Assembly (NCBI RefSeq): GCF_000372845.1
Contig: NZ_KB889964.1
Span: 1-64,000, forward strand
Direction of reading: 5' to 3'
DNA length: 64,000 bases
DNA from: Methylocystis rosea SV97
Lineage (GTDB): Bacteria > Pseudomonadota > Alphaproteobacteria > Rhizobiales > Beijerinckiaceae
A model generated the notes under the pieces. The model saw only the letters and a program-made list of their open reading frames with translations. It was not told the origin of the DNA and did no database searches. Both the position numbers and the translations under genes were made by a program. Below, one piece after another: positions 1 to 64,000 of this stretch (position 1 is the stretch's first letter; each line of letters begins with the position of its first letter).

Positions 1-1
1 A

Positions 2-1384
2 GTCATCGGCGGCACGCTTAATCAGACTGGCGGCTTTGTGATGCGCGCGGAGAAGGTTGGCCGCGACACCGTGCTCTCAAGGATTGTCGAGATGGTCGCT
101 TCCGCGCAGAGAAGCCGCGCGCCAATACAGCGCCTCGCCGATCAAGTGGCGGGATGGTTCGTGCCCGCCGTCATTCTCATCGCCGTTCTTGCATTTCTTG
201 CCTGGGCAATGTGGGGACCGGAACCACGTATGACTTTTGGGCTCGTTGCATCCGTTTCCGTCCTCATCATCGCCTGCCCTTGCGCGCTCGGTCTTGCGAC
301 GCCGATGTCGATTATGGTCGGTGTGGGACGTGGCGCGCAGTCGGGCGTGCTGATAAAAAGCGCCGAGGCGCTGGAGCGCTTGGAAAAAATAGACACGCTG
401 GTTGTGGACAAGACCGGGACGCTAACCGAAGGCAAGCCGCGCGTAACGGCCATCCTCGCCGTCGCCGGAATCTCCGAGGAAGATCTGTTGGCGACGGCGG
501 CGAGTCTTGAACGCGCCAGCGAGCATCCGCTGGCGCTCGCCATCGTTCAGGCCGCAGCCGAACGCGGGCTCGCTTTGAAGGAGGCGACGGATTTCGATTC
601 CCCTGTCGGCAAGGGCGTCATCGGCCGGGTCGACGGCAAAGCGATCGCGATCGGCAATCGTCGCTTTCTGCGAGAACTTGGCGTCGATACGACACCACTC
701 GATAACCAAGCGGAACGACTGCGCGAAGAGGCCGCAACCGCAATCTTTGTCGCCATAGACGGAAAAATTTCCGGCGTCATCGGCATCGCCGACCCCATCA
801 AGGTGACGACACTGGATGCGCTGCAATCGCTGCGCGAGGATGGGGTCGCCGTGGTGATGCTTACCGGCGACAACTGGACAACGGCGCGCGCCGTCGCCAA
901 ACACTTGGGAATCGTCGAGATCGAAGCTGAGATCCTCCCCGAGGACAAGAGCAAAGTCGTTAGTCGTTTGCGCGAAGCGGGTCGAATCGTCGCGATGGCG
1001 GGGGACGGCGTAAATGACGCCCCTGCCTTGGCCGCCGCCGATGTGGGCATCGCCATGGGAACTGGGACCGATGTTGCGATCGAGAGCGCTGGCGTGACTT
1101 TGTTGAAGGGCGATCTTGGGGGCATCGTGCGTGGCCGACGCCTTTCCCAAGCGACGATGCGCAACATTCGTGAGAATCTGTTCTTCGCGTTTATCTACAA
1201 CGCCGCTGGCGTGCCCATCGCGGCCGGCGCGCTCTATCCGGCCTTCGGGATCCTCTTGTCGCCGACGATCGCCGCGGCGGCGATGGCGCTATCGTCGGTT
1301 AGCGTCGTCCTCAATTCTCTGCGGCTCCGGCAAGCGGAGATCGAACCTCAGGCCAAAATTGAGATGCCGCCGTTCTCCTACTAG
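2..1384 (+). CDS. copA: Copper-translocating P1B-type ATPase, C-terminal part (5' end outside window)
   Basis: Inner-membrane pump that exports Cu(I) using ATP. The reading frame is open from base 2, so the gene starts before the window. Visible are the A-domain tail, the membrane CPC ion-binding motif (about bases 275-283) in [11 protein letters not shown], the phosphorylation motif DKTGTLT (about 407-427), the P1B-specific SEHPLALA motif, the hinge [10 protein letters not shown], and the final membrane pair ending [13 protein letters not shown]. These are the standard features of CopA/ActP; the Cu/Ag specificity is inferred from CPC plus the C-terminal membrane residues. N-terminal metal-binding domains, if any, lie upstream. 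No frameshift is visible. Confidence 0.93.
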
Positions 1385-1499
1385 CCAACAGGTTGCGATG
1401 ATGCTCGTCCGTGGCGCAAGATCGCCCAGCGCCGCGCTATAATATTGACGCGTGTGGTCGGCCCCCATGGGGTGATCCAGTTCGAATGTTAGTTTAATA

Positions 1500-2100
1500 G
1501 TGGCATTTGGACCAGCGGCTGAGCGCCCGGCGGAGCTGGCTGGGGTTGCGCAGCCGGGCGCGAAGCACGCGCGCGACTATGAAGGCGCCACGTTCGAACT
1601 GCAAAATATCGAACGCAAGGCCGCTTCGGAGGTCGAGTCCAACCCTGCATGGCGAGGTGTCACGGAACGCGTCGCCTCACGGCAAAAAACATTGGCGCAG
1701 GCCCAGGCGAAGGCCGCACAAGCCGAGGCCGACCGCGCGCGCAAGCGAAGCCCCTATGAGCAGGACCCTCTGTTCATGTATCTGTGGGCGCGCAAATACG
1801 GCGCGACGGACTATCAGGCCCGCGCCTTTACGCGTTACATGGATGGGCTTGTCGCGAGGCTGATCAGATTCCGCGAGGCACGCCAGAATTACGAAACTCT
1901 CAACCGTCTGCTGACGCGTTTGCATGAGCACGCGGCCGACGTAGCGGCGGCGCTCGGCGGGGAACAACAGCGTTTTGCCGCGCTACAACAAAGCGCGATT
2001 GAGCGGGCGGCGCCCCGTTGCAGGAAAAGGCGCGCGCTGCCAAAGCCGCTCTCGCCGCGAGCGAGGCGGAACGCGCCGCCGCCGCGGGCGCCAAGGTTTG
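1500..2100 (+). pseudogene. Broken Ala/Gln-rich coiled-coil protein gene
   Basis: A frame of about 170 residues rich in Ala, Arg, Glu and Gln with heptad-like character (many AQAKAAQAEADRARKR-type stretches) that I do not recognise as a named family. It changes frame near 2010-2018, continues as an Ala-rich helix, and is then cut off where an IS110 transposase fragment begins. The helical composition suggests a filament-like or DNA-associated plasmid protein (KfrA-like in style), but that is only inference from composition. Confidence 0.4.
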
Positions 2101-2250
2101 CCAGAGATTGATGAGCGCGCCAGGCGTTGGCGCCCTGGTCGCGCTGACCTATCGCTCGGCGGTGGATGATCCGTCGCGGTTCGAAAGTCCAGCGCAATCG
2201 GCGCCTATTTCGGCTGACGCCAAAAAATATCAGTCGGGCGAGACCGACCG
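2098..2250 (+). pseudogene. IS110-family transposase fragment
   Basis: Encodes APGVGALVALTYRSAVDDP followed by a KKYQSGETD motif in a neighbouring frame, which together are the C-terminal transposase_20 (IS116/IS110/IS902) region with an internal frameshift. No N-terminal DEDD domain is present. Flanked by other IS pieces, so this is a nested remnant. Confidence 0.6.
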
Positions 2251-2269
2251 TGACAGCCCATGGCAGCGC

Positions 2270-2473
2270 GCGAGGGCGAAAATCGGATACGATCAGTTTC
2301 ATCACTTTATTTCCAGCGGCGTCTGGGATGCGGCGCCGATCGAGAAGGCGCTGCTCGTCGAAGCGGACAGGATGGTCGGCGGCGCCGACGCGTGGTGATC
2401 GTCGACGATACGGCCTTGTCGAAAAAGGGCGCGTATTCGGTCGGCGTCGCGCCGCAATATGCATCCTGCCGCT
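2270..2473 (+). pseudogene. IS701-like DDE transposase N-terminal fragment
   Basis: Two frames together encode YDQFHHFISSGVWDAAP, then EADRMVGG, then VVIVDDTALSKKG and SVGVAPQYA. This order is typical of the N-terminal part of IS701/IS4-type transposases, where the first catalytic Asp lies in VIDDT. A frameshift lies close to 2395. The rest of the gene is missing. Confidence 0.6.
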
Positions 2474-2667
2474 CCGTCGACCATCAGACCTCTAAGGCTC
2501 AGAGCTTGCGTACTCTTGCTCGCGCCACGGATGGGATCACTGCGAAGGTTTTTTGCGTGCTGAATGAACTCGAAGTCGAAGCCGTTCGCGCGGGCAATGA
2601 GCAAATCACCGACGAAGATGTTGAGCGCTGGAAACCAGGGCTTGAACGTGAAGCGGTCTTTGCCTGA
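2474..2667 (+). pseudogene. TniB-like transposition ATPase C-terminal fragment
   Basis: The frame continues into a run of about 55 residues (ATDGITAKVFCVLNELEVEA and an ITDEDVERW motif) resembling the C-terminal lid of AAA+ TniB-type transposition proteins. The P-loop portion is absent. The family call rests on pattern memory only. Confidence 0.4.
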
Positions 2668-2852
2668 ACACGTCCGATTCGCGCCCGGTACCCGCCTCGG
2701 GCTCGGCTGGACGTTAAAGCAATGCCTGGCCACGGCGTCGGCGGCGGCGGCGGCGGCGCAAGGCTCGCACCCGAGGAATTGCGGCATAGGCCGTGAGGGA
2801 TTAGGCTTTCCGCAACTCGCCGGCTTTGATCTCCTCTTTGCCGGCACCAAGG

Positions 2853-2889
2853 ACGCCCCGACCGTGGATGTAACGGCGGGGCGTTTTTC
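2853..2889 (+). terminator. Intrinsic terminator, copy 1 of a repeated design
   Basis: CGCCCCG...CGGGGCG stem with the loop core TGGATGTA followed by a T tract. The same stem-loop, including the loop bases, recurs at 3781-3819 and 4205-4242. Confidence 0.7.
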
Positions 2890-3003
2890 TTGCTCGATGG
2901 CTCCTTCGACTTGGCTCGATGGCCTCCCGCTGATTAGGGGCGCCGACGATCGTTTGATGGCGCATCCACCCGACCTCCAGGCCGTTCGTAGATCTGTGAG
3001 CTG

Positions 3004-3028
3004 GGAACAATACAGCGTGACAACGCTT
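3004..3028 (+). promoter_or_regulatory. Weak EcfG-type promoter candidate
   Basis: GGAAC, 17 bases, then CTT where GTT is expected, placed 26 bases before the ATG at 3054. It has one mismatch from the pattern seen at seven better sites in this window, so it is listed only as a candidate. Confidence 0.3.
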
Positions 3029-3053
3029 AGAACCTCTGATGTAGAGGCGGAAA

Positions 3054-3333
3054 ATGGCGCCACAGGAAGATAGGCGCCTGTCGCTAAGAGGGCGAGATAA
3101 CGAGCGCAACCTGAAGCAATTGGGGGGAGCGGCTCAGAGAGAAATTCTCGCAGCTTGCTACGGAACCGCTGCCGTCCGTCATGTTAAATCTGTTGCGCGG
3201 GATGGAGCAGCATCCCGATCCGGATTTGCTTGGGCAAGATCCTGATCAACTCAACTCAAGCGATTCTCCTGGACCTGAACATCAAGGCGATCCGCCCGCT
3301 CCAGAAGGGTCGCCCATCAACAAAAAGGAATAG
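3054..3333 (+). pseudogene. NepR-like anti-sigma factor gene with a one-base frameshift
   Basis: ATG at 3054 preceded by a GAGGCGG ribosome site. The first frame encodes a charged N-terminus ending ERNLKQLG; after a run of six G near 3121-3126 the neighbouring frame continues ERLREKFSQLATEPLPSVM, then LLRGMEQ and an acidic Pro-rich tail to the stop at 3333. The pattern LR..F.....EPLP...LLR.. is the signature of NepR, the PhyR-regulated anti-sigma factor of EcfG, and the gene is visibly paralogous to the one at 21126. The G6 run suggests a sequencing indel or a single inactivating mutation; without it a protein of about 92 residues results. NepR is usually 50-70 residues, so the tail is longer than normal. 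Confidence 0.5.
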
Positions 3334-3418
3334 TCTTTGCGCCCCCAGCAGCGCAGCCGAGTCCTTGACGGAAGTTAAAGTTGAAAGCTCCTAGGTGACC
3401 GCTAGCTACCTGGATTAC

Positions 3419-3634
3419 ATGGCGGAAAATAAAACGACCATTGAGCGTGCGTTCGAACTGGCTCGCTCTGGAGAGTGTGCGCGCATCGGCGATATTGTCA
3501 GACACTTAAGTCGCGAAGGCTACGATATCCGGCAAATTCACGGGGGCGCTCTCCGAAAGCAGCTCCGCGACCTGATCAAAGAGGCGAATCGTCACGCTCG
3601 AAACGCGCGAAGCGACGAGCGCCATAATTCCTGA
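3419..3634 (+). CDS. Conserved small hypothetical protein
   Basis: 71 residues if started at the ATG at 3419 (a GTG at 3395 would add 8). It begins MAENKTTIERAFELARSGEC and continues with a predicted mixed helix resembling a winged-helix half (DIVRHLSREGYDIRQIHG). The pattern of an N-terminal helix followed by a small HTH-like unit is common in short hypothetical proteins of Hyphomicrobiales. It lies 85 bases after the NepR-like gene and before a strong terminator, suggesting a short stress-related unit. No clear ribosome site decides the start. Confidence 0.55.
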   Translation: MAENKTTIERAFELARSGECARIGDIVRHLSREGYDIRQIHGGALRKQLRDLIKEANRHARNARSDERHNS

Positions 3635-3780
3635 GTCAGAAACGCCCCTCTGATCGCGCTTAGCGATTCAGCTACAACTGTAGCGCCTACGCCTCAAAGC
3701 GCTCTGAGCGGCACGTCTCTGCTGGCGCGCCGGCTTGCCGTTTCAGCGTGGGCCCCGAAATCATAGGGTCGCCAAGATAG

Positions 3781-3819
3781 AGCGCCCCGAGCCTGGATGT
3801 ACGGCCGGGGCGCTTTTTG
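3781..3819 (+). terminator. Intrinsic terminator, copy 2 of a repeated design
   Basis: Stem GCGCCCCG/CGGGGCGC with an inner GCC/GGC pair, loop TGGATGTA, then TTTTT. Relative to copies 1 and 3 the stem bases change but pairing is kept, while the loop is conserved. Confidence 0.8.
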
Positions 3820-3936
3820 CGTTTGTGTTCACGGGTTGGGGTGCGGGTTGACGATTGTAGCTACGTAAGTGCTATCGTTTGGCTATGGCCAGCCATAGGC
3901 TTGGTCGTGGGCTATTCCAGTCGCCCGAGTGGTGAT

Positions 3937-4104
3937 ATGCGCATGACAAGGAAATGGATCACTATTCCTGCGTTAGCCGCTGCGATCTTATTTGTGGGAG
4001 CTACGACGTCAACCTACGCACACGTTTGTCCCTGCTGGCATTGGGCTCATGGCAAAAAGACTTGCCATCCCTGCGGAAAACTCCCAAGCCGGCATATCCG
4101 ATAG
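3937..4104 (+). CDS. Small exported Cys/His-rich peptide
   Basis: 55 residues starting at the ATG at 3937. Residues 1-23 or so form a textbook signal peptide (positively charged MRMTRK, hydrophobic core, cleavage plausible after TSTYA). The mature part of about 30 residues contains HVCPCWHWAHGKKTCHPCG: four Cys and four His in 19 positions, ideal for binding a soft metal. No family recognised. It lies 2.5 kb from a copper ATPase and just before terminator copy 3. A periplasmic copper- or zinc-binding role is inference only; the upstream GGTG is a weak ribosome site. Confidence 0.5.
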   Translation: MRMTRKWITIPALAAAILFVGATTSTYAHVCPCWHWAHGKKTCHPCGKLPSRHIR

Positions 4105-4204
4105 CGACGGACCCTTTCACCGCAGCGGTTTCGCCGGGACCGTGATGGACCCGGGATTTAGGGCCTAAAATTTGTATGGAGTGACGGCCCCGCCCGCCGC
4201 GACT

Positions 4205-4242
4205 GAGCACCCCGACCGTGGATGTATCGGCGGGGCGTTTTT
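4205..4242 (+). terminator. Intrinsic terminator, copy 3 of a repeated design
   Basis: Same stem-loop as at 2853 and 3781 (loop core TGGATGTA) with TTTTTT after the stem. It faces the converging gene at 4248-4547. Confidence 0.75.
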
Positions 4243-4247
4243 TGCGA

Positions 4248-4547
4248 TCAGCCCAGCTTTGATGCCAGCACGTCAACTTTCTCGATTTTCGGCGGCAGCG
4301 AGAAAAGCTCCGGCGCTTTTGCCATGAGAGCCTTCGCGACCTCCCCCGCAAGATGAGCGTCTCTGCCGGCTTCGTCATGAAAGACGTCAAAAATGCCAAA
4401 AGTCGTGGGCGCCACTCGGATCGCGAACCACGAAACCGTGCAAGGCTCCGCTTCCACGAGCGGCACCGCCGATTTCAAGAACGCCGCAACCTCGTGCTCC
4501 TTGCCGATCTTCGCTTCCAGCGTCGCCAAGATACCAAACTTTACCAT
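4248..4547 (-). CDS. ABM-domain monooxygenase / quinol monooxygenase-like protein
   Basis: 99 residues, small ferredoxin-like dimeric alpha+beta barrel of the antibiotic biosynthesis monooxygenase family. Begins MVKFGILATLEAKIGKEHEV and contains the typical strand pairs TVSWFAIRV and FGIFDVFHDEAGRDAHL followed by the C-terminal helix and beta strand. The start is fixed by AAGGAGGT eight bases upstream of the ATG. The family includes YgiN-type quinol oxidases and heme-degrading relatives; no substrate can be assigned here. A longer upstream in-frame extension to 4637 has no ribosome site and was not used. Confidence 0.8.
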   Translation of the reverse strand: MVKFGILATLEAKIGKEHEVAAFLKSAVPLVEAEPCTVSWFAIRVAPTTFGIFDVFHDEAGRDAHLAGEVAKALMAKAPELFSLPPKIEKVDVLASKLG

Positions 4548-4702
4548 TGCGACCTCCTTGGGAACTATGGCCCCCCGGGCCGTCAGTTTGCACCTTTCGA
4601 GGCATTTTGCACGACGGTTGATTCTTGGGTCGCGCAACCATCAGGGAACCAATAGTCTGACGATACTCGACAAGCCCAAAGATGATGGCCGGAGGCGTCA
4701 CA

Positions 4703-4822
4703 ATGAACGCGCCCGATTTGAACCACCAAGCCACGGACGAAGCCATCGGCGGCAACGATGGTTTGGCTCATCAGTCTGCCCCTGAGAGCACCGCGCTCGT
4801 CGCCGCGCTAAATCTTGTGTAG
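4703..4822 (+). other. Short ORF interrupted by an in-frame stop
   Basis: 39 codons from the ATG at 4703 (MNAPDLNHQATDEA...) to a TAG at 4820; the same frame then continues with protein-like sequence (ETAEAIKAFDEQAARAL) for about 30 codons. It looks like a small gene with one nonsense mutation. Not recognised. Confidence 0.25.
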
Positions 4823-4950
4823 GAAACAGCGGAGGCGATCAAAGCATTCGATGAGCAGGCAGCTCGAGCGCTAATGCGCGCTCCTCGGCGCGACTACGAA
4901 TTGGCCTGTCGCTCTAACGGGCGACGATCCTTTCAAACGCAAAACTCCTG

Positions 4951-4977
4951 CCCGGTCAGAAATGGCCGGGCTTTTTC
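4951..4977 (+). terminator. Intrinsic terminator (CCCGG...CCGGG type)
   Basis: CCCGGTCAGAAATGGCCGGG followed by a T tract. An almost identical stem-loop lies at 54513-54540. Confidence 0.75.
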
Positions 4978-5227
4978 GTGCCGCACGCGCCCGGAGCCGC
5001 ACGCGCATCCATGACTACGACTTCCGCTGCTCGTTTCGTTCCTTTGACCTTTCTGGCCACCGCTACAGGCCGCGGACGTCATAGAACCGGTTTGCAAAAC
5101 CTCGTCGACGCGGGCTTCAAAGGGACATCAGCTTCGTCGGCGTTAGTGCGTTCATGTGTCGATAGAGGATACGCCTTACCCTGCCGAAGCGTTCGAGTTT
5201 CATAGGTTAGAACAGATCTGACAGCGT

Positions 5228-5812
5228 TCAGTCTGGATCGTCAGGCCTATGCTCCGCCGTATGAACGTGGACGTCGTGGCCTCCATTTCGCTCCATGGCG
5301 TCCATGGCGGAGCGTTCATGTTCTTCGGTCCAGGTCCGCGCCCACAGCAGCAGCCCGCCGCGCGCCAATTGCGATTGCGCCCAATTGCGCTGACGACGTT
5401 GAATGAGTTTGATGACTCCAACGCCGGCCAGGCTGGCGACCATACCGGTGACAATGCCCGCAAAAATTGCCTCGGCGAAACTGCCGAAGATGGTCCAGAC
5501 GGCGATCGCGCCGGCTATGGCGCCGACATAGAAGAGCAGACCGATGAGCGAAGCTTTGCCTTCATTAAGCGACTCGTTTTCGATGAAGGAGATGCGCGGC
5601 GCTGCATCGCTGTCCTCGATCTCGACCGAGCGTTTCGCGCCAACCTTTTCGCGCGCCGTCGCATCTTCGGCGAGCAGGCTAATTTCCGAGCGGTCGAATC
5701 CGTGGGTGAGCAGATCGTCAATTGCGGACTGCAGGTTGTCCATCGAGTCGAACAGGCCGACGACCTCGCTAAATTCGCGGCGCTGTTCAAGTGTGATCTT
5801 GTTTGGTTCCAT
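5228..5812 (-). CDS. Membrane-anchored general stress protein 17M-like protein
   Basis: 194 residues. The N-terminal half (about 15-60, EVVGLFDSMDNLQSAIDDLL then GFDRSEISLLA) matches the heat-inducible/YflT-like domain in which a short beta-alpha-beta unit senses or binds an unknown partner. The middle (about 88-135) has two hydrophobic segments rich in Gly/Ala, so the protein probably sits in the inner membrane with both tails inside. The C-terminus is charged and His/Asp-rich. The family is associated with general stress responses, which fits the surrounding stress genes. Molecular function unknown. Confidence 0.7.
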   Translation of the reverse strand: MEPNKITLEQRREFSEVVGLFDSMDNLQSAIDDLLTHGFDRSEISLLAEDATAREKVGAKRSVEIEDSDAAPRISFIENESLNEGKASLIGLLFYVGAIAGAIAVWTIFGSFAEAIFAGIVTGMVASLAGVGVIKLIQRRQRNWAQSQLARGGLLLWARTWTEEHERSAMDAMERNGGHDVHVHTAEHRPDDPD

Positions 5813-5869
5813 GAGTCCTCCGACAGCTCTGCGTTCTCGAATCTAAGTCGGCCTTCGCCGTGGCTGTGA

Positions 5870-6178
5870 TCAGCCCGTTTTCTTCATGAGCGCATTCTTT
5901 ATGAGACCATAGGCTGCGGTGACGACCGCGCCGGTAATGCCGCCGCCAGCCAAATTGCCCAGCATCACGCCAATATCGAGTCCCCCGCTGCTGGCCGCGC
6001 TGCTGAGCGCAGGGATCAAGCCCTGGAGGATCGTTCCGCCAATGCCGCCCCCGGCGGCGCCCGTGATTGTCTTAGCGAGAGGGCTTAGGTCTAAGTTCTT
6101 TAAAAATCCGCCAGCCGCGTTTCCGCCAAGGGCTCCTGCCACAATTTGGATGATGAGATTTATGATCGTGCCGGACAT
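5870..6178 (-). CDS. Small Gly/Ala-rich membrane protein
   Basis: 102 residues from the ATG at 6178 with GGGGAG about 9 bases upstream. Almost the whole chain is hydrophobic and glycine-rich (IINLIIQIVAGALGGNAAGG, several GGGI/GGG repeats), with one hydrophilic stretch NLDLSPLAKT. It looks like a conserved small hydrophobic protein of alphaproteobacteria with 2-3 membrane spans; no function is known to me. The longer ORF reading to 6343 lacks a ribosome site. Confidence 0.6.
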   Translation of the reverse strand: MSGTIINLIIQIVAGALGGNAAGGFLKNLDLSPLAKTITGAAGGGIGGTILQGLIPALSSAASSGGLDIGVMLGNLAGGGITGAVVTAAYGLIKNALMKKTG

Positions 6179-6528
6179 GAGACAATCTCCCCGTTCGATC
6201 CGCTGCTCACAACAAACCAGTGGGATGTAGGGCGGCGGATGAGAACGGGACAGGCCGGGCGCTCTTCTTTGCGGCGTCGCCCTCAGCGCGAAGATCAGCG
6301 ATAGTTGGAGGGACCAAGTTGATGTCGTTGCGTTCTCCATCACAGAAAAGCGTCTTCCGATTTACCCAACGCTCTAGCTTCCGTTAACCGGGAGCTCTAT
6401 AATTGATACGCAATGAATCGCCGCGCGGGTCCGAGCGCAAACGGTCCATAATTTTCTCGTGATTGTGTTTGCTGGCGCTCGATAGCGTCGCCGCGTCGAA
6501 TCTAAAATTCCTATCCATGGAGGCGTAC

Positions 6529-6720
6529 ATGCATAGCCGAGCAAGGCTCGTCGCAACCTTCAGTGACAGAAAAGAAGCGCTATTGGAGGAACTCGAATTA
6601 GTACATCACGCGCTTGCCGAGGCAAAGCAGAGCGAAGAAAATAAGGCATGGTTAGAAAAAATGAAAAAGTGGCACGACCAACTCCAGGCGCTTGTAGATG
6701 ACATGCCCAAAAATGCCTGA
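6529..6720 (+). CDS. Small helical hypothetical protein
   Basis: 63 residues beginning MHSRARLVATF. The start is chosen because GGAGG lies five bases upstream of this ATG; the in-frame ATG at 6517 overlaps that site. The protein is one long charged amphipathic helix pair (KEALLEELELVHHALAEAKQ ... KMKKWHDQLQALVDDM). Not recognised; composition resembles small stress or DNA-associated proteins. Confidence 0.55.
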   Translation: MHSRARLVATFSDRKEALLEELELVHHALAEAKQSEENKAWLEKMKKWHDQLQALVDDMPKNA

Positions 6721-6759
6721 CCGTAGGCGCTGAACGATGCGCGTAATGGCTCAGAGGAA

Positions 6760-7340
6760 ATGGCCTATACTGAGCATGGGCTGCGCATTGTCTGCCGGCG
6801 CGCCCTCGGACCTGTGCATGTTCTCGATCCTTTTGAGATTACCGGCGCGCCCGGCGCGCGATTCAATCCTCTCGGCGGCTTGCATCCGACCTCGTGGCAT
6901 CGCACCTTCCTGTTCTTCTTTGAAAGCGTGCTCAAGCAGGCTGCGAAGGACGCGGGAGACTCGACCGAGTTCGAACTGCCCTATTGGGACTGCTCCGCCC
7001 AGCCGGTGATGTCGAGAAGGTTTCACACACGCGAAGGACCGTCAGGCCAACCCAATTCGCTCTTGCATCCGCGCCTCAACCCGGACCTGTCCAATTTGTT
7101 CCTCGCCAGAGCGCCTTCGGGTTAAACGACTTGCTGGCGGGCCCCGGGGTTCCTCGCAGCAGCGCTTTCTCTTTCTCTTTCGTTTTCGAACTCGATCCTC
7201 ACGACTAGGTTCACCCATTCGTCGGCCGCGACATGGGCAGAGTGGAAACCTCAGCGCTAGACCCCATTTTCTGGCTGCATCACGCCAACATCGACCGGCT
7301 GTGATCCGCCTCGACAAACGCGGGCTCTCGGTCGTGCCGG
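6760..7340 (+). pseudogene. Tyrosinase (type 3 copper oxidase) remnant
   Basis: Frame 1 encodes HPTSWHRTFLFFFESVL and ELPYWDCS, the CuA-site helix and following motif of tyrosinase. After a stop near 7125 another frame encodes MGRVETSALDP and IFWLHHANIDRL, the CuB site, ending in TGA where Trp is usual. The two metal sites are thus both present but in different frames with a deletion between them, so the gene is dead. Confidence 0.75.
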
Positions 7341-7548
7341 TGCCAGGTTCGGCGTAGTTTAAAGGAGTCTTCGGATATGGCCCGCGGCTATATCAGCTTT
7401 CAGTCGCACGATCGGCGGCCAAGCCCTTCCAATGGGTCGCCGATCCCGACAAAATCATAGCCGCCGTCAGGCGCGGGCATCAAGCGCTAGGTGGCGTAAA
7501 ACTGAAGATTTTTGCTCAGAGTCTGACTCGAAATGATCCTGTTTGCAG

Positions 7549-7720
7549 TCAAGTCCTTGCGATGCGTCGCGTGAGAGTGCGGACATGTGCGACGAGAACC
7601 CATGCGACTGCGCTGGCGATTGTGTCCTCGAAGTCCTTGGCGAGGCGGCGGCAGCGACCGAGCCAAGCGAAAGTCCTTTCGACGACCCAGCGGCGCGGTA
7701 GGATTTCGAATCCCCAGCAT
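7549..7720 (-). pseudogene. IS5-family transposase C-terminal fragment
   Basis: Encodes [20 protein letters not shown] and a short tail ending at the stop at 7549: the third catalytic Glu region of IS5-type DDE transposases. The rest of the gene is missing, apparently removed by the adjacent IS21 insertion. Confidence 0.75.
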
Positions 7721-7889
7721 CCACGATCCTTTGCCCTTGAGTGCCGATTCCGACGAAGGCGCCCGTCTGTAACGGGATAATGCCGCCCGGGGATTCCGGG
7801 ATAATGGCGCCCCCCTTTTACGAGATGATCCCGCCCGGGCGCCGCGTTCATTGACCGACGAGATTTGTCTCACCTCCGATTGTTTTTGG

Positions 7890-8636
7890 TCAAGTCGTTT
7901 TGGCTCCTTTGGCGCGGGCGCGGCGTAGGCTCTCGCCGACGAGTTCTACGCGATGCGCGTTGTGCACGAGGCGGTCCAAGATCGCGTCGGCGTAGGTGGG
8001 ATCGCCGATGACCTCATGCCATGAGGTCACGGGAAGTTGGGATGTGACGATCGTCGATCGGCGCCCATAGCGTTCTTCAAGGATTTCCAGGAGATCGTGG
8101 CGGGCGCCGGCGTCGAGCGGCTCGAGGCCGAAGTCGTCGAGGATCAGGAGATCGGCGCGGCCGAGGGATTTGATAAGACGCGGGTGGCGCCCGTCGCCGC
8201 GCGCGAGCGCAAGGTCTTCGCAGAGCTTCGGCCAGCGATGATAGACGACGGAACGGTTGTCGCGGCAGGCCTTCTGGCCAATGGCGCAAGCGAGCCAACT
8301 TTTGCCGTCGCCCGATGGGCCGACCAGAGCCAGATTGTTGGGGGCGTCGATCCACTGGCCTTCGGCGAGTTTCTGGAACAGGGCGCGGTCGAGCCCGCGC
8401 GCGGCGCGGTAGTCGACGTCTTCGATGCTGGCCTGCTGGCGGAGTTTTGCTGCGCGCAGCCTGGCCGTCAGCCGCTTGTCGCGTCGAAAAGACGCTTCTC
8501 AATCAAGCAGCAGAGCGAGCCAGTCGTTGCGGTCGATCCCTTTCGCCTCATCTGTCTCTGCGAGTTCGGCGAAGGCCTTGGCCATTCCGTAAAGGCCGAG
8601 GACGTGAAGCTGGTCGAGGGTGGGATGTTTAAGCAA
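7890..8636 (-). pseudogene. istB: IstB-like AAA+ transposition helper, one internal stop
   Basis: IS21 helper ATPase. Start taken as the TTG at 8636 because AGGAGA lies seven bases upstream, just after the istA stop. The N-terminal helical domain (HPTLDQLHVLGLYGMAKAF) is followed by a TGA at 8499-8501; the same frame then resumes with DKRLTARLRAAKL, Walker A ALVGPSGDGKSW, Walker B ADLLILDDFGL and sensor region STIVTSQLPVTSWHEVIGDP to the stop at 7890. Otherwise full length (about 248 codons). One substitution inactivates it. Confidence 0.8.
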
Positions 8637-8647
8637 GTCGCTGTCTC

Positions 8648-10195
8648 CTAATGATAGTAGCGCGGGCCGCGGATATTGGGGTGAAGGATCGGAGCCGCGT
8701 CCGCGGCACGCTTTGGCGCCGGCTTCCGATCGAGCTTGTTGTCGAGGATGGATTTGATCGAGCCGTAGGTCTTCGCGCCGATCTCGATGGCGCGTTCCGC
8801 TGCGGCCTCGACGCGCTCGGACCCATAGGGGCCGACAAGGCGGACGATGCCCAGACAAGCGCGATAGCCCTGCTCGGGATGGGGCCGCGTCTCCAAAATC
8901 TGCTCGCAGAGCGCCGCGGCCGCGGGGCCGATTTTGCGCGCATCTTCACGGATGCGCTCGATGGTCCAGCCGGCGTAGCGCCGGTGGCTCGATGGCATGT
9001 GCTCAGAGATCGTCGTGTGCTTGTGATTGCCGCTCATCCGCAGATGCACGGCGATACGTTCGCCTCGATAAAAAATCTCAACGCCGCGGACGGTCAGGCG
9101 CGCTTCGACCTCGGCGCGGGCGAAGCGATAGGGCACGGAGTAATAATGCGCGTCGATCTCGACGTGATAATCGATGCCGACGCGGTGCAGGCGCCATTCG
9201 CAATATTCGTAAGGCTCGACTGGAAGCGCCTTCAACGCCGGGCGGTCGATCTCGTCGAACAATTGGCGACGGGTGACGCCGAGCCGGCGGATGGGGCGCT
9301 CCTCGTTGAGAGTTTTCAGCATCCCGTCGATGGCGGCGTTGACCTCCGCAAGGCTGTAGAAGGTTTCGCGACGCAGCCTGCCGAGCAGCCAGCGTTCGAC
9401 GATCAGCACCGCCGATTCCACCTTCGCCTTGTCGCGCGGTTTTCTGGGCCGGGCCGGCAAAAGCGCGGCGCCGTAATGCGCCGCCATGTCGGCGTAGGTG
9501 CGGTTGACCTGTGGATCGTAGAAGCAGGCTTTGACGATGGCGGTCTTGGCGTTGTCCGGCACGATGAGCTGCGGAACGCCGCCGATCGCCTCAAGCGCGC
9601 CGACATGGGCGTCGATCCAGTCAGGAAGCGTCTGCGTCCAGCTCGCTCTCGCGAATGTGAGGCTCGACGCGCCCAGCACCGCGACGAATATCTGCCCCAT
9701 GCGCACTTCGCCGGTGAGCCTGTCGACGACGACGGGAACGCCGTCGCCGGCCTAATCGACGAACAGGCGCTCGCCGGCGGCGTGGGTCTGCCGCATGGTC
9801 ACCGACAGCGTTTTCTCGAAGGCGCGATACAGCTCGCAAAAGCGCGAATAGCGATAGCCGCCGGGGTTCTCGGCGATGTATTCGTCTCACAGGATCGTCA
9901 GGGTGACATGCTTGCGCTTCAGCTCGCGATGCACGTTTGCCCAGTCCGGCTCTTCGACGCGCCGGTGACCGCGCTTGCTGCGCCGGTTGGCGTAAAGCGC
10001 CGCCTCCAGCGCGTCGTCGTTCATTCCCTCCGGCAGCGGCCAGGAGAGCCCGGCGCCCTCCGCGCGTTCGAGCGCTTCCCGAACCGTCGAACGCGGCATG
10101 CCGAGACGCCGGGAAATCTCGTGCGCTGAAACCGACGCGGCCTTCAGCCGAATAATCTCGCGCGCCTGGCGCATCGTAATCCGCTCCGCTGGCAT
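8648..10195 (-). pseudogene. istA: IstA transposase of IS21, two internal stops
   Basis: 515 codons in a single frame with TGA at 9887-9889 (Trp expected in ILWDEY) and TAG at 9752-9754 (Tyr expected in VDYAGD). The N-terminus is an HTH (HEISRRLGMPRSTVREAL), then the rve integrase core with [14 protein letters not shown] and [15 protein letters not shown] as the second and third catalytic regions, and the Mu-transposase-like C-terminal domain. No frameshifts, only two point nonsense changes. It ends 11 bases before istB starts. Confidence 0.85.
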
Positions 10196-10429
10196 GAATC
10201 GCTCCCCTTGGATTGCCAAAGGAGCGACTTGATCAGGCCAACGGCGGCGACCGCCACTGCACGAAATCACCCGGGCGGGATCATTCCGTCGCAGGGGGGC
10301 GGGATCATCTCGGAATTGGGGGGCGCCATCATTCCGTAACGAGTGGGCGCCTTCATCTCGTTTTAGGGGGCGCCATCAAGCGGAATCAGCAGCAGCGTCG
10401 GGCGACACGCTGGAATTGATGCGTCCCAT

Positions 10430-10965
10430 GCCGCTTACGTGCGCGGGCCCTGTAGAGCGTCGCGGCGACGAATTACGGTTTGGCATTCGCCTTGCGCGCG
10501 ATGACCGGCGTTGAGCATGTATTGCATCGCTTGGGCGAGGTCGTGTCCGCGTGACAGCTTCGCGAACTGCTCTCGCATGTAAATCCCGAGCGTGTCGACC
10601 AGCGGCCGGCTCACGTCGCGACGAACAGCAAGGCGTTCCTCGGAACTCTTGCCATTGATCGTGCGATCGCGAACAGCGCGTCGATGCGGCGCACGATTTC
10701 CATAGCAATCGGCGAGAGCGGCTTTCCCTTTTTTACCGCCGCCTTGCGACGCGCGTTCGCCTCGATGTCGGCCATGGCGAAGAACGGCCGTCGCGCGTGG
10801 CTTCAGCACGTCGCCTCGCGGATCGGGCCGGGGGTGCGGTCGGCGAGATACAGCTTGTTGAAACCGTCGTACGCGTCCGCTTGCAAGATGCCCGAGTATC
10901 CCTCCAGATGGCTTTGTGGATGTTCGCCGCGACGATCACGCGAGTAGTAGAAGATCGCGGCCGGC
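10430..10965 (-). pseudogene. IS66-family transposase (TnpC) fragment
   Basis: Two frames together give GILQADAYDGFNKLY, EATCWAHARRPFF-like sequence, RTINGKSSEERLAVR and FAKLSRGHDLAQAMQYML, which are consecutive pieces of the IS66 transposase core and C-terminal half. At least one frameshift near 10805. Ends of the element are missing. Confidence 0.75.
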
Positions 10966-11059
10966 GAACCCGGCTCCGCCGAAACGGCGTGCATTCCTCG
11001 AAAAGATCGCGCGCGAAAACTCACGATTGTTCGTGCACTGGCAACTCGGCGCAAGCGGC

Positions 11060-11141
11060 AGGCTGGCCTGATGGGAGCCGGGTGAGGCGAGAGTCTCACG
11101 CCCGGTTCTGGAAGACGTAGAGGGTGAAAAACCCCTACTCG
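11060..11141 (+). ncRNA. Group II intron 3' end remnant (domains V and VI)
   Basis: Bases 11075-11110 fold as domain V: GAGCCGGG pairs with CCCGGTTC, and TGAGGC pairs with GTCTCA across a GAGA tetraloop, leaving the two-base CG bulge on the 3' side. The catalytic AGC triad sits at the expected start. Bases 11117-11140 form a domain VI-like hairpin (GTAGAGGG / CCCCTAC). Upstream intron domains and the maturase are not found. The 3' exon is an IS66 transposase piece on the same strand. Confidence 0.7.
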
Positions 11142-11220
11142 CCGACCGTGCCCGTGCTCGCGAAAGGCAAGACCGACACCGGCCGGTGCTGGGTCCATGT
11201 TCGTGACGACGCACGCAAGA
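11142..11220 (+). pseudogene. IS66-family transposase fragment (intron 3' exon)
   Basis: Encodes PTVPVLAKGKTDTGRCWVHV followed by RDD, the IS66 transposase core segment with the first catalytic Asp region. It is on the opposite strand to the fragment at 10430-10965, so the two come from different copies or an inversion. Confidence 0.65.
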
Positions 11221-11550
11221 GCTGGCCCAATTGTTTGGACAGCTCCCCGTGGATTTTGAGTGGATCTCTGCCGGATTTTGCTGAACGCGGGGCGTCTCGA
11301 TTTTGTCGGGGCGTCGGGAGATCGCCAAATCTGCGCGCCGAAACCGGTCTCGATCGCAAAAGCGCGGCATCCTTCACGGTGATTGGGTGGGTTTGAGCGG
11401 TATCGATAAAGTAATGTTATGAGATAGCAGCCCATCCCGACCCTCTCGTCCATCAAAGGCGCCGCCGCCAGCCGCCAGACATTGGGGGAGCGGTCGATTA
11501 CGTCGATCGCGATGGCGCGGGACGAGAAGCGCGGTCGTTACCGCGCGGTC
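11221..11550. other. No gene recognised
   Basis: About 330 bases between IS debris and the receiver pseudogene. I see no family motif, no RNA fold and no terminator. Confidence 0.4.
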
Positions 11551-11938
11551 CTAAGACTGAACTGAATCGAGCGCTCTACTACTTAACGCGGCCGCGATCG
11601 CGGCGCCTAACGCAACCCTGCTAAACGGCTTTTGCACGCTCGGCGCGCCTTCGAAGGACAGTTGAAAATTTGACTGTTGATATCCGGTTGCGAAAACAAG
11701 CGGAATCCTTCGGTCCCGTACGATCTGGGCAGCCGGAAAGCTCGCCACGCCGTTGAGATTAACATCCAAAATTGCGAGTCCATAGTCGGCTTCCGCCGCC
11801 AGTTGCAGCGCTTCTTCAATGCACCGCGCTTGCCCGGCGATCTCAAATCCAAGCTCGCTCAGGATGCTTCAAGCAGAAGCCCTACGAGGCTTCGTCCTCA
11901 ACCATCAATACTCGAATCTTTATGGCTGAGTCCGTCAT
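11551..11938 (-). pseudogene. Stand-alone receiver (REC) response regulator, decayed
   Basis: ATG at 11938, three bases after the upstream kinase stop, so last gene of the stressosome operon. Begins MTDSAIKIRVLMVEDEAS, then a TAG at 11882-11884 and a frameshift; the second half is intact with phospho-acceptor LAILDVNLNG, the conserved Thr/Ser region LVFATGY and Lys in VQKPF. No output domain follows. Such single-domain receivers commonly pair with HWE kinases, and this one was probably the target of the neighbouring kinase before it decayed. Confidence 0.7.
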
Positions 11939-11941
11939 CTC

Positions 11942-13312
11942 TCACTCGAAGTCGACAGGGGCGCTGATTGCGCAGGTAACGCCATCGGAGGAAAAGTCGA
12001 GGGATATTGTTCCCTTTAAGTCGCTGGCGAGCGACCTCTCGAGCAGCTTCGAGCCGAATCCGCGATGCGCCGGCGGCTCGACGAGGGGCCCTCCCGTTTC
12101 TTTCCAAATCAAGCTTAACCGCGGCAGGCCATTTTCACGTTCGATGCTCCAGCAAATGTTTACCTGCCCCTCACTGCTCGATAGAGCTCCGTATTTGAGC
12201 GCGTTTGTGCAAAGTTCATGCAATCCCATCGCGAGCGCTAACGCAGCTTTAGGCTTGAGTTGCAGATCGGGACCTTCCAGGCTGAATCTGTCGGCCGCTC
12301 CATGAATCTGCGCCGCCTTGACCACGAGCTCTCGAAGATCCGCAGCCCTCCAGCTGCCGCGCGTCAAGACATCGTGCGTTTCGGAAAGCGCGCAGAGCCT
12401 GCTTGCGAAGTCGTCGACCTTTTTCTGATCGACTTGGGCGCCTCTAAATGTCTGTGAGGCGATGGACTGCACGATTGTCAGTGTATTTTTCACCCGGTGG
12501 TCGAGTTCATGGATCAGCAGTTCTTTGTGCTCTTCAGCCCTCTTCCGGTCCGAAATATCGAGCGCCCAACAGCCTACAGCCGCGATGTCGTTCGAGGCGT
12601 CTCGCACGGGGAAAAACCCCGCCAACCAGTGCCGGTCGCCGGCGCTGGAGTGCTCGGAAAGCTCCACATGCCGCAAAGAAGCTCCTTTTGAGAATACCTC
12701 GCCGAGAGAATTTTCAAGAGAACTGGCGTTGTTTGGAAAGATTTCCCTGATCGTGTGGCCGATGTGGCCCTTCGCCTTGAGCGCGATGACGCCGGCGAAC
12801 TCATCGTTGATGCGCGTGCAGCGGCCCGCTTTGTCGAAAAACGCGAGCCCAATGGGCGCGCTACAGAGCAGCGCTTCCAACTCGAGGGTTCGAGCCAGAA
12901 GGCGTTCATTCGCAACACGCAGCTGATCCTCAGCGCTTTTTGCGCGTAGCAAGGCCCTGACCGTGGCGACCAGCACCGGCGCTTCCGCAGGCTCCACCAA
13001 ATATGCATCGGCGCCCGCGTCCAGCGCCGTTACCTTGGCGTCAGGCCCAATAAAGGTGGCCGAGGTCTGCAGCACCATGATGTCGGGCCGGGATCGCTTG
13101 ATCTCACGGCACACTTCCGTGCCCAAAATGTCGGGCAGCATCGTATCGAGAACGACGAGGTCCGTCGGGCGCGAGGCGACGAAGGCGAGCGTCTCCTCGC
13201 CGCTGCTCGTTTCACTGACTGACCAGCCCGCTTTTTGCAGCGCCCGCACCTTGGCGTAGCGCGCCTCGGCAACGTCGTCGACGACCAACAGACGGGCGCT
13301 TTCGACATTCAT
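11942..13312 (-). CDS. REC-PAS-HWE histidine kinase
   Basis: 456 residues, cytoplasmic. Residues 1-125 are a receiver domain with acidic pair Asp12/Asp13 and phospho-Asp56 (VVLDTMLP), but the conserved Lys after strand 5 is Glu (YLVEPAEAP). Residues 145-260 are a PAS domain. The HWE dimerisation box follows with His272 (ELDHRVKNTLTIVQSIA), then the ATPase N-box MGLHELCTNALKYGALS and the family-defining W-x-E (IWKETGGP). Its ATG overlaps the TGA of the hybrid kinase (ATGA), so it is translationally coupled to the stressosome operon. HWE kinases in alphaproteobacteria often feed PhyR of the general stress response; that link here is inferred. Confidence 0.9.
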   Translation of the reverse strand: MNVESARLLVVDDVAEARYAKVRALQKAGWSVSETSSGEETLAFVASRPTDLVVLDTMLPDILGTEVCREIKRSRPDIMVLQTSATFIGPDAKVTALDAGADAYLVEPAEAPVLVATVRALLRAKSAEDQLRVANERLLARTLELEALLCSAPIGLAFFDKAGRCTRINDEFAGVIALKAKGHIGHTIREIFPNNASSLENSLGEVFSKGASLRHVELSEHSSAGDRHWLAGFFPVRDASNDIAAVGCWALDISDRKRAEEHKELLIHELDHRVKNTLTIVQSIASQTFRGAQVDQKKVDDFASRLCALSETHDVLTRGSWRAADLRELVVKAAQIHGAADRFSLEGPDLQLKPKAALALAMGLHELCTNALKYGALSSSEGQVNICWSIERENGLPRLSLIWKETGGPLVEPPAHRGFGSKLLERSLASDLKGTISLDFSSDGVTCAISAPVDFE

Positions 13313-15435
13313 GTCTGGGCTCCCGCGCCGAGCGCCTCAGCCACCACAGGAGCGAGCGCCTCTTTCGACAGCCCGCTTTTGGCAATGACTTGCTTGGCGC
13401 TGCCGAGGCGTCCCAGATCCTGCTCATTCAAAGCTGTGGCCGTGACGACCACGATCGGGACCTGCGCTGTTTTTGGATTATCCGTTAGCCGCTCGAGCAC
13501 ATCGAAGCCGCTGATGCCTGGTAATTTGAGGTCGAGCAACACCAGATCCGGGGGCTGTTTGGCGGCGCTCTCCAGCCCGGCTTCGCCCGTCGCGGCTTCG
13601 CTGAGAACGTAGGGCTCGTCTGCGAGACACCGCCGAATGATATAACGCGAGGCTTCGTCGTCGTCGATCAGAAGGACGCGCTTTGCTTCTGTCTCGTCGA
13701 TCAATTCGTGCAGCTTGGCGAGGAGCCAGGCGCGTTCAATGGGCTTTATTCCATAGCCGTCAGCGCCGAGCCGCGCCGCTTTCGCGCGGTCCTCCATCGT
13801 GGAGACGACAAGAACGGGAATCCCCTGCGACTCCGACGCGCCCTTGAGATCGGCCAGCAGCGCCCAAGTGTCCGTGCCTCCAAGCACGAGATCGAGAATA
13901 ATCGCGCGAGGCTTGACGTCCTGAATTTTCCGCCGCGCCTCCTTCAAGGTTCGCGCGCCGATGAGCCTGTAAGGAGAGTGGCGCAGGGTGACCTCATAGA
14001 CCATCATGTCCGCAGGGTCGTCTTCGACCGCAAGAACCGGAATACGCTCGTCTTCCGGCGGCGGCTCGATCAAAGGCTCGGCAAGGTCCACCATGGGGCC
14101 AGCGTATGCTGCCGGCAGCGTAAACGAGAAGGTCGATCCCTTGCCCACCACGCTGTCGACGTGGATATCGCCGCACAAAAGCTTGCACAGCCGTTTCGAC
14201 AAGGGGAGCCCCAGTCCCGTGCCCCTCACTCTGCGCTGAATGGGGCCGTCAAGCTGTGAGAACTCCTGAAAAATGAGCTCATGATGCTCTGAGGCGATGC
14301 CAATGCCGTCGTCCTTAACCGTGAAAGTGAAACACCCCTCAGATAGTGAGGCCCTGACGCGAATTTCCCCTGCCTCGGTGAATTTCAGCGCGTTTGAAAT
14401 CAGGTTGCGCAGCACCTGCGAAATCTTGGCTTCATCGCTATACATCGCCGGCAGTGACGATGCGTCCTCGAATATGAGGTTGACCTTGTCTCCAACAAGC
14501 AGCGGCCGCAGCATGCCGCGCAAGGCGCCGAAGAGATCGCCAATCCGGAATTCGACGGGCCTAATCTCGATCCGGCCGGCCTCGACTTTGGCGAGATCGA
14601 GAAGGTCATTAACGAGTTCGGTCAGGTTCTCCGCCGATTTTCGGATGAACGAAATTTGGCGCTCCTGCTCAGGCATGAGCTCGCCGTCGCAGCGATCGAG
14701 TAGCAGGTGGGTCAGCGCCAATATCGAGTTGAGCGGCGTCCTGAACTCGTGAGTCATGTTGGAAAGAAAGCGAGATTTGAGGCTGTCCGCGCGCCGCAGA
14801 TGCTCCGCCTTTTCGTCGAGATCGGAATAAAGAGCGACCACCCCGCGGTTCGTGTCGTGTAATTCCTCGTTCAGTGAAGCCAGTTCCTTGCGCTGCCGTT
14901 CGACCTCCTCCAGACTGAAAATCAGCTCCTGATTCTGCCGACGCAGCTCGATCATTGGGTCGTTGGCGTCTTCCCTCAGCAGGCGATCGGAAATGTCCGC
15001 AAGATCAGAATGGGAAAACACCTTGGCCGTTCCAGGCAGCAGCTTTTTGAGAGCCACAACGGTGCCTGAACTGGACGACTGGATGGAAAACTGATCCACA
15101 AGCCGACGCGCGCCGATCAGCCCGACGCCCATGCCCGTGGTGGAGCGATGGCGCCCGGCAAGGACTTCTTCAAGGTTGGCGATCCCGGCGCCTTCGTCCG
15201 AGATGGTCGCCTGGAACAGTTGCGGCGACGTAGAACCCGCCAGCGAAAACTTGACGCACCCGCCGCCGCCATATTCAACGGCGTTGCGCGCGATCTCGGA
15301 CACCGCCGTCGCGATGCGGGTCTGATCCTGCCGGTCGAATCCAAGCAGTCCGGCAAGCTGGCGCGCGCGCTGGCGCGCAAAGACGATGTCCGGCTCGGCC
15401 TTCAAAGACACTGACAAAATGCGAAGCATTACCAC
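13309..15435 (-). CDS. Hybrid histidine kinase with N-terminal RsbT-like ATPase and two receivers
   Basis: 708 residues. Residues 1-135 are an RsbT/anti-sigma-type GHKL domain (TAVSEIARNAVEYGGGG, SDEGAGI, TGMGVGLIGARRL), followed by a coiled coil (about 160-220), a HisKA box with His229 (SNMTHEFRTPLNSI), a HATPase_c domain, and two receiver domains (first with AIILDLVLGG, second with LVLLDLKLPG). Fusion of an RsbT paralogue to a hybrid kinase ties it to the stressosome: the N-terminus could be recruited by or compete for RsbS/RsbR. GTG at 15435 or ATG at 15429 are both possible starts; the gene begins immediately after the phosphatase stop. Confidence 0.9.
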   Translation of the reverse strand: MVMLRILSVSLKAEPDIVFARQRARQLAGLLGFDRQDQTRIATAVSEIARNAVEYGGGGCVKFSLAGSTSPQLFQATISDEGAGIANLEEVLAGRHRSTTGMGVGLIGARRLVDQFSIQSSSSGTVVALKKLLPGTAKVFSHSDLADISDRLLREDANDPMIELRRQNQELIFSLEEVERQRKELASLNEELHDTNRGVVALYSDLDEKAEHLRRADSLKSRFLSNMTHEFRTPLNSILALTHLLLDRCDGELMPEQERQISFIRKSAENLTELVNDLLDLAKVEAGRIEIRPVEFRIGDLFGALRGMLRPLLVGDKVNLIFEDASSLPAMYSDEAKISQVLRNLISNALKFTEAGEIRVRASLSEGCFTFTVKDDGIGIASEHHELIFQEFSQLDGPIQRRVRGTGLGLPLSKRLCKLLCGDIHVDSVVGKGSTFSFTLPAAYAGPMVDLAEPLIEPPPEDERIPVLAVEDDPADMMVYEVTLRHSPYRLIGARTLKEARRKIQDVKPRAIILDLVLGGTDTWALLADLKGASESQGIPVLVVSTMEDRAKAARLGADGYGIKPIERAWLLAKLHELIDETEAKRVLLIDDDEASRYIIRRCLADEPYVLSEAATGEAGLESAAKQPPDLVLLDLKLPGISGFDVLERLTDNPKTAQVPIVVVTATALNEQDLGRLGSAKQVIAKSGLSKEALAPVVAEALGAGAQT

Positions 15436-16422
15436 TTACCCCAAGGCGCGCAACACGACCACGGTGGCGTCGTCTCGGCCCCGACGATAATCCCGCGCCA
15501 GCACTCCTGCGATAAGCGCCGGATGCGCCCCGAAAAGACCGGGATACTGTGCGACGTTCCAGCGCGCGGACAAGCCGTCGCTGTGCAGAATGATAACACC
15601 ACCCGGTGCCAGGCTATACTGAAAAGTACGGATGGTCGGGGTCCCGTTGCCGGCCATACCGTTATAGGATACGAGGCTCCGAGCTTCAGCTGCGCCGATG
15701 ATCGCGCCCGAAATGTTTCCCACGCCGCAGAATTCCACCTGGCCGCTCGCGACGGTCAAACGCGCAAGACCTACGGCTGCGCCTCTGGTCGGCCGAAGGC
15801 CCTGATGAATCCGCTCGACATGCTGCGCAACCGTCTGGTTCTTGCAAGAGGAGAACGTAGAGAGGGCGCGCGCCCCCGCTTCAGACGCAAAGGGTCCGTG
15901 TCCCGTTCCGTCCACCACGAGAACGTCGATCTTTCCTCCGTTCTCGGTGGCCGTCCATGCGTCGCCGCAGATGGATTCCCCCGGACATGTCACCACGACT
16001 GAGCCCGTCACGAATTGGGTCTTCGACGCTGCGCCGTTCCTGCGAAAACGCGCCAGAACCGCTGCGCCCATGGAAGGCTTCGAGTAGATGCCGAAGACAC
16101 TAGAGAGGCGCTGCGCAGCTCCCAGTCCCGAGCCGCGACTGCCAAAGGTCGAGTATCCATCGCCTAAACATTTTGCGACATCGACGAGCCCGGGCCCGCG
16201 ATCTAGCGCCATCAGCTCGACGCCCTGCCCGTCGGCATCGTCGAAGAGATTGATGGAAAACTCGCCCTTTCCCGCGTGTTTGAGGATGTTAGTCGCGAGT
16301 TCAGTGGCGACGATTGCTATTCTGCCGACCGCTTCCTCCGGAAAATCTTGTGACAACGCCAATTGCGTCGCCGCCCTGCGCACTTCCGCGACTCGCGAAG
16401 GATCATCCACCGGCAGCAGCAT
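15436..16422 (-). CDS. RsbT-like ATPase fused to SpoIIE/RsbX-type PP2C phosphatase
   Basis: 328 residues. The N-terminal 130 residues form a GHKL ATPase (IVATELATNILKHAGKGEF, LDRGPG, GSGLGAAQRL). The C-terminal 190 form a SpoIIE-like PP2C domain with metal-binding Asp in VLVVDGTGHG and the C-terminal DDATVVVL. In Bacillus the phosphatase RsbX resets the stressosome by dephosphorylating RsbS and RsbR; this position in the operon, directly after rsbT with one base between, supports the same feedback role. ATG at 16422. Confidence 0.9.
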   Translation of the reverse strand: MLLPVDDPSRVAEVRRAATQLALSQDFPEEAVGRIAIVATELATNILKHAGKGEFSINLFDDADGQGVELMALDRGPGLVDVAKCLGDGYSTFGSRGSGLGAAQRLSSVFGIYSKPSMGAAVLARFRRNGAASKTQFVTGSVVVTCPGESICGDAWTATENGGKIDVLVVDGTGHGPFASEAGARALSTFSSCKNQTVAQHVERIHQGLRPTRGAAVGLARLTVASGQVEFCGVGNISGAIIGAAEARSLVSYNGMAGNGTPTIRTFQYSLAPGGVIILHSDGLSARWNVAQYPGLFGAHPALIAGVLARDYRRGRDDATVVVLRALG

Positions 16423-16423
16423 G

Positions 16424-16849
16424 TTATTTCCAACGAATGAGCGAGATGCGGGTTCCCTCGCCCGGCTGCGATTTTATGTCGAACTCGTTGACGAGCCGCT
16501 TTGCGCCTCCCAAACCTAGCCCCAGCCCCCCGCCCGTCGTGAAATGATCGCTCATCGCCTGCTCAATGTCCGCGATGCCGGGACCTTCGTCTGAAAACGT
16601 CACTCGCAATCCTCGGCGCGCGCCGTCGCGAAGGATTTCCAAAAGCAGCTCGCCGCCTCCGCCATACTCGAAGGTGTTTCGTGCGATTTCGCTCGCGGCG
16701 GTAATGATTTTGGTCTGATCGATAAGGCTCATGCCCATTGCGTCAGCGTGAAAGCGGACTTTCTGCCTTACGCGAACAATGTCTTCCGAGCTTCGAATCG
16801 GAACGGTTTCAATCGTCTCCGTCAGCATCGGTCGACTCTGACTGCTCAA
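16424..16849 (-). CDS. rsbT: RsbT-type serine/threonine kinase (stressosome)
   Basis: About 134-141 residues, single GHKL ATPase domain. N-box TAASEIARNTFEYGGGGELL, G1 box FSDEGPGI, G2 GGGLGLGLGGAKRLVNEF. RsbT phosphorylates RsbS and RsbR in the stressosome and is released to activate a downstream partner. Two starts overlap rsbS: TTG at 16849 and ATG at 16828; neither has a strong ribosome site, suggesting translational coupling to rsbS. Confidence 0.93.
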   Translation of the reverse strand: MSSQSRPMLTETIETVPIRSSEDIVRVRQKVRFHADAMGMSLIDQTKIITAASEIARNTFEYGGGGELLLEILRDGARRGLRVTFSDEGPGIADIEQAMSDHFTTGGGLGLGLGGAKRLVNEFDIKSQPGEGTRISLIRWK

Positions 16850-17198
16850 TCAGCCTGTTGATCGTCTCCAGACCTTTATCAACGTTGCGGGCGGTCTGAA
16901 TGCCGCTCAGCTGAACGCCCAGCTCGACGAGGGTGATCGCGACGTGCGGCCGCATGCCCACGACAATGGTGACGGCGTCAAGCACCCGTGATGCGCTGGC
17001 TATGTTGCTCAGCATGCGGCCAATGAAGGAATCGACGATCTCGAGCGCGGAAACGTCAATCAACACGCCCTTGGCCCTGGTGGAAACAATCGCGTTGGTG
17101 AGATCGTCCTGCAGCGCCATGGCAAGGCGGTCATGCATGTCGATGTGAATTGTGACGAGAAGGCACTTGCCAACTTTGAGGATCGGGATCTTGTCCAC
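16809..17198 (-). CDS. rsbS: RsbS stressosome scaffold (STAS domain)
   Basis: 129 residues, one STAS domain. The phosphorylatable serine motif ALEIVDSFIGRMLSN matches the region of Ser59 in Bacillus RsbS, and RPHVAITLVELGV is the typical fourth helix. RsbS and RsbR form the 1.8 MDa stressosome core that sequesters RsbT. It starts four bases after rsbR ends, and its 3' end overlaps rsbT. Confidence 0.94.
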   Translation of the reverse strand: MDKIPILKVGKCLLVTIHIDMHDRLAMALQDDLTNAIVSTRAKGVLIDVSALEIVDSFIGRMLSNIASASRVLDAVTIVVGMRPHVAITLVELGVQLSGIQTARNVDKGLETINRLIEQSESTDADGDD

Positions 17199-17202
17199 CG
17201 CA

Positions 17203-18063
17203 TCAGCCTCGCGCCGCTATGCGTTCCACCTTCTGACCCGTCTTTTTCAATGCCAGCGACAGGGCATCCGCCATCGTCGCTTTGGAGACCACCTGAAGAT
17301 CGAGTCCCAGATGGACGATCGTCTGGGCGATTTGCGGACGGATGCCGCTGATGATGCAATCTGCGCCCATCAGCCGCGCCGCCGCCACCGTCTTGATCAA
17401 ATGCTGCGCGACCAACGTATCGACGGCCGGCACTCCCGTGATATCGATGATGGCGATTTCCGCCTCCGCGTCGACGATCATTTGTAGAAGATTCTCCATC
17501 ACGGTCTGCGTGCGGGCGCTATCGAGTGTGCCTATGAGCGGCAGCGCGAGAATCTTGTCCCAAAGCTGGATGACCGGAGTCGACAGCTCCAATAATTCGT
17601 CCTGTTGACGTTTGATGACCTCTTCGCGGCTCTTCTGATAAACCTCGGTGGTAAATAAGCCGAGGCGATCGAGAAGCCCCCCCGAGGCGACCAGCACGTC
17701 GGCTAGGCGCTCTTCGCGCGCTAGAGTTTGCCGCAGGAGATCAAAAAGCGGCTCTTTCAGCGAGAACACGAATAGCGCGGTCTCGACGGGACTGTATCCG
17801 CGCAGCGCTCGGGCCGTCGAAATCTCTTCGAGCACCTCACGCGCGTTTTGCCACTGTTCGCTGGAGATATCTTCGCCGGCGCCATTTTTAATGGCATTGC
17901 GCAGCTCGTTTAGGAATCGCCCGCAGGCGTCCTTCAAATCCTTATCGGACGTCTGACCGCTGCGCGTGGCGCCCGCCGCGGTCAGCGCCGCGATCCATCG
18001 GCGAAGCAGGTCTTTCTCGCTCTGTTCGATAGCGCTCGCGAGCGCGTCAAAGTTTGCAGGCAT
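17203..18063 (-). CDS. rsbR: RsbR stressosome sensor (globin-like N-terminus plus STAS)
   Basis: 286 residues from the ATG at 18063, preceded by GAGGAAG. The first 150 residues are all-helical, like the non-heme globin sensor half of RsbRA; residues about 165-275 are the STAS domain. Both Bacillus RsbRA phosphorylation contexts are conserved: LIGTLDSAR (Thr171 equivalent) and DITGVPAVDT (Thr205 equivalent). First gene of the minus-strand operon, divergent from a Crp/Fnr gene. Signal sensed unknown; I see no heme-ligand or PAS signature that would name it. Confidence 0.93.
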   Translation of the reverse strand: MPANFDALASAIEQSEKDLLRRWIAALTAAGATRSGQTSDKDLKDACGRFLNELRNAIKNGAGEDISSEQWQNAREVLEEISTARALRGYSPVETALFVFSLKEPLFDLLRQTLAREERLADVLVASGGLLDRLGLFTTEVYQKSREEVIKRQQDELLELSTPVIQLWDKILALPLIGTLDSARTQTVMENLLQMIVDAEAEIAIIDITGVPAVDTLVAQHLIKTVAAARLMGADCIISGIRPQIAQTIVHLGLDLQVVSKATMADALSLALKKTGQKVERIAARG

Positions 18064-18237
18064 GATTCTTCCTCGAATGACTGGCACGATTGAGTAATTT
18101 GGCTCCGATTGCAATTTCAGCCGCGGAGGGAAAATGGATGCACTTTTTTTGCAGACGGCTCGGTGCACGGAGGATCTCGGGGGGCGCCGGAGAACCTAGG
18201 CTCGGAAGAATTTGCTATATGAAAACCAAAGCCGAGT

Positions 18238-18255
18238 CTGTTCACTTGTGAACAG
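18238..18255. promoter_or_regulatory. Perfect palindrome in the divergent stressosome / Crp promoter region
   Basis: CTGTTCACTTGTGAACAG, 8-bp arms around TT, lying 175 bases before rsbR and 95 bases before the Crp/Fnr start. Probably an operator for a dimeric regulator; whether it is the neighbouring Crp/Fnr protein cannot be told from the sequence. Confidence 0.5.
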
Positions 18256-18349
18256 TTGCTACAGGGGCTACAGATGAAATACTGAATTTCTCGTTCTAGA
18301 CAACACAGGGTTGCGTGCTCTAAGGACCTGTTTGAGGGAGATCCCGCGC

Positions 18350-19135
18350 GTGCAATTTCTTCCTCCTGATGCGCAATCCCGAAGCCTGTCGCTCAGAAGC
18401 AATCTTTTAAGGGCGTTGCATCCTGCGGACCTTGCCCTCCTGTCCCCAAAATTCGAAAAGGTGCAACTTGCTCCTCGGCAGGTTTTATATCAGCCCGGCG
18501 ACGATATTCGCCACGTCTATTTCCCCTGCGGATCGACTTTGCTGTCTTTCATCATTCCTCTAGAAAACGGCAAGGACGTCGAGGCAGCGTTAATAGGACG
18601 CGAGGGGGCGCTAGGAGGAATCGTTAGCCATGGACGGTTGCCAGCCTATGCGAGAACGGTCGTTCATTTTGAAGGCCCCGCGCTCCGATTGGAGTGTTGC
18701 GAACTGGAAAAGGCGAAGACGCAATCGTTGACACTCCGGCAGTTGTTCGCCCGTTACGCTGATTGCCTCTTGGCGCAGGTGTTCCAGAGCGTGGCGTGCA
18801 ATGCGACGCATTCGATCGAAAAGCGTGCGGCGAAATGGCTTCTAGCGGCGATGGATCGCACAAACGACCCGACAATTGCGATGACGCAAGAACAGTTGTC
18901 CGGAATGCTCGGAGTCGGGCGCAGCTATGTGGCCAGGGTTATAAGGACGCTTAAGGATCGCCGGTTGATCGACATCGGATACGGACGCTTCATTGTTCTA
19001 GATGAGGAAGGCCTCCGGCACACGGCATGCGACTGCAATGAGCTTGTCAATCGTCATTTCAACGAAGTTCTTAAAGGCGTTTATCCTTCAGGATCAAATC
19101 CGAGCGCGCCCGAAGATCAAGCCTTGGATCTGTAA
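18350..19135 (+). CDS. Crp/Fnr-family transcriptional regulator
   Basis: 261 residues. N-terminal cyclic-nucleotide-binding-like beta barrel (about 30-150) with LYQPGDDIRHVYFPCGSTLL, dimerisation helix, then Crp-type winged HTH (ATIAMTQEQ-like start, QLSGMLGVGRSYVARVIRTL). The GTG at 18350 is chosen because GAGGGAG precedes it; a TTG at 18311 would add 13 residues. It lacks the N-terminal Cys cluster of oxygen-sensing FNR. Divergent from the stressosome operon across 286 bases containing an 18-bp palindrome, so it may regulate that operon (inference). Confidence 0.85.
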   Translation: MQFLPPDAQSRSLSLRSNLLRALHPADLALLSPKFEKVQLAPRQVLYQPGDDIRHVYFPCGSTLLSFIIPLENGKDVEAALIGREGALGGIVSHGRLPAYARTVVHFEGPALRLECCELEKAKTQSLTLRQLFARYADCLLAQVFQSVACNATHSIEKRAAKWLLAAMDRTNDPTIAMTQEQLSGMLGVGRSYVARVIRTLKDRRLIDIGYGRFIVLDEEGLRHTACDCNELVNRHFNEVLKGVYPSGSNPSAPEDQALDL

Positions 19136-19631
19136 ACAGATACTCGTTCGGCACCGTATAAACTGACGCGAGGCGTTGCTTCGGGTGAAGAGAGGAGTGT
19201 GGACGTGATCGCCGGGTCTGAGGCGGTCGACTGGGATGCGATGCCCGAGAAGATTCCCCTTCATAAAACCTGGAATGGTTAGCTGTCGCGGCTTGTCGGG
19301 AGGCTATTAAGGAGAAAGGGTTGTTGGGCGCGTTTCGGGCTGCGCTATACCGGCCTTGCGAGCGGAGCTCGCCTTGCTGTCGTGCCTCACCTTCACAAGA
19401 ATCAGGACGCGCTTTTTTTGACTTTGCGTCTTTTAAAAATCGAGTACGATTTGCGATGGCCGTGCGCGGGGGAGCCGCCGGCGATTACGGCGGGCGCGCT
19501 CCCGGCGCCGATTTTTCGACGTTCCGCATTCGCCGGAGTCCACCTCGGCGCGCTAGCGGTTTCGCGTAGCTGCTCCCCAAGTTTGAGCCAGTCGGCGACG
19601 TAGGGGTTATTCTGCGCTTGATGAGGAGTGA
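19136..19631. other. No gene recognised
   Basis: About 500 bases with short open frames but no family motifs or ribosome sites; Arg-rich frames at 19321-19600 look like GC-bias artefacts. Confidence 0.4.
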
Positions 19632-19949
19632 ATGGAAACGGTGCACAAAAGCGCAGTTACGCGCGCTGACCTCCGGGCGGCTGTTTATGCCTGTTGTGGC
19701 GGCATGGCGCGACGCGAGGCCCGCAATATCGTCGATCTCGTTCTGGAGGAGATCGCCTCGGCGCTAGTGAACTGCGAACCCGTCAAACTGCGAGGTTTCG
19801 GGGCGTTCAAGGTGCGCAACAAGAGCGCTAGGATCGGCCGCAATCCGAAGACGAAGACGCCGGCGCCAATCGCGGCGCGCCGGATTTTGACCTTCAGAGC
19901 TTCGCCGGTACTTATCGCCCGGATCAATCATGTGCCGAAACGATTATGA
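19632..19949 (+). CDS. HU/IHF-family DNA-bending protein (IHF alpha-like)
   Basis: 105 residues from the ATG at 19632 with GAGGAG seven bases upstream. The core matches IHF/HU: helical N-terminus (TRADLRAAVYACCGGMARRE), VKLRGFGAFKVRNK beta region and the DNA-intercalating arm ARIGRNPKTKTPAPI. The GRNPKT motif is the IHF/HU signature. Plasmid-borne paralogues of IHF alpha are common in alphaproteobacteria; chromosomal ihfA is longer in its conserved context, so no strict gene name is given. Confidence 0.88.
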   Translation: METVHKSAVTRADLRAAVYACCGGMARREARNIVDLVLEEIASALVNCEPVKLRGFGAFKVRNKSARIGRNPKTKTPAPIAARRILTFRASPVLIARINHVPKRL

Positions 19950-20054
19950 AGGAAGCGCTGTTCACCTTGTGAAGTGCCTGGAAAGGCCGCCGCGCAGGCA
20001 TCGTCCTGGGTCCATCGGCGGTCGTAGCTGAGGCGCTGGGCGGGGAGTTCAGCC

Positions 20055-20800
20055 ATGAAGGTCGATAACGCCTGTCTGCTGGTCGTCGACGATATCGCCG
20101 AAGCGCGCTACGCCAAGGTGCGGGCGCTGCAAAAGGCGGGCTGGTCGGTCAGTTAGCCGAGCGGCGGCGAGGAGACGCCCGCCTTCGTCGCCTCGCGCCA
20201 GACGGACCTCGTCATTCTCGAGGCGATGCTACCCGACATTCTGGGCACGGACGTGTGTCGAGAGATCAAGCGCAAGCGGCCCGACATCATCGTCATGGAT
20301 GTCTGCTCTCGAGGCGGGCGCCAATGCGTATTTGGTGGAGCCTGCGGAAGCGCCGGTGCTGGTCGCTACGGTCACGGCTTTGTTATGCGCCAAAAGCGCT
20401 GAGTATCAGCTCCGTGTCGCGAATGAACGCCTCCCTCGCTCGAACTCTTGAGTTGGATGCGCTTCTCTGAAGCGCGCCTATTGGGCTCGCGTTTTTCGAC
20501 TCGCGCATCAACGACGAGTTCAACCGGCATCAGCGCGCGCGCGGCGAAGGGAAAAAATCCGTCGCACGGTCGCAGAATTGCAAACAGCGCCAGTTCTCTA
20601 GCAAAGATCGTGGCAGAGATTTTAATCAACGGGGACCGCTTTGCGGAATGTGGAGCTTCCGAAGGCTCCGACGCTGTTAGGGGCAGTGAATGACCGGGTT
20701 TTTTCCCCCTGCGAGACGCCTCGAACGGCATCACGGCTGTAGGCTGTTGCGCGGTCGATATTTTGGTGGCCGTCGACGAGGAGCGGGAAGCGTGGCCGAT
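20055..20800 (+). pseudogene. Decayed second copy of the REC-PAS HWE kinase
   Basis: From the ATG at 20055 it matches the N-terminus of the kinase at 11942-13312 almost codon for codon (LLVVDDIAEARYAKVRALQK, then AFVASRQTDLVIL and LPDILGTDVCREIK), interrupted by a TAG near 20156 and several frameshifts. Nucleotide similarity resumes near 20400 (YLVEPAEAP region) and near 20700 (PAS end). The H-box and ATPase are gone. It is in opposite orientation to the intact gene 7 kb away. Confidence 0.75.
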
Positions 20801-21071
20801 CTTTTCGAGCGGAAGCTGGAAGGACTGCAGTTCGCCAACTGAAGCCTTAAAGCCGTGAGGGCACAAATTCGAAAACCTTTGCGCAAAACTCAAAGACTCG
20901 CGACGTGTCACGTCACGCTGCTACTGCTGCTCACATACCTTCTTCTCGGCATCTGTATCGCAGCTGCCGTTATTATTCCAAATAAATTAGTTCTAAGCTG
21001 AGACTTCGTTATGAAGAAAATATCTTATTGCAAAACCTGCGCTGCTATTGCTGTTAAGATAATATAAATGA

Positions 21072-21097
21072 GGAACATAGTTGGATTAATAAACGTT
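21072..21097 (+). promoter_or_regulatory. EcfG-type promoter of the NepR-like gene
   Basis: GGAAC, 17 bases, CGTT: an exact match to the alphaproteobacterial general-stress consensus, with the -10 element 29 bases before the ATG at 21126. Confidence 0.75.
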
Positions 21098-21125
21098 CTT
21101 ACGTTTCTAACGCGAGGTCATTCTC

Positions 21126-21314
21126 ATGCGGCGTAATGAAAAACAAGAACAGGCGCAGGCTAAACTTATAACAGACAATCTGAGCCAGTTGATCTCGATT
21201 GGAAACCTTCTGAGGGAAAACTTTTCCAACGCCCCGCACGAGCCGCTAACGGAAGAGATGCAGTGGCTTTTGAGGATGCTGAACGCAAGAATGTTCAGCC
21301 CAAACGATAAGTGA
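21126..21314 (+). CDS. NepR-like anti-sigma factor
   Basis: 62 residues from the ATG at 21126, ribosome site GAGGT. After a charged N-terminus the core reads ISIGNLLRENFSNAPHEPLT followed by EEMQWLLRMLNA, matching the NepR two-helix pattern IG..LR..(Y/F).....EP.P....LL..L. NepR binds EcfG until phosphorylated PhyR displaces it. The size is normal for NepR, and an exact EcfG-type promoter lies upstream, as expected since nepR genes are usually under their own sigma factor. Divergent from canonical NepR in having EPLTEE rather than EPVPDR, so the call is provisional. Confidence 0.6.
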   Translation: MRRNEKQEQAQAKLITDNLSQLISIGNLLRENFSNAPHEPLTEEMQWLLRMLNARMFSPNDK

Positions 21315-21423
21315 CTATTCCGTCGTCGCCCATGCCAGACAGGTAACCGCGAAGATACAGCGCTCTTGCAACTACCCTCGGGTTCACCCCTACCCCGGGC
21401 CGATCAGATCGGCGAGCCTGGTC

Positions 21424-21449
21424 GGAACAATTTTAAATTCCAGCTGGTT
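21424..21449 (+). promoter_or_regulatory. EcfG-type promoter of the csbD gene
   Basis: GGAAC, 17 bases, GGTT, about 30 bases before the ATG at 21478. Confidence 0.65.
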
Positions 21450-21477
21450 TACCCTCGGTCAGCTAGGGAGAACCATT

Positions 21478-21864
21478 ATGTCGGTAATTCATGTTCCTCG
21501 TGGCGCGCTTTTAGTTATCGGCGGCGCCTTTGCCTTCAGCACGGCGTGCTTCGCCGCCGATACGCAAAAATGGGCGCCGCCCAATGTCGTTGGCATGCCG
21601 GGGTACACTCCCCAGGAGCCGGAGCGCGCTTCCCAAGGCCGAGAGCCTGCCGTGCGTCAGTCCATCCCCAATTGGAGTGTTATCTCCGGAGGCTGGAAAC
21701 AGTTTTCAGGTAAGGTCAAAGAGCAATGGGGTCGTCTTACGGATGACGAGCTTGTCCAGATCAACGGCAAGCGGGAAAGTTTGGAAGGGATGCTTCAGCA
21801 AAAGTATGGATACACGCAGGAGGAAGCAAAGAAAGAAGTTGATACTTGGGTGTCACGTAACTGA
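21478..21864 (+). CDS. Exported CsbD-family stress protein
   Basis: 128 residues, ATG at 21478 with AGGGAG upstream. Residues 1-27 are a signal peptide (cleavage likely after ACFA). A Pro-rich linker is followed by the CsbD domain (about 70-126: GGWKQFSGKVKEQWGRLTDD, KRESLEGMLQQKYGYTQEEA). CsbD proteins are small general-stress proteins; most are cytoplasmic, so the signal peptide is unusual. An EcfG-type promoter upstream and a terminator directly after make it a single-gene unit. Molecular role unknown. Confidence 0.9.
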   Translation: MSVIHVPRGALLVIGGAFAFSTACFAADTQKWAPPNVVGMPGYTPQEPERASQGREPAVRQSIPNWSVISGGWKQFSGKVKEQWGRLTDDELVQINGKRESLEGMLQQKYGYTQEEAKKEVDTWVSRN

Positions 21865-21883
21865 AAGTCGCGCGCCCTCGAAA

Positions 21884-21911
21884 AGCCCCGCTCAGAAGGC
21901 GAGGCTTTTTT
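21884..21911 (+). terminator. Intrinsic terminator after csbD
   Basis: AGCC-CCGC / GCG-AGGCT stem with loop TCAGAAG, then TTTTTT. Confidence 0.65.
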
Positions 21912-22199
21912 CTGCTGATGCGTAAAGCGGCCATCCCGTCGTTGAGCGCAATCAATATGCATCCCGGCAAGCCGATCCACCGCTTTGGCTGCGCCCGGAG
22001 CTACGAGGTCGAAGGCGCCTACGACGGTCCCCAACTTTAACGCCCCGCGCGCTCGTCTCGGGCCCCGGGCCAGCTTTTTTCATGCGCTGCTGCCCTGGCC
22101 AGCTAAACGCGGGGCTGGCCCTGGCTTCTTCTGTCTTCCAAGAGGGGCGCCGCGCGCATGTCCGGGGCTCAAGAAATAGTGCCGCGCCGCGCGCTTGCT

Positions 22200-22694
22200 T
22201 CAGGCTTTTCGGAAAACCGCTACGCTGGCCATACCCGCGCCCTTCGCCTTCGCCCTCGGTCCGGCCTTCGTTTCCCGACGACCAAAAGCCCCGAAGAGAT
22301 CGAGAAGCGTGACCCCGGCGAGGGCCATCAAAGCCGGAGCAATAGCGCGTGGCCTGGAACTTCTGGGCGCGAACGCTGCGAGCGTCGCGAGATCGACAGC
22401 GTCGCCCGCCAAGCGGCTCTGCAAACCCACGGCCTTGTCGACTGAGAGCGACAGTACCCCTGATCCAATTTCACGCAGGCCATATGCGCGCACCAGCGTT
22501 TCCTTCCCGCGGACTCCGAGTGTCCTGGTCACCAGCTGAGGGGCGAACAGTTCAGTCAGACCGAGGCCGATACTGAACCAGCCGAGCGCGTGAGCCAAGC
22601 GATGCGCTCCCGTCAAAGAGCTGTGACCGGAACTCAAAACTTTTGGGTCGCCTTCGGAGCGGGCGATGTTCGACAGACCTGTGAAATACGTCAT
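22200..22694 (-). CDS. Conserved membrane protein often next to zinc alcohol dehydrogenases
   Basis: 164 residues beginning MTYFTGLSNIARSEGDPKVL. Hydrophobic segments around 33-55, 95-112 and 118-135 suggest an inner-membrane protein; LGWFSIGLGLTELFAP and YGLREIGSGVLSLS are its conserved-looking cores. In related genomes such proteins lie in a unit with a SRPBCC cyclase/dehydrase and a glutathione-independent zinc alcohol dehydrogenase; here it starts 14 bases after the decayed dehydrogenase ends, so it is the second gene of that unit. Function unknown. The unit has an EcfG-type promoter at 23919-23943. Confidence 0.7.
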   Translation of the reverse strand: MTYFTGLSNIARSEGDPKVLSSGHSSLTGAHRLAHALGWFSIGLGLTELFAPQLVTRTLGVRGKETLVRAYGLREIGSGVLSLSVDKAVGLQSRLAGDAVDLATLAAFAPRSSRPRAIAPALMALAGVTLLDLFGAFGRRETKAGPRAKAKGAGMASVAVFRKA

Positions 22695-22707
22695 TATCCC
22701 TCTCAGC

Positions 22708-23876
22708 TCACGGCCTTAGAACGACTTTTATGCAGCGGTCCTGCTTATTTCCGAATGTATTGTACAAGCTCGGTCCGTCTTCCAGCGACGCCGTGTGGGT
22801 GATGACGAAGGACGGATCGATTTGCCCATCTTCTATTCGGTGCAAAAGCTCGTCAGTCCACCGATCACATGGGTTTGGCCCATGCGGAAGGTCAGCCCCT
22901 TGTTCATCGCGGGACCCATGGGGATCTTGTCCACGAGCCCGCTATAGACGCCCGGAGATGGTGCCTGCCGGGCGGCAGACGTATATCATCTCGCGCAGCA
23001 CATGCGGGCGATCGTTTTCAAGCATCATTATCTGTTTGGCGCGGTCGATAATCGTATCGGGCTGCGACAGGTTGACATGGCTCTCGGTGCCGACCGCATC
23101 AATGCATTTCTCCGGGCCCTTGCCGTCCGTCAGCTCCCGCAACCGCTCGACGACGCTCTGCTCGGCAAAATTGATCACGAGGGCGCCGCCAGCCTCCGCC
23201 ATTTCCAGCCGCTCCGGCAGGTGGTCGATTGCGACGACCTGCTTTGCGCCGAGCAGCACGGCGCTGCGGATCGCCATCTGCCCCACAGGGCCGCAGCCCC
23301 AAATAGCGACGGTGTCGGTGGCTTGAATGTCGCATTGGACGGCGGCTTGCCACCCGGTTGGGAAAATGTCGCCGAGGAAAAGCACCTGCTCGTCCGTAAG
23401 ACTTTCTGGGACTTTAATATGGGTCGCGTCGGCGAAGGGAACGCGGATGTATTCCGCCTGCCCGCCGGGATAGCCTCCGGTCAAATGGGTGGCCGAACAG
23501 CCCCGCTGTCGTGTGCCCAAAAACCTTGTCGGCAAGCTTCTTGTTGCGGTTGCTTCTCTCGCAAACGGAAAAGTTTCCGCGTTTGCGCTGATCGCATTCA
23601 CTGCAAGTGATGGTGAAGGGTATGACAATACGGTCACCCTTCTTGAGACGGCCATTCACCCCAGAGCCGGTTTCGACGACTTCCCCCATCATCTCATGAC
23701 CCATGATGTCCCCGGGGAGCATGGCTGGAATTAAATTATGAAAGAGATGAAGGTCAGACTCGCAGATCGCGCAGCTAGTGACCTTGACGATAGCGTCCCG
23801 GGGATCCTCGATCTCTGGGTCCGAAACGCTGTCGCAGCGGATGTCTTTCCTTCCCGTGCCAGACGAGGGCTTTCAT
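22708..23876 (-). pseudogene. Zinc-dependent alcohol dehydrogenase, frameshifted
   Basis: Starts MKALVWHGK at 23876 and ends CIKVVLRP at 22708, a full-length gene for a class III-like ADH of about 389 residues, but broken by at least three frame changes (near 23850, 23480 and 22940). Recognisable parts: ATG...AICxSDLH zinc region, GHEMMGEVVETGSGV, structural-zinc CSECDQRKRGNFSVC, GYPGGQAEYIRVPFAD, and the NAD fold VAIWGCGPVGQMAIR. The order is complete, so it was intact recently or suffers from indel errors. Under an EcfG-type promoter. Confidence 0.8.
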
Positions 23877-23918
23877 GGGTATTCATGCTCCCTAGGGGCC
23901 ACACCGGCTCCAAATCCG

Positions 23919-23943
23919 AACATATGGAGCTCCGTTCGGTTCC
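23919..23943 (-). promoter_or_regulatory. EcfG-type promoter of the alcohol dehydrogenase unit
   Basis: On the minus strand GGAAC (23943-23939), 17 bases, GTT (23921-23919), 43 bases before the ATG at 23876. Confidence 0.55.
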
Positions 23944-24528
23944 GGCGAGAACTGGGATCGCCGCGTTCGAAAGCCGCACTTGAAGCAACGCCGACCAGCT
24001 CCAGGAATTATGTACTGCATCGCTTACCCTAAGGCGCATAATCCCCTCGACAGGACTAGTGATCACCAGCGGTGAACGGGCCGGGCCCTATGTCACAGTG
24101 CTCACGTATGGCGACGCCGACGCTTCGCAGTCCGCTAGCGTGGGATAGACGCACCCGGAAGCGCACGATCCTAAAGCGGGTGCGCGTCAGGAGTAGCGTT
24201 CCTCTCTCGCGCTTCTCGCGCTTCTCGTTCTGAGAAATGAACAAGATGTTTTGCGCGCTTCGCTAGTGACGTAGCCATTGGTGCGGCCTTCGATGGCATT
24301 TCAGTCGAATTCACCGTCTTGATTTCAGCCTCCCTAGGGCCGCTGTTCCACTATTCCGACACTTGGCCGCTTGCAACAAATACATCGATCTACGATCATT
24401 CCGTTCTTAATGGTATTCGTCTTTCAAGATGGCCGGTGACGGTCGACCGCACGAATACTTGGAGCGATTGCGACGCAAAAACGCGCGCTTATGCGAACCA
24501 TCCTCGACGCATAGCGCACAATAGGGAT
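23944..24528. other. No gene recognised
   Basis: About 585 bases between divergent EcfG-type promoters. A short inverted repeat of TCTCGCGCTTC units lies near 24205-24230, but I see no coding family. Confidence 0.35.
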
Positions 24529-24554
24529 GGAACATTCGCGCAGGGTATCGGGTT
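24529..24554 (+). promoter_or_regulatory. EcfG-type promoter of a small membrane protein gene
   Basis: GGAAC, 17 bases, GGTT, with the -10 element 34 bases before the ATG at 24588. Confidence 0.6.
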
Positions 24555-24587
24555 TCACTCCGAGTTTGTCGGCGAAGGAGAACCCCG

Positions 24588-24800
24588 ATGGCTTTGCACG
24601 AGTGGTTCATATGGGCTGCGTTGGCTTTCTTAGCTCTGTCTCTGTGCTACTTCGGGGAGTCGCTGTGCTGGAATGTGCAATACCTAAATACCCTTTGGAA
24701 AGGCTGCCTAATTTCGAGCGGCATATCTGCCGCTTCCGCAGCCCTCGCACGACCGCCTGAATCAATGCAGTCAGCTAAATTACGTAAGCCCACCGAGTAA
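24588..24800 (+). CDS. Small single-pass membrane protein
   Basis: 70 residues from the ATG at 24588, preceded by GGAGAA. Residues 5-28 form a hydrophobic, aromatic-rich helix (WFIWAALAFLALSLCYF), followed by a polar, partly amphipathic tail ending in Lys/Arg. Not recognised. The correctly spaced ribosome site and the EcfG-type promoter support it as a real stress-induced gene. Confidence 0.5.
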   Translation: MALHEWFIWAALAFLALSLCYFGESLCWNVQYLNTLWKGCLISSGISAASAALARPPESMQSAKLRKPTE

Positions 24801-25703
24801 GTCTTTTTGACATGAGCCGAGTTCCCGAACGTTGGTAGTTATCATCTGATCCTTCCCGTTTGGAACCAGACCGCCAGCAGGATTCGAGCCATAAATTGCT
24901 TCGCTGGGAGCCCCCTCAGGGCGTCTCAAGAGGACAATGTCGGACAATCATCGCTTGAGTTAGCTCCCACCTCAAAGTGCTGATTCCGACCGATTGCGCT
25001 TCGATAACGTAATGGCGGCGCCCCATTGCGGGACCATCTCACCGCGAGAATGGTCCGACGGATAATTCGTGCGGTGGCGGCCGCTATTGGCATGAGCAGG
25101 TCGCCATTTTTTCCAGCGGAGCGACGCTCGCGAGAGAGTTGTTCTGCTAGCCGACAGTTGCTGCGAGCAGCGTGTTTTCTCGGCCGTGCCCGAGGCCTTC
25201 TCTCGGCGCCATGGGTCCTGGATAGTGTTGTTCTCCATCGCTGTGATTTTCGTGAACGGAATATCAAGGCGTTAGAATCTGGCAAAGAGCCGAGTTGTTG
25301 CGAAGCGCACGTGAAGCTCACTTCCGGCCATCTGATAGCCCATATGGGCTTTGCGCGATCATGCTTGGTGATCGCCTTATCGCCATACGGCTCGGCGGCA
25401 TAGTTCGACCAGGTTATCCGTTCCAAGAGCTCGGCGGCATTGATTGATTGCGGGCGTGCTATGCCGGCGCCAGTTGGTGTTGACGAAGCTCATTGCGTGC
25501 TGCTCAACGGCGCAGTACCGGAGCCAAGACGCTTCCGCCCTACGTCGGGAAGTTCCCGCGCCTCGGCTCACCTAGCGAGCTATCTTCATTATGCCGAGTA
25601 TTATAACAGCGTCGGCTCCGCACCCCTCGGCGGTGCCTGTGGCACGAAAACAATTGCTGCGGCAACAACCCACGCCGCCGTCCACCCCTGAAACCACCGC
25701 GCC
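24801..25703. other. No gene recognised
   Basis: About 900 bases. Open frames exist on both strands (for example 24926-25426 minus) but they are Arg/Ser-rich, lack ribosome sites and match no family I know. Possibly eroded IS or gene debris. Confidence 0.35.
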
Positions 25704-25737
25704 AAGCCCAAGCGGCTCTCGGCCGCTTGGGCTTTCT
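25704..25737. terminator. Strong intrinsic terminator-like hairpin
   Basis: AGCCCAAGCGGC / GCCGCTTGGGCT, 12 perfect base pairs around a short loop, followed by TTTCTCC. No gene directly upstream on the plus strand is assigned. Confidence 0.6.
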
Positions 25738-25840
25738 CCTGCAATCACGTTAACGTCATTCACCGCCGCCGTTCACCTTATGAACAGTGTCGCCTCCGAC
25801 GGCGTAAATCTCTAAAAAATGGGGGCCTAATTCTCTGGGA

Positions 25841-25865
25841 GGAACAAGTCTCCGTCGAAGCCGTT
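25841..25865 (+). promoter_or_regulatory. EcfG-type promoter of the esterase gene
   Basis: GGAAC, 16 bases, CGTT, an exact consensus match; the -10 element lies 55 bases before the ATG at 25921. Confidence 0.7.
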
Positions 25866-25920
25866 GAGCCTTGGAAGAGCAATCACTGCTGTTCCAAGCT
25901 GACGCGGGAGTCAACTGAGA

Positions 25921-26949
25921 ATGACGGGGTATGAGAACGCTCAGACGAGGCCGCTGAGAAATATTTTGGAGCTCCTCGCTGAAAATCAGGACGCGCGGGG
26001 CGTACCGGGCTCACTTCCACGGAGCCCCATTGCAAAGGGCGCTGCCTACTTCGCACGAACGTTTGAAGGTAAACACGGAGCACGAGAATACTTAGTTTAC
26101 GTTCCGAGCCATAGATCCGATAAGGCAGCTCTCGTGGTGATGCTGCACGGCTGCGGCCAAACCTCGCTAGATTTCGCAGTTGGCACTCGCATGAACTTGC
26201 TCGCGGAGATACATGGATTCGTTGTCGCCTATCCTTGCCAAGCGCTGGACGCCAACCGGATGAGGTGCTGGAACTGGTATAAACATGAACACCAGCGTCG
26301 AGATTCCGGGGAACCCTCGATTGTCGCGGGAATAACACGTCGAATGATGTTGGACTTCGACATAGACCCGGAGCGAATTTACGTTGCCGGAATGTCGTCC
26401 GGGGGCGCCATGGCCGCCATTCTGACTTCCACGTATCCCGAGCTATATGCGGCTGCTGGTATCCATTCCGGGCTGCCTTATGGTTGCGCTTCAAACTTGG
26501 AGTCGGCGCTGAGTGCGATGCGGGGAAACGTAATTGGTCAGGAGAAGAATAACTCGACAGCCCCTGCCGAAGCGGTGCGCACAATAGTTTTTCACGGGAC
26601 CGCGGATTCGAAAGTTCATCCGGTTAACTCGGACAGGATTTTTGCCCAGGTCTCGAACATGAGTTCAACGTCCAGCGCGCGGCTTGTCGGCGAGCAACGG
26701 GGGCGCAGGTATGTCCGCACGTCTATTTTCGACGGAAGATGTGCGCCCCAGGCAGAACATTGGTTAGTGGAAGGCCTTGGCCATGCTTGGTCGGGTGGTT
26801 CTGCGGAGGCTTCCCACACGGATTCAAGCGGCCCGGACGCATCCGCAGAGATAATCCGGTTCTTTTTCGAAGGCCAGCTTGATCCCGTATTCGCTCCAGT
26901 TCGCAACGATCTCCACTGCTTCCAGGAGCATTTGACGTGCATGATGTAG
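25921..26949 (+). CDS. PHB-depolymerase-family esterase
   Basis: 342 residues, alpha/beta hydrolase of the polyhydroxybutyrate depolymerase/feruloyl-esterase (LpqC) family. Oxyanion motif VVMLHGCGQ (about 72-80), nucleophile Ser159 in AGMSSGGAM, acid in FHGTADSKVHP and catalytic His in GLGHAWSGG. It has no signal peptide, so action on intracellular PHB or short esters is likely rather than extracellular depolymerisation. The C-terminus extends about 25 residues beyond the usual end (after EIIRFF). ATG at 25921 with GGGAG 11 bases upstream. EcfG-type promoter suggests stress-linked use of storage polymer, which is inference. Confidence 0.88.
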   Translation: MTGYENAQTRPLRNILELLAENQDARGVPGSLPRSPIAKGAAYFARTFEGKHGAREYLVYVPSHRSDKAALVVMLHGCGQTSLDFAVGTRMNLLAEIHGFVVAYPCQALDANRMRCWNWYKHEHQRRDSGEPSIVAGITRRMMLDFDIDPERIYVAGMSSGGAMAAILTSTYPELYAAAGIHSGLPYGCASNLESALSAMRGNVIGQEKNNSTAPAEAVRTIVFHGTADSKVHPVNSDRIFAQVSNMSSTSSARLVGEQRGRRYVRTSIFDGRCAPQAEHWLVEGLGHAWSGGSAEASHTDSSGPDASAEIIRFFFEGQLDPVFAPVRNDLHCFQEHLTCMM

Positions 26950-26954
26950 CTTCC

Positions 26955-27150
26955 AATACGTTCCCTCGAATGCAGCGCGCCTTTTTTCGCGCGGCGTCCG
27001 CAACCCGCACGTAACCCGCCGCATTGACAACGGCCCACGGTCGAACGGCCGCCAGCACCTCCTCGACTGCGCGGGGATCGGCAATGTCGAGATCCGCGCG
27101 GGAGAGCGCAAGATGATCGAGACCGCGCAACGGGCATATGTGTGTTTCGG
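26955..27150 (-). pseudogene. dTDP-4-dehydrorhamnose reductase-like (RmlD) fragment
   Basis: Encodes LSRADLDIADPRAVEEVLAA and RPWAVVNAAGYVRVADAARK, a Rossmann-fold segment typical of RmlD/sugar-nucleotide reductases. About 60 residues survive; no start or end. Confidence 0.6.
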
Positions 27151-27442
27151 CGTGCAAATTTGGCTCTGACTCAATATGTGGAACGGCCCGATTGGCAAGG
27201 TGCTTTGTGAGAACTGAACTCCGCGGGACGGTGCAGTCATATGTCCGGCCTTTGTGTGCGGGCATTGGACCGCTGGCCACGATGAGTTTGCGCGATATCG
27301 GCGACTCTAATCAATTTTACGCGCTCGAGGCGCAGTGAGTCAGACGGTCTGGCCGACACCGGGATGGCGTCCCTTGTGGTTCATCTCTATCTCGGCACCT
27401 TTGCGCTTGGCCGACAGCTTCCTGTCGGAAACCTATGTTTGG

Positions 27443-28474
27443 TCAGGCCGCGATGGCAACTGGCGACTTTTTGTAGACGCCGCCTTTCGTTAGCAGCGCC
27501 CAGATGATCCTTGCCATCTTGTTGGCCAATGCGACCGCAACAAGTTTGTAAGGCTTGCGCAAGATGAGGCCTGTTAGCCACCGGGGCAGCTTCACGCCAC
27601 GCTTGCCCAGTTTGATTATGGACGTTGCTCCGACAATCAGAAGCGTTCTGAGCTGCCGGTTGCCGCGTTTCGAGATAGATCCGAGCCGCTCCTTGCCGCC
27701 GCTAGAGTGTGCTCTTGGCGCCAATCCTGTCCAGGCGGCGAAATCACGCCCCGTTCGGAAGCCATGAGCATCATGCACCGCGGCTCGGACAGTGGCGGCG
27801 ATAATTGGCCCAACGCCCGGGATGGTGGTCAGACGTCGGGCAGTTTCGTCTTCCTTCACGCATGTCAGGATATCGCGATCAAGGCGTTCGATCCTGACGG
27901 AGAGAGTATCGATTTGCTGGACCATTTCCAGGAGAGCCTGACGCGCAAAGTCGGGAATATCGCGATACTCTGGATCGCGAATCGCCCCTGCAAGCTTTGC
28001 AAGACTCGCCATCCCTGCGGCGGCGACAACGCCTAGTTCCGACATATGCGCGCGAAAAGCATTTGCCGTCTGACTTCGCTGGCGAACGAGGAGGTCGTGG
28101 GTTTTCAATACCATGCCAGCCGCTTGTTGCTCTGGAGTCTTTATCGGGACAAAGCGCATGGTCGGTCGCGTCACCGCCTCGCATATCGCTTCCGCATCGG
28201 CTGCATCGGTCTTGCTGCGTTTGACGTAGGCCTTGACGTAAATTGGCGGGATAATGCGAACATCGTGACCGCAAGCTCGCATGTGGCGAGCCCAGAAATG
28301 GGCGCTTGCACAGGCCTCCATGCCGACAAGACAAGGCGTCAGCTTTCGAAAGAAGTCCAACAACTTTGCCCGTCGCAAGGCGCGACGCACGATAACGTCA
28401 CCGGAAGAATCAATGGCGTGAATCTGAAAGACGGACTTGGCCAAGTCCAACCCGATGGTGGCGATGATATCCAT
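27443..28474 (-). CDS. IS110-family transposase
   Basis: 343 residues from the ATG at 28474. N-terminal DEDD RuvC-like domain (IGLDLAKSVFQIHAID with the first Asp; VGMEACASAHFWAR with Glu; KTDAADAEAI with the last Asp pair) and C-terminal transposase_20 domain (LTTIPGVGPIIAATV, FAAWTGLAPRAHSSGGKERL). Intact full length, so probably active. IS110 elements have no long terminal repeats, so ends are not defined; the element likely covers about 27350-28600. Confidence 0.93.
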   Translation of the reverse strand: MDIIATIGLDLAKSVFQIHAIDSSGDVIVRRALRRAKLLDFFRKLTPCLVGMEACASAHFWARHMRACGHDVRIIPPIYVKAYVKRSKTDAADAEAICEAVTRPTMRFVPIKTPEQQAAGMVLKTHDLLVRQRSQTANAFRAHMSELGVVAAAGMASLAKLAGAIRDPEYRDIPDFARQALLEMVQQIDTLSVRIERLDRDILTCVKEDETARRLTTIPGVGPIIAATVRAAVHDAHGFRTGRDFAAWTGLAPRAHSSGGKERLGSISKRGNRQLRTLLIVGATSIIKLGKRGVKLPRWLTGLILRKPYKLVAVALANKMARIIWALLTKGGVYKKSPVAIAA

Positions 28475-28615
28475 GGAATGACCCCTTTGATTCGAATTAC
28501 TTCCAACGGCCACGTTAGTTCCGAGCCGCTGCGGATCAATCGGGCCGTTCCAACCCATCACATTTGTTGAAGTTCGGGCGCGGGCTCGTGTTGGTTTCAT
28601 GAAGGAATCAATGCC

Positions 28616-30150
28616 ATGCCTCGCAGCCTGCGCCCCGCGGCCTTTGTGCCACCCGGTTTCCACGTTGAAAATGCCGTCCAAGATGGCGCGATCACGGTCA
28701 TCACGGTTCGCCACACGAGCAAATCAAGTCAATGCCCGGGTTGCGCGACGATCGCTGAGCGCGTCCACAGCCACTATCTCCGGCGTTTGGCCGATCTGCC
28801 ATTGGCGGGTCGACAGGTTCGGCTCATTGTCATCGCGCGCCGGTTCCGATGCGACGCTACTTCCTGTCGTCGCGCAATTTTCACGGAGCGCTTTAGCGCC
28901 GATGTTCTGGCACCGTCGGCTCGCCGGACAGCGCGACTGGACTGCCTTGTCCATCATCCGGGACGTGCCCTCGGCGGCCGTCCTGCCGCCAACTTCGCTC
29001 GCCGATTAATGCTGCCGGTAAGCAACGACACCTTGTTGAGGGCCGTTCGCCGGCGAGGCTGTCCACCATTCCCCAAGCCTACTGTAGTCGGGAGCGATGA
29101 CTGGGCGTGGAAGCGCAATCAGCGTTACGGCACCATCATTTGCGATCTCGAACGACGACGGTCCATCCGTCTTCGGCCCGAGAGGGAGCCCACGACCGCG
29201 CAGGCGTGGCTGACCGCTCAGCCACAGATCGCCATTGTCGCGCGTGACCGCGGCGCGCCTATTCGCTGGCCGCCACCAAGGCGTTACCGCAGGCGACGCA
29301 GGTCGCCGATCGCTGGCATCTGATGGCGAACGCCAGCCATGCCTTCCTCGACGCCGTTCGCAAGTCGATGCGTCAAATCCGCTCCGCAATTGGCGCGGCG
29401 ACCGTCGACCCGGATCTGCTCACCGCCGCTGAGGTTATTCAATACGAGGGATATCTGCGGCGGGAATATGCAAACGCCGCCATTCTTGCGCGCGCCAAAA
29501 AAGGAATGCCTATCAAGCAGATCGTGTGGGAGACCGGCCATAGCCGGGGTTTCGTGCGCAGGATTTTGCGCGGCCAGCGTTCAGACGTATTCCGAACGCG
29601 CGAAAGTTCGCTGGAGCCATATCTTCCCTGGCTCAAAGCTCAACGCGCAATGGACCGCAGGCCTTCACAGCGGGCCCGAGCTTTGGCGGCGTCTGAAGAG
29701 GGACTCCGGGGATGTTGGCGGGTTGTTTCCGAATGGGCTGGACGGCGGCGTCGGGCCGAGAAAGCTGAGACTTCAAGCTTGCGCCGCTTCCCTTCCGTCA
29801 GAACCATTGCGCGGCTGATGACGACAGGTCGCGACACGCTCTCCAAGTCAGAATCCGTAACGATTGCGGCGTAGAAAGCGGCGTCCCGCTGCTCGTCGAA
29901 GCGCGAAGCGTCATCGCAGCTTTCCACGCCATCATCCGAAAGAAGCATGATGCGGAGCTCGACGTCTGGATTGAGCACGCAAAATTGAGTCTCGTCGCGT
30001 CCTTGGCTAACGGCGCAATAAAAGACAGGGCTGCAGTGCGCGCCGCAATCATATCCGCTTTGTCGAACGGACAGACCGGAGGTCAGATCACAAAGCTCAA
30101 ACTCGTGAAGCGACAGATGTATGGGCGCGCAAAAATCCGTCTACTCGAAG
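28616..30150 (+). pseudogene. ISL3-family transposase, frameshifted
   Basis: Begins MPRSLRPAAFVPPGF at 28616; zinc-finger region CPGCATIAERVHSHYLRRLAD and DDE core GSDDWAWKRNQRYGTIICDL are in frame 1. A frameshift near 29265 moves to DRWHLMANASHAFLDAVR and a linker HTH (AKKGMPIKQIVWETGHSRGF), and a second near 29860 moves to the C-terminal GQTGGQITKLKLVKRQMYGR motif. Complete in content but with two frame changes. Confidence 0.8.
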
Positions 30151-30210
30151 CGCGCGGATTTTGGCGCGAACTCATCGCAGCCTGCATCAAGTCTGCGTCA
30201 GAGCCAATGT

Positions 30211-30251
30211 TGGACGCCGATAACGGGTCAATTTTGCGAGCCGATTGACAC
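30211..30251 (+). repeat. 41-bp direct repeat, copy 1 (probable IS21-type terminus)
   Basis: 38 of 41 bases match 43940-43980 in the same orientation. Copy 2 follows an istB fragment, which suggests this is the end of an IS21-like element. Confidence 0.6.
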
Positions 30252-30280
30252 CCCGGATGACCCCAATTTTTTTCCACTCC

Positions 30281-30320
30281 AATCCGCCCAATCTGTCTCA
30301 AAGGTCCTGACGCTGGACAT
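30281..30320 (-). repeat. IS3-family terminal repeat remnant (left)
   Basis: Its reverse complement matches 34774-34813 at about 35 of 40 bases. The right copy is joined to an IS3 orfA start, so this is taken as an IS3 end facing the other way. Confidence 0.6.
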
Positions 30321-30400
30321 TTTGCCGGGCTCATTCCTGATCAAAGGCGCGACCGGCGAATTCTTCGACGCGCTGCTCGCACTCGCCGTGAGGCCGCCGA

Positions 30401-30895
30401 CTACCGCGTTCCTGCTTTTGCGGGCGCGGCGTTCAAGGAAGAGTAGATATCCAGCGCGCGGCGCTTGAGCTCGTCGACGGTGATCTCTTCCTTGCGCGTC
30501 GCGAACGCCCAGACGTGACCGAAAGGATCGCGCACTGTTCCGCTACGATCGCCGTAGAACCTATTCTGCAGACCACAGACCTTGGTTGCGCCGGCTTCGA
30601 TTGCCTTGATGAAGATTGAATCAACGTCGGGCACATAGACATTTAGGCTGACAGACGAACCGCCGAGCGTTCTCGGCGACGCTAACCCGCTCTCTTGATA
30701 GACATCGGAGAGCATGACGATCGAATCGCCGATCATGATCTCAGCATGGGCAATGAGACCATTGGGGAGTTCGATGCGCACGCGCTCCTTGGCGCCGAAT
30801 GCGCTATTGTAGAAATCAAGCGCTTTCGCTGCGCCTGCGATGCAGAGATAGGGTGTCACTTTGCCATAAGGCGCTGGAACTGATGTGTCGGTCAT
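30401..30895 (-). CDS. VOC-family (glyoxalase/bleomycin resistance-like) protein, PhnB type
   Basis: 164 residues, ATG at 30895 with GGGG eight bases upstream. Two beta-alpha-beta-beta-beta units: VTPYLCIAGAAKALDFYNSA ... FGAKERVRIELPNG and VPDVDSIFIKAIEAG ... YGDRSGTVRDPFGHVWAFAT. The second unit has the DPFGHVW motif of PhnB/YdfO-type VOC proteins. Reaction unknown. Contained in the segment bracketed by two IS3 ends. Confidence 0.85.
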   Translation of the reverse strand: MTDTSVPAPYGKVTPYLCIAGAAKALDFYNSAFGAKERVRIELPNGLIAHAEIMIGDSIVMLSDVYQESGLASPRTLGGSSVSLNVYVPDVDSIFIKAIEAGATKVCGLQNRFYGDRSGTVRDPFGHVWAFATRKEEITVDELKRRALDIYSSLNAAPAKAGTR

Positions 30896-31190
30896 GTTTC
30901 CCCCTCGGTATTGCCCCATCTGAATTAAGCCCGGAATCCCCAGATGAACGCGCAGCGAGCACAGATACGCTGCAGGAATAGATCGTCTCGCCGCGTGTTT
31001 ACCGCTCTGGCGTCGGCGATGCCGATCCGTCGACAATCGAACCTTAACGACTTGCTGAGTCGGAGTCTGCTTAGCGGCAAAAAGCGGTCCCTCAAGGGCG
31101 TGAGCAAACGAGCTTGTGGACGGTGATCAAGTACCAGGTGGTCTTCGCTCCTTCCCTAGGCTTCGCGCTAGACGCATCAGCTCGCGAGAT

Positions 31191-33142
31191 TCATTGAGCC
31201 GTTGCAAAGAGGCGCCGGATCGTTAGCCGCAGCAGATTCGCCCATGCTTGGGCCACGGTGAGCAATCTGCGCTGCTGCTCCACTGCCCAATTTGGTTGGA
31301 ATTCAGGTCTATATGCAGCCTCTTGCATGCCTTCAATAGCTCCCCCTTCGAATTGGTCTCGCCGAATTAAAGAAGGCGTTCCAACTTTAGGCGGGGCGCC
31401 CTTGAAGACAAATCGCCGACGCGCCTCATGATAGGCAGGGTCAGGTCCAAAGAAATTCGCCCGCATCCACTGGAGCTCCTCGTCGCGATAGCTCGCCAGT
31501 GGTTTAACCAATTCGTCATCCAGCCGCCGCTGGAGTTTTTTCACCAGCCGCGCAGTGTAATCCGGCCCTTGCGCCAGCGCCAGGGCGCGCAGTCTCAGCT
31601 CTTGTTCAAACACCTCTATATCTTCGCCGAAGACCTCATCGAGAAAGCCGATCTCGCAAGCCTTTCGCGCGCCCAGAGGCTGGCAGCCCTGCGTAAGCTC
31701 CAGCGCTTTATCTTGCCCCACGCGCTTTGGGAGCAAATAGGTCCAATATTCGGAACCATAGAGTTCCCCCATGCTGCGGTAGTGAGGATTAAGAACAACG
31801 CTGGGGCGCGCAAAAACCTGATCGGCCGCCAACGCCAGAATCGCGCCGCCCGCGCCGGCGTTGCCGCGCATGCCCGCGATCACGATATGCGACATGGTGT
31901 TGATGACTTCATGCACCAGATCGTCCATGGCGTTGATGTTTCGCCATGACTCTTGAGCCGGATCGGCGCTCGCTTCGATCACGTTCAAATGGATGCCGTT
32001 CGACCAGAAATCGCGTCCGCCGAGCAGCACGATGACTCTGGTCGGGCGCGAGCGGGCGTAAAGGAAAGCGTCGCGCAAACGCTTGCATTGCGCGGTGCTC
32101 ATCGCGCCATTGTAAAAGTCAAACGAGAGATAGCCGACGTTGTCTTCTTCGCGATAGACGATCTCCCTGTACGTCTGATGGTCGTCCGGCGCATCAATCG
32201 CGAGTGGCGTTTCGGGCGTGTCGCGAAGCAGCGGACCTAACACCTGAGCAGCAGGCAATTTGATTCCGGAGGCGGCGCAGAACTCGTCAGCGCATCGTTC
32301 GCAGCCAACGCCGATCTGAGCCAGGCGGCAAATGTCGCTGTTCGCCTGATCGCTCTTCGCCTTCAGATGGGAGATCCAAACGGCGCCATCCACGGCGCCG
32401 ATGCAGATCGCGCCATCACGCCGCGCAAGGATCTGACCGGGCGCGCTTCTAAGGCGATCCTCTGCGTGAGCGCCGAACAGGAAGCAGTCTACGTCCAGCA
32501 ACTTGCTCAGAACGCCCGGGGCGCTGTCCGCGGCGCGCAACTTCCTGATGACGGTCGCCGCCGAGTCCTTTTCCCAATCAATCGAGCGATCCGCCTGCTT
32601 CATCGGCGGGCGCAGGCGACCGCGCGCGTAAGACATGGCCTCGCAGAGCGGCTCCGGCCGCCAGCCTCCGGACTGAACTTCGCCCCTCTCGATCCGCGCA
32701 ATCGCTTCGAGCACGCCGGACAAAGCGGCTTCAGTCACCGGGCCGCGATAGAGACTGCTTTTGCTCGGCGGATCTGAATCGAGAGCAAATTCCAAAGAGG
32801 CCCAAATTGGCCCCGCGTCGAAATCCTCAGCGGCTTCCAGGACAGTGACGCCCCATGCCTTTTCGCCGCTCGTGATGGCCCAATCGAGCGACGATGGTCC
32901 TCGGTCGCCTTTGACGCCCGGATGCACAATCAGACATTTCGTGCGGGTATAAACTTCGGTTGGAATCGCGATCGTCAACATCGGCGCGACGATCAATCTG
33001 GAGCGTGCTGCTCGGCGGCTTCGACCATCTCAGCGCCGCTGGCGACAACGCTCACCCGAATTTCGTGCCCTCGTTCGGCGAGTTCGACAAAGAGCCGCTG
33101 GCTGAGGCTATTATGTGCGGAAGTCAAAAAGAGAATGCGCAT
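31191..33142 (-). pseudogene. hoxX: HoxX-like hydrogenase maturation protein, one-base frameshift near the start
   Basis: The ATG at 33142 is preceded by GGGAGGAA and encodes MRILFLTSAHNSLSQRLFVE; after about 50 codons (AAEQHAPD) one base is missing near 32996 and the next frame continues IVAPMLTIAIP without interruption for 600 residues. The N-terminal half is a formyltransferase fold (HPGVKGDRGPSSLDWAI), the C-terminal half an enoyl-CoA hydratase fold (GMRGNAGAGGAILALAADQV). HoxX makes CO for the active site of oxygen-tolerant NiFe hydrogenases from formyl-THF/formyl-CoA. No other hydrogenase gene lies in the window, so it is an orphan. Single indel: mutation or sequencing error. Confidence 0.82.
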
Positions 33143-33218
33143 GGGGGTTCCTCCCATGTTGTCGTTGGATCAAGTTGATGAAGCTGTTTGCGCCGAATTC
33201 GCGGTTTCGCGGCCTAAG

Positions 33219-33465
33219 TCAGGCGTCTAGCGTCGATCTAAAGCGCGCTCGATAGTCGACCGGACTAGCGTCGAAAAGGCGCTGAAACGTGCGTCGCATG
33301 CGTTCGGCGTTTCCAAAACCACATTCCATAGCAATCACCTCAATCGATGAATTCGTGTGCTCAAGCTTGGCGCGCGCCGCGTCCGCGCGCGCGCTCTCGG
33401 CGAATTCGGCTGGCGTCTGACCAGTCTCACTGCGGAACAGGCGGGGAAAACTGCGCCCATACGAT
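33219..33465 (-). pseudogene. AraC/GlxA-family regulator C-terminal fragment
   Basis: Encodes FPRLFRSETGQTPAEFAE, then IEVIAMECGFGNAERMRRTF and RLFDASPVDYRARF: the double HTH of AraC-type regulators. The N-terminal amidotransferase-like part is lost. Confidence 0.75.
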
Positions 33466-33661
33466 GACCGAAACTGAGAAGCTAATACGAGGAATAGAAT
33501 CGCTGCGTGAGACTATCCAGCGCGAGTGGTTCAACATCAGGCTGGATACTCTGACGCATGACGACCGAGTCGTCATTCGAGAGCATATCGAACGCTGCCA
33601 CGCCGATCTGAAAATCCTGCTGGATCGGCTATGGAATTTGGATGACGGAAATTCAAATTAG
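33464..33661 (+). CDS. Small helical hypothetical protein
   Basis: 65 residues starting MTETEKLIRGIESLRETIQR. Two amphipathic helices, the second HDDRVVIREHIERCHADLKI. No ribosome site is evident at the ATG at 33464, but codon use and helix periodicity look genuine. Not recognised. Confidence 0.45.
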   Translation: MTETEKLIRGIESLRETIQREWFNIRLDTLTHDDRVVIREHIERCHADLKILLDRLWNLDDGNSN

Positions 33662-33839
33662 CCACCCTATTGTCGGTTCAATTCGGCTCATAGCGCCTTA
33701 ATTGACCAAAGGCGTCTGCAATCAGGCTTCGATTCGAGGGCGAGACCTGAGGAAAACGTGGAAGGAACGGTATGCATAGGGATTGATAGACGAGGCCTTC
33801 CGCACGGCCAATCGAATGGCCGCCGATCGCGGGATAAGC

Positions 33840-34701
33840 CTCGACGGAATGATCAGGAAGCCGATCAGCGAACAGAATGTAGCGATCGCGAAATTGCGGT
33901 GCAGAAAAAGCCGCAGGTCGAGGGCGGGCCGCCGCTCGCCGAACTCCCAGAAGATGAACATCGGCAAAGCGAGGAGAACGACCAGAAGCAGCCACGCGAG
34001 CACGGGCGAGGCGAACCAGTCGAAATCATTGCCCATGTTGAGAATCGTCTGCACGCCGAGCAGCACCGTGGCGAGCAGAATGAAGCCGATCGTGTCGAAG
34101 CGCGTCATCCGGCGCTCAAAGCCGCTCCCATAGAACAGCGCAGCAACAACGCCCGCCACGGGTAAGGCGACCAGGACGTTTGAATAAAACAGCCAGCGCC
34201 AGTTGAAATGTTCGGCCCAGAAGCCGCCCATGAAGACGCCGATGGTGAAGGGCGCCATGCTCATGACGCCCCAAAAGCCGACGCCAAGCGTGCGCTGATC
34301 ATCTGGATATTGCGCAAGCGTCATCGATTGCGCGAGCGGAAGGCGACGCCGCCAATTAGGCCGAGCAGAAAGCGCATCGGCGCGAAAAACCAGATCGTCT
34401 CGCTCGCCGCGCACATCAGCGAGAAGACAGCGTAGGCGACGAGCGCGCTAATGAGCACACGATAGTCGCCAAACCGTCCAGAGAACCACCGTGACAACGG
34501 GAGTCCGAGAGCGATGCCGATCATATGGTCGGTTGTCGCCCAAGTGCGGTAACTCGGCGTCACGCCTTGAAGGCTCCCGGCGGCATAAGGCGCGAGCACC
34601 GTATAGCCCGGCACGTTCGCCAGCATGACGACGTTCGCCGCTCCCGTCGCGCCATTAAGCAGCAGGAAGCGCCAGCCACGGATGCGCGCCGGCCGTTTCA
34701 T
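33840..34701 (-). pseudogene. DHA2/EmrB-type MFS transporter, frameshifted and truncated
   Basis: Starts MKRPARIRGWRFLLLNGATG at 34701. Frame 1 covers about four membrane spans to a frame change near 34325; frame 2 continues AQSMTLAQYPDDQRTLGVGF, the conserved WRWLFYSNV and further spans (AGVVAALFYGSG, FILLATVLLGVQTIL). The sequence diverges after about 33840, so the last half of the 14-span transporter is missing. Confidence 0.7.
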
Positions 34702-34773
34702 GGCGTCCGCCCCGCAGCTCGCCATCGCTCCGGCGAATCTTGACGCGCGGCCGTCAGTGGTTTCCCGGAAGGA

Positions 34774-34937
34774 GTGTCCGGCGTCAGGGCCTTTGAGACA
34801 AACTGGGCGGATTGCTGAAAGGAGGATTTCTGTCTCATCGTAACCGTCAGGGAGTGAAGATGAGCCAGAAATCCGATAGCCCGAAACCGTCGTCTGAACG
34901 GCTTGTGAGAGATATTCGCCGCGCGACTCGCGCGTGA
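34774..34937 (+). mobile_element. IS3-family left end with the start of orfA
   Basis: Terminal repeat at 34774-34813 followed by an ATG at 34860 encoding MSQKSDSPKPSSERLVRDIR, then RATRA and stop: the N-terminus of an IS3-type orfA. It is cut after 25 codons where it joins virB9, indicating a deletion that removed the rest of the IS and the virB9 5' end. Confidence 0.65.
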
Positions 34938-35680
34938 GGATGGTGACCTATGACCCGGCCAATGTCGTCAAGATCAACGGCGTCATTTGCGCCTCGACGC
35001 AGATTGTTTTCGCCGACGACGAAGAGATCGCGCATGTGGCGATCGGCGACTCCGTCGCCTGGGAGGTCGCGCCCGCTGGATCGATCCTGTTCCTCAAGCC
35101 GCGCGAGAAGCATTCGCCGACCAATCTGCAGGTCGTGACCACGCGGGCCAACGGCCGCAAGCGCTCCTACCAATTCGAGCTGTCGATCGCGGAAAGCTCG
35201 CTTGCGGAGGGCTATTTCGTCGTGGGCTTCGCCTATCCCGTTGACGAGATCGAGCGCCGCCGTATAGAGGCGGCGGCTCGGGGAGCCGGGCGCGAAGGTG
35301 CTCTGATCGAACAGGCTTTCGACGTCTCTCGCGCTTATGGGGCGCGCAACTGGTGCTTCTCGGCGCAAGGATCGATCGATCTCGAGCCCGAAACGGTATT
35401 CGACGACGGAAAGCAGACGACCTTCCGCTTCGCCGGCAACCGCGAAGTGCCGGCGATTTATCTCATCGCCTCGGACGGCTCCGAGACGCTTGCGCCAAAG
35501 GACGTGCGCGGCGAGCTCGTCACCGTCCATGCGACAGCGCTGGAGTTTCGGCTGCGCAAAGGCGGCGACGTTCTCTGCATCTACAACGAGGCCTTCGATC
35601 CGGTCGGCGTCAACCCCGACACAAATACGATGAGCCCCAATGTCGCTCGGCTGCCGAAAGCCCCGACCAGACGGCGATGA
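34928..35680 (+). pseudogene. virB9: VirB9/TrbG-like conjugation channel protein, 5'-truncated
   Basis: About 250 residues beginning DSRVRMVTYDPANVVKING, i.e. the mature N-terminus of VirB9; the signal peptide is missing because the gene is fused to an IS3 end. The rest is complete: FLKPREKHSPTNLQVVTT, YQFELSIAE, GARNWCFSAQGSIDLEPETV and the C-terminal beta domain FRFAGNREVPAIYLI. VirB9 is the periplasmic outer-membrane-complex component of type IV secretion. Without a signal sequence it cannot work. Confidence 0.85.
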
Positions 35681-35690
35681 AAGGTGAGAA

Positions 35691-36796
35691 ATGACTCAGA
35701 CCGACGCCCTGCCCGGTGAGCGCGGCATTACTCCGGTAGCGGGCTCGAATGAAACCAGCCGGCGAGCGACGCTCCAGCGCGGCCTCGGGGCCGCGGCGCT
35801 GACCGCCTTCGCGGCGCTGATCATCTGGGGGACATGGAAGGGCGAAAGGAAAGCAAATGACCCCGCGCCCAACAAACTCCTGATCCGTCAGGCGAACGGC
35901 GCGGGAGCCGCCGACGCCGAAATGGCCGGACGTCACGGGCGCCATTCCGCGCCCCGCCCCTGCGGCGCTGACGCCCTCGCCGACCGATCAGTTGATGGAG
36001 AGCGCGCGGCGCGGGCCGGTGCTGGCCTACAACCGGCCGCTTCAGGCGCGAGCGACTCACAATCCGCTTACAAACGAGTTCGGGTCCTACCCTAACGGAA
36101 TCGGGGAGCCGCCGCCGCAAAACGAGCTTTTGGACAAATTGCAGCCGACCCCGCTCGAGGGCGTGCGCGCTTCGCGGCTTCCCGACCGCAATCTTCTCGT
36201 CGCGCAGGGGACCGCCATTCCTTGCGTTCTCGAAACCGCCATGTCGTCGGACGTTCCGGGCTTCGTCTCCTGCGTCGTCTCACGCGACGTGATGTCGGAT
36301 TCGGGCAATGTCGTATTGATGGAAAAGGGTACGCAGATCGTCGGCGAATATCGCGCCAATGTCCGGCGCGGCTCGCACCGCCTGTTCGTGCTGTGGACGC
36401 GGGCAAGAACCCCTACGGGCGTGATCGTCGCGCTCGGCCGCGCCGGATTCGACGGCGAGATCGATACGCATTTCTGGCAGCGTTTCGGCGGCGCGCTCTT
36501 ATTGTCGATCGTCGGCGACGCCGCCGCCATCGGTCGCCAGCAGCTACAAACGAGCGACATTCAGATCGTCAACGCGCCAGGCGCCGCCAATACCGCCGCG
36601 GCCGTCGCCGTCCAGCACTCGATCGACATTCCGCCGACGCTCAACAAGAACCAAGGCGAACTCGTCAATGTGTTCGGCGCGCGCGATCTCGATTTCTCCT
36701 CCGTCTATCGGCTTCGCCGCATCGAGACGCGTTACCCAGATATTCGATCCTCCTCCGGCGCCCATCGCGGACCATGTCATGGTGACCAAGCCGTGA
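35691..36796 (+). pseudogene. virB10: VirB10-like conjugation protein, two frameshifts
   Basis: ATG at 35691, 11 bases after virB9. Cytoplasmic start and one membrane helix (AAALTAFAALIIWGTW), Pro-rich linker, frame change near 35900, then the beta-barrel domain (LVAQGTAIPCVLETAMSSDV, LMEKGTQIVGEYRANVRRG, FWQRFGGALLLSIVGDA, VFGARDLDFSSVYRLRR). A second frame change near 36740 leads to FDPPPAPIADHVMVTKP and a TGA at 36794. The apparent fusion with virB11 in one long frame is a by-product of this second shift. Confidence 0.8.
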
Positions 36797-37473
36797 GATC
36801 CGCCGGAACTGGCGATCGCGGCGGCGCGCGCCTTGTCCTCGAGCGCTATCTCGAACCGTTGGCGCCCTATCTCTCGGACGAGTGCCTGACAGAGATCGTC
36901 GTCAATCGCCCGGGCGAAGTCTTCGTCGAAGGCCCTATGGGCTGGGCGCGGCACGAAGCGTCGGCGCTGTCGCAAGAGCACCTTCTGCATCTTGCGACCG
37001 CAGCGGCGGGCTTCACCAAACAGGATGTCAGCGCCGAACGCCCGATCGTCTCGACCACGCTTCTTCACGACGAGCGCTGCCAGATCGTCGTCCCGCCCGC
37101 CGTCTCCGCCGGCACGGTAAGCCTGACGATCCGCAAGCCCGCGGCCCTGACCATGACTCTTCATAACCTCGAAAAAGCGAAGCTCTTCGACGAAGTGTGC
37201 GCTGCGAGCGACGAACTCTCCGCCGACGAGCATCGCCTGCTCGCCTTAAAGGAAGCGGGCAAATGGCGGGAGTTCTTGGAGCTCGCCGTGCTGACCCGCC
37301 GCAACATCCTCATTTCGGGAGCGACGGGCTCCGGCAAGACGACACTCTCCAAAGCGCTGATCGCGGCGATCCCCGAGGACGAACGGCTCATCGCCATCGA
37401 AGACGCCGCCGAGCTCGTCATCCCGCATACCCGCTGTATCCGCCCAAGAAGTGGCGGCGGACAGCGCTGGTAA
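36793..37473 (+). pseudogene. virB11: VirB11-like secretion ATPase, 3' truncated by an ISL3 element
   Basis: GTG at 36793 overlaps the virB10 stop (GTGA). The N-terminal domain (LVLERYLEPLAPYLSDECLT, EIVVNRPGEVFVEG) and Walker A (NILISGATGSGKTTLSKALI) are intact, followed by IAIEDAAELVIPH; the frame then shifts and ends at 37473, before the His box and Walker B region, where ISL3 sequence begins. About two thirds of the hexameric ATPase remains. Confidence 0.85.
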
Positions 37474-37544
37474 AGCAACTTTGTCGAAGGAGTGTTGCGA
37501 TCCCGAACTTGCGACGACTGATGTCTCTCCTCAAAATGCGGCGA

Positions 37545-39149
37545 CTAGTTCTCCTGGGCGCGTGTCGATTTCAGGCGATTGATTTGTCCTTCCGTCTGGC
37601 CGTTGCTCCATGGCTCAGTGATCGCATTTCTCACCGCGTCGATGTCTCTCTGCGCCGTGCGCGCGAAACGTTGCATCGCGTACAAGCCCGACTTCTGTGC
37701 GTCTTTCAGCCAGGAGCCGAGTTTGCCGACGCTCTTGCTTTTGAGCATGCCCCTAAATCGCATGGCGAGTCGACGCATTGTTGCGAACTCTGGCCAATCC
37801 TTTTTCAGCGCATCGACTTTCGCAGCTTGATTGGCGGTCAACAATCCCTGCGGCTTGATATAGAGCGCCGCAGCCACAATTGGCGAAATCGAATGTCCAG
37901 TCGCGGGATCGACAGGTCGTGGATTCGGAACAGCCGATGTGGCCTTCAAATTCTCCGTCTTGCATTTCGGATTGCGCCATTTCGCCAAAAGTCGCTCAAG
38001 GTTTGAAAAACTCTCTGTGTAACCGCGCGCTTTGATTTCCTGGAAAAGGTGACGGCCGCGCACGCAACCTTCTAACCAGCGGCGTGATAGATAATCTTCG
38101 AAATGTCGCGGCGACGTCGTCTTTGGCGCCGAAGCGCTCCGTTCGGGGAGCGTATGGACTCGAATCCATTTGGCGATCGTTCGACGATCGAATCCCGTTT
38201 GTCGCACGATCTCACGGACATTTCTGCCTTCGTTCCAGAGCGCGCGAACGTGGTCGAAAACCGCTTGCCTTGAATGCTGGTTCGCTATTCTGGATAAGCG
38301 GCGGTGCTCGGCGCCACCGTGCTTATCTCTCACGCTGGCGACCTCTTCGCCGTCCGTCGGCAACAAAGGACGTGCGCAAAACCCGGGCGCGCGGCTGAGT
38401 TGGACCTGAATGGCCTCGCGCAGATTCTGCATAATGTGGATACGGTCGGCGATTTGCCGCGCCTGCGGCGCGCCTTCTTGCGCGCCTTGGGCGAACAAAC
38501 CGCAGCGATCGCGGCTGATGATCTCGACGTCAGGACGTTGCCTGAGCCAATCAGCAGTCATGCCAGCGGCGCGTTCCGGAAAGAGATCGAGCACCTGCCG
38601 TCGCTCCAGGTCCACGATGATGGTCCCGTATGTGAAGCCCTTGCGCCATGACCAGTCATCGACACCGACAACCCGCGTTTTCCCCTCGGAGCTGCGCTCC
38701 TTTACCCGTCGTTTGACACAGCGCAGGATCGTATCATCGCTTCTCGGCATCCCCATTCGCTTGATCAAGCGCTCTCCGGGACGCCCGCCGACGCCATGGC
38801 CGAAAAGGTAAACGACTTCGGCCGCTCGATCGGTTCGTCGCGCTCGAGAAGCCGCCACCTCGGGCAGTTGCGTCGCAAATGTTCTACGCTCGCAGGCTTC
38901 GTTTCGACACCGCCAGCGCTGGAGACGGAGCTTTACGGGTACAGAGGCGCCTTGCGCCGGCAAATCTTGTAGATGGCGCTCATGCCAGCCATGCCGGCGT
39001 GTTGATTGCGCGCCGACCAGCGGCGGCGCACGCAGATCAGTTTTCGCGACAACGTCCATCGCGCTCTTGCGACGACTGCCAGAAAGAAGCACATGCAATC
39101 CTTTTTCGAAGCGGTTATCTCGCTCGCGATTGCCCGAGCAGAGTTTCAA
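37545..39149 (-). CDS. ISL3-family transposase
   Basis: 534 residues in one frame. N-terminal zinc-binding region is partly altered; the core has VGVDDWSWRKGFTYGTIIVD (first catalytic Asp), ADRIHIMQNLREAIQ, an HTH insertion (NVREIVRQTGFDRRTIAKWI) and the C-terminal NGQTEGQINRLKS. It ends STRAQEN instead of the usual LKRQMYGR tail, so its 3' end may be clipped. It interrupts virB11. A single frame of this length suggests recent arrival. Confidence 0.85.
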   Translation of the reverse strand: MKLCSGNRERDNRFEKGLHVLLSGSRRKSAMDVVAKTDLRAPPLVGAQSTRRHGWHERHLQDLPAQGASVPVKLRLQRWRCRNEACERRTFATQLPEVAASRARRTDRAAEVVYLFGHGVGGRPGERLIKRMGMPRSDDTILRCVKRRVKERSSEGKTRVVGVDDWSWRKGFTYGTIIVDLERRQVLDLFPERAAGMTADWLRQRPDVEIISRDRCGLFAQGAQEGAPQARQIADRIHIMQNLREAIQVQLSRAPGFCARPLLPTDGEEVASVRDKHGGAEHRRLSRIANQHSRQAVFDHVRALWNEGRNVREIVRQTGFDRRTIAKWIRVHTLPERSASAPKTTSPRHFEDYLSRRWLEGCVRGRHLFQEIKARGYTESFSNLERLLAKWRNPKCKTENLKATSAVPNPRPVDPATGHSISPIVAAALYIKPQGLLTANQAAKVDALKKDWPEFATMRRLAMRFRGMLKSKSVGKLGSWLKDAQKSGLYAMQRFARTAQRDIDAVRNAITEPWSNGQTEGQINRLKSTRAQEN

Positions 39150-39356
39150 TAGTGAATCAGACGCTTCAGCGAATTAACGCCAACACACTGTTTCGGAAAG
39201 CTCGTCGAGCGCAAGCGCATATCATTCGACGTCTGAACTTCAGCTAGGAATTATAGCCTTTAGCGTTTACGTTGCAGAGAGTGGCGGCGTACATATTTCC
39301 GATATCGAGAAACGCAAACAGAGAGAACGCTGATTCTCGGGAGGTTTGACCAAGAC

Positions 39357-39590
39357 ATGCGCAGCCTCTGGGAAAGACCAACCACTTTACCCACGTCCAA
39401 CTGCGCATCCGAGCGGCACAACACAGCCGTGGGCGGGCGGCATGAAGAATCAGCGGTGACGCGAACCATTGAACAAGCCATTAGAAAATGCCTCGTTTGC
39501 CGATCGTCGTTTCTGAGCGCCTGGGCGGGTGAGCGCGTCTGCCGGCGGTGCAAAGACACTGCCGCGTGGCGGAGCGGTGCTATCAAATGA
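39357..39590 (+). CDS. Small zinc-ribbon-like protein
   Basis: 77 residues from the ATG at 39357 (a GTG at 39456 is also possible). The conserved part is C-terminal: RKCLVCRSSFLSAWAGERVC followed by RRCKD, giving two CxxC pairs about 16 residues apart, a likely zinc ribbon. Similar short proteins occur in Rhizobiales; function unknown. Confidence 0.5.
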   Translation: MRSLWERPTTLPTSNCASERHNTAVGGRHEESAVTRTIEQAIRKCLVCRSSFLSAWAGERVCRRCKDTAAWRSGAIK

Positions 39591-39745
39591 CCGCGCAAAC
39601 GCCCCAATGAATCTTCATGGATCTGATCGTAGGCCTGAGAGCCGCATCCTGGATCTAAGGCGATCGACCGGGGCAATATCGACATTCGTATGCCGGGCCA
39701 CTGATAATTCGCAGATCAACGACCGCAACGGACTTAGGAGTAGTC

Positions 39746-40024
39746 ATGCAAAACGGCACGCATAGAGGTCCTAAAATTCGTGGACACGGTTCGGCGGTCG
39801 GACCATTCTCGGGTCGATCCGAAGCGTCAGATCAGAAGCGAGGCAGACCCGCAGGCATTCGGTTTATCGACGCCAAAGGAAGCTATGAACGCTATTTGGC
39901 GCTCGCGCGCGTCGCCAGATCGACCGGCGATGCAACCGAAATCGAGAACTATTTGCAGCACGCAGATCATTACTTCAGGCTGCTGAGGGAACAGGTAGGC
40001 CGACGCCGTAGCTTCTCGAGTTGA
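39746..40024 (+). CDS. DUF4167-domain RNA/DNA-associated small protein
   Basis: 92 residues, ATG at 39746 with TAGGAG upstream. Basic N-terminus (NGTHRGPKIRGHGSAVG) then SYERYLALARVARSTGDATE and IENYLQHADHYFRLLRE, the hallmark of DUF4167, where a basic low-complexity start precedes a helical pair. Chromosomal members are longer. Role unknown; the basic N-terminus suggests nucleic acid binding. Confidence 0.75.
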   Translation: MQNGTHRGPKIRGHGSAVGPFSGRSEASDQKRGRPAGIRFIDAKGSYERYLALARVARSTGDATEIENYLQHADHYFRLLREQVGRRRSFSS

Positions 40025-40199
40025 TGAGCGATCAGAGCGGGAGCAGCCGGCCAGGGACATAGAATCCTTTGGTCCCGCAGATGCTCTACTGTAGGGGGCT
40101 GAGCGCGAAATTTAGAATCACGGCGACGACCTTATTGCCACGGGAGCGACTTACTTTCCGCCCACGCGCAATCGGCTAATCCATCAGTTGGCACGTCGA

Positions 40200-40447
40200 T
40201 AACGGATGTCTCGAAATGTCGAACAACGCCGCCGAACGCGCAATCAGACCGCTTACTTTGGGCAGAAAGAATTAGCTATTTGCCGGCTCCGACGACGGCG
40301 GACGTCGCGCGGCGATCATGTATACGCTGATCGAAACGGCGCTTCAACGACATCGATCCGGAAGCCTGGCTTGCGGATGTCATCGCCCACATCGCCGATC
40401 ACCCGATCAATAGAATCGACGATCTCCTTCCCTGGAAGTGGAAGCCT
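40200..40447 (+). pseudogene. IS66-family transposase C-terminal fragment
   Basis: Encodes SNNAAERAIRPLTLGRKNWL, then a frame change and [20 protein letters not shown] ending DDLLPWKWK: the catalytic Glu region and C-terminus of IS66 TnpC. It directly abuts the truncated aldolase gene. Confidence 0.75.
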
Positions 40448-40749
40448 CATGCGACCTTGATGCCTGGAATGGCGCCGGCCGCCTCGATGTATTTCACGAC
40501 TGGCGTCCCGTCGCTGGCGGTCTGTCTAATGGTCTCATCGAAGAGGATGACGCCAGAAATATATCGATTCATTGCCTCTTCGGCGCGGAACAGGAATTGG
40601 CGGTAATCGCGCCGCGTCACCTGGGTAGAGTCGACGCCGATTGCCGCGAACCTTTTCGCGATCGTTCCGGCGCTCTCGTCCGCGGCGAGAATGCCTTTCC
40701 CCGGTGCTACCATGGCTCTCGCGGTCCGAACGAGCACGTCCTTGTTCAT
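40447..40749 (-). pseudogene. Class I fructose-bisphosphate aldolase, N-terminal fragment
   Basis: ATG at 40749 with AGGAGAAGG upstream. Encodes VRTARAMVAPGKGILAADES, GTIAKRFAAIGVDS and [13 protein letters not shown], the first 100 of about 340 residues of class I FBP aldolase. The gene is cut at 40447 by IS66 sequence before the Schiff-base lysine, so it is not functional. Confidence 0.85.
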
Positions 40750-41089
40750 AATCCTTCTCCTCTGAGCCACCCCGGTCGCAACTACGTTAGAGATGCATCC
40801 TTGGGCGCTTTCCTATTCCGCTTGCCGACGCGTACGCGCCTTTTTGTTGGAGATACGAATTGAACAGACGCTGACATGAATGATGAACGCTCCCAACTGA
40901 CGCCGGCCGCCGCCGCGCTTCTTGCCGAGACTGACAGTTCAATGAACTCCGCCCGCATCAAGGAAAATAGTGCTTCGGAAAAAACGCCAATGCAAACCTT
41001 TATTAATGCGCTGCCTTTGGCGCCGCCGCTTGAACCACCAACGGGGCCCGCGGCGGGTGAATGGCCGCATTATGAGGCCGGACACACGA

Positions 41090-41460
41090 AAGCGCCTCGC
41101 GGTTACGATGAGCCTGAGCTTGGGCGCCTTCGCAATCCGCTCGCGTGTCATATAAGCCGGCCAAAAAGGCTGCGAAATAACAATGTCGGCGTCAGGAAGC
41201 TCTTGGTCGAGTATGCTGTCCGCGCCGTCCTTGCTGGATGTCACTACTAGGCGATGACCGTTCGACTCTAGGAATTTGCGTAGTCCTAGTTCGCCGGAAA
41301 CGCTGCCAAGGAGCGTACCCGGCTTGAAATCGATTGCTTTTGGGGAGGGCAGCGTTTGTCCGTCGGGATAGCATTTGGGCTGAGCCACGTCATCGCGCGC
41401 ATAGGCTTTCGGATAACCGTCGACCGGATCGTCGTACAGCACGCATACGATCTTGGCCAT
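41090..41460 (-). pseudogene. NAD-dependent formate dehydrogenase, N-terminal fragment
   Basis: Starts MAKIVCVLYDDPVDGYPKAY at 41460 and runs to ISQPFWPAYMTRERIAKAPK, the N-terminal catalytic-domain part of the D-2-hydroxyacid-dehydrogenase-type formate dehydrogenase. About 120 of 400 residues remain; the NAD-binding domain and catalytic His/Arg are missing. Relevant to C1 metabolism of the source organism. Confidence 0.85.
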
Positions 41461-42324
41461 GTTCCGCTCCTCTCTCGCTGGGATGCAGGGCGTTATGCTT
41501 TCGTGGCTCTACCCATCAGCAGCGCCAAGCGCGAACTGGCCTCGCTCATGGATACGCGCTAGCGCCGCCTCACCAGCCTCATCATAGTTATCGACGTAGA
41601 TAGCGCAGATCGTTTCATAGGCGATGCGTTCGGGATTATCTGTCGATTTCACCGAAGACGATATCCAGCGAGCGACGACAGCCGACATGTCTACCAGCCG
41701 ACAATGCGATCGAGAGCGGCAGTCGCCCCCATCCGCCCGGCATTGCCCTGCCTGCACTATAACGCTTTGGTCCGTCACTCGGCGGCGTTCCGAAATCGAT
41801 CCCGTCTTTCAGACGGCGCAGTTCCGACCACATTCGCCCGCCCCGATTGTCAGGCCAACTGGTGATCGCTCACAATTAGACCGGGCTCGTCAGGCCGTAA
41901 TGGCGATGGGGATTTGCGTAAGTATGGGTGCGCCACGATTAGGTGAGACATGCGATGTGCTAATTCGAAAACCGCAACCGGGGTTAAAAATGTCGAAAGA
42001 CGGAAGGGCTTAACGCTGCAATGAGACGCTCGCGAAGGACGCGCCCAAAGAGATACGCAGGAGATATCGCTCCTTTCAGGCAAATTGCGAATTTTTTCAG
42101 CGTGCGGCGCCGCATTCATGTCAACCGGGGGCCGTCCGGCAGGCATTCCTCAGCGAATCGCTCATGGGCCGTTCGACTGGAACCCCAGAGAATCGTGGGC
42201 CCTCGTCACTATTCGCCTGCAACGGTGCAACAGCTTGGCTGTAGGTGGCGCCGCGATTGCATCCGATGGCGCGAGGGCGTCGCTTGCGACGTCACCCGGC
42301 CCAAAGAAGGGCCCCCCAGCATTG
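41461..42324. other. No confident gene
   Basis: About 860 bases. A minus-strand frame at 41509-41688 (AYETICAIYVDNYDEAGEAA) looks protein-like for about 45 residues and could be a small gene lying upstream of formate dehydrogenase, but I do not recognise it. The rest shows Arg-rich frames typical of non-coding GC-rich DNA. Confidence 0.35.
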
Positions 42325-42375
42325 CCGCTGTCCTGAACGTCTGCCTTGCAGGCGTTCAGGCAGCGGCTTTTTTCG
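42325..42375 (+). terminator. Strong intrinsic terminator
   Basis: CCGCTG-T-CCTGAACG pairs with CGTTCAGG-C-AGCGG, followed by CTTTTTT. It lies 30 bases before the start of the outer-membrane protein gene. Confidence 0.75.
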
Positions 42376-42404
42376 TTTCTGGGGCGCGCGCAGGCGAGAT
42401 GCAG

Positions 42405-43100
42405 ATGAGGTTGGCTATGAAGAGAGCACAGTCCCAGCGATCGATGCGCCAGCGGCCGCGTTCGCGCGGTGTAGAAGCAATGGCTGTCATGGCCGCGCTC
42501 CTTGCGACGAACGCGACGGCCGCGCCCCGCAAGAACGCGCCGTCCGAGGCGACTGCGATACAAGTTCAAGCGCCGCCGCCATCACTCGCGGCGCCTGCGC
42601 CGCCAGTTCCGCCTCCTGCTCCGCCGCCGGCGCCCATGGGGGTGTTCGGCGCCGATATGCCGGCCGCCGGCAAACTCGTTCTCTCCATTACGCCGGTGTT
42701 CGCTAATCTGTCGGGCATCAAAATGGGAACCCGCACGGTCTCCAACGAATATATCGTCACGACAGTGCCGTTCTTTCTCAATCCCAGACAAACCGTGCGC
42801 ATTATTCCGCAAAACATCGCGGTCGCGACGCAAATTGCCGGACTGAGCTACGGCGTCACGAAAGATTTCGCCGTTATCCTCACTGCCGGCATGATCGAGA
42901 AAAATCTCAACGCGCTAACCTTCAAGGGCGCGTCCGGCATTTTGCCGCTCGGCAGGAGTTTGCCTGGAACGACGAGCCTTGCCGACGTCACGTTGTCGGG
43001 CGTCTATCGCATCTATCAGGACGACGTCCACCGCATCTAGCTCTCTCTTGGCGTCTCCTTGCCCGCCGGCAGCTACACGGCCACCTTCATCTACGTCTCT
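42405..43100 (+). pseudogene. Outer-membrane beta-barrel (transporter/porin-like) gene, truncated
   Basis: From the ATG at 42405: signal-like start (MAVMAALLATNATAAP), a Pro/Ala-rich linker, then beta-rich sequence KLVLSITPVFANLSGIKMGT, TVPFFLNPRQTVRIIPQNIA and LADVTLSGVYRIYQDDVHRI. A TAG at 43038 (Gln expected) is followed by LSLGVSLPAGSYTAT, then IS21 debris. The pattern matches the MetA/phenol-degradation-type barrel family; it lacks its C-terminal half. Confidence 0.55.
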
Positions 43101-43104
43101 GTCA

Positions 43105-43859
43105 CAGCCGGATGTTTATCGCCCGAGCCTATCCGCGCGAGACGCAGGAGATGGTTTTCGACGCGCATGAGCGCGCCTTCGCCTTCTTCAAGGGCGCCTG
43201 CGCACGTGGCGTCTATGACAATATGAAAACGGCGGTGGAAACGATCTTCATCGGCAAGGAGAAGCGCTCGCGAACGAGACCAACCTGGTTCTCAACCTGA
43301 CCCTTCTCCCAGCCGGATGCCGGCGTGCAGGCCACAGGAGATCGACGACTTCGCCTTTCAAGGACACGCCGATCAACGAAGGGCTGGTGCGCGACCTCGC
43401 TAACGGCGCCTTCATCACCCAGCAGCTAACGTCGTGCTGGTCGGCGGAACCGGCACGGGCAAAACACATCTCGCGATCGCCATCGCCCGAAGCTGCATTC
43501 GCGCCGGCGCGCGCGGGCGCTTCTACACTACCGTCGATCTGGTCAATCGCCTTGAAGCGGAAGCCCGCGCCGGGCGGCAGGGACGGCTCGCCGATTATCT
43601 GACCCGCCTCGACGTCGTCATCCTCGACGAACTCGGCTATCTGCCCTTCGCCCAGGCCGGCGGCCAATTGCTGTTCCATCTGGTAAGCCGGCTCTACGAG
43701 CGCACCTCGATCATCGTCACGACCAACCTCGCCTTCGGCGAATGGCCGAGCGTCTTCGGCGATCCGAAAATGACGACCGCGCTGCTCGATCGGCTGACCC
43801 ACCACTGCGACATCGTCGAGACCGGCAACGAGAGTTGGCGCTTCAAGAACCGCCTCTGA
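43105..43859 (+). pseudogene. IS21-family remnant: istA piece fused to istB
   Basis: Bases 43113-43260 encode ARAYPRETQEMVFDAHERAF and GVYDNMKTAVETIF, the middle of IstA. After a deletion, IstB begins ([20 protein letters not shown]), shifts frame near 43425, and continues [40 protein letters not shown] to the end at 43859. This is a different IS21 type from the one at 7.8-10.4 kb. Confidence 0.8.
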
Positions 43860-43939
43860 TCACGCCGCCGCGCGCATCGTAACTCCAGTCGGGCTACGCC
43901 CTCCTTCCCGTCACGACGCGCGCAACAAGGGGTCAATTT

Positions 43940-43980
43940 TGGACGCCGATATGGGGTCAATTTTGCGAACCGATTGACAC
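43940..43980 (+). repeat. 41-bp direct repeat, copy 2 (probable IS21-type terminus)
   Basis: Lies 81 bases after istB and matches 30211-30251 at 38 of 41 bases. Also preceded by a shorter echo GGGGTCAATTTTGGACGCCG, as in multi-repeat IS21 ends. Confidence 0.6.
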
Positions 43981-44270
43981 CTTGAGTTTCGAGAAGGCCA
44001 TCTCGATCGGATTAAAGTCCGGACTGTAAGGCGGGAGATAAAGCAACGTCGCGCCGGCCGTCTCGATTGCCTTGCGCACGCCGGCGCCTTTGTGGCTGCC
44101 GAGATTGTCCATAATAACGATGCCGCCCGGCGCGAGCGTGGGAACGAGGACCTGATCGACATAGGCCTGGAACCAGAGGCCGTTGATCGGTCCGTCGAGG
44201 ACCATCGGCGCCGTTAAGCCCGTGCGGCGCAGACCGGCGACGAAGGTTGTCGTTTTCCAATGTCCATGCA
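43981..44270 (-). pseudogene. IS630-family transposase C-terminal fragment
   Basis: Encodes [40 protein letters not shown] and [20 protein letters not shown]: the second Asp and final Glu regions of IS630 DDE transposases. A frame change near 44215 separates an upstream piece. N-terminus lost. Confidence 0.8.
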
Positions 44271-44383
44271 GCCGCCCACAATACCTTCAACGTTCAGCGC
44301 CATCTCATTCCAGCAAGAACGCACCGAGCTTTTCGAGGATCAGCCATGCAGACTTGGCGCGAAGTCGTCACTGCTGGGTGATT
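44271..44383 (+). pseudogene. IS6-like transposase C-terminal fragment
   Basis: Encodes [35 protein letters not shown] and stop, resembling the C-terminus of IS6-type integrase-core transposases. Confidence 0.5.
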
Positions 44384-44480
44384 TCAGCTGCGGATTCCGA
44401 CGAAGCCGTATTTAATTTTCAACAACTTGACAAAGCCGGACAAACGCATACCGCCGTCCCGGCATGCGGGCAGACGCCGC

Positions 44481-45869
44481 CTACAACTCGAACACTTGAT
44501 TTGGTTCCGGCAGATCGATTTGGGTGTTGCCGAGATGTGTTGCGAAGCTTCGCATCGATTCTTCTTCGCCGTGAACGAGGAACGTCCGCTTCGCACCCGT
44601 TTGCTTTTGCCAAGCCAACAACTCAGCCTGATCCGCATGGGCCGAGAAACCGTTGATCGTATAGATGCGAGCTCGCACAGCGATTTTCTCGCCAAAAAGG
44701 TTAATCTCCTTCGCTCCATCGATGATGCGGCGCGCCAGAGTGCCGTTCGCGGCATATCCCACAAAAACGATGCTCGATTCCGGACGCCACAGGTTGTGCT
44801 TGAGATGCTGCCGCACGCGGCCACCGGTACACATGCCCGAACCGGCCATGATTATGGCGCCAGTTTGGATCTTGTTCAGCGCGACGGACTCGGCGCTTTC
44901 GCGTGTGAAGTGCAATCCGGCAAAATGAAACGGATCATGCCCCTCTCGAATGAGCGTCGCGATTTCCGGCTGCAAGCCCTCCAAATGACGCTGCATGATT
45001 TCTGTAGCGGAGATCGCCATGGGAGAGTCGACAAAAACCTGCGTCGATTTCATCAGTCGACCATGGCTGATGCCCTGGCTAATGAAATAAAGCAGTTCCT
45101 GCGCTCGTTCCAATGCGAAGGTAGGGACGACGACATTTCCACCGCGCCTGAAGGTATCCGTCACGGCGTCATAAAATTCCTCGACGGACGGTCCCAAGGG
45201 CTTGTGCAACCGGTCGCCATATGTGGTTTCCATCACCACGTTGGCTACGGTTGGTGGCTTCGTAGGATCGCACAGCAAAGGGCCGCCATAATTGCCAAGG
45301 TCCCCGGAGAATAGCACGGTGGATTGTTGCGAACCTTCTGTCAGCTGCAGATAAATGCTGGCCGAACCAAGGATGTGGCCAGCGTTGATGAACGTGCCGC
45401 GCACGTCAGCAGCGACTTCGATCTGCTCATCGTAAACCGCCGTCCGTCCGAAATGCTCGAAAGAGTTCAAAGCATCGAGGACCGAATAGAGCGGCGCTAT
45501 GCGCTGATCCGTTGAACCGCGTCGCGCGGCAATACGTGCTCGGTAACGCGCATCTTCTTCCTGCAGATGAGCTGCATCGAGGAGCACCAAGCGTGCCAAC
45601 TCCCGCGACGGCGCCGTCGTGATGATCTCACCGTGAAATCCTTTTTTGTGCAGCAGCGGCAGCCGGCCGCAATGATCAAGATGGGCATGGGTCAGCAAGA
45701 CATAGTCGATGCTGGTAGGATCGAAACCGAACGGTTGCGAATTCTCCTCGTCCAGTTCACGGCCGCCTTGGTAAAGTCCGCAGTCGATCAGGATACGCTT
45801 GCCGGCACACTCGACCATGTGACACGAGCCGGTGACGCCGCGGTCGGCGCCATGGAATGATAATCTCAT
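44481..45869 (-). CDS. Metallo-beta-lactamase/beta-CASP RNase-like hydrolase
   Basis: 462 residues from the ATG at 45869, AAGGAG upstream. Zinc motif 2 in LLTHAHLDHCGRLP, motif 1 Asp in ILIDCGLYQGG, His in FINAGHILGSASI, Asp in LFSGDLGNYGG; the beta-CASP insertion and motif C follow (VFVDSPMAISATEIM, GFSAHADQAELLAW, FLVHGEEESM). This is the Ysh1/CPSF-73-like bacterial family, probably an RNase. Third gene of the phosphoketolase unit, ten bases after the LOG gene. A combination seen in several Proteobacteria; the functional link is unknown. Confidence 0.92.
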   Translation of the reverse strand: MRLSFHGADRGVTGSCHMVECAGKRILIDCGLYQGGRELDEENSQPFGFDPTSIDYVLLTHAHLDHCGRLPLLHKKGFHGEIITTAPSRELARLVLLDAAHLQEEDARYRARIAARRGSTDQRIAPLYSVLDALNSFEHFGRTAVYDEQIEVAADVRGTFINAGHILGSASIYLQLTEGSQQSTVLFSGDLGNYGGPLLCDPTKPPTVANVVMETTYGDRLHKPLGPSVEEFYDAVTDTFRRGGNVVVPTFALERAQELLYFISQGISHGRLMKSTQVFVDSPMAISATEIMQRHLEGLQPEIATLIREGHDPFHFAGLHFTRESAESVALNKIQTGAIIMAGSGMCTGGRVRQHLKHNLWRPESSIVFVGYAANGTLARRIIDGAKEINLFGEKIAVRARIYTINGFSAHADQAELLAWQKQTGAKRTFLVHGEEESMRSFATHLGNTQIDLPEPNQVFEL

Positions 45870-45879
45870 GGGAGGCTCC

Positions 45880-46887
45880 TTAGCTCTGTGATGAGCTGTT
45901 TCTTTCACGCACGTGCAACGGCTCACCGCTGACATCGTGCCAATGCAATATGCCATTCCAGATCTCGTCGGCTGCTTCAGCAAACCAGAATAATTCGCGA
46001 TCTTCCTGATCTATGACGCCTTCGTCGACCAGGAAATCCAGATTCACAGCTTGGCGCCAGTAGCTTTCGCCCACCAAGACGACCGGAATAGGCTTGATCT
46101 TGCGTGTTTGTACGAGCGTCAGCACCTCGAACAGTTCGTCGGGGGTGCCATACCCCCCGGGAAAGGCGACCAGCGCCTTTGCACGCAAGAGGAAATGGAG
46201 CTTGCGCATAGCGAAATAATGAAAGTTGAAGCAAAGATCGGGCGTGATGTAGGGGTTTGGATATTGCTCATGTGGGAGGCTGATGTTGAGGCCGACTGAT
46301 TTGGCTCCGACGTCGAAGGCGCCACGATTGGCGGCCTCCATGATTCCGGGTCCGCCGCCGGTCACGACGACTCTCAGCTGCCGATTGGGAGCTTGGTGAG
46401 TCGCGCTCACGCGACGGCCGAGTTCGCGGGCAACTTCGTAATATTGGCTCTTGGCGAGGATTCGCTCGGCAATCGACAGGCGTCGCGCCAAGTCCTCGTT
46501 GCCGATATCCGCCGCCAAGGCTGCCTTTAACGCATCCACTTTACATTGCGCGGCAGCGGGTTCGCATATCCGCGTACTTCCGAAAATCACGATCGTGTGG
46601 TGAATGTGGTGCTCTTCAAACAGCAGCTCGGGCTTGAAATAGTCGATCTGTAGCCGGACGCCCCGCATACTGTCCCGCGCCAAGAAATCGAGGTCGGCGT
46701 CGGCCCGGCGATAACTGGGGCTTTCGAAAATTGCTTGGACGCGCGCGGGAGCGTGCGGATCTTCTTCCGAGGGCTTCGGGCACTCCCCGGGAAGCGGCTC
46801 ACGTCGATTCACGGGGTGCGCAGGCTTTGGGATCCGCAGCTTGTTAGGGTCTAGCTGCTTTGCTTTCACCGTTGGGCACTCCCACAT
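45880..46887 (-). CDS. LOG-family (TIGR00730-like) Rossmann protein
   Basis: 335 residues. Central signature VVTGGGPGIMEAANRGAFDV and FPGGYGTPDELFEVLTLVQT are the phosphate-binding PGGxGTxxE motif and GGGPG loop of LOG/lysine-decarboxylase-like nucleotide 5'-monophosphate phosphoribohydrolases. The N-terminal 110 residues are an extension compared with the usual 190-residue LOG proteins, matching the long-form subfamily. Hydrolysis of nucleoside monophosphates is likely; the role with phosphoketolase is unclear. Start at the ATG at 46887, 57 bases after the phosphoketolase stop. Confidence 0.88.
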   Translation of the reverse strand: MWECPTVKAKQLDPNKLRIPKPAHPVNRREPLPGECPKPSEEDPHAPARVQAIFESPSYRRADADLDFLARDSMRGVRLQIDYFKPELLFEEHHIHHTIVIFGSTRICEPAAAQCKVDALKAALAADIGNEDLARRLSIAERILAKSQYYEVARELGRRVSATHQAPNRQLRVVVTGGGPGIMEAANRGAFDVGAKSVGLNISLPHEQYPNPYITPDLCFNFHYFAMRKLHFLLRAKALVAFPGGYGTPDELFEVLTLVQTRKIKPIPVVLVGESYWRQAVNLDFLVDEGVIDQEDRELFWFAEAADEIWNGILHWHDVSGEPLHVRERNSSSQS

Positions 46888-46943
46888 ATTGAGACACTCG
46901 ACGATGGCATAGGACCCTTATCAAGGCCGTCCAGAAATGCGGC

Positions 46944-49294
46944 TTATGAGGTCCATCGCCAGTTTTTCACCTCGGGCATATCCTCGCCATGTTCGGCGAC
47001 GTAAAGCTTGTGACGCTCCATCGTGCTCCAGTAACGGTCTGTCGCTGTCTGTCTTTCGCGGCGGAGCCTTGGGATCCGGCTGATGGCGTCGAGCGCAAGC
47101 TGGTAACGGTCGAGGTTATTCAATACGACCATGTCGAAGGGAGTTGTCGTGGCGCCTTCCTCCTTATACCCACGCACATGAAAATTGTCATGGTTGTGCC
47201 GGCGATATGTTAGCGAGTGAATTATGGGCGGATAGCCATGAAAGGCAAAGATCACCGGCTTGTCGCGCGTGAACAGCGCGTCGAAATCCTCATCCACCAA
47301 CCCATGCGGGTGTTCCGTCTGTGACTCCAAAGTCATGAGGTCGACCACGTTCACGACGCGGATTCGAATGTCTGGAACGTAGTTCCGCAAGAGGGTTACG
47401 GCTGCGAGAGTTTCGAGCGTGGGAACATCACCCGCGCAGGCCATGACCACGTCGGGGTCATCCGCATCGTTACTCGCCCAGCGCCAAATGCCGGCCCCCG
47501 CCGTGCAATGGCGAACGGCGGATTCACAGTCGGACTGGCCACTCGGGCTGTTTACCGGCAATGATCAAGTTGACGTAGTTCCGGCTGCGAAGACAGTGAT
47601 CGACAACCGAGAGCAGGCAGTTCGCGTCGGGCGGTAGATAGATGCGCACGACGTCGGACTTTTTGCTCGCGACATGATCGATGAAACCCGGATCTTGGTG
47701 GGAGAAGCCGTTGTGATCCTGCCGCCAGACATGCGACGTGAGCAAATAATTCAGGGATGCGATTGGCTTCCGCCACGGGATTGCATTGGTCGTCTTCAGC
47801 CATTTCGCATGCTGGTTGAACATTGAGTCGATGACATGGATGAATGCCTCGTAGCACGAAAAAAGCCCGTGGCGGCCGGTGAGCAAGTAGCCTTCGAGCC
47901 AGCCTTGGCAGAGGTGCTCACTCAGGACTTCCATGACGCGGCCATTGATGCTGAGGTCGACGTCAACATCTTCAAGGCGGGCCATCCACGCCTTTCCGCT
48001 GGCCTCATAGACCGCATCGAGACCATTCGAGGCGGTTTCATCAGGACCGAATAGACGGAAATTCTGGTTGGCGAGGTTCAGCTTCATCACGTCCCGCAAA
48101 AACATTCCGAGCACGCGGGTGGACTCAGCTTCGACGCTACCCGGCGCTGAAACGCGCAGAGCGTAATCGTGGAAATTGGGCATCGCCAGGGGCGTCAGAA
48201 GCTCCCCGCCATTGGCGTGTGGATTCATCCCCATACGATGGTGGCCAGTCGGCGCAAGCGCGGCAAATTCGTCGCGGAATCTGCCGTTCTCGTCGAACAA
48301 TTCATGCGGTCTGTAGCTGTTCATCCAATCTTCGAGCTGCCTGATATGCTCGAGATTATTGAAGTCCGCGAGCGGCACTTGATGGGCGCGCCATGTTCCC
48401 TCCACCGGCTTGCCGTCCACGAACTTTGGCCCGGTCCAACCTTTTGGGGTGCGGAATACGACCATGGGCCAACATGGCCGCTCCACAGTGTTTGGAGAGG
48501 AACGCCCCACACTCTGGATCTTGTGAATCTCCATTAGGACCTTATCAAGCGTGCCGGCTAGACATTGATGCACCACGTCCGGGACGTCGCCTTCCACGAA
48601 ATATGGTTCATAGCCGTATCCGCGGATCAGGTCGGTCAATTCCTGGTGGCTGATACGAGCGAGCACAGTAGGATTGGCGATCTTGAACCCATTGAGATGA
48701 AGGATAGGAAGAACCGCACCGTCACGCGCAGGATTCAAAAACTTGTTGGAGTGCCAACTCGCGGCAAGCGCGCCGGTCTCCGCTTCACCGTCTCCGATCA
48801 TGCAGGCCACGACCAGATCGGGATTGTCGAATGCCGCGCCATATGCATGGACCAGGCAATAACCCCGCCCCCTTCATGGATCGATCCGGGTATTTCCGGG
48901 GCGACATGGCTCGGGATGCCATAAGGCCAGGAGAACTGCCGAACAGCCGTTGCAAGCCGTTTCGGCTACGCTCAATATTCGGAAAGCGCTCTGTGTAGGA
49001 CCCTTCGAGATAGCTATGCGCTACCAGACCCGGACCACCATGGCCGGGGCCGATGACATAAATCATGTTCAGATCATGTTTTTTGATCAGCCGGTTCAGG
49101 TGTACATAAATGAAATTGAGCCCGGGGGTGGTGCCCCAGTGCCCAAGTAGACGAGGTTTGATGTGTTCGAGCTTGAGAGGGGTTTCGAGCAGTGGATTGT
49201 CCTGCAGATAAATCTGCCCCACCGTGAGGTAATTTGCGGCACGCCAATATGCGTCCATTTTTTTCAACAGATCAGGCGATAAAGCATCAGGCAT
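46944..49294 (-). pseudogene. xfp: Xylulose-5-phosphate/fructose-6-phosphate phosphoketolase, frameshifted
   Basis: Full-length content of about 785 residues in three or more frames. N-terminus (49294 to about 48960) has [20 protein letters not shown] and [20 protein letters not shown]; frame changes near 48950 and 48870; the middle has ThDP-binding [20 protein letters not shown] and [11 protein letters not shown]; a further shift near 47520 leads to the C-terminal part ([20 protein letters not shown]). The enzyme splits xylulose-5-P or fructose-6-P to acetyl-P. All motifs survive, so this could be intact in reality if the indels are base-calling errors. Confidence 0.85.
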
Positions 49295-50187
49295 TGCAGG
49301 CACCCTTTGGAGGCTCGTTCACGCGCCCTGTCCCCACCCCTGAAGTTATAAGCCGATCTGCCGGCGGGTGCGTCGGGATTGCCGAAGGACGGGACGTAGC
49401 TCTGCGTTTCCGTCAACGCACCCGCGATCATCGCGCCACAGCAAAATAACCCTTAATCAGCGGGCGCGATCCAAACATGACAATGCCCTCTTGAGGCTAA
49501 CCCTCCCCTTCGGCCTGTTAGTGCCTTGATGGACTCAGGGCTAGCCCCACTCCCACTTTCGTCTCCAAGCGCAATTCCTCATGGATCGCCTTGTGGCGGA
49601 AGCTCGACGATGCCTCTTTTGCGAGCGCAATGAAAAAGCGCGAGCGTCGTTCGAAAATTTATGTCGGGTCGGACTTAGCTGCGCAGCATTACGTTCCTAC
49701 TCAGAATTTAATAGGCGGCCCACGCCGGAGGGATACGTTTTCGCGTATGATCCTTGTATTCTATCGATGACTGCCTAAGTATAATATATCAAGTTTCGGC
49801 CGAACCAATTTGCAATTGTGCTGTGCCAGTTTGAGGTAGTGACGCTGATCGCGACCGGGGATGTACCAGCGGCGGGAGGAGGAGACAGGTTCTGTCTTCG
49901 CGCGAGAGCGCTTGTCGGGAAGTCGATTTGATCAGCACTCTGGCAAAATAACGCGGATGGACGTGGCTTTCGCGGCTCTCCCATTCCGGCCTGTCGGCGC
50001 TTTAATGCAGAGACGACTTCGTAATCCACATCGTGGCCAAATACGGAACCGAAGCGGGCAAGCTTAACGCGATGTCGATGGCCTGTTGAAGGGCCACCGT
50101 TCTCACGCGAGTCTGCATGATCATCGGTTAATCAGCGTGCGAGACAGAACGTGGAAAGTTCGTCCGCTCATATGAAGGAAAATGTAC
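49295..50187. other. No confident gene
   Basis: About 890 bases. A 65-residue frame at 49581-49778 (MDRLVAEARRCLFCER...) has no ribosome site and no family match. No EcfG-type box was found before the phosphoketolase unit. Confidence 0.35.
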
Positions 50188-50271
50188 ATGAACGCGCTCA
50201 CCGCTATTCTCTCGATCTTCGCCACCGCCGCCGCTATCACACTGGCGATCACCGCCTACGTCAACGCGTAA
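50188..50271 (+). CDS. Candidate 27-residue membrane microprotein
   Basis: ATG at 50188 with AAGGAAA 7-13 bases upstream; encodes MNALTAILSIFATAAAITLA then ITAYVNA and TAA. Almost entirely a single hydrophobic helix. Too short for family assignment; supported only by ribosome site and composition. Confidence 0.35.
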   Translation: MNALTAILSIFATAAAITLAITAYVNA

Positions 50272-50466
50272 AAGTTCGCCCGCCGAGGTCCGAAGAAGTA
50301 TTTCGATCCTCGGTTCGTCGCCGGTCGGTGACGGACGCAGTTCCGCGCTCAACCGCGGGAGGTCGGAAAGCGGATTTTTTTGGATGGCGACCTCGGCCAT
50401 TTCAAATGCGAGGCAACGCCCATTCGCAATAGGCATGGACGTATTGCCGCAGCGGAGGACCTAGCC

Positions 50467-50730
50467 ATGGCGCTTACATTTCCAAATCAAAGCCGTTTCT
50501 ATGATACGACACGGCGTGCCATTCGATTTTGGGGCTATGACAGCGCAATGGAAGCTTCGTTTTTTGTGGGCGAAGACGCATTGATAAGAATTCAGCCGGA
50601 TAGTCGGATCGATCAGGCTGGGTTTCTCAGAGCCTTCGATTTAAACCGCGACCTGATTCACGCAGCCGCGATAAAAGGCTACGGGCGCGGTAAGAAAGGG
50701 TCATACGACCTTATACCCGCTGACTTCTGA
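50467..50730 (+). CDS. DUF1488-domain protein
   Basis: 87 residues from the ATG at 50467. The chain MALTFPNQSRFYDTTRRAIR, FWGYDSAMEASFFVGEDAL, then FDLNRDLIHAAAIKGYGRGK matches the DUF1488 family of small alphaproteobacterial proteins, which often accompany stress genes on plasmids. Function unknown. Confidence 0.8.
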   Translation: MALTFPNQSRFYDTTRRAIRFWGYDSAMEASFFVGEDALIRIQPDSRIDQAGFLRAFDLNRDLIHAAAIKGYGRGKKGSYDLIPADF

Positions 50731-51041
50731 TTTGCTTCAACCAGTATCCGCTGAATACCCGCTAGGACTTCTTTGCTTTAACCTTATTCGCGCAACAAGC
50801 TGCGACTTCCAACCCGGTCAAAAAATGCTTACCGCTCATGATGGTTCGGCGTCCATTTGAGGAATCCCGGTTAAGATCGCGGTAGATGCGGACATTACGA
50901 AGCTGCGTGGATCCGGATCGAGCTTGTCAGGTCGCAGCTCGACAAGGGCGACAGTTTATGGTCACGCGTCTTGAGGTGGGGGAATTATTTAAGGATCAGG
51001 GAAGTGAGCTCTCAGCCTTTGTGACATTTTTCGCTGTGCGC
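50731..51041. other. No gene recognised
   Basis: About 310 bases without motif, RNA fold or clear terminator. Confidence 0.4.
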
Positions 51042-51596
51042 TTAGCGACCACTACCGTAGCCCGCGGTGACCTCGTCTTTGTGGGCGGCGAAGGCTGCCA
51101 GGACTTCGCCCTTCTCCTTCTTCGGGACCTTGAAGAAGTCGAGGGTCCGTCCGAGTTCCGCTGCGACCTCATCAAATTCTGCTGGGGAGATCCGGAGGTC
51201 CCGGTGGGCCTCCTCAAGACCGAGCGGTGTCGTGCCGGGCTTGGTGGCCGTGAACTGGTAGGGGCCACCCGACACGTTGCAAACCCACAGCGTCCGCATG
51301 AACTTGAGTCCGGGCAGCCGTCCGAGGTTCTTGGTGTGCCATTCCCGCAGCTGCGGATTCTTGGACTTCTGGCCGACGATGGGATTCTTCACGACGGCGT
51401 CGCTGAAGTGATCCACCACAGCCGCGATGGCGAAGACGCCGCCCAGCCGCTCATACAAACTTTTCTCAGGCGTGGATTGCTTGGCCTGCGCGTACGCGTT
51501 ATCCGCCCCCATAGATACAGCGACCGGGGCTGCGGCCAGCGCAAGCGCTGCGACCACGCTTCGTCTGGTGACAGAGGTCGAAACAGCCTGTTTCAT
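51042..51596 (-). CDS. Exported group 1 truncated hemoglobin
   Basis: 184 residues, ATG at 51596 with AAGGAAA upstream. Residues 1-38 are a signal peptide with an RR pair (VTRRSVVAALALAAAPVAVS), cleaved probably after AYA; the rest is a 2-on-2 globin (SLYERLGGVFAIAAVVDHF, FMRTLWVCNVSGGPYQFTAT, proximal His in LEEAHRDLRISPAEFDEV). Truncated globins bind O2 or NO; an exported form is uncommon and implies a periplasmic role in NO or O2 chemistry. An exact EcfG-type promoter sits 35 bases upstream. Confidence 0.9.
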   Translation of the reverse strand: MKQAVSTSVTRRSVVAALALAAAPVAVSMGADNAYAQAKQSTPEKSLYERLGGVFAIAAVVDHFSDAVVKNPIVGQKSKNPQLREWHTKNLGRLPGLKFMRTLWVCNVSGGPYQFTATKPGTTPLGLEEAHRDLRISPAEFDEVAAELGRTLDFFKVPKKEKGEVLAAFAAHKDEVTAGYGSGR

Positions 51597-51630
51597 GATC
51601 AATTTCCTTGCCTATACAGGACAATGAGGC

Positions 51631-51656
51631 AACGCGCCTCAGACAAAGAAAGTTCC
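51631..51656 (-). promoter_or_regulatory. EcfG-type promoter of the truncated hemoglobin gene
   Basis: Minus strand GGAAC (51656-51652), 17 bases, CGTT (51634-51631): exact consensus, 35 bases from the ATG. Confidence 0.7.
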
Positions 51657-52101
51657 TCGAAGCTCGGCACTATCTCCAAACGTCCACACAGGGACTAAAG
51701 AGCGTTCCAACGGCGATCGCATACGCCTCCAAGGCACGGGGGGACCAAGCGTTAGATTTCGACCCCTAGGAGTGCGGTTGTTACACGACGCTTCGCGCGT
51801 CTACGCGTCCGTGACGCCGGTGATTATTGGGCATCCTTGGGCCGACGGGGAAACCGAACCAGAAAGATTAAGAGTCTATCGCGGCATCACTGGCGAAGAG
51901 GCCAATCGACGGAGAGAACTCGCGGACCTTCGACCGCTACGCCGAGTATGCCGCGTTCAAGACTGGGATGGCGGTCGTCGATCCCGCACAGCGTTTTTGT
52001 TGTTCAGCCGGGCATTTATCGCACCGACGAGTGGGCGTCCCACCTCAATTCAGGATAAGGTTGTGCAAGCTGATGTTCCGCGATCCAGGTCTGTGAGACC
52101 A

Positions 52102-53385
52102 ATGAACTCACTCTGCTCGCTCTGGTCAGAGACAGCGCCGATTGGTCCCGAGCTTCACCCATTCGAGCCGGGATCATCTGCGGACGTGATCGTCGTCGGC
52201 GGCGGCATCACGGGGCTTTCCGCGGCATTGCACATTGCGGAGCAAGGCGGTCAAAGCGTATCGGTCCTTGAGGCCGAAACGCCAGGGTGGGGCACCTCCG
52301 GTCAAGCAGGCGGACAGGTCATTGCAGGACTCCACGCCGCACCTGACGACCTGAGTGCGACCTTTGGCGATGAGATGGGCGAGCGGATGCTGTCCTTCGT
52401 CGGAAAAGCGCCTGATCTCGTGTTCCAGCTGATCGAGCGCTATCGCATTGACTGTAATCCCGTCCGGAAGGGCTGGATCCAGACGAATCGGTCAGTTCGG
52501 GGCGTTCGGGCCCTACAACGCGACGCATTGATGTGGGCCAAACGCGGCGCTCCCGTCGAGATGCTGGATCGCGCGCAAATAGCCCGGCTCGTTGGAACTC
52601 AGGTCTACGCCGGCGGCTGGCTGGATCGACGAAATGGGACGGTTCAGCCCCTTGCCTACACGCGCGGACTTGCCAAAGCCGCGATCGAGGCAGGCGCGAA
52701 GATTCATGGCAATATCCGCGTTCAAAAGCTGACAAGGGAAGGTGGGCGATGGCGGGTGACGACCAATGCCGGCCACCTGATGGGCTCGGTGGTCTTGATC
52801 GCGACCAACGCCTTCACGGACGGCCTTGTTTCCCGACTGCGGCGATCCGTTTTGCGCGTTCATGGCGTGCAAATCGCCACTGCGCCGCTACCTGACAGGG
52901 TGCGCGCGACCATTCTGCCACAGGGCCAGTCATGCGCCGACAATCACATCCTGAGCGTGCGCTACTTCCGAGTCGAGCCGGACAACCGTTTGGTCATCGG
53001 CGGTCCGGGGTGGTTGACGCCGCCGCGTAACGCCCGTGCTTTGAGCTTTCAGATACTTGAACGCTCTACGCGGCGCATGTTTCCACAAATCGCCAATATC
53101 CCGTTCGATTATCACTGGTACGGTCGCGGGGCGATGACCGCCGACCTGCTGCCCCACCTCCACGAGCCTCAGCCCGGCATCGTCGCGGCTCTCGGTTACA
53201 ACGGTCGCGGCATTGCCGCAGGCACAGCGCTTGGCGCTCTACTGGCGCGCCGCGCGCTGGGAGAGCCTGCACGGGATCTGCCCTTCCCCGTAACTGCTCT
53301 TTCGGCGCTTCCCTTTAACACGGCGCCGGCCGCGCGCTATTACCTATCCATAGCGGCGGACCGACTCCGCCATCTCTTTGATTGA
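52102..53385 (+). CDS. FAD-dependent amino acid/gamma-glutamylputrescine oxidase-like protein
   Basis: 427 residues from the ATG at 52102. DAO-type FAD-binding fold: VIVVGGGITGLSAALHIAEQ, then QAGGQVIAGLH (flavin contact), the substrate domain, and the second FAD motif ALGYNGRGIAAGTALG. Closest in style to PuuB/YobN oxidases of polyamine catabolism; the exact amine substrate is not readable. The start MNSLCSLWSETAPIGPELHP fits the family N-terminus, though the ribosome site is weak. Upstream frames (51772-52101) are debris and not part of the protein. Confidence 0.85.
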   Translation: MNSLCSLWSETAPIGPELHPFEPGSSADVIVVGGGITGLSAALHIAEQGGQSVSVLEAETPGWGTSGQAGGQVIAGLHAAPDDLSATFGDEMGERMLSFVGKAPDLVFQLIERYRIDCNPVRKGWIQTNRSVRGVRALQRDALMWAKRGAPVEMLDRAQIARLVGTQVYAGGWLDRRNGTVQPLAYTRGLAKAAIEAGAKIHGNIRVQKLTREGGRWRVTTNAGHLMGSVVLIATNAFTDGLVSRLRRSVLRVHGVQIATAPLPDRVRATILPQGQSCADNHILSVRYFRVEPDNRLVIGGPGWLTPPRNARALSFQILERSTRRMFPQIANIPFDYHWYGRGAMTADLLPHLHEPQPGIVAALGYNGRGIAAGTALGALLARRALGEPARDLPFPVTALSALPFNTAPAARYYLSIAADRLRHLFD

Positions 53386-53933
53386 GAACTAATCGCCCGA
53401 TTGCGGCCCACACCCTCTTACGCCGATGAACCCGCCAGTCGGACGCTTTCAATGAAGATCGGCGATCGCCGGAGGGAAGCTGTGGGGCGGGAGACTGCCA
53501 AAATCCGCCTCCATCCGAACGTTTGCGTCGAGCCGCTCCACCGATACAATAGCCGGCAGGTCGCTCGCCAATTGCCTTTTCGTCCCATACCCCCAAAGAA
53601 TGACTCGACGGCGCCGCCGTTGATCAGATGCTCAACCCATTCGCGCCATGCAATCATCCACTGATCGAATTGTCCCTGACCACATTTTTGCCAAAGCGGC
53701 CATCCTGAAACGGCGAAGCGCGGCTATGACAATGACCGTGAGGACGATGACGAACGCGAGGACGATAACGAAGGCGATCCGGACAGTGACGACGAACCTG
53801 ACCACGAGCTTCCACACGACTTCATGGGAGCGGGTGTTGCAATGACTGGCGCAGCCGACAAGTCGGACCGAGCGCGGTCTTCTTTCGGACTCGGCGTTCT
53901 TTTATGTAATCGCGAGTCGTATCAAATCAGCTC
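53386..53933. other. Debris with an acidic low-complexity stretch
   Basis: No intact gene. Bases 53727-53815 encode, in one frame without a start, a run of Asp/Glu/Arg repeats (DNDREDDDEREDDNE); on the minus strand the same bases give a Val/Ile-rich hydrophobic frame, an artefact of complementarity. Probably the remains of an acidic surface or periplasmic protein. Confidence 0.35.
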
Positions 53934-53958
53934 GGAACATTTCGCCGGCCGGCGAGTT
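53934..53958 (+). promoter_or_regulatory. EcfG-type promoter of the DUF2383 gene
   Basis: GGAAC, 16 bases, AGTT, 38 bases before the ATG at 53996. Confidence 0.6.
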
Positions 53959-53995
53959 GAGGAGTTACAATCACAAACATATCACGGAGGAAAGA

Positions 53996-54433
53996 ATGGG
54001 CTCGCAAGCACTGACTACGCTCAAGAACTTGGCAGAGGTGAGTCGCGACGGCGAGAAGGGTTTTGTCGCCGCAGCTGAGGGCGTTAAAGATGAGAGTTTG
54101 AAAAACACATTTCAGCGCGCTGCAGCGCGTTGCGCTTTGGGAGCGCGCGAACTTGACGACGAAATCGTTAGGCTCGGCGGCATGCCAAGTGACGCTGGGT
54201 CCGTTTCGGGCGCGATGCATCGCGCATGGACCAACTTGAAAGCGGCCATTACGGGCGGGGACGAAGCGGCGGTTCTGTCGGAATGCGAGCGTGGCGAAGA
54301 CGCCGCTAAAGCGGCGTATGAGAAAGCCCTGAAGGAGGATTTGCCTGCTGACGTCGCGACGATTGTTAAGCGGCAATATCAGGGCGTGCGGGAAAATCAC
54401 GACCTTATCAAACAGCTGCGCGACGCGGCCTAG
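53996..54433 (+). CDS. PA2169-family four-helix-bundle protein (DUF2383)
   Basis: 145 residues, ATG at 53996 with GGAGGAAAG upstream. Begins MGSQALTTLKNLAEVSRDGE; four amphipathic helices of a ferritin-like bundle (FVAAAEGVKDESLKNTFQRA, ALGARELDDEIVRLGGMPSD, ECERGEDAAKAAYEKALKED). DUF2383/PA2169 proteins are stress-induced and structurally ferritin-like without clear metal ligands. EcfG-type promoter upstream, terminator 80 bases after. Confidence 0.9.
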   Translation: MGSQALTTLKNLAEVSRDGEKGFVAAAEGVKDESLKNTFQRAAARCALGARELDDEIVRLGGMPSDAGSVSGAMHRAWTNLKAAITGGDEAAVLSECERGEDAAKAAYEKALKEDLPADVATIVKRQYQGVRENHDLIKQLRDAA

Positions 54434-54512
54434 CCTTCTCAGCGTCTTGGTTTGCGGCAACACTCATTTTCGTCCCTCCGCCGGCTTTCCTGACCGGCAA
54501 TCACCCATTCTT

Positions 54513-54540
54513 GCCCGGTCAGAAATGGCCGGGCTTTTTT
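54513..54540 (+). terminator. Intrinsic terminator, same design as at 4951
   Basis: CCCGGTCAGAAATGGCCGGG and TTTTTTT, nearly identical to 4951-4977. Confidence 0.75.
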
Positions 54541-54618
54541 TGCGGGGGAATATGATGCCCGCCCGCGACGATTGCGACGGCTCCGCTTGCTCGGGCAGAG
54601 GAGGCGTTCCCCATCAAG

Positions 54619-55442
54619 ATGGGCGCCGGCTACGAAATCTCCTATAACTGCCCGCAGCCGACTCCCATGATTATTCTGACGCTGAGTGTCCATTGATCAC
54701 GCATCGCTGATGTGCTGACCGTAGATCGTATGCGCTTCGATCCGCCCGTCCCCACCAACACCTATCACGACAGTTTCGGAAATTTCTGCCATGTCATCCG
54801 CGCCCCTGCGGGCCGGCTCACAATGTCCTCAGATTTTCTTATTCAGGACGACGGGAGGCCCGATCCAATCGCCGCGGAGGCCGAGCAGCATGCGCTCGAA
54901 AACCTGCCGGTGGAGGTTCTGATCTATCTGCTCGGCAGCCGCTACTGCGAGACCGATCGCGTCTCGGATTTGGCATGGGCGCTTTTCGGTCAGGTTCCGA
55001 GGGGTTGGCCGCTGGCGCGGGCGATCTGTGACTATGTCCACGATCGCCTCGCGTTCGATACCAGCATGCGAGCCCGACAAGAACAGCGTGGGACGCGAAT
55101 ACAAAGCAACGCGGCGTGTGCCGCGACTTTGCCCATCTCGCGGTCGCACTACGTCGCTGCATGAACATTCCGGCGCGTTACTGCACCGGCTATCTTGGGG
55201 ACACCGGGGTGCCGCCGGACGATGCGGCGATGGATTTCAGCGCCTGGTTCGAAGTCTATCTCGGCGGCCCCTGGCACACGTTCGACGCCCGCCACAACAC
55301 GCCGCGAATCGGGCGCATCCTGATTGCGCTAGGACGAGATGCGACCGACGTCGCGATGGTGACCTCATTTGGCCCGTGCGCGCTCGCGAGCTTCAGGGTG
55401 ATCACCGAGGAGATCACTGCGGCCACGCCGGTGATTAGGTGA
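54619..55442 (+). pseudogene. Transglutaminase-like peptidase, nonsense and frameshift
   Basis: From the ATG at 54619: MGAGYEISYNCPQPTPMIIL, then a TGA at 54694, then the N-terminal beta domain (VDRMRFDPPVPTNTYHDSFG) and a frame change near 55055 leading to the catalytic core GVCRDFAHLAVALRRCMNIP (Cys), WFEVYLGGPWHTFDARHN (His, Asp). This is the two-domain bacterial transglutaminase family. Both lesions are local; the catalytic triad is preserved. Confidence 0.8.
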
Positions 55443-55469
55443 CAGCTTTCGAGCTTCCGCGGTAAGGAT

Positions 55470-55790
55470 CAGCGCCCCATCACCGTATCTCTTCGAACGG
55501 TTGGGCGGCTATCTTCGAAGAAGTCTGCTAGCGGGACCCACCTGTCGCCGGGCCTCTTCGAGGCATTTTTCAACCTGATACACGGCGACCGGCTCGATCA
55601 ATGTCGCATCATCGTCGCCGAAGTCGGAGCGATCCACCCGCGGGAGACAATCCATTCCTGCAATACGTCCTCGGCGGGGGTGCGCAACAGTGCGACGGGG
55701 TCATCGTCGCCCGTCATCCAGACGCGCATCACGCCAATCGAGGATGACCGGCATGCCATCGTGAAAGCGGGATGCGGCCATCGAGATCTG
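55470..55790 (-). pseudogene. SRAP (YedK/HMCES-like) peptidase fragment
   Basis: Frames encode FHDGMPVIL, then DDPVALLRTPAEDVLQEWIV and SDFGDDDATLIEPV: the C-terminal part of SOS-response-associated peptidase, where HxRMPVIL is the catalytic His motif. Broken by frame changes and lacking Cys2. Confidence 0.6.
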
Positions 55791-55821
55791 ATGGACTCGA
55801 TGACCCCTTCGCGCAGCGTGC

Positions 55822-56313
55822 TTACGTGCCCAGGATCTTCGAGATCTCGCCGAGCGTGGCCTTCTCGGCGTCGCTTACCTTCACACCGCCAAAGCCGAGA
55901 AAGCCGCCTTCGGTGCCGGCCTCAGCCACGGTTTTGGAAATCTGCGCCAACCAGCCATTGAAAGCCTTGGCTTCGCCAGGCGCCTTCTGGTTGACAAGCG
56001 CCGCCGTCTCCTTCAGCGCCTCCAGCGCTCTGCCCTTGATCTCGTCGAGCTTAGCGCCCTGCACGATGCTGCGGATCCCTTCGCGCGCGTCGGTGCGGCC
56101 AGAGGGCGTAAGAATTTCCTCGGCGATCGCCTTCACGAGCTCGCCGCTCGCGCCGGTCTTGGCTTCGGCCAATTGCTTGGCGTTGGCGAAAGATTCCTGC
56201 AGCGTCCCGACGAAGCTCGATGGATCGGCAGCGGTCACAGCGAAGCCGGCGAGCAGCGGCGCCTGCACGAGCTTCTTCCATTCGACCGGCGAAAAATCGT
56301 TCTTGCTGACCAT
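55822..56313 (-). CDS. Conserved hypothetical protein
   Basis: 163 residues from the ATG at 56313, GGGAGAGA upstream. Begins MVSKNDFSPVEWKKLVQAPL, a pattern common to a proteobacterial family of all-helical cytoplasmic proteins of unknown function; continues LAGFAVTAADPSSFVGTLQE and ends with a Gly-rich GGFLGFGGVKVSDAEKATLG. No function known. Confidence 0.7.
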   Translation of the reverse strand: MVSKNDFSPVEWKKLVQAPLLAGFAVTAADPSSFVGTLQESFANAKQLAEAKTGASGELVKAIAEEILTPSGRTDAREGIRSIVQGAKLDEIKGRALEALKETAALVNQKAPGEAKAFNGWLAQISKTVAEAGTEGGFLGFGGVKVSDAEKATLGEISKILGT

Positions 56314-56629
56314 TTGTTTCTCTCCCTTATCTGACTAGTTTCCTACTGCTGATTGTTTGGCGATGTGAGCGTCCGAAGTTCTTTCAGGCGTAGAGCCAAT
56401 ATGGTTTTGTGTGGCAAAATGTCGGTTCCACACTCCAAAGATAGGCGTCAAACTATAATTGACGAGGTGTAAGCGCGCCGTGGGTCACGCATTGCCCGAA
56501 GGCGACACCCTTAATGTGCGCAGCGTAAGCCGCCGCCGCCACACGTCGGGCGTAGATTGCACCAACGCTGACGGCCGCTTCTCGCCATCGGCTGCATCGA
56601 GAGTCGGCAGGCATACTAGTCACGTGAAT
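56314..56629. other. No gene recognised
   Basis: About 315 bases, upstream region of the minus-strand gene; no EcfG-type box seen. Confidence 0.4.
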
Positions 56630-56950
56630 CTAAAGTTCGCCGCATAATGTCTGCTCTGTTTTCTGGCAGAAGCGTTTGACGGACGCGAGGATTTCGTCTG
56701 CGGATTTGGTCCATCGATATGGCTTGGGATTTTCATTGTGCCGCTCGATGAAGGCGCGGATATCCGCTTCGAGCTGGTTCGTTGACGTGTGGACGCCGCG
56801 ACGGATTTGCTTGCGAGTGAGTTCGGCGAACCAGCGTTCGACCTGATTGATCCACGACGCCGATGTTGGCGTAAGTGCACAGGTAGTGGGGCCGTCTCAC
56901 CAGCCAGTTTTTGATCACAGCGGTTTTATGAGTGGTTCGCGCGGCCGTCC
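56630..56950 (-). pseudogene. IS630-family transposase C-terminal fragment
   Basis: Encodes TSASWINQVERWFAELTRKQ, LEADIRAFIERHNENPKPYR and WTKSADEILASVKRF to a stop at 56630, with a frame change near 56895 and VIKNWLVRRPHY upstream. Typical IS630 end; distinct from the IS630 fragment at 43981. Confidence 0.8.
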
Positions 56951-57180
56951 TCAACGGCGACTTGAACAAACGTTTGGCTTGACAGCCCCCAGAGCCGACG
57001 CATCGGCATCACTTAAGCCTGGATGTTCGAGCCCACCCCGCCATTGCTGAAAGCCGCATGAAACCCAGTTAATTCATCGGTCCCCCTTCCATCATCTCGG
57101 TGCCCCCCGCGCGCAACGCGGGAATAATCGGGCTGATGCACGACCGCATCCTTGCAGTGAAACACCAAATGATAAGAAGC

Positions 57181-57444
57181 TTACGTGATCTGATAGATGT
57201 AATTGGGTGTGATGCCGTGTTTGCGCGCGATTTCCGCAACGGGAATGCCACGCTTTCTCTCGGCCAACACAGTCTTTCGGAAAGCGACCAGCTCCCTGCC
57301 TTTTCTGCGAGCGTTCTTGCGTGGTCTTGTTGTTGAGGCAGCGATTTTGGCGCGCTTCTTTGGCACCGTCGCTTTCGCGAGGATTTTTTCGGCAATCGAT
57401 ACGATCTTGCGAAGTTCAGCAATTTCATGAGGAGACAAAGACAT
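57181..57444 (-). CDS. Small basic HTH protein
   Basis: 87 residues from the ATG at 57444 (GAGAGAG upstream). N-terminal helix MSLSPHEIAELRKIVSIAEK, a basic linker (Lys/Arg-rich, AT-hook-like), and a C-terminal HTH (IPVAEIARKHGITPNYIYQI). Could be a DNA-binding regulator or the surviving orfA-like protein of a mobile element; no partner is adjacent. Confidence 0.6.
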   Translation of the reverse strand: MSLSPHEIAELRKIVSIAEKILAKATVPKKRAKIAASTTRPRKNARRKGRELVAFRKTVLAERKRGIPVAEIARKHGITPNYIYQIT

Positions 57445-57589
57445 TCAACTCTCTCTCGATTACAGGCGCATAGGCGATCTTGTCTTGTTTAGCACATTGG
57501 AGACCGGCGCTACAAAACTGGGGTCACTGCCCGTCGATTTCAGTTTCAACCAGCAACCTCTTCGCAGGCTTCCCAGGCACACCTTACCC

Positions 57590-58345
57590 CTAATCGTCTT
57601 CGAGTTCGTCCGCGCCTTCAACCGCATCCTCGTCTCCGATTCCGAACACGCCGTCGAGCTCAATTTCAACCGCGGGGCGCTGCAGCAGTCCGGCGTCTTC
57701 GAGCTTTTCGATATCGGGCAGATCGCGCAGGCTCGCGAAGCCGAACACCTCCAGGAATCGCTTCGTCGTTACGTAGGCGTAAGGCGCGCCGGGCATTGGC
57801 GCGCGCGGTCCAGCGGCAATGAGGTCAAGCTCTCTCAGCCGACCGATGACGTCGCGGCTGATTTCTCGCCCCGCGAACTGCGAGAGTTCCGCGCGCGTCG
57901 CCGGCTGCAGATAGGCGATCGCCGTCACGGTGAGGAGTTCGGTTGGCGTCAGTTGCGGGGGGCCGACGTCTCGCGCGCCGCTACCAAGCAGGCGAATGGC
58001 GTGGGCGTAACGCGCCTTGGTGCGCAATTGATAGCCGCCGGCGACATGAACGAGGTCATAGGGCCTGGCGCGCAAGTCGTCGCGGATGTCAGAAATCAGA
58101 TCATCAAAATTGCAGTCGCGCCCGACCAGTTTGGCCAGCGCCTCGCGCGTCACCGGCGCGGGCGAGGCGAAGATCGCCGCCTCGACGCGACCCATCCATT
58201 CGCGCCAGCGCATCGCCTGCGGCAAATCGAAGAGATCGGCGTCGAATAATGGCTCGGGGTCCCGCGGCGCCGCACGACGACTTGTCGGCGCGCGCGCTTC
58301 TTGCGCCGACGTTGCTTCTCGTCGAACCGCCTTCATCGACCGCAT
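57590..58345 (-). CDS. ScpB-like chromosome/plasmid segregation protein
   Basis: 251 residues from the ATG at 58345, GAGAGGGA upstream. Two winged-helix units typical of ScpB: RVEAAIFASPAPVTREALAK ... GGYQLRTKARYAHAIRLL and LTPTELLTVTAIAYLQPATR ... YAYVTTKRFLEVFGFASLRD. ScpB normally joins ScpA and SMC in condensin. This is a plasmid-specific paralogue in a unit with a DUF1403 protein and divergent from a tyrosine recombinase, a combination typical of rhizobial RepABC plasmids; a role in plasmid segregation or dimer resolution is inferred. Confidence 0.88.
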   Translation of the reverse strand: MRSMKAVRREATSAQEARAPTSRRAAPRDPEPLFDADLFDLPQAMRWREWMGRVEAAIFASPAPVTREALAKLVGRDCNFDDLISDIRDDLRARPYDLVHVAGGYQLRTKARYAHAIRLLGSGARDVGPPQLTPTELLTVTAIAYLQPATRAELSQFAGREISRDVIGRLRELDLIAAGPRAPMPGAPYAYVTTKRFLEVFGFASLRDLPDIEKLEDAGLLQRPAVEIELDGVFGIGDEDAVEGADELEDD

Positions 58346-58361
58346 GTCGACGTCCCTCTCT

Positions 58362-59516
58362 TTACAATCCGTAGAGTCGAAAATTTGCCCGGCCGGTAAG
58401 TTCCCGAACGGCGCCAAGCGCGACCAGTCGATCGAACAAACGCCGCGCGGCGCGATCGGAAAGACCCGCCGCCTTCGCCGCGCGCGGCGCTGAAACGCAG
58501 TCGTCGGCAAGCAGCAGATCGACGACATGCGCCGCTCTTTTGGCGCGCAATCTTGGCGCGACGTGCAACAGTGTTTCGGAACGACGCGATAACTCACCCG
58601 CCAACGCATAAGTCTCTTGCGAAGCGCGCGCCATAGCGCGCGCGATGCTCGACGTCCAATCTGGATCACTCGGATGGGGTCGTCGATTGAGCGCAGTACG
58701 CGAGCAACGATGCGTGATCACCGTCGCCAACAGCGGCAGCGGCGCCGCCCAGCCGAGACGTCGCGCTAACACTAGATCGGCGAGCCACAAGGCGAGAATT
58801 TCGGCGTCTATTGGGGACGCATCGTCGTCGAGGATATGCAGCGTGTCAGCGCTCACACGCGCCGCTGCGTTGAGCGGATTCTCAACCTTTGAAAGCGTCT
58901 GAACGAGAGCGGCAAGAGCCATGCAATCGATGTCTGGCGGCAGGTCGAGACACTCGGCGCCGGCGCGAATAAAGCGCGCGTCGAACCGAGCTGAGCGTGT
59001 TGCGAACAGACGCCACACGCGATGCAGACGCGCGCCCGGCGTCGGCGCCGCGTCAAAGCCGGCGAGATGCTCGGCGTCGCGTAACGCCGGCTCGTCTTCC
59101 CGCAACCGCGCGATCCGTGCGCAGGCGGCCGCGGCGCGCAAAGCGAGGCGCTGACGCAGGGCGCCCGCAAAAACGGGTTCCGCGCCCCCTTCCCCGAAGT
59201 TCTCGCCGGCGCGCGAAACATCGGCGCCGGAACGCATAATCTGGTCGAGCCGCGCGAGACTGGCGCCGGCGACAAAAGCGGCGTCGGCCGCGGCGTTGGG
59301 GCCGCCAACGGGCGGCGTTCGGAGCCGCGCCCAAGACGGAAACGGCTGGATTTCTTTGGGAATTCTCGCATCTGTCAAGCGTGCGCAGCCTCTTGATGCG
59401 CGCCGTTTGCGCGCCCCAGTCGACGACGACTGCGCGTCAAAAACGGCGACCGAATCGATTTCCAGCATCTCAAATCGTAACCGATTGCGGCGCTTTGTCA
59501 CCAATTTTTGCGCCAC
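58362..59516 (-). CDS. DUF1403-family protein
   Basis: Up to 384 residues if started at the GTG at 59516; the ATG at 59468 gives 368. The conserved core runs from about residue 60 (FPSWARLRTPPVGGPNAAAD, AAFVAGASLARLDQIMR) to the C-terminus (LADLVLARRLGWAAPLPLLA, AGLSDRAARRLFDRLVALGA). The C-terminal part looks like a winged helix. DUF1403 genes almost always sit beside scpB-like genes on alphaproteobacterial plasmids; it may replace ScpA (inference). Ends 16 bases before scpB starts. Confidence 0.8.
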   Translation of the reverse strand: MAQKLVTKRRNRLRFEMLEIDSVAVFDAQSSSTGARKRRASRGCARLTDARIPKEIQPFPSWARLRTPPVGGPNAAADAAFVAGASLARLDQIMRSGADVSRAGENFGEGGAEPVFAGALRQRLALRAAAACARIARLREDEPALRDAEHLAGFDAAPTPGARLHRVWRLFATRSARFDARFIRAGAECLDLPPDIDCMALAALVQTLSKVENPLNAAARVSADTLHILDDDASPIDAEILALWLADLVLARRLGWAAPLPLLATVITHRCSRTALNRRPHPSDPDWTSSIARAMARASQETYALAGELSRRSETLLHVAPRLRAKRAAHVVDLLLADDCVSAPRAAKAAGLSDRAARRLFDRLVALGAVRELTGRANFRLYGL

Positions 59517-59542
59517 ATCCGCCGCGCTTGTCGTCTCTTCTC

Positions 59543-59573
59543 CATGTCCGATAATGTGGACTTATCGGACATG
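59543..59573. promoter_or_regulatory. Perfect 12-bp inverted repeat with 7-bp spacer: putative recombination core site
   Basis: CATGTCCGATAA, spacer TGTGGAC, TTATCGGACATG. Twelve perfect bases on each side of seven: the geometry of tyrosine-recombinase core sites (dif, cer, loxP). It lies between the DUF1403/scpB unit and the divergent recombinase gene, 126 bases before the latter. It could also be an operator for the divergent promoters. Confidence 0.6.
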
Positions 59574-59698
59574 ATTCGAAAGGCCCGGAGTTCCGGGCGC
59601 GCGAGTCCGAAATCGGGCTAGACGAGCGTTGCGAGGCGTCGGATTTTTGACCTCGAAATGACGGGCGGGCCCCCGACAAGCGCCAAAATAAGGATGCG

Positions 59699-60757
59699 AT
59701 GACCAAGATCGACGACGATCTCGAAAGCGGCGGCGCACCACTCGCTGAGCGGCCTTCGGCGCCCCATCTCGCCGCGCTTTCCGAAAAGGCCCGCGATTAC
59801 GCCCGCAACGCCCGCTCCGACAATACGAGGCGCGCCTATGACGCCGATTGGCGGCAATTCGCCGCCTGGCTGCGCCGCCAGGGGCTCGATCCCCTGCCCC
59901 CGGAGCCGCAAACCGTCGGCCTCTATCTCACCGCCTGCATGGAGGGAGTTCTGGGCCGGGAGCCGGTTTCAGTCGCTACTTTAGAACGTCGGCTCGCCGG
60001 CATTTGTTGGCATTACCGCCAGTGCGGCGCGCCGCTCGACACAAGCGACCGGCATATCGCCACCGTGCTCGCCGGCATTCGCCGCGCCCATAGCCGACCC
60101 CCTCTCCAAAAAGAAGCGATCTTCGCCGATGAACTGCTGGCGATGCTCAGCGTCCTCGAGATGGATCTGCGCGGGATACGCGACCGCGCCATTTTGGCGA
60201 TCGGTTTTTCCGGCGGCCTGCGTCGCTCCGAGATCGTCGGCCTCGATTGCGGCCCGGATCAGACCGAAGATGGCGCCGGCTGGGTTGAGATTTTTCCGCC
60301 TGCCGGGCCTGGCAATGAAGGCGGCGCGGTGCTGCAGATTTCGGGGAAGACCGGCTGGCGCGAGGTCGAAATCGGCCGCGGCTCCCGCCCGGAAACCTGT
60401 CCCGTCGCGCTGCTCGAGACCTGGATGCGTCTCGGCCGGATCAGTCACGGGCCGCTGTTTCGGCCGATTGCGCGCAAGAACGGCGGCGTTTCCTCTGAGC
60501 GATTGACCGACAAACATGTCGCCCGTTTGGTCCAGAAAACCGCCCTCGCCGCCGGCATTCGCGGCGATTTGACCGAAGGCGAACGACGGCTCGCCTTCGG
60601 CGGCCATTCCTTGCGCGCCGGCCTCGCCTCCTCGGCGCAGATCGAAGAGGCGCATGTGCAAAAACATCTCGGTCACGCCAGCGCCGAAATGACCCGGCGC
60701 TACCAAAGGAAACGTGACCGATTTAGGGTTAACCTGACCAAGGCGGCCGGGTTGTAA
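59699..60757 (+). CDS. Tyrosine-type site-specific recombinase
   Basis: 352 residues, ATG at 59699 with AAGGA upstream. N-terminal SAM-like core-binding domain (NARSDNTRRAYDADWRQFAA), then the catalytic domain with Arg in GFSGGLRRSEIVGLD, Lys in LQISGKTGWREV, the HxxR box GGHSLRAGLASSA, His in LGHASAEMT and the Tyr nucleophile in TRRYQRKRDRF. All six catalytic positions are present. Divergent from DUF1403/scpB across a dif-like inverted repeat, so it is likely the resolvase of this plasmid. Confidence 0.93.
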   Translation: MTKIDDDLESGGAPLAERPSAPHLAALSEKARDYARNARSDNTRRAYDADWRQFAAWLRRQGLDPLPPEPQTVGLYLTACMEGVLGREPVSVATLERRLAGICWHYRQCGAPLDTSDRHIATVLAGIRRAHSRPPLQKEAIFADELLAMLSVLEMDLRGIRDRAILAIGFSGGLRRSEIVGLDCGPDQTEDGAGWVEIFPPAGPGNEGGAVLQISGKTGWREVEIGRGSRPETCPVALLETWMRLGRISHGPLFRPIARKNGGVSSERLTDKHVARLVQKTALAAGIRGDLTEGERRLAFGGHSLRAGLASSAQIEEAHVQKHLGHASAEMTRRYQRKRDRFRVNLTKAAGL

Positions 60758-60826
60758 CCGACGGCGTTCCCATCGGCCTTCACTGCGCGCGCCTGATATA
60801 GACCGCTGCGGCGACCTCTGGTATTA

Positions 60827-60843
60827 ATACCCCTTTGGGGTAT
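60827..60843 (+). promoter_or_regulatory. Palindromic operator over the toxin-antitoxin promoter
   Basis: ATACCCC-TTT-GGGGTAT, followed by TATATT ten bases before the toxin ATG. Position suits autorepression by the antitoxin. Confidence 0.55.
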
Positions 60844-60852
60844 ATTGCGCCG

Positions 60853-61200
60853 ATGAAAAGCGCGTCACTTATCACCGTTGTCGAGACGGTGCCCTATCTG
60901 GCCGACGCGGTCCAGCTGATGGACGAAGCTGGAAGGATCGAAGTGGTCAACACGATCGCTGCCGATCCTCAAGCAGGAGACGTGATCCCCGGCACAGGCG
61001 GCCTGCGAAAAGTTCGCATTCCGCTGAAAGGCCGAGGAAAGAGAGGCGGAGCGCGGCTCATCACCTTCTTTCACGACGCAGACATGCCGGTGTTTCTCAT
61101 CGCGGTCTACGCCAAGAATGTGCAAGGCGATCTCGACACCAGGCAACGCAAGGCGGCGACAGCGCTCACCACGGCAATTCGCGCTCAGTTCGGGAGGTAG
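60853..61200 (+). CDS. HigB/RelE-type toxin
   Basis: 115 residues from the ATG at 60853. RelE fold: ITVVETVPYLADAVQLMDEA, GTGGLRKVRIPLKGRGKRGG, ARLITFFHDADMPVFLIAVY, then KNVQGDLDTRQRKAATALTT. This is the HigB/YgjN-like mRNA interferase family, which cuts translated mRNA on ribosomes. It precedes its antitoxin by four bases, the toxin-first order of higBA-type systems. Confidence 0.82.
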   Translation: MKSASLITVVETVPYLADAVQLMDEAGRIEVVNTIAADPQAGDVIPGTGGLRKVRIPLKGRGKRGGARLITFFHDADMPVFLIAVYAKNVQGDLDTRQRKAATALTTAIRAQFGR

Positions 61201-61204
61201 CGGT

Positions 61205-61552
61205 ATGGACGGCAAGGATTTCGGTAAGCTGATCGCGGGCCTCGAAGATGCTCTGGCCTACGCAAAGGGACGTAAAAGCCCCGGCGCGCGCGCGCATCGC
61301 GTCAAGGTCGATCGCTCGTTCATCGCGGAAACCCGCCTTAAGGCGGGTCTGACGCAGGAAGAATTCGCAAAGGTCACCGGCGCCTCTCTGGGGACCGTAC
61401 GCAAATGGGAACGCGGCGAACGTTCGCCGTCCGGCGCCGCCGGCATGTTGGTGCGCATTCTCGCACGTGATCCGGCCCTGGTGATCAAGGAGGCGGGTCT
61501 TGCAAAGACCGTCACCCGCCGGCGCTCGAGCCGGTCCGACAAAGCCGCATGA
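61205..61552 (+). CDS. NadS/HigA-family XRE antitoxin
   Basis: 115 residues, ATG at 61205 with GGGAGGT upstream. N-terminal helical region KDFGKLIAGLEDALAYAKGR binds toxin in this family; HTH of XRE type in FIAETRLKAGLTQEEFAKVT, GASLGTVRKWERGERSP. Likely binds the palindrome at 60827-60843. Confidence 0.85.
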   Translation: MDGKDFGKLIAGLEDALAYAKGRKSPGARAHRVKVDRSFIAETRLKAGLTQEEFAKVTGASLGTVRKWERGERSPSGAAGMLVRILARDPALVIKEAGLAKTVTRRRSSRSDKAA

Positions 61553-61798
61553 CCCAACTTTCCAGGAAATTACAGGCTTGGTTCGCCCCGACAAAGTCGA
61601 TGCGTGGATAGAAAGCGTTCTGGGAATCAAGGGCGGCGCACCCGTTATCAAGGGCACACGCATCACTGTCCATGTCGTCGAAGCGCGGTTATTGAACGTC
61701 GAAAGTCTCGACGAGATCGCCGCAGAGAACCTGATGTGCCGCGTGAAGCTTTAGCGGCGGCCGCGCTCTTCGCAAAAGCGCATCCCCTCCCCGGCTGA
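61553..61798 (+). pseudogene. DUF433 antitoxin-like protein, frameshifted
   Basis: Begins near the HigA stop and encodes LVRPDKVDAWIESVLGIKGG, APVIKGTRITVHVVEARLLN, then a frame change near 61720 to DVPREALAAAALFAKAHPLP. DUF433 proteins are VapB-like antitoxins; no PIN toxin follows, so this is an orphan remnant. Confidence 0.65.
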
Positions 61799-61884
61799 GC
61801 CCAGATTGCGGCGCGCCGGCGGGGAATCTGATGATCGCCGTCGCCGATCAACGATCTCGATTTGGCGCGCAAGGCCTGCGCGTT

Positions 61885-62181
61885 TCATTGCCTTTCGTTG
61901 GCCGATTGAGGAGCCGAAGCCTCCGCGAATGGCGGCAACTGACCATAGGTGGCGGCGGCGGTGAGCGCCTGCGCGGCGATGTCGCCCGACCGGGTCAACA
62001 GGTCGGCGGGCGACGCCTTCCCCTCCGCAGCCAGTGGGCCAAGCTCGATGATTTTAATCAGCGCATCGCAAAGGATGGCGAGTTGGGTCGTCGTGTCGGT
62101 CATCGCGTCCGCGCTCCCTCGATCGGCAACGATAATCGCCAAATCCATGGCAGCGAAACCCCACGCCAAAAGTCGAATCAC
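61885..62181 (-). CDS. Small protein coupled to repC
   Basis: 98 residues from a GTG at 62181 overlapping the repC stop (GTGA); an internal ATG at 62103 gives 72 residues. The part after it (MTDTTTQLAILCDALIKIIE, GKASPADLLTRSGDIAAQAL) is helical. Not recognised; position suggests a replication-linked accessory or simply downstream translation. Confidence 0.5.
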   Translation of the reverse strand: MIRLLAWGFAAMDLAIIVADRGSADAMTDTTTQLAILCDALIKIIELGPLAAEGKASPADLLTRSGDIAAQALTAAATYGQLPPFAEASAPQSANERQ

Positions 62182-63548
62182 CCCGCTTGCCGACGTTCCC
62201 GCGCCGCCTTTGCCGCCTTGCCGCGCAGCAGCGCCATCAGCACCGGCCCCAGCGAAAACTCCCCTTCCCTCGCCTTCCCGGTCAAAACGCGCAAATAGCC
62301 GCCGGCGGATTTGATTTCCTCCCCCCGCTGCAGGATCGCGGCGATGACGATCGAGGCGTCATGCTCGCCCAGAACGTCGAGCGCCTGTTTCCAGGCGTCT
62401 GGCGAGACGCCGAGCGCCGAGCGCACGATCGCCGCCGCGTCGACCAGATCACGCCAGCAGGAAATCTCCCCGCTCTTGCCGTAATCGACAATGTCGGGGC
62501 AGGCTTGCAGCACCATGCCGAGCGGATAGGTTCGCGTCGACGACGCTTGCCGTTCCCCAATTTCCGAACCGCGACTCTCGGTTGTTGAGGCCCCTGCACT
62601 GTCCGCTTCCGGCTCTTCCGGCATTGACCCGGGCGGTTCGGCCCTGCCTTTTCGAAGGCTAGGTTCAAGATCAGGAATGTTTGTGATTTGATTCTGTATA
62701 TGGCGCTCAGTTTGAGACTCATTGGCGCTTCTTTTTTGCTGATTCACGTGCGTTTCGAGCAACTTCTGGATTTCGCCCGCCAGGGCCGCCAATTCCCCCG
62801 CCAAAGCCTCCAGCTCCGCCCGTCCGAGGCTTCGCGAATAGCGCGCCGAAAGGGCCTGGTAGCGCCCGTAAAGGCCTTCCCAGTCGCCAATCTCCTGCCC
62901 GTCGATCGAGACCAGCGCGAAGCGAACGCCCTCCTCGATGCCGGTCTCGATCATCTTGACTATGTCGCGCCGAACCAACGTGATCTTCTCGCGCAGCAGA
63001 GCGATGGCGTGGTTTTCAATGCGCACTTCTTCGGCGAGGTTTTCGATCTCGGCCGCGCGCGCGATCAGCGGCGCAAGATCGAAGCCGAAGGCTTCCGCGA
63101 TCTCACCCCCCTGCCCGCGCCGTGCGAAACGTTTGCCGTTTGGGGAGTCCCGCCGGATGATCAACCCCGCCTCGACGAGCGAGGCAAGATGCCGGCGCAG
63201 CGTCGCCGGCGCCATGCCATGCGCGCGGATCGAGAGCTCCCGGTTCGACGGAAACACCACGATCCCGGGCGCAGGCGAATCCCCTTCCTCTTCCCCGCCG
63301 GCGCCCTCTGGCAGCGTCAGCGCTGTTTCCTGGTGAAAGCTCAGCAAGGCGTGCAGGACCGACAGCGCCCGATCGGTGACGCCGAGCGGTCCCTTGGCTT
63401 CCGTGAGCGCTCGAAACAGTCGCCATTTATGGACGACGGTTTCGGAGGCGTGGAGTTTTGCCGCGAAATCCCGCGTCGCCGCCTGCGTCGCCACCATGGC
63501 GAGCGACAACGGCCGCCGCCCAAAGGGCGTCGTTGAATGTGTGCGCAT
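62178..63548 (-). CDS. repC: RepC replication initiator of a RepABC plasmid
   Basis: 456 residues from the ATG at 63548. N-terminal winged-helix initiator domain (VHKWRLFRALTEAKGPLGVT, RALSVLHALLSFHQETALTL, VFPSNRELSIRAHGMAPATL, RRHLASLVEAGLIIRRDSPN), a coiled-coil middle, and the C-terminal RepC domain (YPLGMVLQACPDIVDYGKSG, EISCWRDLVDAAAIVRSALG, ILQRGEEIKSAGGYLRVLTG). RepC binds oriV, which in this plasmid class lies inside repC itself in an AT-rich stretch; bases around 62650-62740 are the most AT-rich part. Downstream of repB as expected. Confidence 0.95.
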   Translation of the reverse strand: MRTHSTTPFGRRPLSLAMVATQAATRDFAAKLHASETVVHKWRLFRALTEAKGPLGVTDRALSVLHALLSFHQETALTLPEGAGGEEEGDSPAPGIVVFPSNRELSIRAHGMAPATLRRHLASLVEAGLIIRRDSPNGKRFARRGQGGEIAEAFGFDLAPLIARAAEIENLAEEVRIENHAIALLREKITLVRRDIVKMIETGIEEGVRFALVSIDGQEIGDWEGLYGRYQALSARYSRSLGRAELEALAGELAALAGEIQKLLETHVNQQKRSANESQTERHIQNQITNIPDLEPSLRKGRAEPPGSMPEEPEADSAGASTTESRGSEIGERQASSTRTYPLGMVLQACPDIVDYGKSGEISCWRDLVDAAAIVRSALGVSPDAWKQALDVLGEHDASIVIAAILQRGEEIKSAGGYLRVLTGKAREGEFSLGPVLMALLRGKAAKAARERRQAG

Positions 63549-63603
63549 GATCCTTTGCCTCGTTCAGGCAAAAGAAATTTGCTCGCCGAAACGGCGCCGA
63601 CTC

Positions 63604-63632
63604 TTGACAGTGATTCGCGGAAGTGTGATTCT
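63604..63632 (+). promoter_or_regulatory. Promoter of the counter-transcribed RNA
   Basis: TTGACA, 17 bases, GATTCT on the plus strand, facing against repB-repC. A good sigma-70 match within the 190-base repB-repC gap. Confidence 0.6.
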
Positions 63633-63638
63633 CTCAGT

Positions 63639-63689
63639 TGCTACACATTGAGAAGGGCTTCCGGGCGGAAACGTTTCGGGGGCCTTTTT
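63639..63689 (+). ncRNA. RepABC counter-transcribed RNA (incompatibility RNA)
   Basis: About 51 bases from the predicted start to the terminator at 63656-63689, whose stem GGCTTCCG/CGGGGGCC encloses a smaller GAAACGTTTC palindrome and is followed by TTTTT. RepABC plasmids express a 50-60-nucleotide antisense RNA from the repB-repC gap that represses repC and sets copy number. Size, place, strand and terminator all fit. Confidence 0.6.
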
Positions 63690-63738
63690 CTTTTGCGACG
63701 TTCCTTCTCGTTCCAGTTATTCTTACGCAACAATCCGC

Positions 63739-63999
63739 CTACGCACGACGTGTGCGGAATTCCTCATAGAGATCGCCGAGGCGCTCGACGACATAGGCGC
63801 CGAAGTCGGGCTCAGCTTTCTCGTCGAAGCGCAATATGGTTGCCTTGGGGTCGCGGCTTATTCGAGCCAACGGTGCGCCGTCCGGCCGCTTCCAAACCTC
63901 GCCGCGAGCGGTCTTGGAGGCTTTTTCGATGGCCGCCGCAAACGCCTTTAGAAACCGGGCATCCGAGTCGGCCGGCAAATTCGTGTCGGAAAGGACCGC
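63739..63999 (-). CDS. repB: RepB partitioning protein, C-terminal part (5' end outside window)
   Basis: The frame is open to the window edge and ends at 63739. Sequence AVLSDTNLPADSDARFLKAF, then DPKATILRFDEKAEPDFGAY and VVERLGDLYEEFRTRRA matches the C-terminal dimerisation region of RepB (ParB-like). It precedes repC by 190 bases, the typical RepABC spacing. Confidence 0.8.
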   Translation of the reverse strand, partial: AVLSDTNLPADSDARFLKAFAAAIEKASKTARGEVWKRPDGAPLARISRDPKATILRFDEKAEPDFGAYVVERLGDLYEEFRTRRA

Positions 64000-64000
64000 T

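Follow-up and report, generated by a model that had tools for sequence, protein, structure and literature searches.

We describe an RsbR-RsbS-RsbT-RsbX stressosome module of Methylocystis rosea SV97 that appears to pass its signal to a His-Asp phosphorelay, and we assign a probability of about one half to the reading in which RsbT acts on a helical linker of the first of two histidine kinases while the additional RsbT-like domains of the module dock on STAS proteins. The six-gene arrangement itself is real: it is widespread, coherent and more than a product of chance. It lies in a stretch of 64,000 nucleotides (positions 1 to 64,000 of contig NZ_KB889964.1), hereafter the window.

Results

A compact stressosome operon on a likely plasmid

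The minus strand carries six open genes in succession between 18063 and 11942, in the order rsbR, rsbS, rsbT, RsbX-type phosphatase, kinase 1 and kinase 2, and throughout the operon adjacent genes overlap or are separated by 0-4 bases. The overlap between rsbS and rsbT measures 41 bases with the TTG start of rsbT and 20 with the ATG, and that between kinase 1 and kinase 2 measures 4. A preceding sequence-only reading had described these genes as coupled, and both the open reading frames and their Pfam domains agree with it. The features are as follows:

17203..18063, minus strand: rsbR, RsbRD_N sensor and STAS domain (Pfam PF14361, PF01740), with conserved T162 and T209 contexts
16809..17198, minus strand: rsbS, one STAS domain (Pfam PF01740), with conserved Ser57 in VDSFIG
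16424..16849, minus strand: rsbT, GHKL Ser/Thr switch kinase (Pfam PF02518/PF13581; groups in the tree with 89/92 RsbT), TTG start (ATG at 16828), overlapping rsbS
15436..16422, minus strand: rsbX-type phosphatase, RsbT-like N-terminus and SpoIIE/PP2C domain (Pfam PF13581, PF07228), same position in relatives
13309..15435, minus strand: kinase 1, RsbT-like domain (about residues 5-136), helical linker, HisKA, HATPase_c, REC and REC (Pfam, AlphaFold2, Foldseek)
14794..14874, minus strand: linker of kinase 1, residues 188-214, with TNRGVVALYSDL, proposed grip site of RsbT (conservation in a biased sample; present in 11 unfused kinases)
11942..13312, minus strand: kinase 2, REC, PAS and HWE histidine kinase (Pfam PF00072, PF08448, PF07536)
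11617..11917, minus strand: remnant of a single-domain REC gene in two frames (tblastn with the L069 protein; intact counterpart at L069:12505-12864)

By Pfam, the RsbX-type protein consists of HATPase_c_2 and SpoIIE, kinase 1 of HATPase_c_2, HisKA, HATPase_c and two Response_reg domains, and kinase 2 of Response_reg, PAS_4 and HWE_HK; none of the six proteins reached the cut-off of an NCBIfam model among the matches listed, which for the two kinases were the best 25 of 154 and the best 25 of 87. The operon sits on the second of two contigs (365,446 bases), and because this contig also carries a RepC gene (62184-63548) the replicon is likely to be a plasmid, as had been proposed. The closest relative that we fetched is Methylocystis sp. 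L43 (locus L069), with 98% likeness over the kinase N-terminus. Compared with positions 8001-22000 of the window at E <= 1e-10, its DNA is alike over 11585-18081 and over a piece of 271 bases at 20021; the first of these spans comprises the operon and the REC remnant, the flanks differ, and the sequence at 20021-20290 is an incomplete, degenerate copy of the junction between kinase 1 and kinase 2.

The core genes have the make-up of an RsbRST stressosome, namely adjacent rsbR (sensor and STAS domain), rsbS (STAS domain) and rsbT (GHKL domain), with conserved acceptor residues and a whole ATP site in RsbT. Across aligned sequences that include the window, the RsbR acceptor contexts are kept at T162 in 101 of 102 and at T209 in 102 of 102, and RsbS S57 is Ser in 100 of 104 and Thr in the remaining four, which confirms the conserved contexts read earlier from the window; the E, N, D and G residues of the RsbT ATP site are intact in 105/105. 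As in RSTX modules, a phosphatase gene directly follows rsbT, here with an additional RsbT-like N-terminus, and the N-terminus of the window RsbR is of the RsbRD type and not globin-coupled. RsbU_N (PF08673) had no match anywhere in the M. rosea genome, which bears out the absence of RsbU claimed before and sets the operon apart from sigma-B-type RsbRSTU systems.

Gene order is conserved in eight phyla

A scan of GTDB yielded 589 confirmed stretches, of which the best 80, ranked by likeness to the kinase N-terminus, were kept; one of the two scan patterns was the linker, [DE]TNRGVVAL, and neighbouring genes played no part in the choice of loci. R, S, T, X and kinase occur in this order in 75 of these best 80 loci, drawn from eight phyla, so that the order, for which a neighbourhood search had been suggested as a check, is indeed retained in relatives. 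Of the remaining five, three (L079, L099 and L148) are cut by a contig end and so start within the operon, L075 contains an additional, overlapping ORF call, and in L133 no R, S or T is seen. The 80 loci belong to Pseudomonadota (47), Acidobacteriota (12), Cyanobacteriota (12), Rokuibacteriota (3) and Nitrospirota (3), with one locus each from Planctomycetota, Binatota and Fidelibacterota. Domain calls at the loci used eight profiles built for this analysis, with no PAS or GAF profile among them; by these, the gene after kinase 1 is a REC-kinase in 71 loci, a lone or cut REC in four, absent or cut in four (one of them, L106, has a REC-kinase before rsbR) and a split HisKA-REC in one. Plasmid MP1 of Deinococcus radiodurans carries the same six-gene order, and within the order to which M. 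rosea belongs the RsbT-like domain plus linker was matched in 11 of 297 genomes, its own included, several of the fetched stretches having the same gene order.

Since one scan pattern was the linker itself, the conservation of the linker across the 80 GTDB loci is in part circular, and the sole linker-free check of the kinase association is a search with RsbT only in a 398-genome sample of the phylum. This search found RsbT in 37 genomes, comprising M. rosea and 16 others at E <= 3.3e-40 and a further 20 in which the match is weaker (E 7e-34 to 1e-15). All 16 of the former have a linker kinase after RSTX, and the 20 with weaker RsbT matches gave no linker match at E <= 1.7e-18. A query made of the linker and the start of HisKA matched 14 other genomes among the 398 at E <= 1.7e-18 (the following match has E 2.5e-13), and every one of these matches lies in a complete RSTX operon, six with a fused and eight with an unfused kinase. 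The 16 genomes of the RsbT search are these 14 plus G174 and G196, the kinases of which also have the linker. Among plasmids, linker plus HisKA retrieved 24 records at E <= 1e-9, four of whose neighbourhoods were opened; 23 records come from genera that also appear in the operon search, and the 24th is an Azospirillum HAMP protein. An extension of the linker to the GGDEF protein of L062 was rejected, with no plasmid match at E <= 1e-5.

Three RsbT-like domains that appear non-interchangeable

In a FastTree phylogeny of 271 RsbT-like domains (two ORFs skipped, domains under 95 residues left out), the domains cluster according to role for 89 of 92 RsbT, 90 of 90 RsbX and 89 of 89 kinase copies, with local supports of 0.98, 1.00 and only 0.56, respectively, and the three outlying RsbT belong to two divergent loci. 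Given this grouping, the fusion of an RsbT-like domain to the kinase is probably old, and the domains probably specialised before the spread seen here.

The E, N, D and G residues of the ATP site are present in 93/93 kinase domains and, bar one G, in the 103 RsbX domains, and the Arg equivalent to B. subtilis RsbT R19 is found in 103/105 RsbT, 93/93 kinase and 103/103 RsbX domains. RsbT and the kinase copy have in common an SE[LI]ARN box, the Arg of which is mostly Thr in RsbX, and the Arg equivalent to RsbT R23 occurs in 92% of 89 kinase copies; the RsbX copy has lost further RsbT residues. In the window RsbT, R28, R32 and D101 match B. subtilis R19, R23 and D92 at a constant offset of nine, with N24 unmatched. 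Asp stands at the position of D101 in 99% of the 87 RsbT of fused operons, in 11/11 of unfused ones and in 97% of 90 RsbX copies, whereas Gly stands there in 100% of 90 kinase copies (98% of 89 with the RsbT-HWE fusions counted in). The sequence-only reading had the domains compete for one scaffold, a view that is called into question in part by three separate tree groups, Gly for Asp in the kinase and the loss of RsbT residues in the phosphatase. Because the fused domain keeps residues of the SpoIIAB R20 type, which presumably bind STAS partners, and has lost the Asp, we infer that it may serve for docking kinase 1 on the stressosome core. The idea that RsbT of unfused operons has taken over features of the fused domain was rejected, as all 11 stay RsbT-like at 14 discriminating positions (mean share 0.88 versus 0.08 kinase-like).

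A linker common to fused and unfused kinases

Kinase 1 has the build of a hybrid histidine kinase, with a HisKA domain bearing the acceptor His, HATPase_c and REC; over 59 rows of the acceptor region, H229 is kept in at least 90% and E230 is invariant. The linker motif of the family, TNRGVVALYAEL, is strongly conserved, although the sample was selected in part by this motif; the mean share of the top residue in 59 kinases is 0.90 for the linker (residues 188-213), compared with 0.79 in the DHp region and 0.68 in the RsbT-like domain. T-N-x-G-[VI]-[VI]-A is present in 90/90 RsbT-like/HisKA fusions (loci L055-L148 and L180-L192) and T-N-[RQ]-G in eight kinases found with longer queries that included the linker; the motif is absent from three RsbT-HWE fusions.

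Eleven kinases are without the RsbT-like domain (those of L060, L066 and L068 and eight from the linker search), and all 11 lie directly after RSTX and keep the linker. The printed linker stretch is preceded by 15-81 residues in nine of them; the ORFs of the other two have 140 and 189 residues ahead of the linker and run into the phosphatase gene, and the annotated gene of the unfused L066 kinase is shorter, at 320 residues. With little room for a sensor before the linker in most unfused kinases, input should come to the linker from outside. In the kinase tree, the unfused kinases need two changes of state; nine of the 102 rows were dropped from this tree, eight for want of the usual DHp motif after the linker (four of the eight have HEFRSP, the filter being too narrow) and one by the length limit.

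An AlphaFold2 model of kinase 1 residues 1-294 (mean pLDDT 90.6, pTM 0.65) predicts a GHKL domain, a short helix at 142-154 and a single helix at 160-246 that holds both the linker and the first DHp helix. The best solved structures matched by Foldseek are SpoIIAB and RsbW, followed by histidine kinases, and a search with the kinase 1 sequence alone also ranks SpoIIAB first.

According to the portions consulted of PMC12143880, B. subtilis RsbT activates RsbU by rigidifying its helical linker, with R19, R23, N24 and D92 named as RsbT residues and an R91-D92 contact supported by charge swaps, in which activation is lost with RsbU R91E and regained in part with RsbT D92K. The T195-x-R197-G198 of the kinase linker is spaced like T89-x-R91-G92 of this RsbU, and the coiled-coil register, read from the spacing, seems to be off by one residue. 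The R197 position is Gln in 6/11 unfused kinases, although the RsbT Asp is kept in 11/11. A search for RsbU_N gave 13 loci from 8 of 249 genomes, and T-x-R-G follows the RsbU_N domain of these proteobacterial proteins in none of the 12 with readable text (two of these with a partial domain match), so that we rejected T-x-R-G as a general RsbT-binding code. For the same reason we give little weight to the parallel, which is drawn with B. subtilis RsbU and no other protein, and the likeness may be due to chance.

A variable second kinase and the destination of the signal

Where the second kinase is present (71/80 loci) it starts with REC, and its catalytic part is HWE in L069 and L085 and HisKA in the other 69; it is HWE also in the window and in L060. 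As the REC start is kept while the catalytic part varies, we regard REC as the constant receiver of the second kinase. The seventh gene, which the sequence-only reading passed over, as it did the RsbRD-type N-terminus of RsbR, encodes a single REC; it is a broken remnant in the window and an intact ORF in Methylocystis sp. L43, and the output of the window operon may therefore be impaired. In the M. rosea genome, PhyR-type matches exceed the cut-off at two places on the chromosome and NepR is matched five times, which makes a route from the stressosome to the alphaproteobacterial general stress response possible; phyR was not recognised, by the first residues of the ORFs, in the DNA flanking three RsbT-HWE fusion operons. 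When 2,418 ORFs from the flanks of up to 107 loci (L055-L148, L180-L192) were clustered, the largest 14 clusters held no general effector neighbour gene; judged by eye, the commonest resembled a LysR regulator, in 17 loci, and an ABC ATPase and a dehydrogenase, in 12 each.

Discussion

In the reading that we favour, RsbT would be held by RsbR and RsbS at rest, and stress perceived at the RsbRD-type domain would lead RsbT to phosphorylate both proteins and depart. Freed RsbT would then bind the helical linker of kinase 1 and lock a coiled coil that permits autophosphorylation, as RsbT does with the RsbU linker in B. subtilis. The REC domains of kinase 1 and the REC at the N-terminus of kinase 2 would receive the phosphate, which in kinase 2 would set the activity of the HWE kinase, and RsbX would reset RsbR and RsbS. 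The RsbT-like domain of RsbX would dock on STAS and bring the phosphatase to the core, and that of kinase 1 would do likewise and hold the kinase there, close to its activator. We favour action of RsbT on the linker because of the Arg/Arg/Asp matches, the T-x-R-G spacing and the short N-termini of most unfused kinases, taken together. A straightforward copy is made less likely by the Gly that the fused domain has in place of the linker-contacting Asp and by the absence of the motif from RsbU_N proteins. Of the earlier proposal that released RsbT or the fused RsbT-like domains hand the signal to a phosphorelay, the joining of a stressosome module to kinase genes stands, and the link between RsbT and kinase is strengthened by the linker common to fused and unfused kinases; the part given to the fused domain is called into question by its Gly for the RsbT Asp.

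Kinase 1 might instead be its own RsbT, its RsbT-like domain being held by RsbS and RsbR until stress frees the whole kinase, with the separate RsbT phosphorylating the core only. Such a role would suit a domain that keeps the ATP-site residues, the R19-equivalent Arg (93/93) and the R23-equivalent Arg (92% of 89), and whose model matches SpoIIAB and RsbW, both binders of STAS partners. However, unfused kinases occupy the same operon place with the same linker, so that the domain is dispensable for the output role, and with the RsbT Asp replaced by Gly in the kinase copy we consider this reading unlikely. That catalytic-type residues are kept in 93/93 kinase copies, beyond the need of passive docking, could also mean that the domain acts chiefly as a Ser/Thr kinase on RsbS or RsbR and so provides feedback from the phosphorelay to the sensor. 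In partner-switching anti-sigma factors, though, ATP binding governs docking; it may merely do so here, and feedback seems to us distinctly improbable. The broken terminal REC gene and the degenerate junction copy at 20021-20290 would fit yet another account, in which the kinases share a transcript with the stressosome genes and are not physically connected to the complex, or in which the copy on this plasmid is degenerating. Against it, the order is conserved in eight phyla, the six main genes are open, and close RsbT relatives occur together with a linker kinase in 16/16 genomes, and we regard this account as very improbable.

Like the B. subtilis RsbRST-RsbU-sigma-B system, as far as the parts consulted of PMC12143880 describe it, the module has an R/S/T core with acceptor sites and an output protein that would be driven through a helical linker. 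It differs in that the B. subtilis output is a PP2C phosphatase and a sigma factor, and the target there has RsbU_N, not found here. The Moorella thermoacetica stressosome with the diguanylate cyclase MtG, reportedly described by Quin in 2012 (cited in PMC4976288 and PMC12143880), is alike in that RsbT drives an output without a sigma factor and unlike in that this output is RsbU_N plus GGDEF, with no histidine kinase. RSTX modules with HisKA/REC outputs, some with RsbU_N, appear in the sections consulted of Heinz 2022 (PMC9237108). One of them, that of Vibrio vulnificus with VvD1/VvD2, resembles ours in having rsbR-S-T-X followed by two-component genes, no RsbU gene and a presumed His-Asp output; its RsbR has a globin sensor and its RsbX is single-domain, in contrast to the RsbRD_N and the RsbT-like domains on RsbX and kinase here, and the excerpts consulted contain no description of an RsbT-like N-terminus on the Vibrio vulnificus kinase (PMC9237108, PMC10014275). 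In the same sections, no positive interaction was obtained between Vibrio RsbT and its downstream kinase, and the authors propose transient phosphorylation of the kinase by RsbT (Heinz et al., PMC9237108). Proteobacterial RsbU_N histidine kinases in stressosome operons likewise provide an RsbT-linked kinase output for which, in these excerpts, a coiled-coil linker is proposed (PMC9237108, PMC12143880); they carry RsbU_N, whereas the kinases here carry an RsbT-like domain or the linker alone.

The D. radiodurans MP1 operon has the RsbT-like/HisKA fusion and the REC-kinase in the same six-gene order, and its kinase 2 is HisKA-type, not HWE. From place and annotation, we infer that the older locus tags DR_B0028 and DR_B0029 denote the two kinases of this operon, which now bear newer tags. 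The excerpts consulted of PMC6501615 report that DR_B0028 is more abundant after vacuum exposure and, with reference to Makarova 2001, that co-regulation of DR_B0028/29 with an anti-sigma operon is presumed. The arrangement had been put forward as uncharacterised, which is too broad: RSTX with HisKA/REC outputs is on record (PMC9237108), as is the position of the Deinococcus kinases next to an anti-sigma-type operon (PMC6501615), and stressosomes with two-component outputs are already in print. What stands is that the fusion family is without description in the literature examined, that is, in the parts consulted of PMC9237108, PMC10014275, PMC4976288, PMC3999984, PMC6848086, PMC8363230, PMC12189002, PMC8115616, PMC2887360 and PMC12154155; an earlier account may exist in Pane-Farre 2005 or Makarova 2001.

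Finally, and more tentatively than the reading above, at somewhat less than even odds, we suggest a widespread module that would combine Ser/Thr partner switching and His-Asp phosphorelay in one complex, in which the stressosome stores a sensor-less kinase through its built-in RsbT-like domain and freed RsbT clamps the linker TNRGVVALYAEL; in some Alphaproteobacteria the HWE second kinase could feed PhyR-NepR-sigma-EcfG, as a local counterpart of sigma-B control. For RsbT signalling where RsbU is absent, the family offers a concrete site, a 26-residue linker that the kinases have in common whether or not an RsbT-like domain is fused to them, and its fused and unfused members make up natural pairs. 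Were the linker the target, a single rule would apply to stressosome outputs of the phosphatase, histidine-kinase and perhaps cyclase kind, and the module would form a direct bridge from Ser/Thr to His-Asp signalling.

RsbT-like domains in other settings

In three genomes of the Rhizobiales (L058, L059 and L061), an HWE kinase is fused to an RsbT-like domain without the linker, and in each of them the fusion gene is placed after rsbR, rsbS, rsbT and the phosphatase gene. A linker resembling that of the kinase, ELDETYRGVTQLTNELE, was found in a GGDEF-like protein of another fetched locus, L062, which adjoins a lone RsbT homologue (the two genes together at L062:7988-10548); besides this homologue, we recognised no stressosome gene within the 12 kb fetched.

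Genetic surroundings of the operon

The following features flank the operon or lie elsewhere in the window:
8648-10270, approximately 1.7 kb past the operon end, genes resembling transposases, with integrase core, Mu-type C-terminal and helix-turn-helix domains
11617-11917, broken gene for a single-domain response regulator, following kinase 2 and requiring two frames to be read
18311-19132, Crp-type regulator gene, divergent from rsbR
20021-20290, plus strand, degenerate partial copy of the kinase 1/kinase 2 junction, 88% identical in DNA to the operon region of Methylocystis sp. L43 (L069)
62184-63548, RepC replication gene

In Methylocystis sp. L43, the counterpart of the broken response regulator gene forms an unbroken ORF of 120 residues. 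Close to the Sphingomonas plasmid operon there is likewise a Crp/Fnr gene, and one study describes raised abundance of DR_0997, a Crp/Fnr family member, along with the Deinococcus radiodurans kinase DR_B0028 (PMC6501615). Finally, the RepC gene suggests that the window belongs to a repABC-type plasmid.
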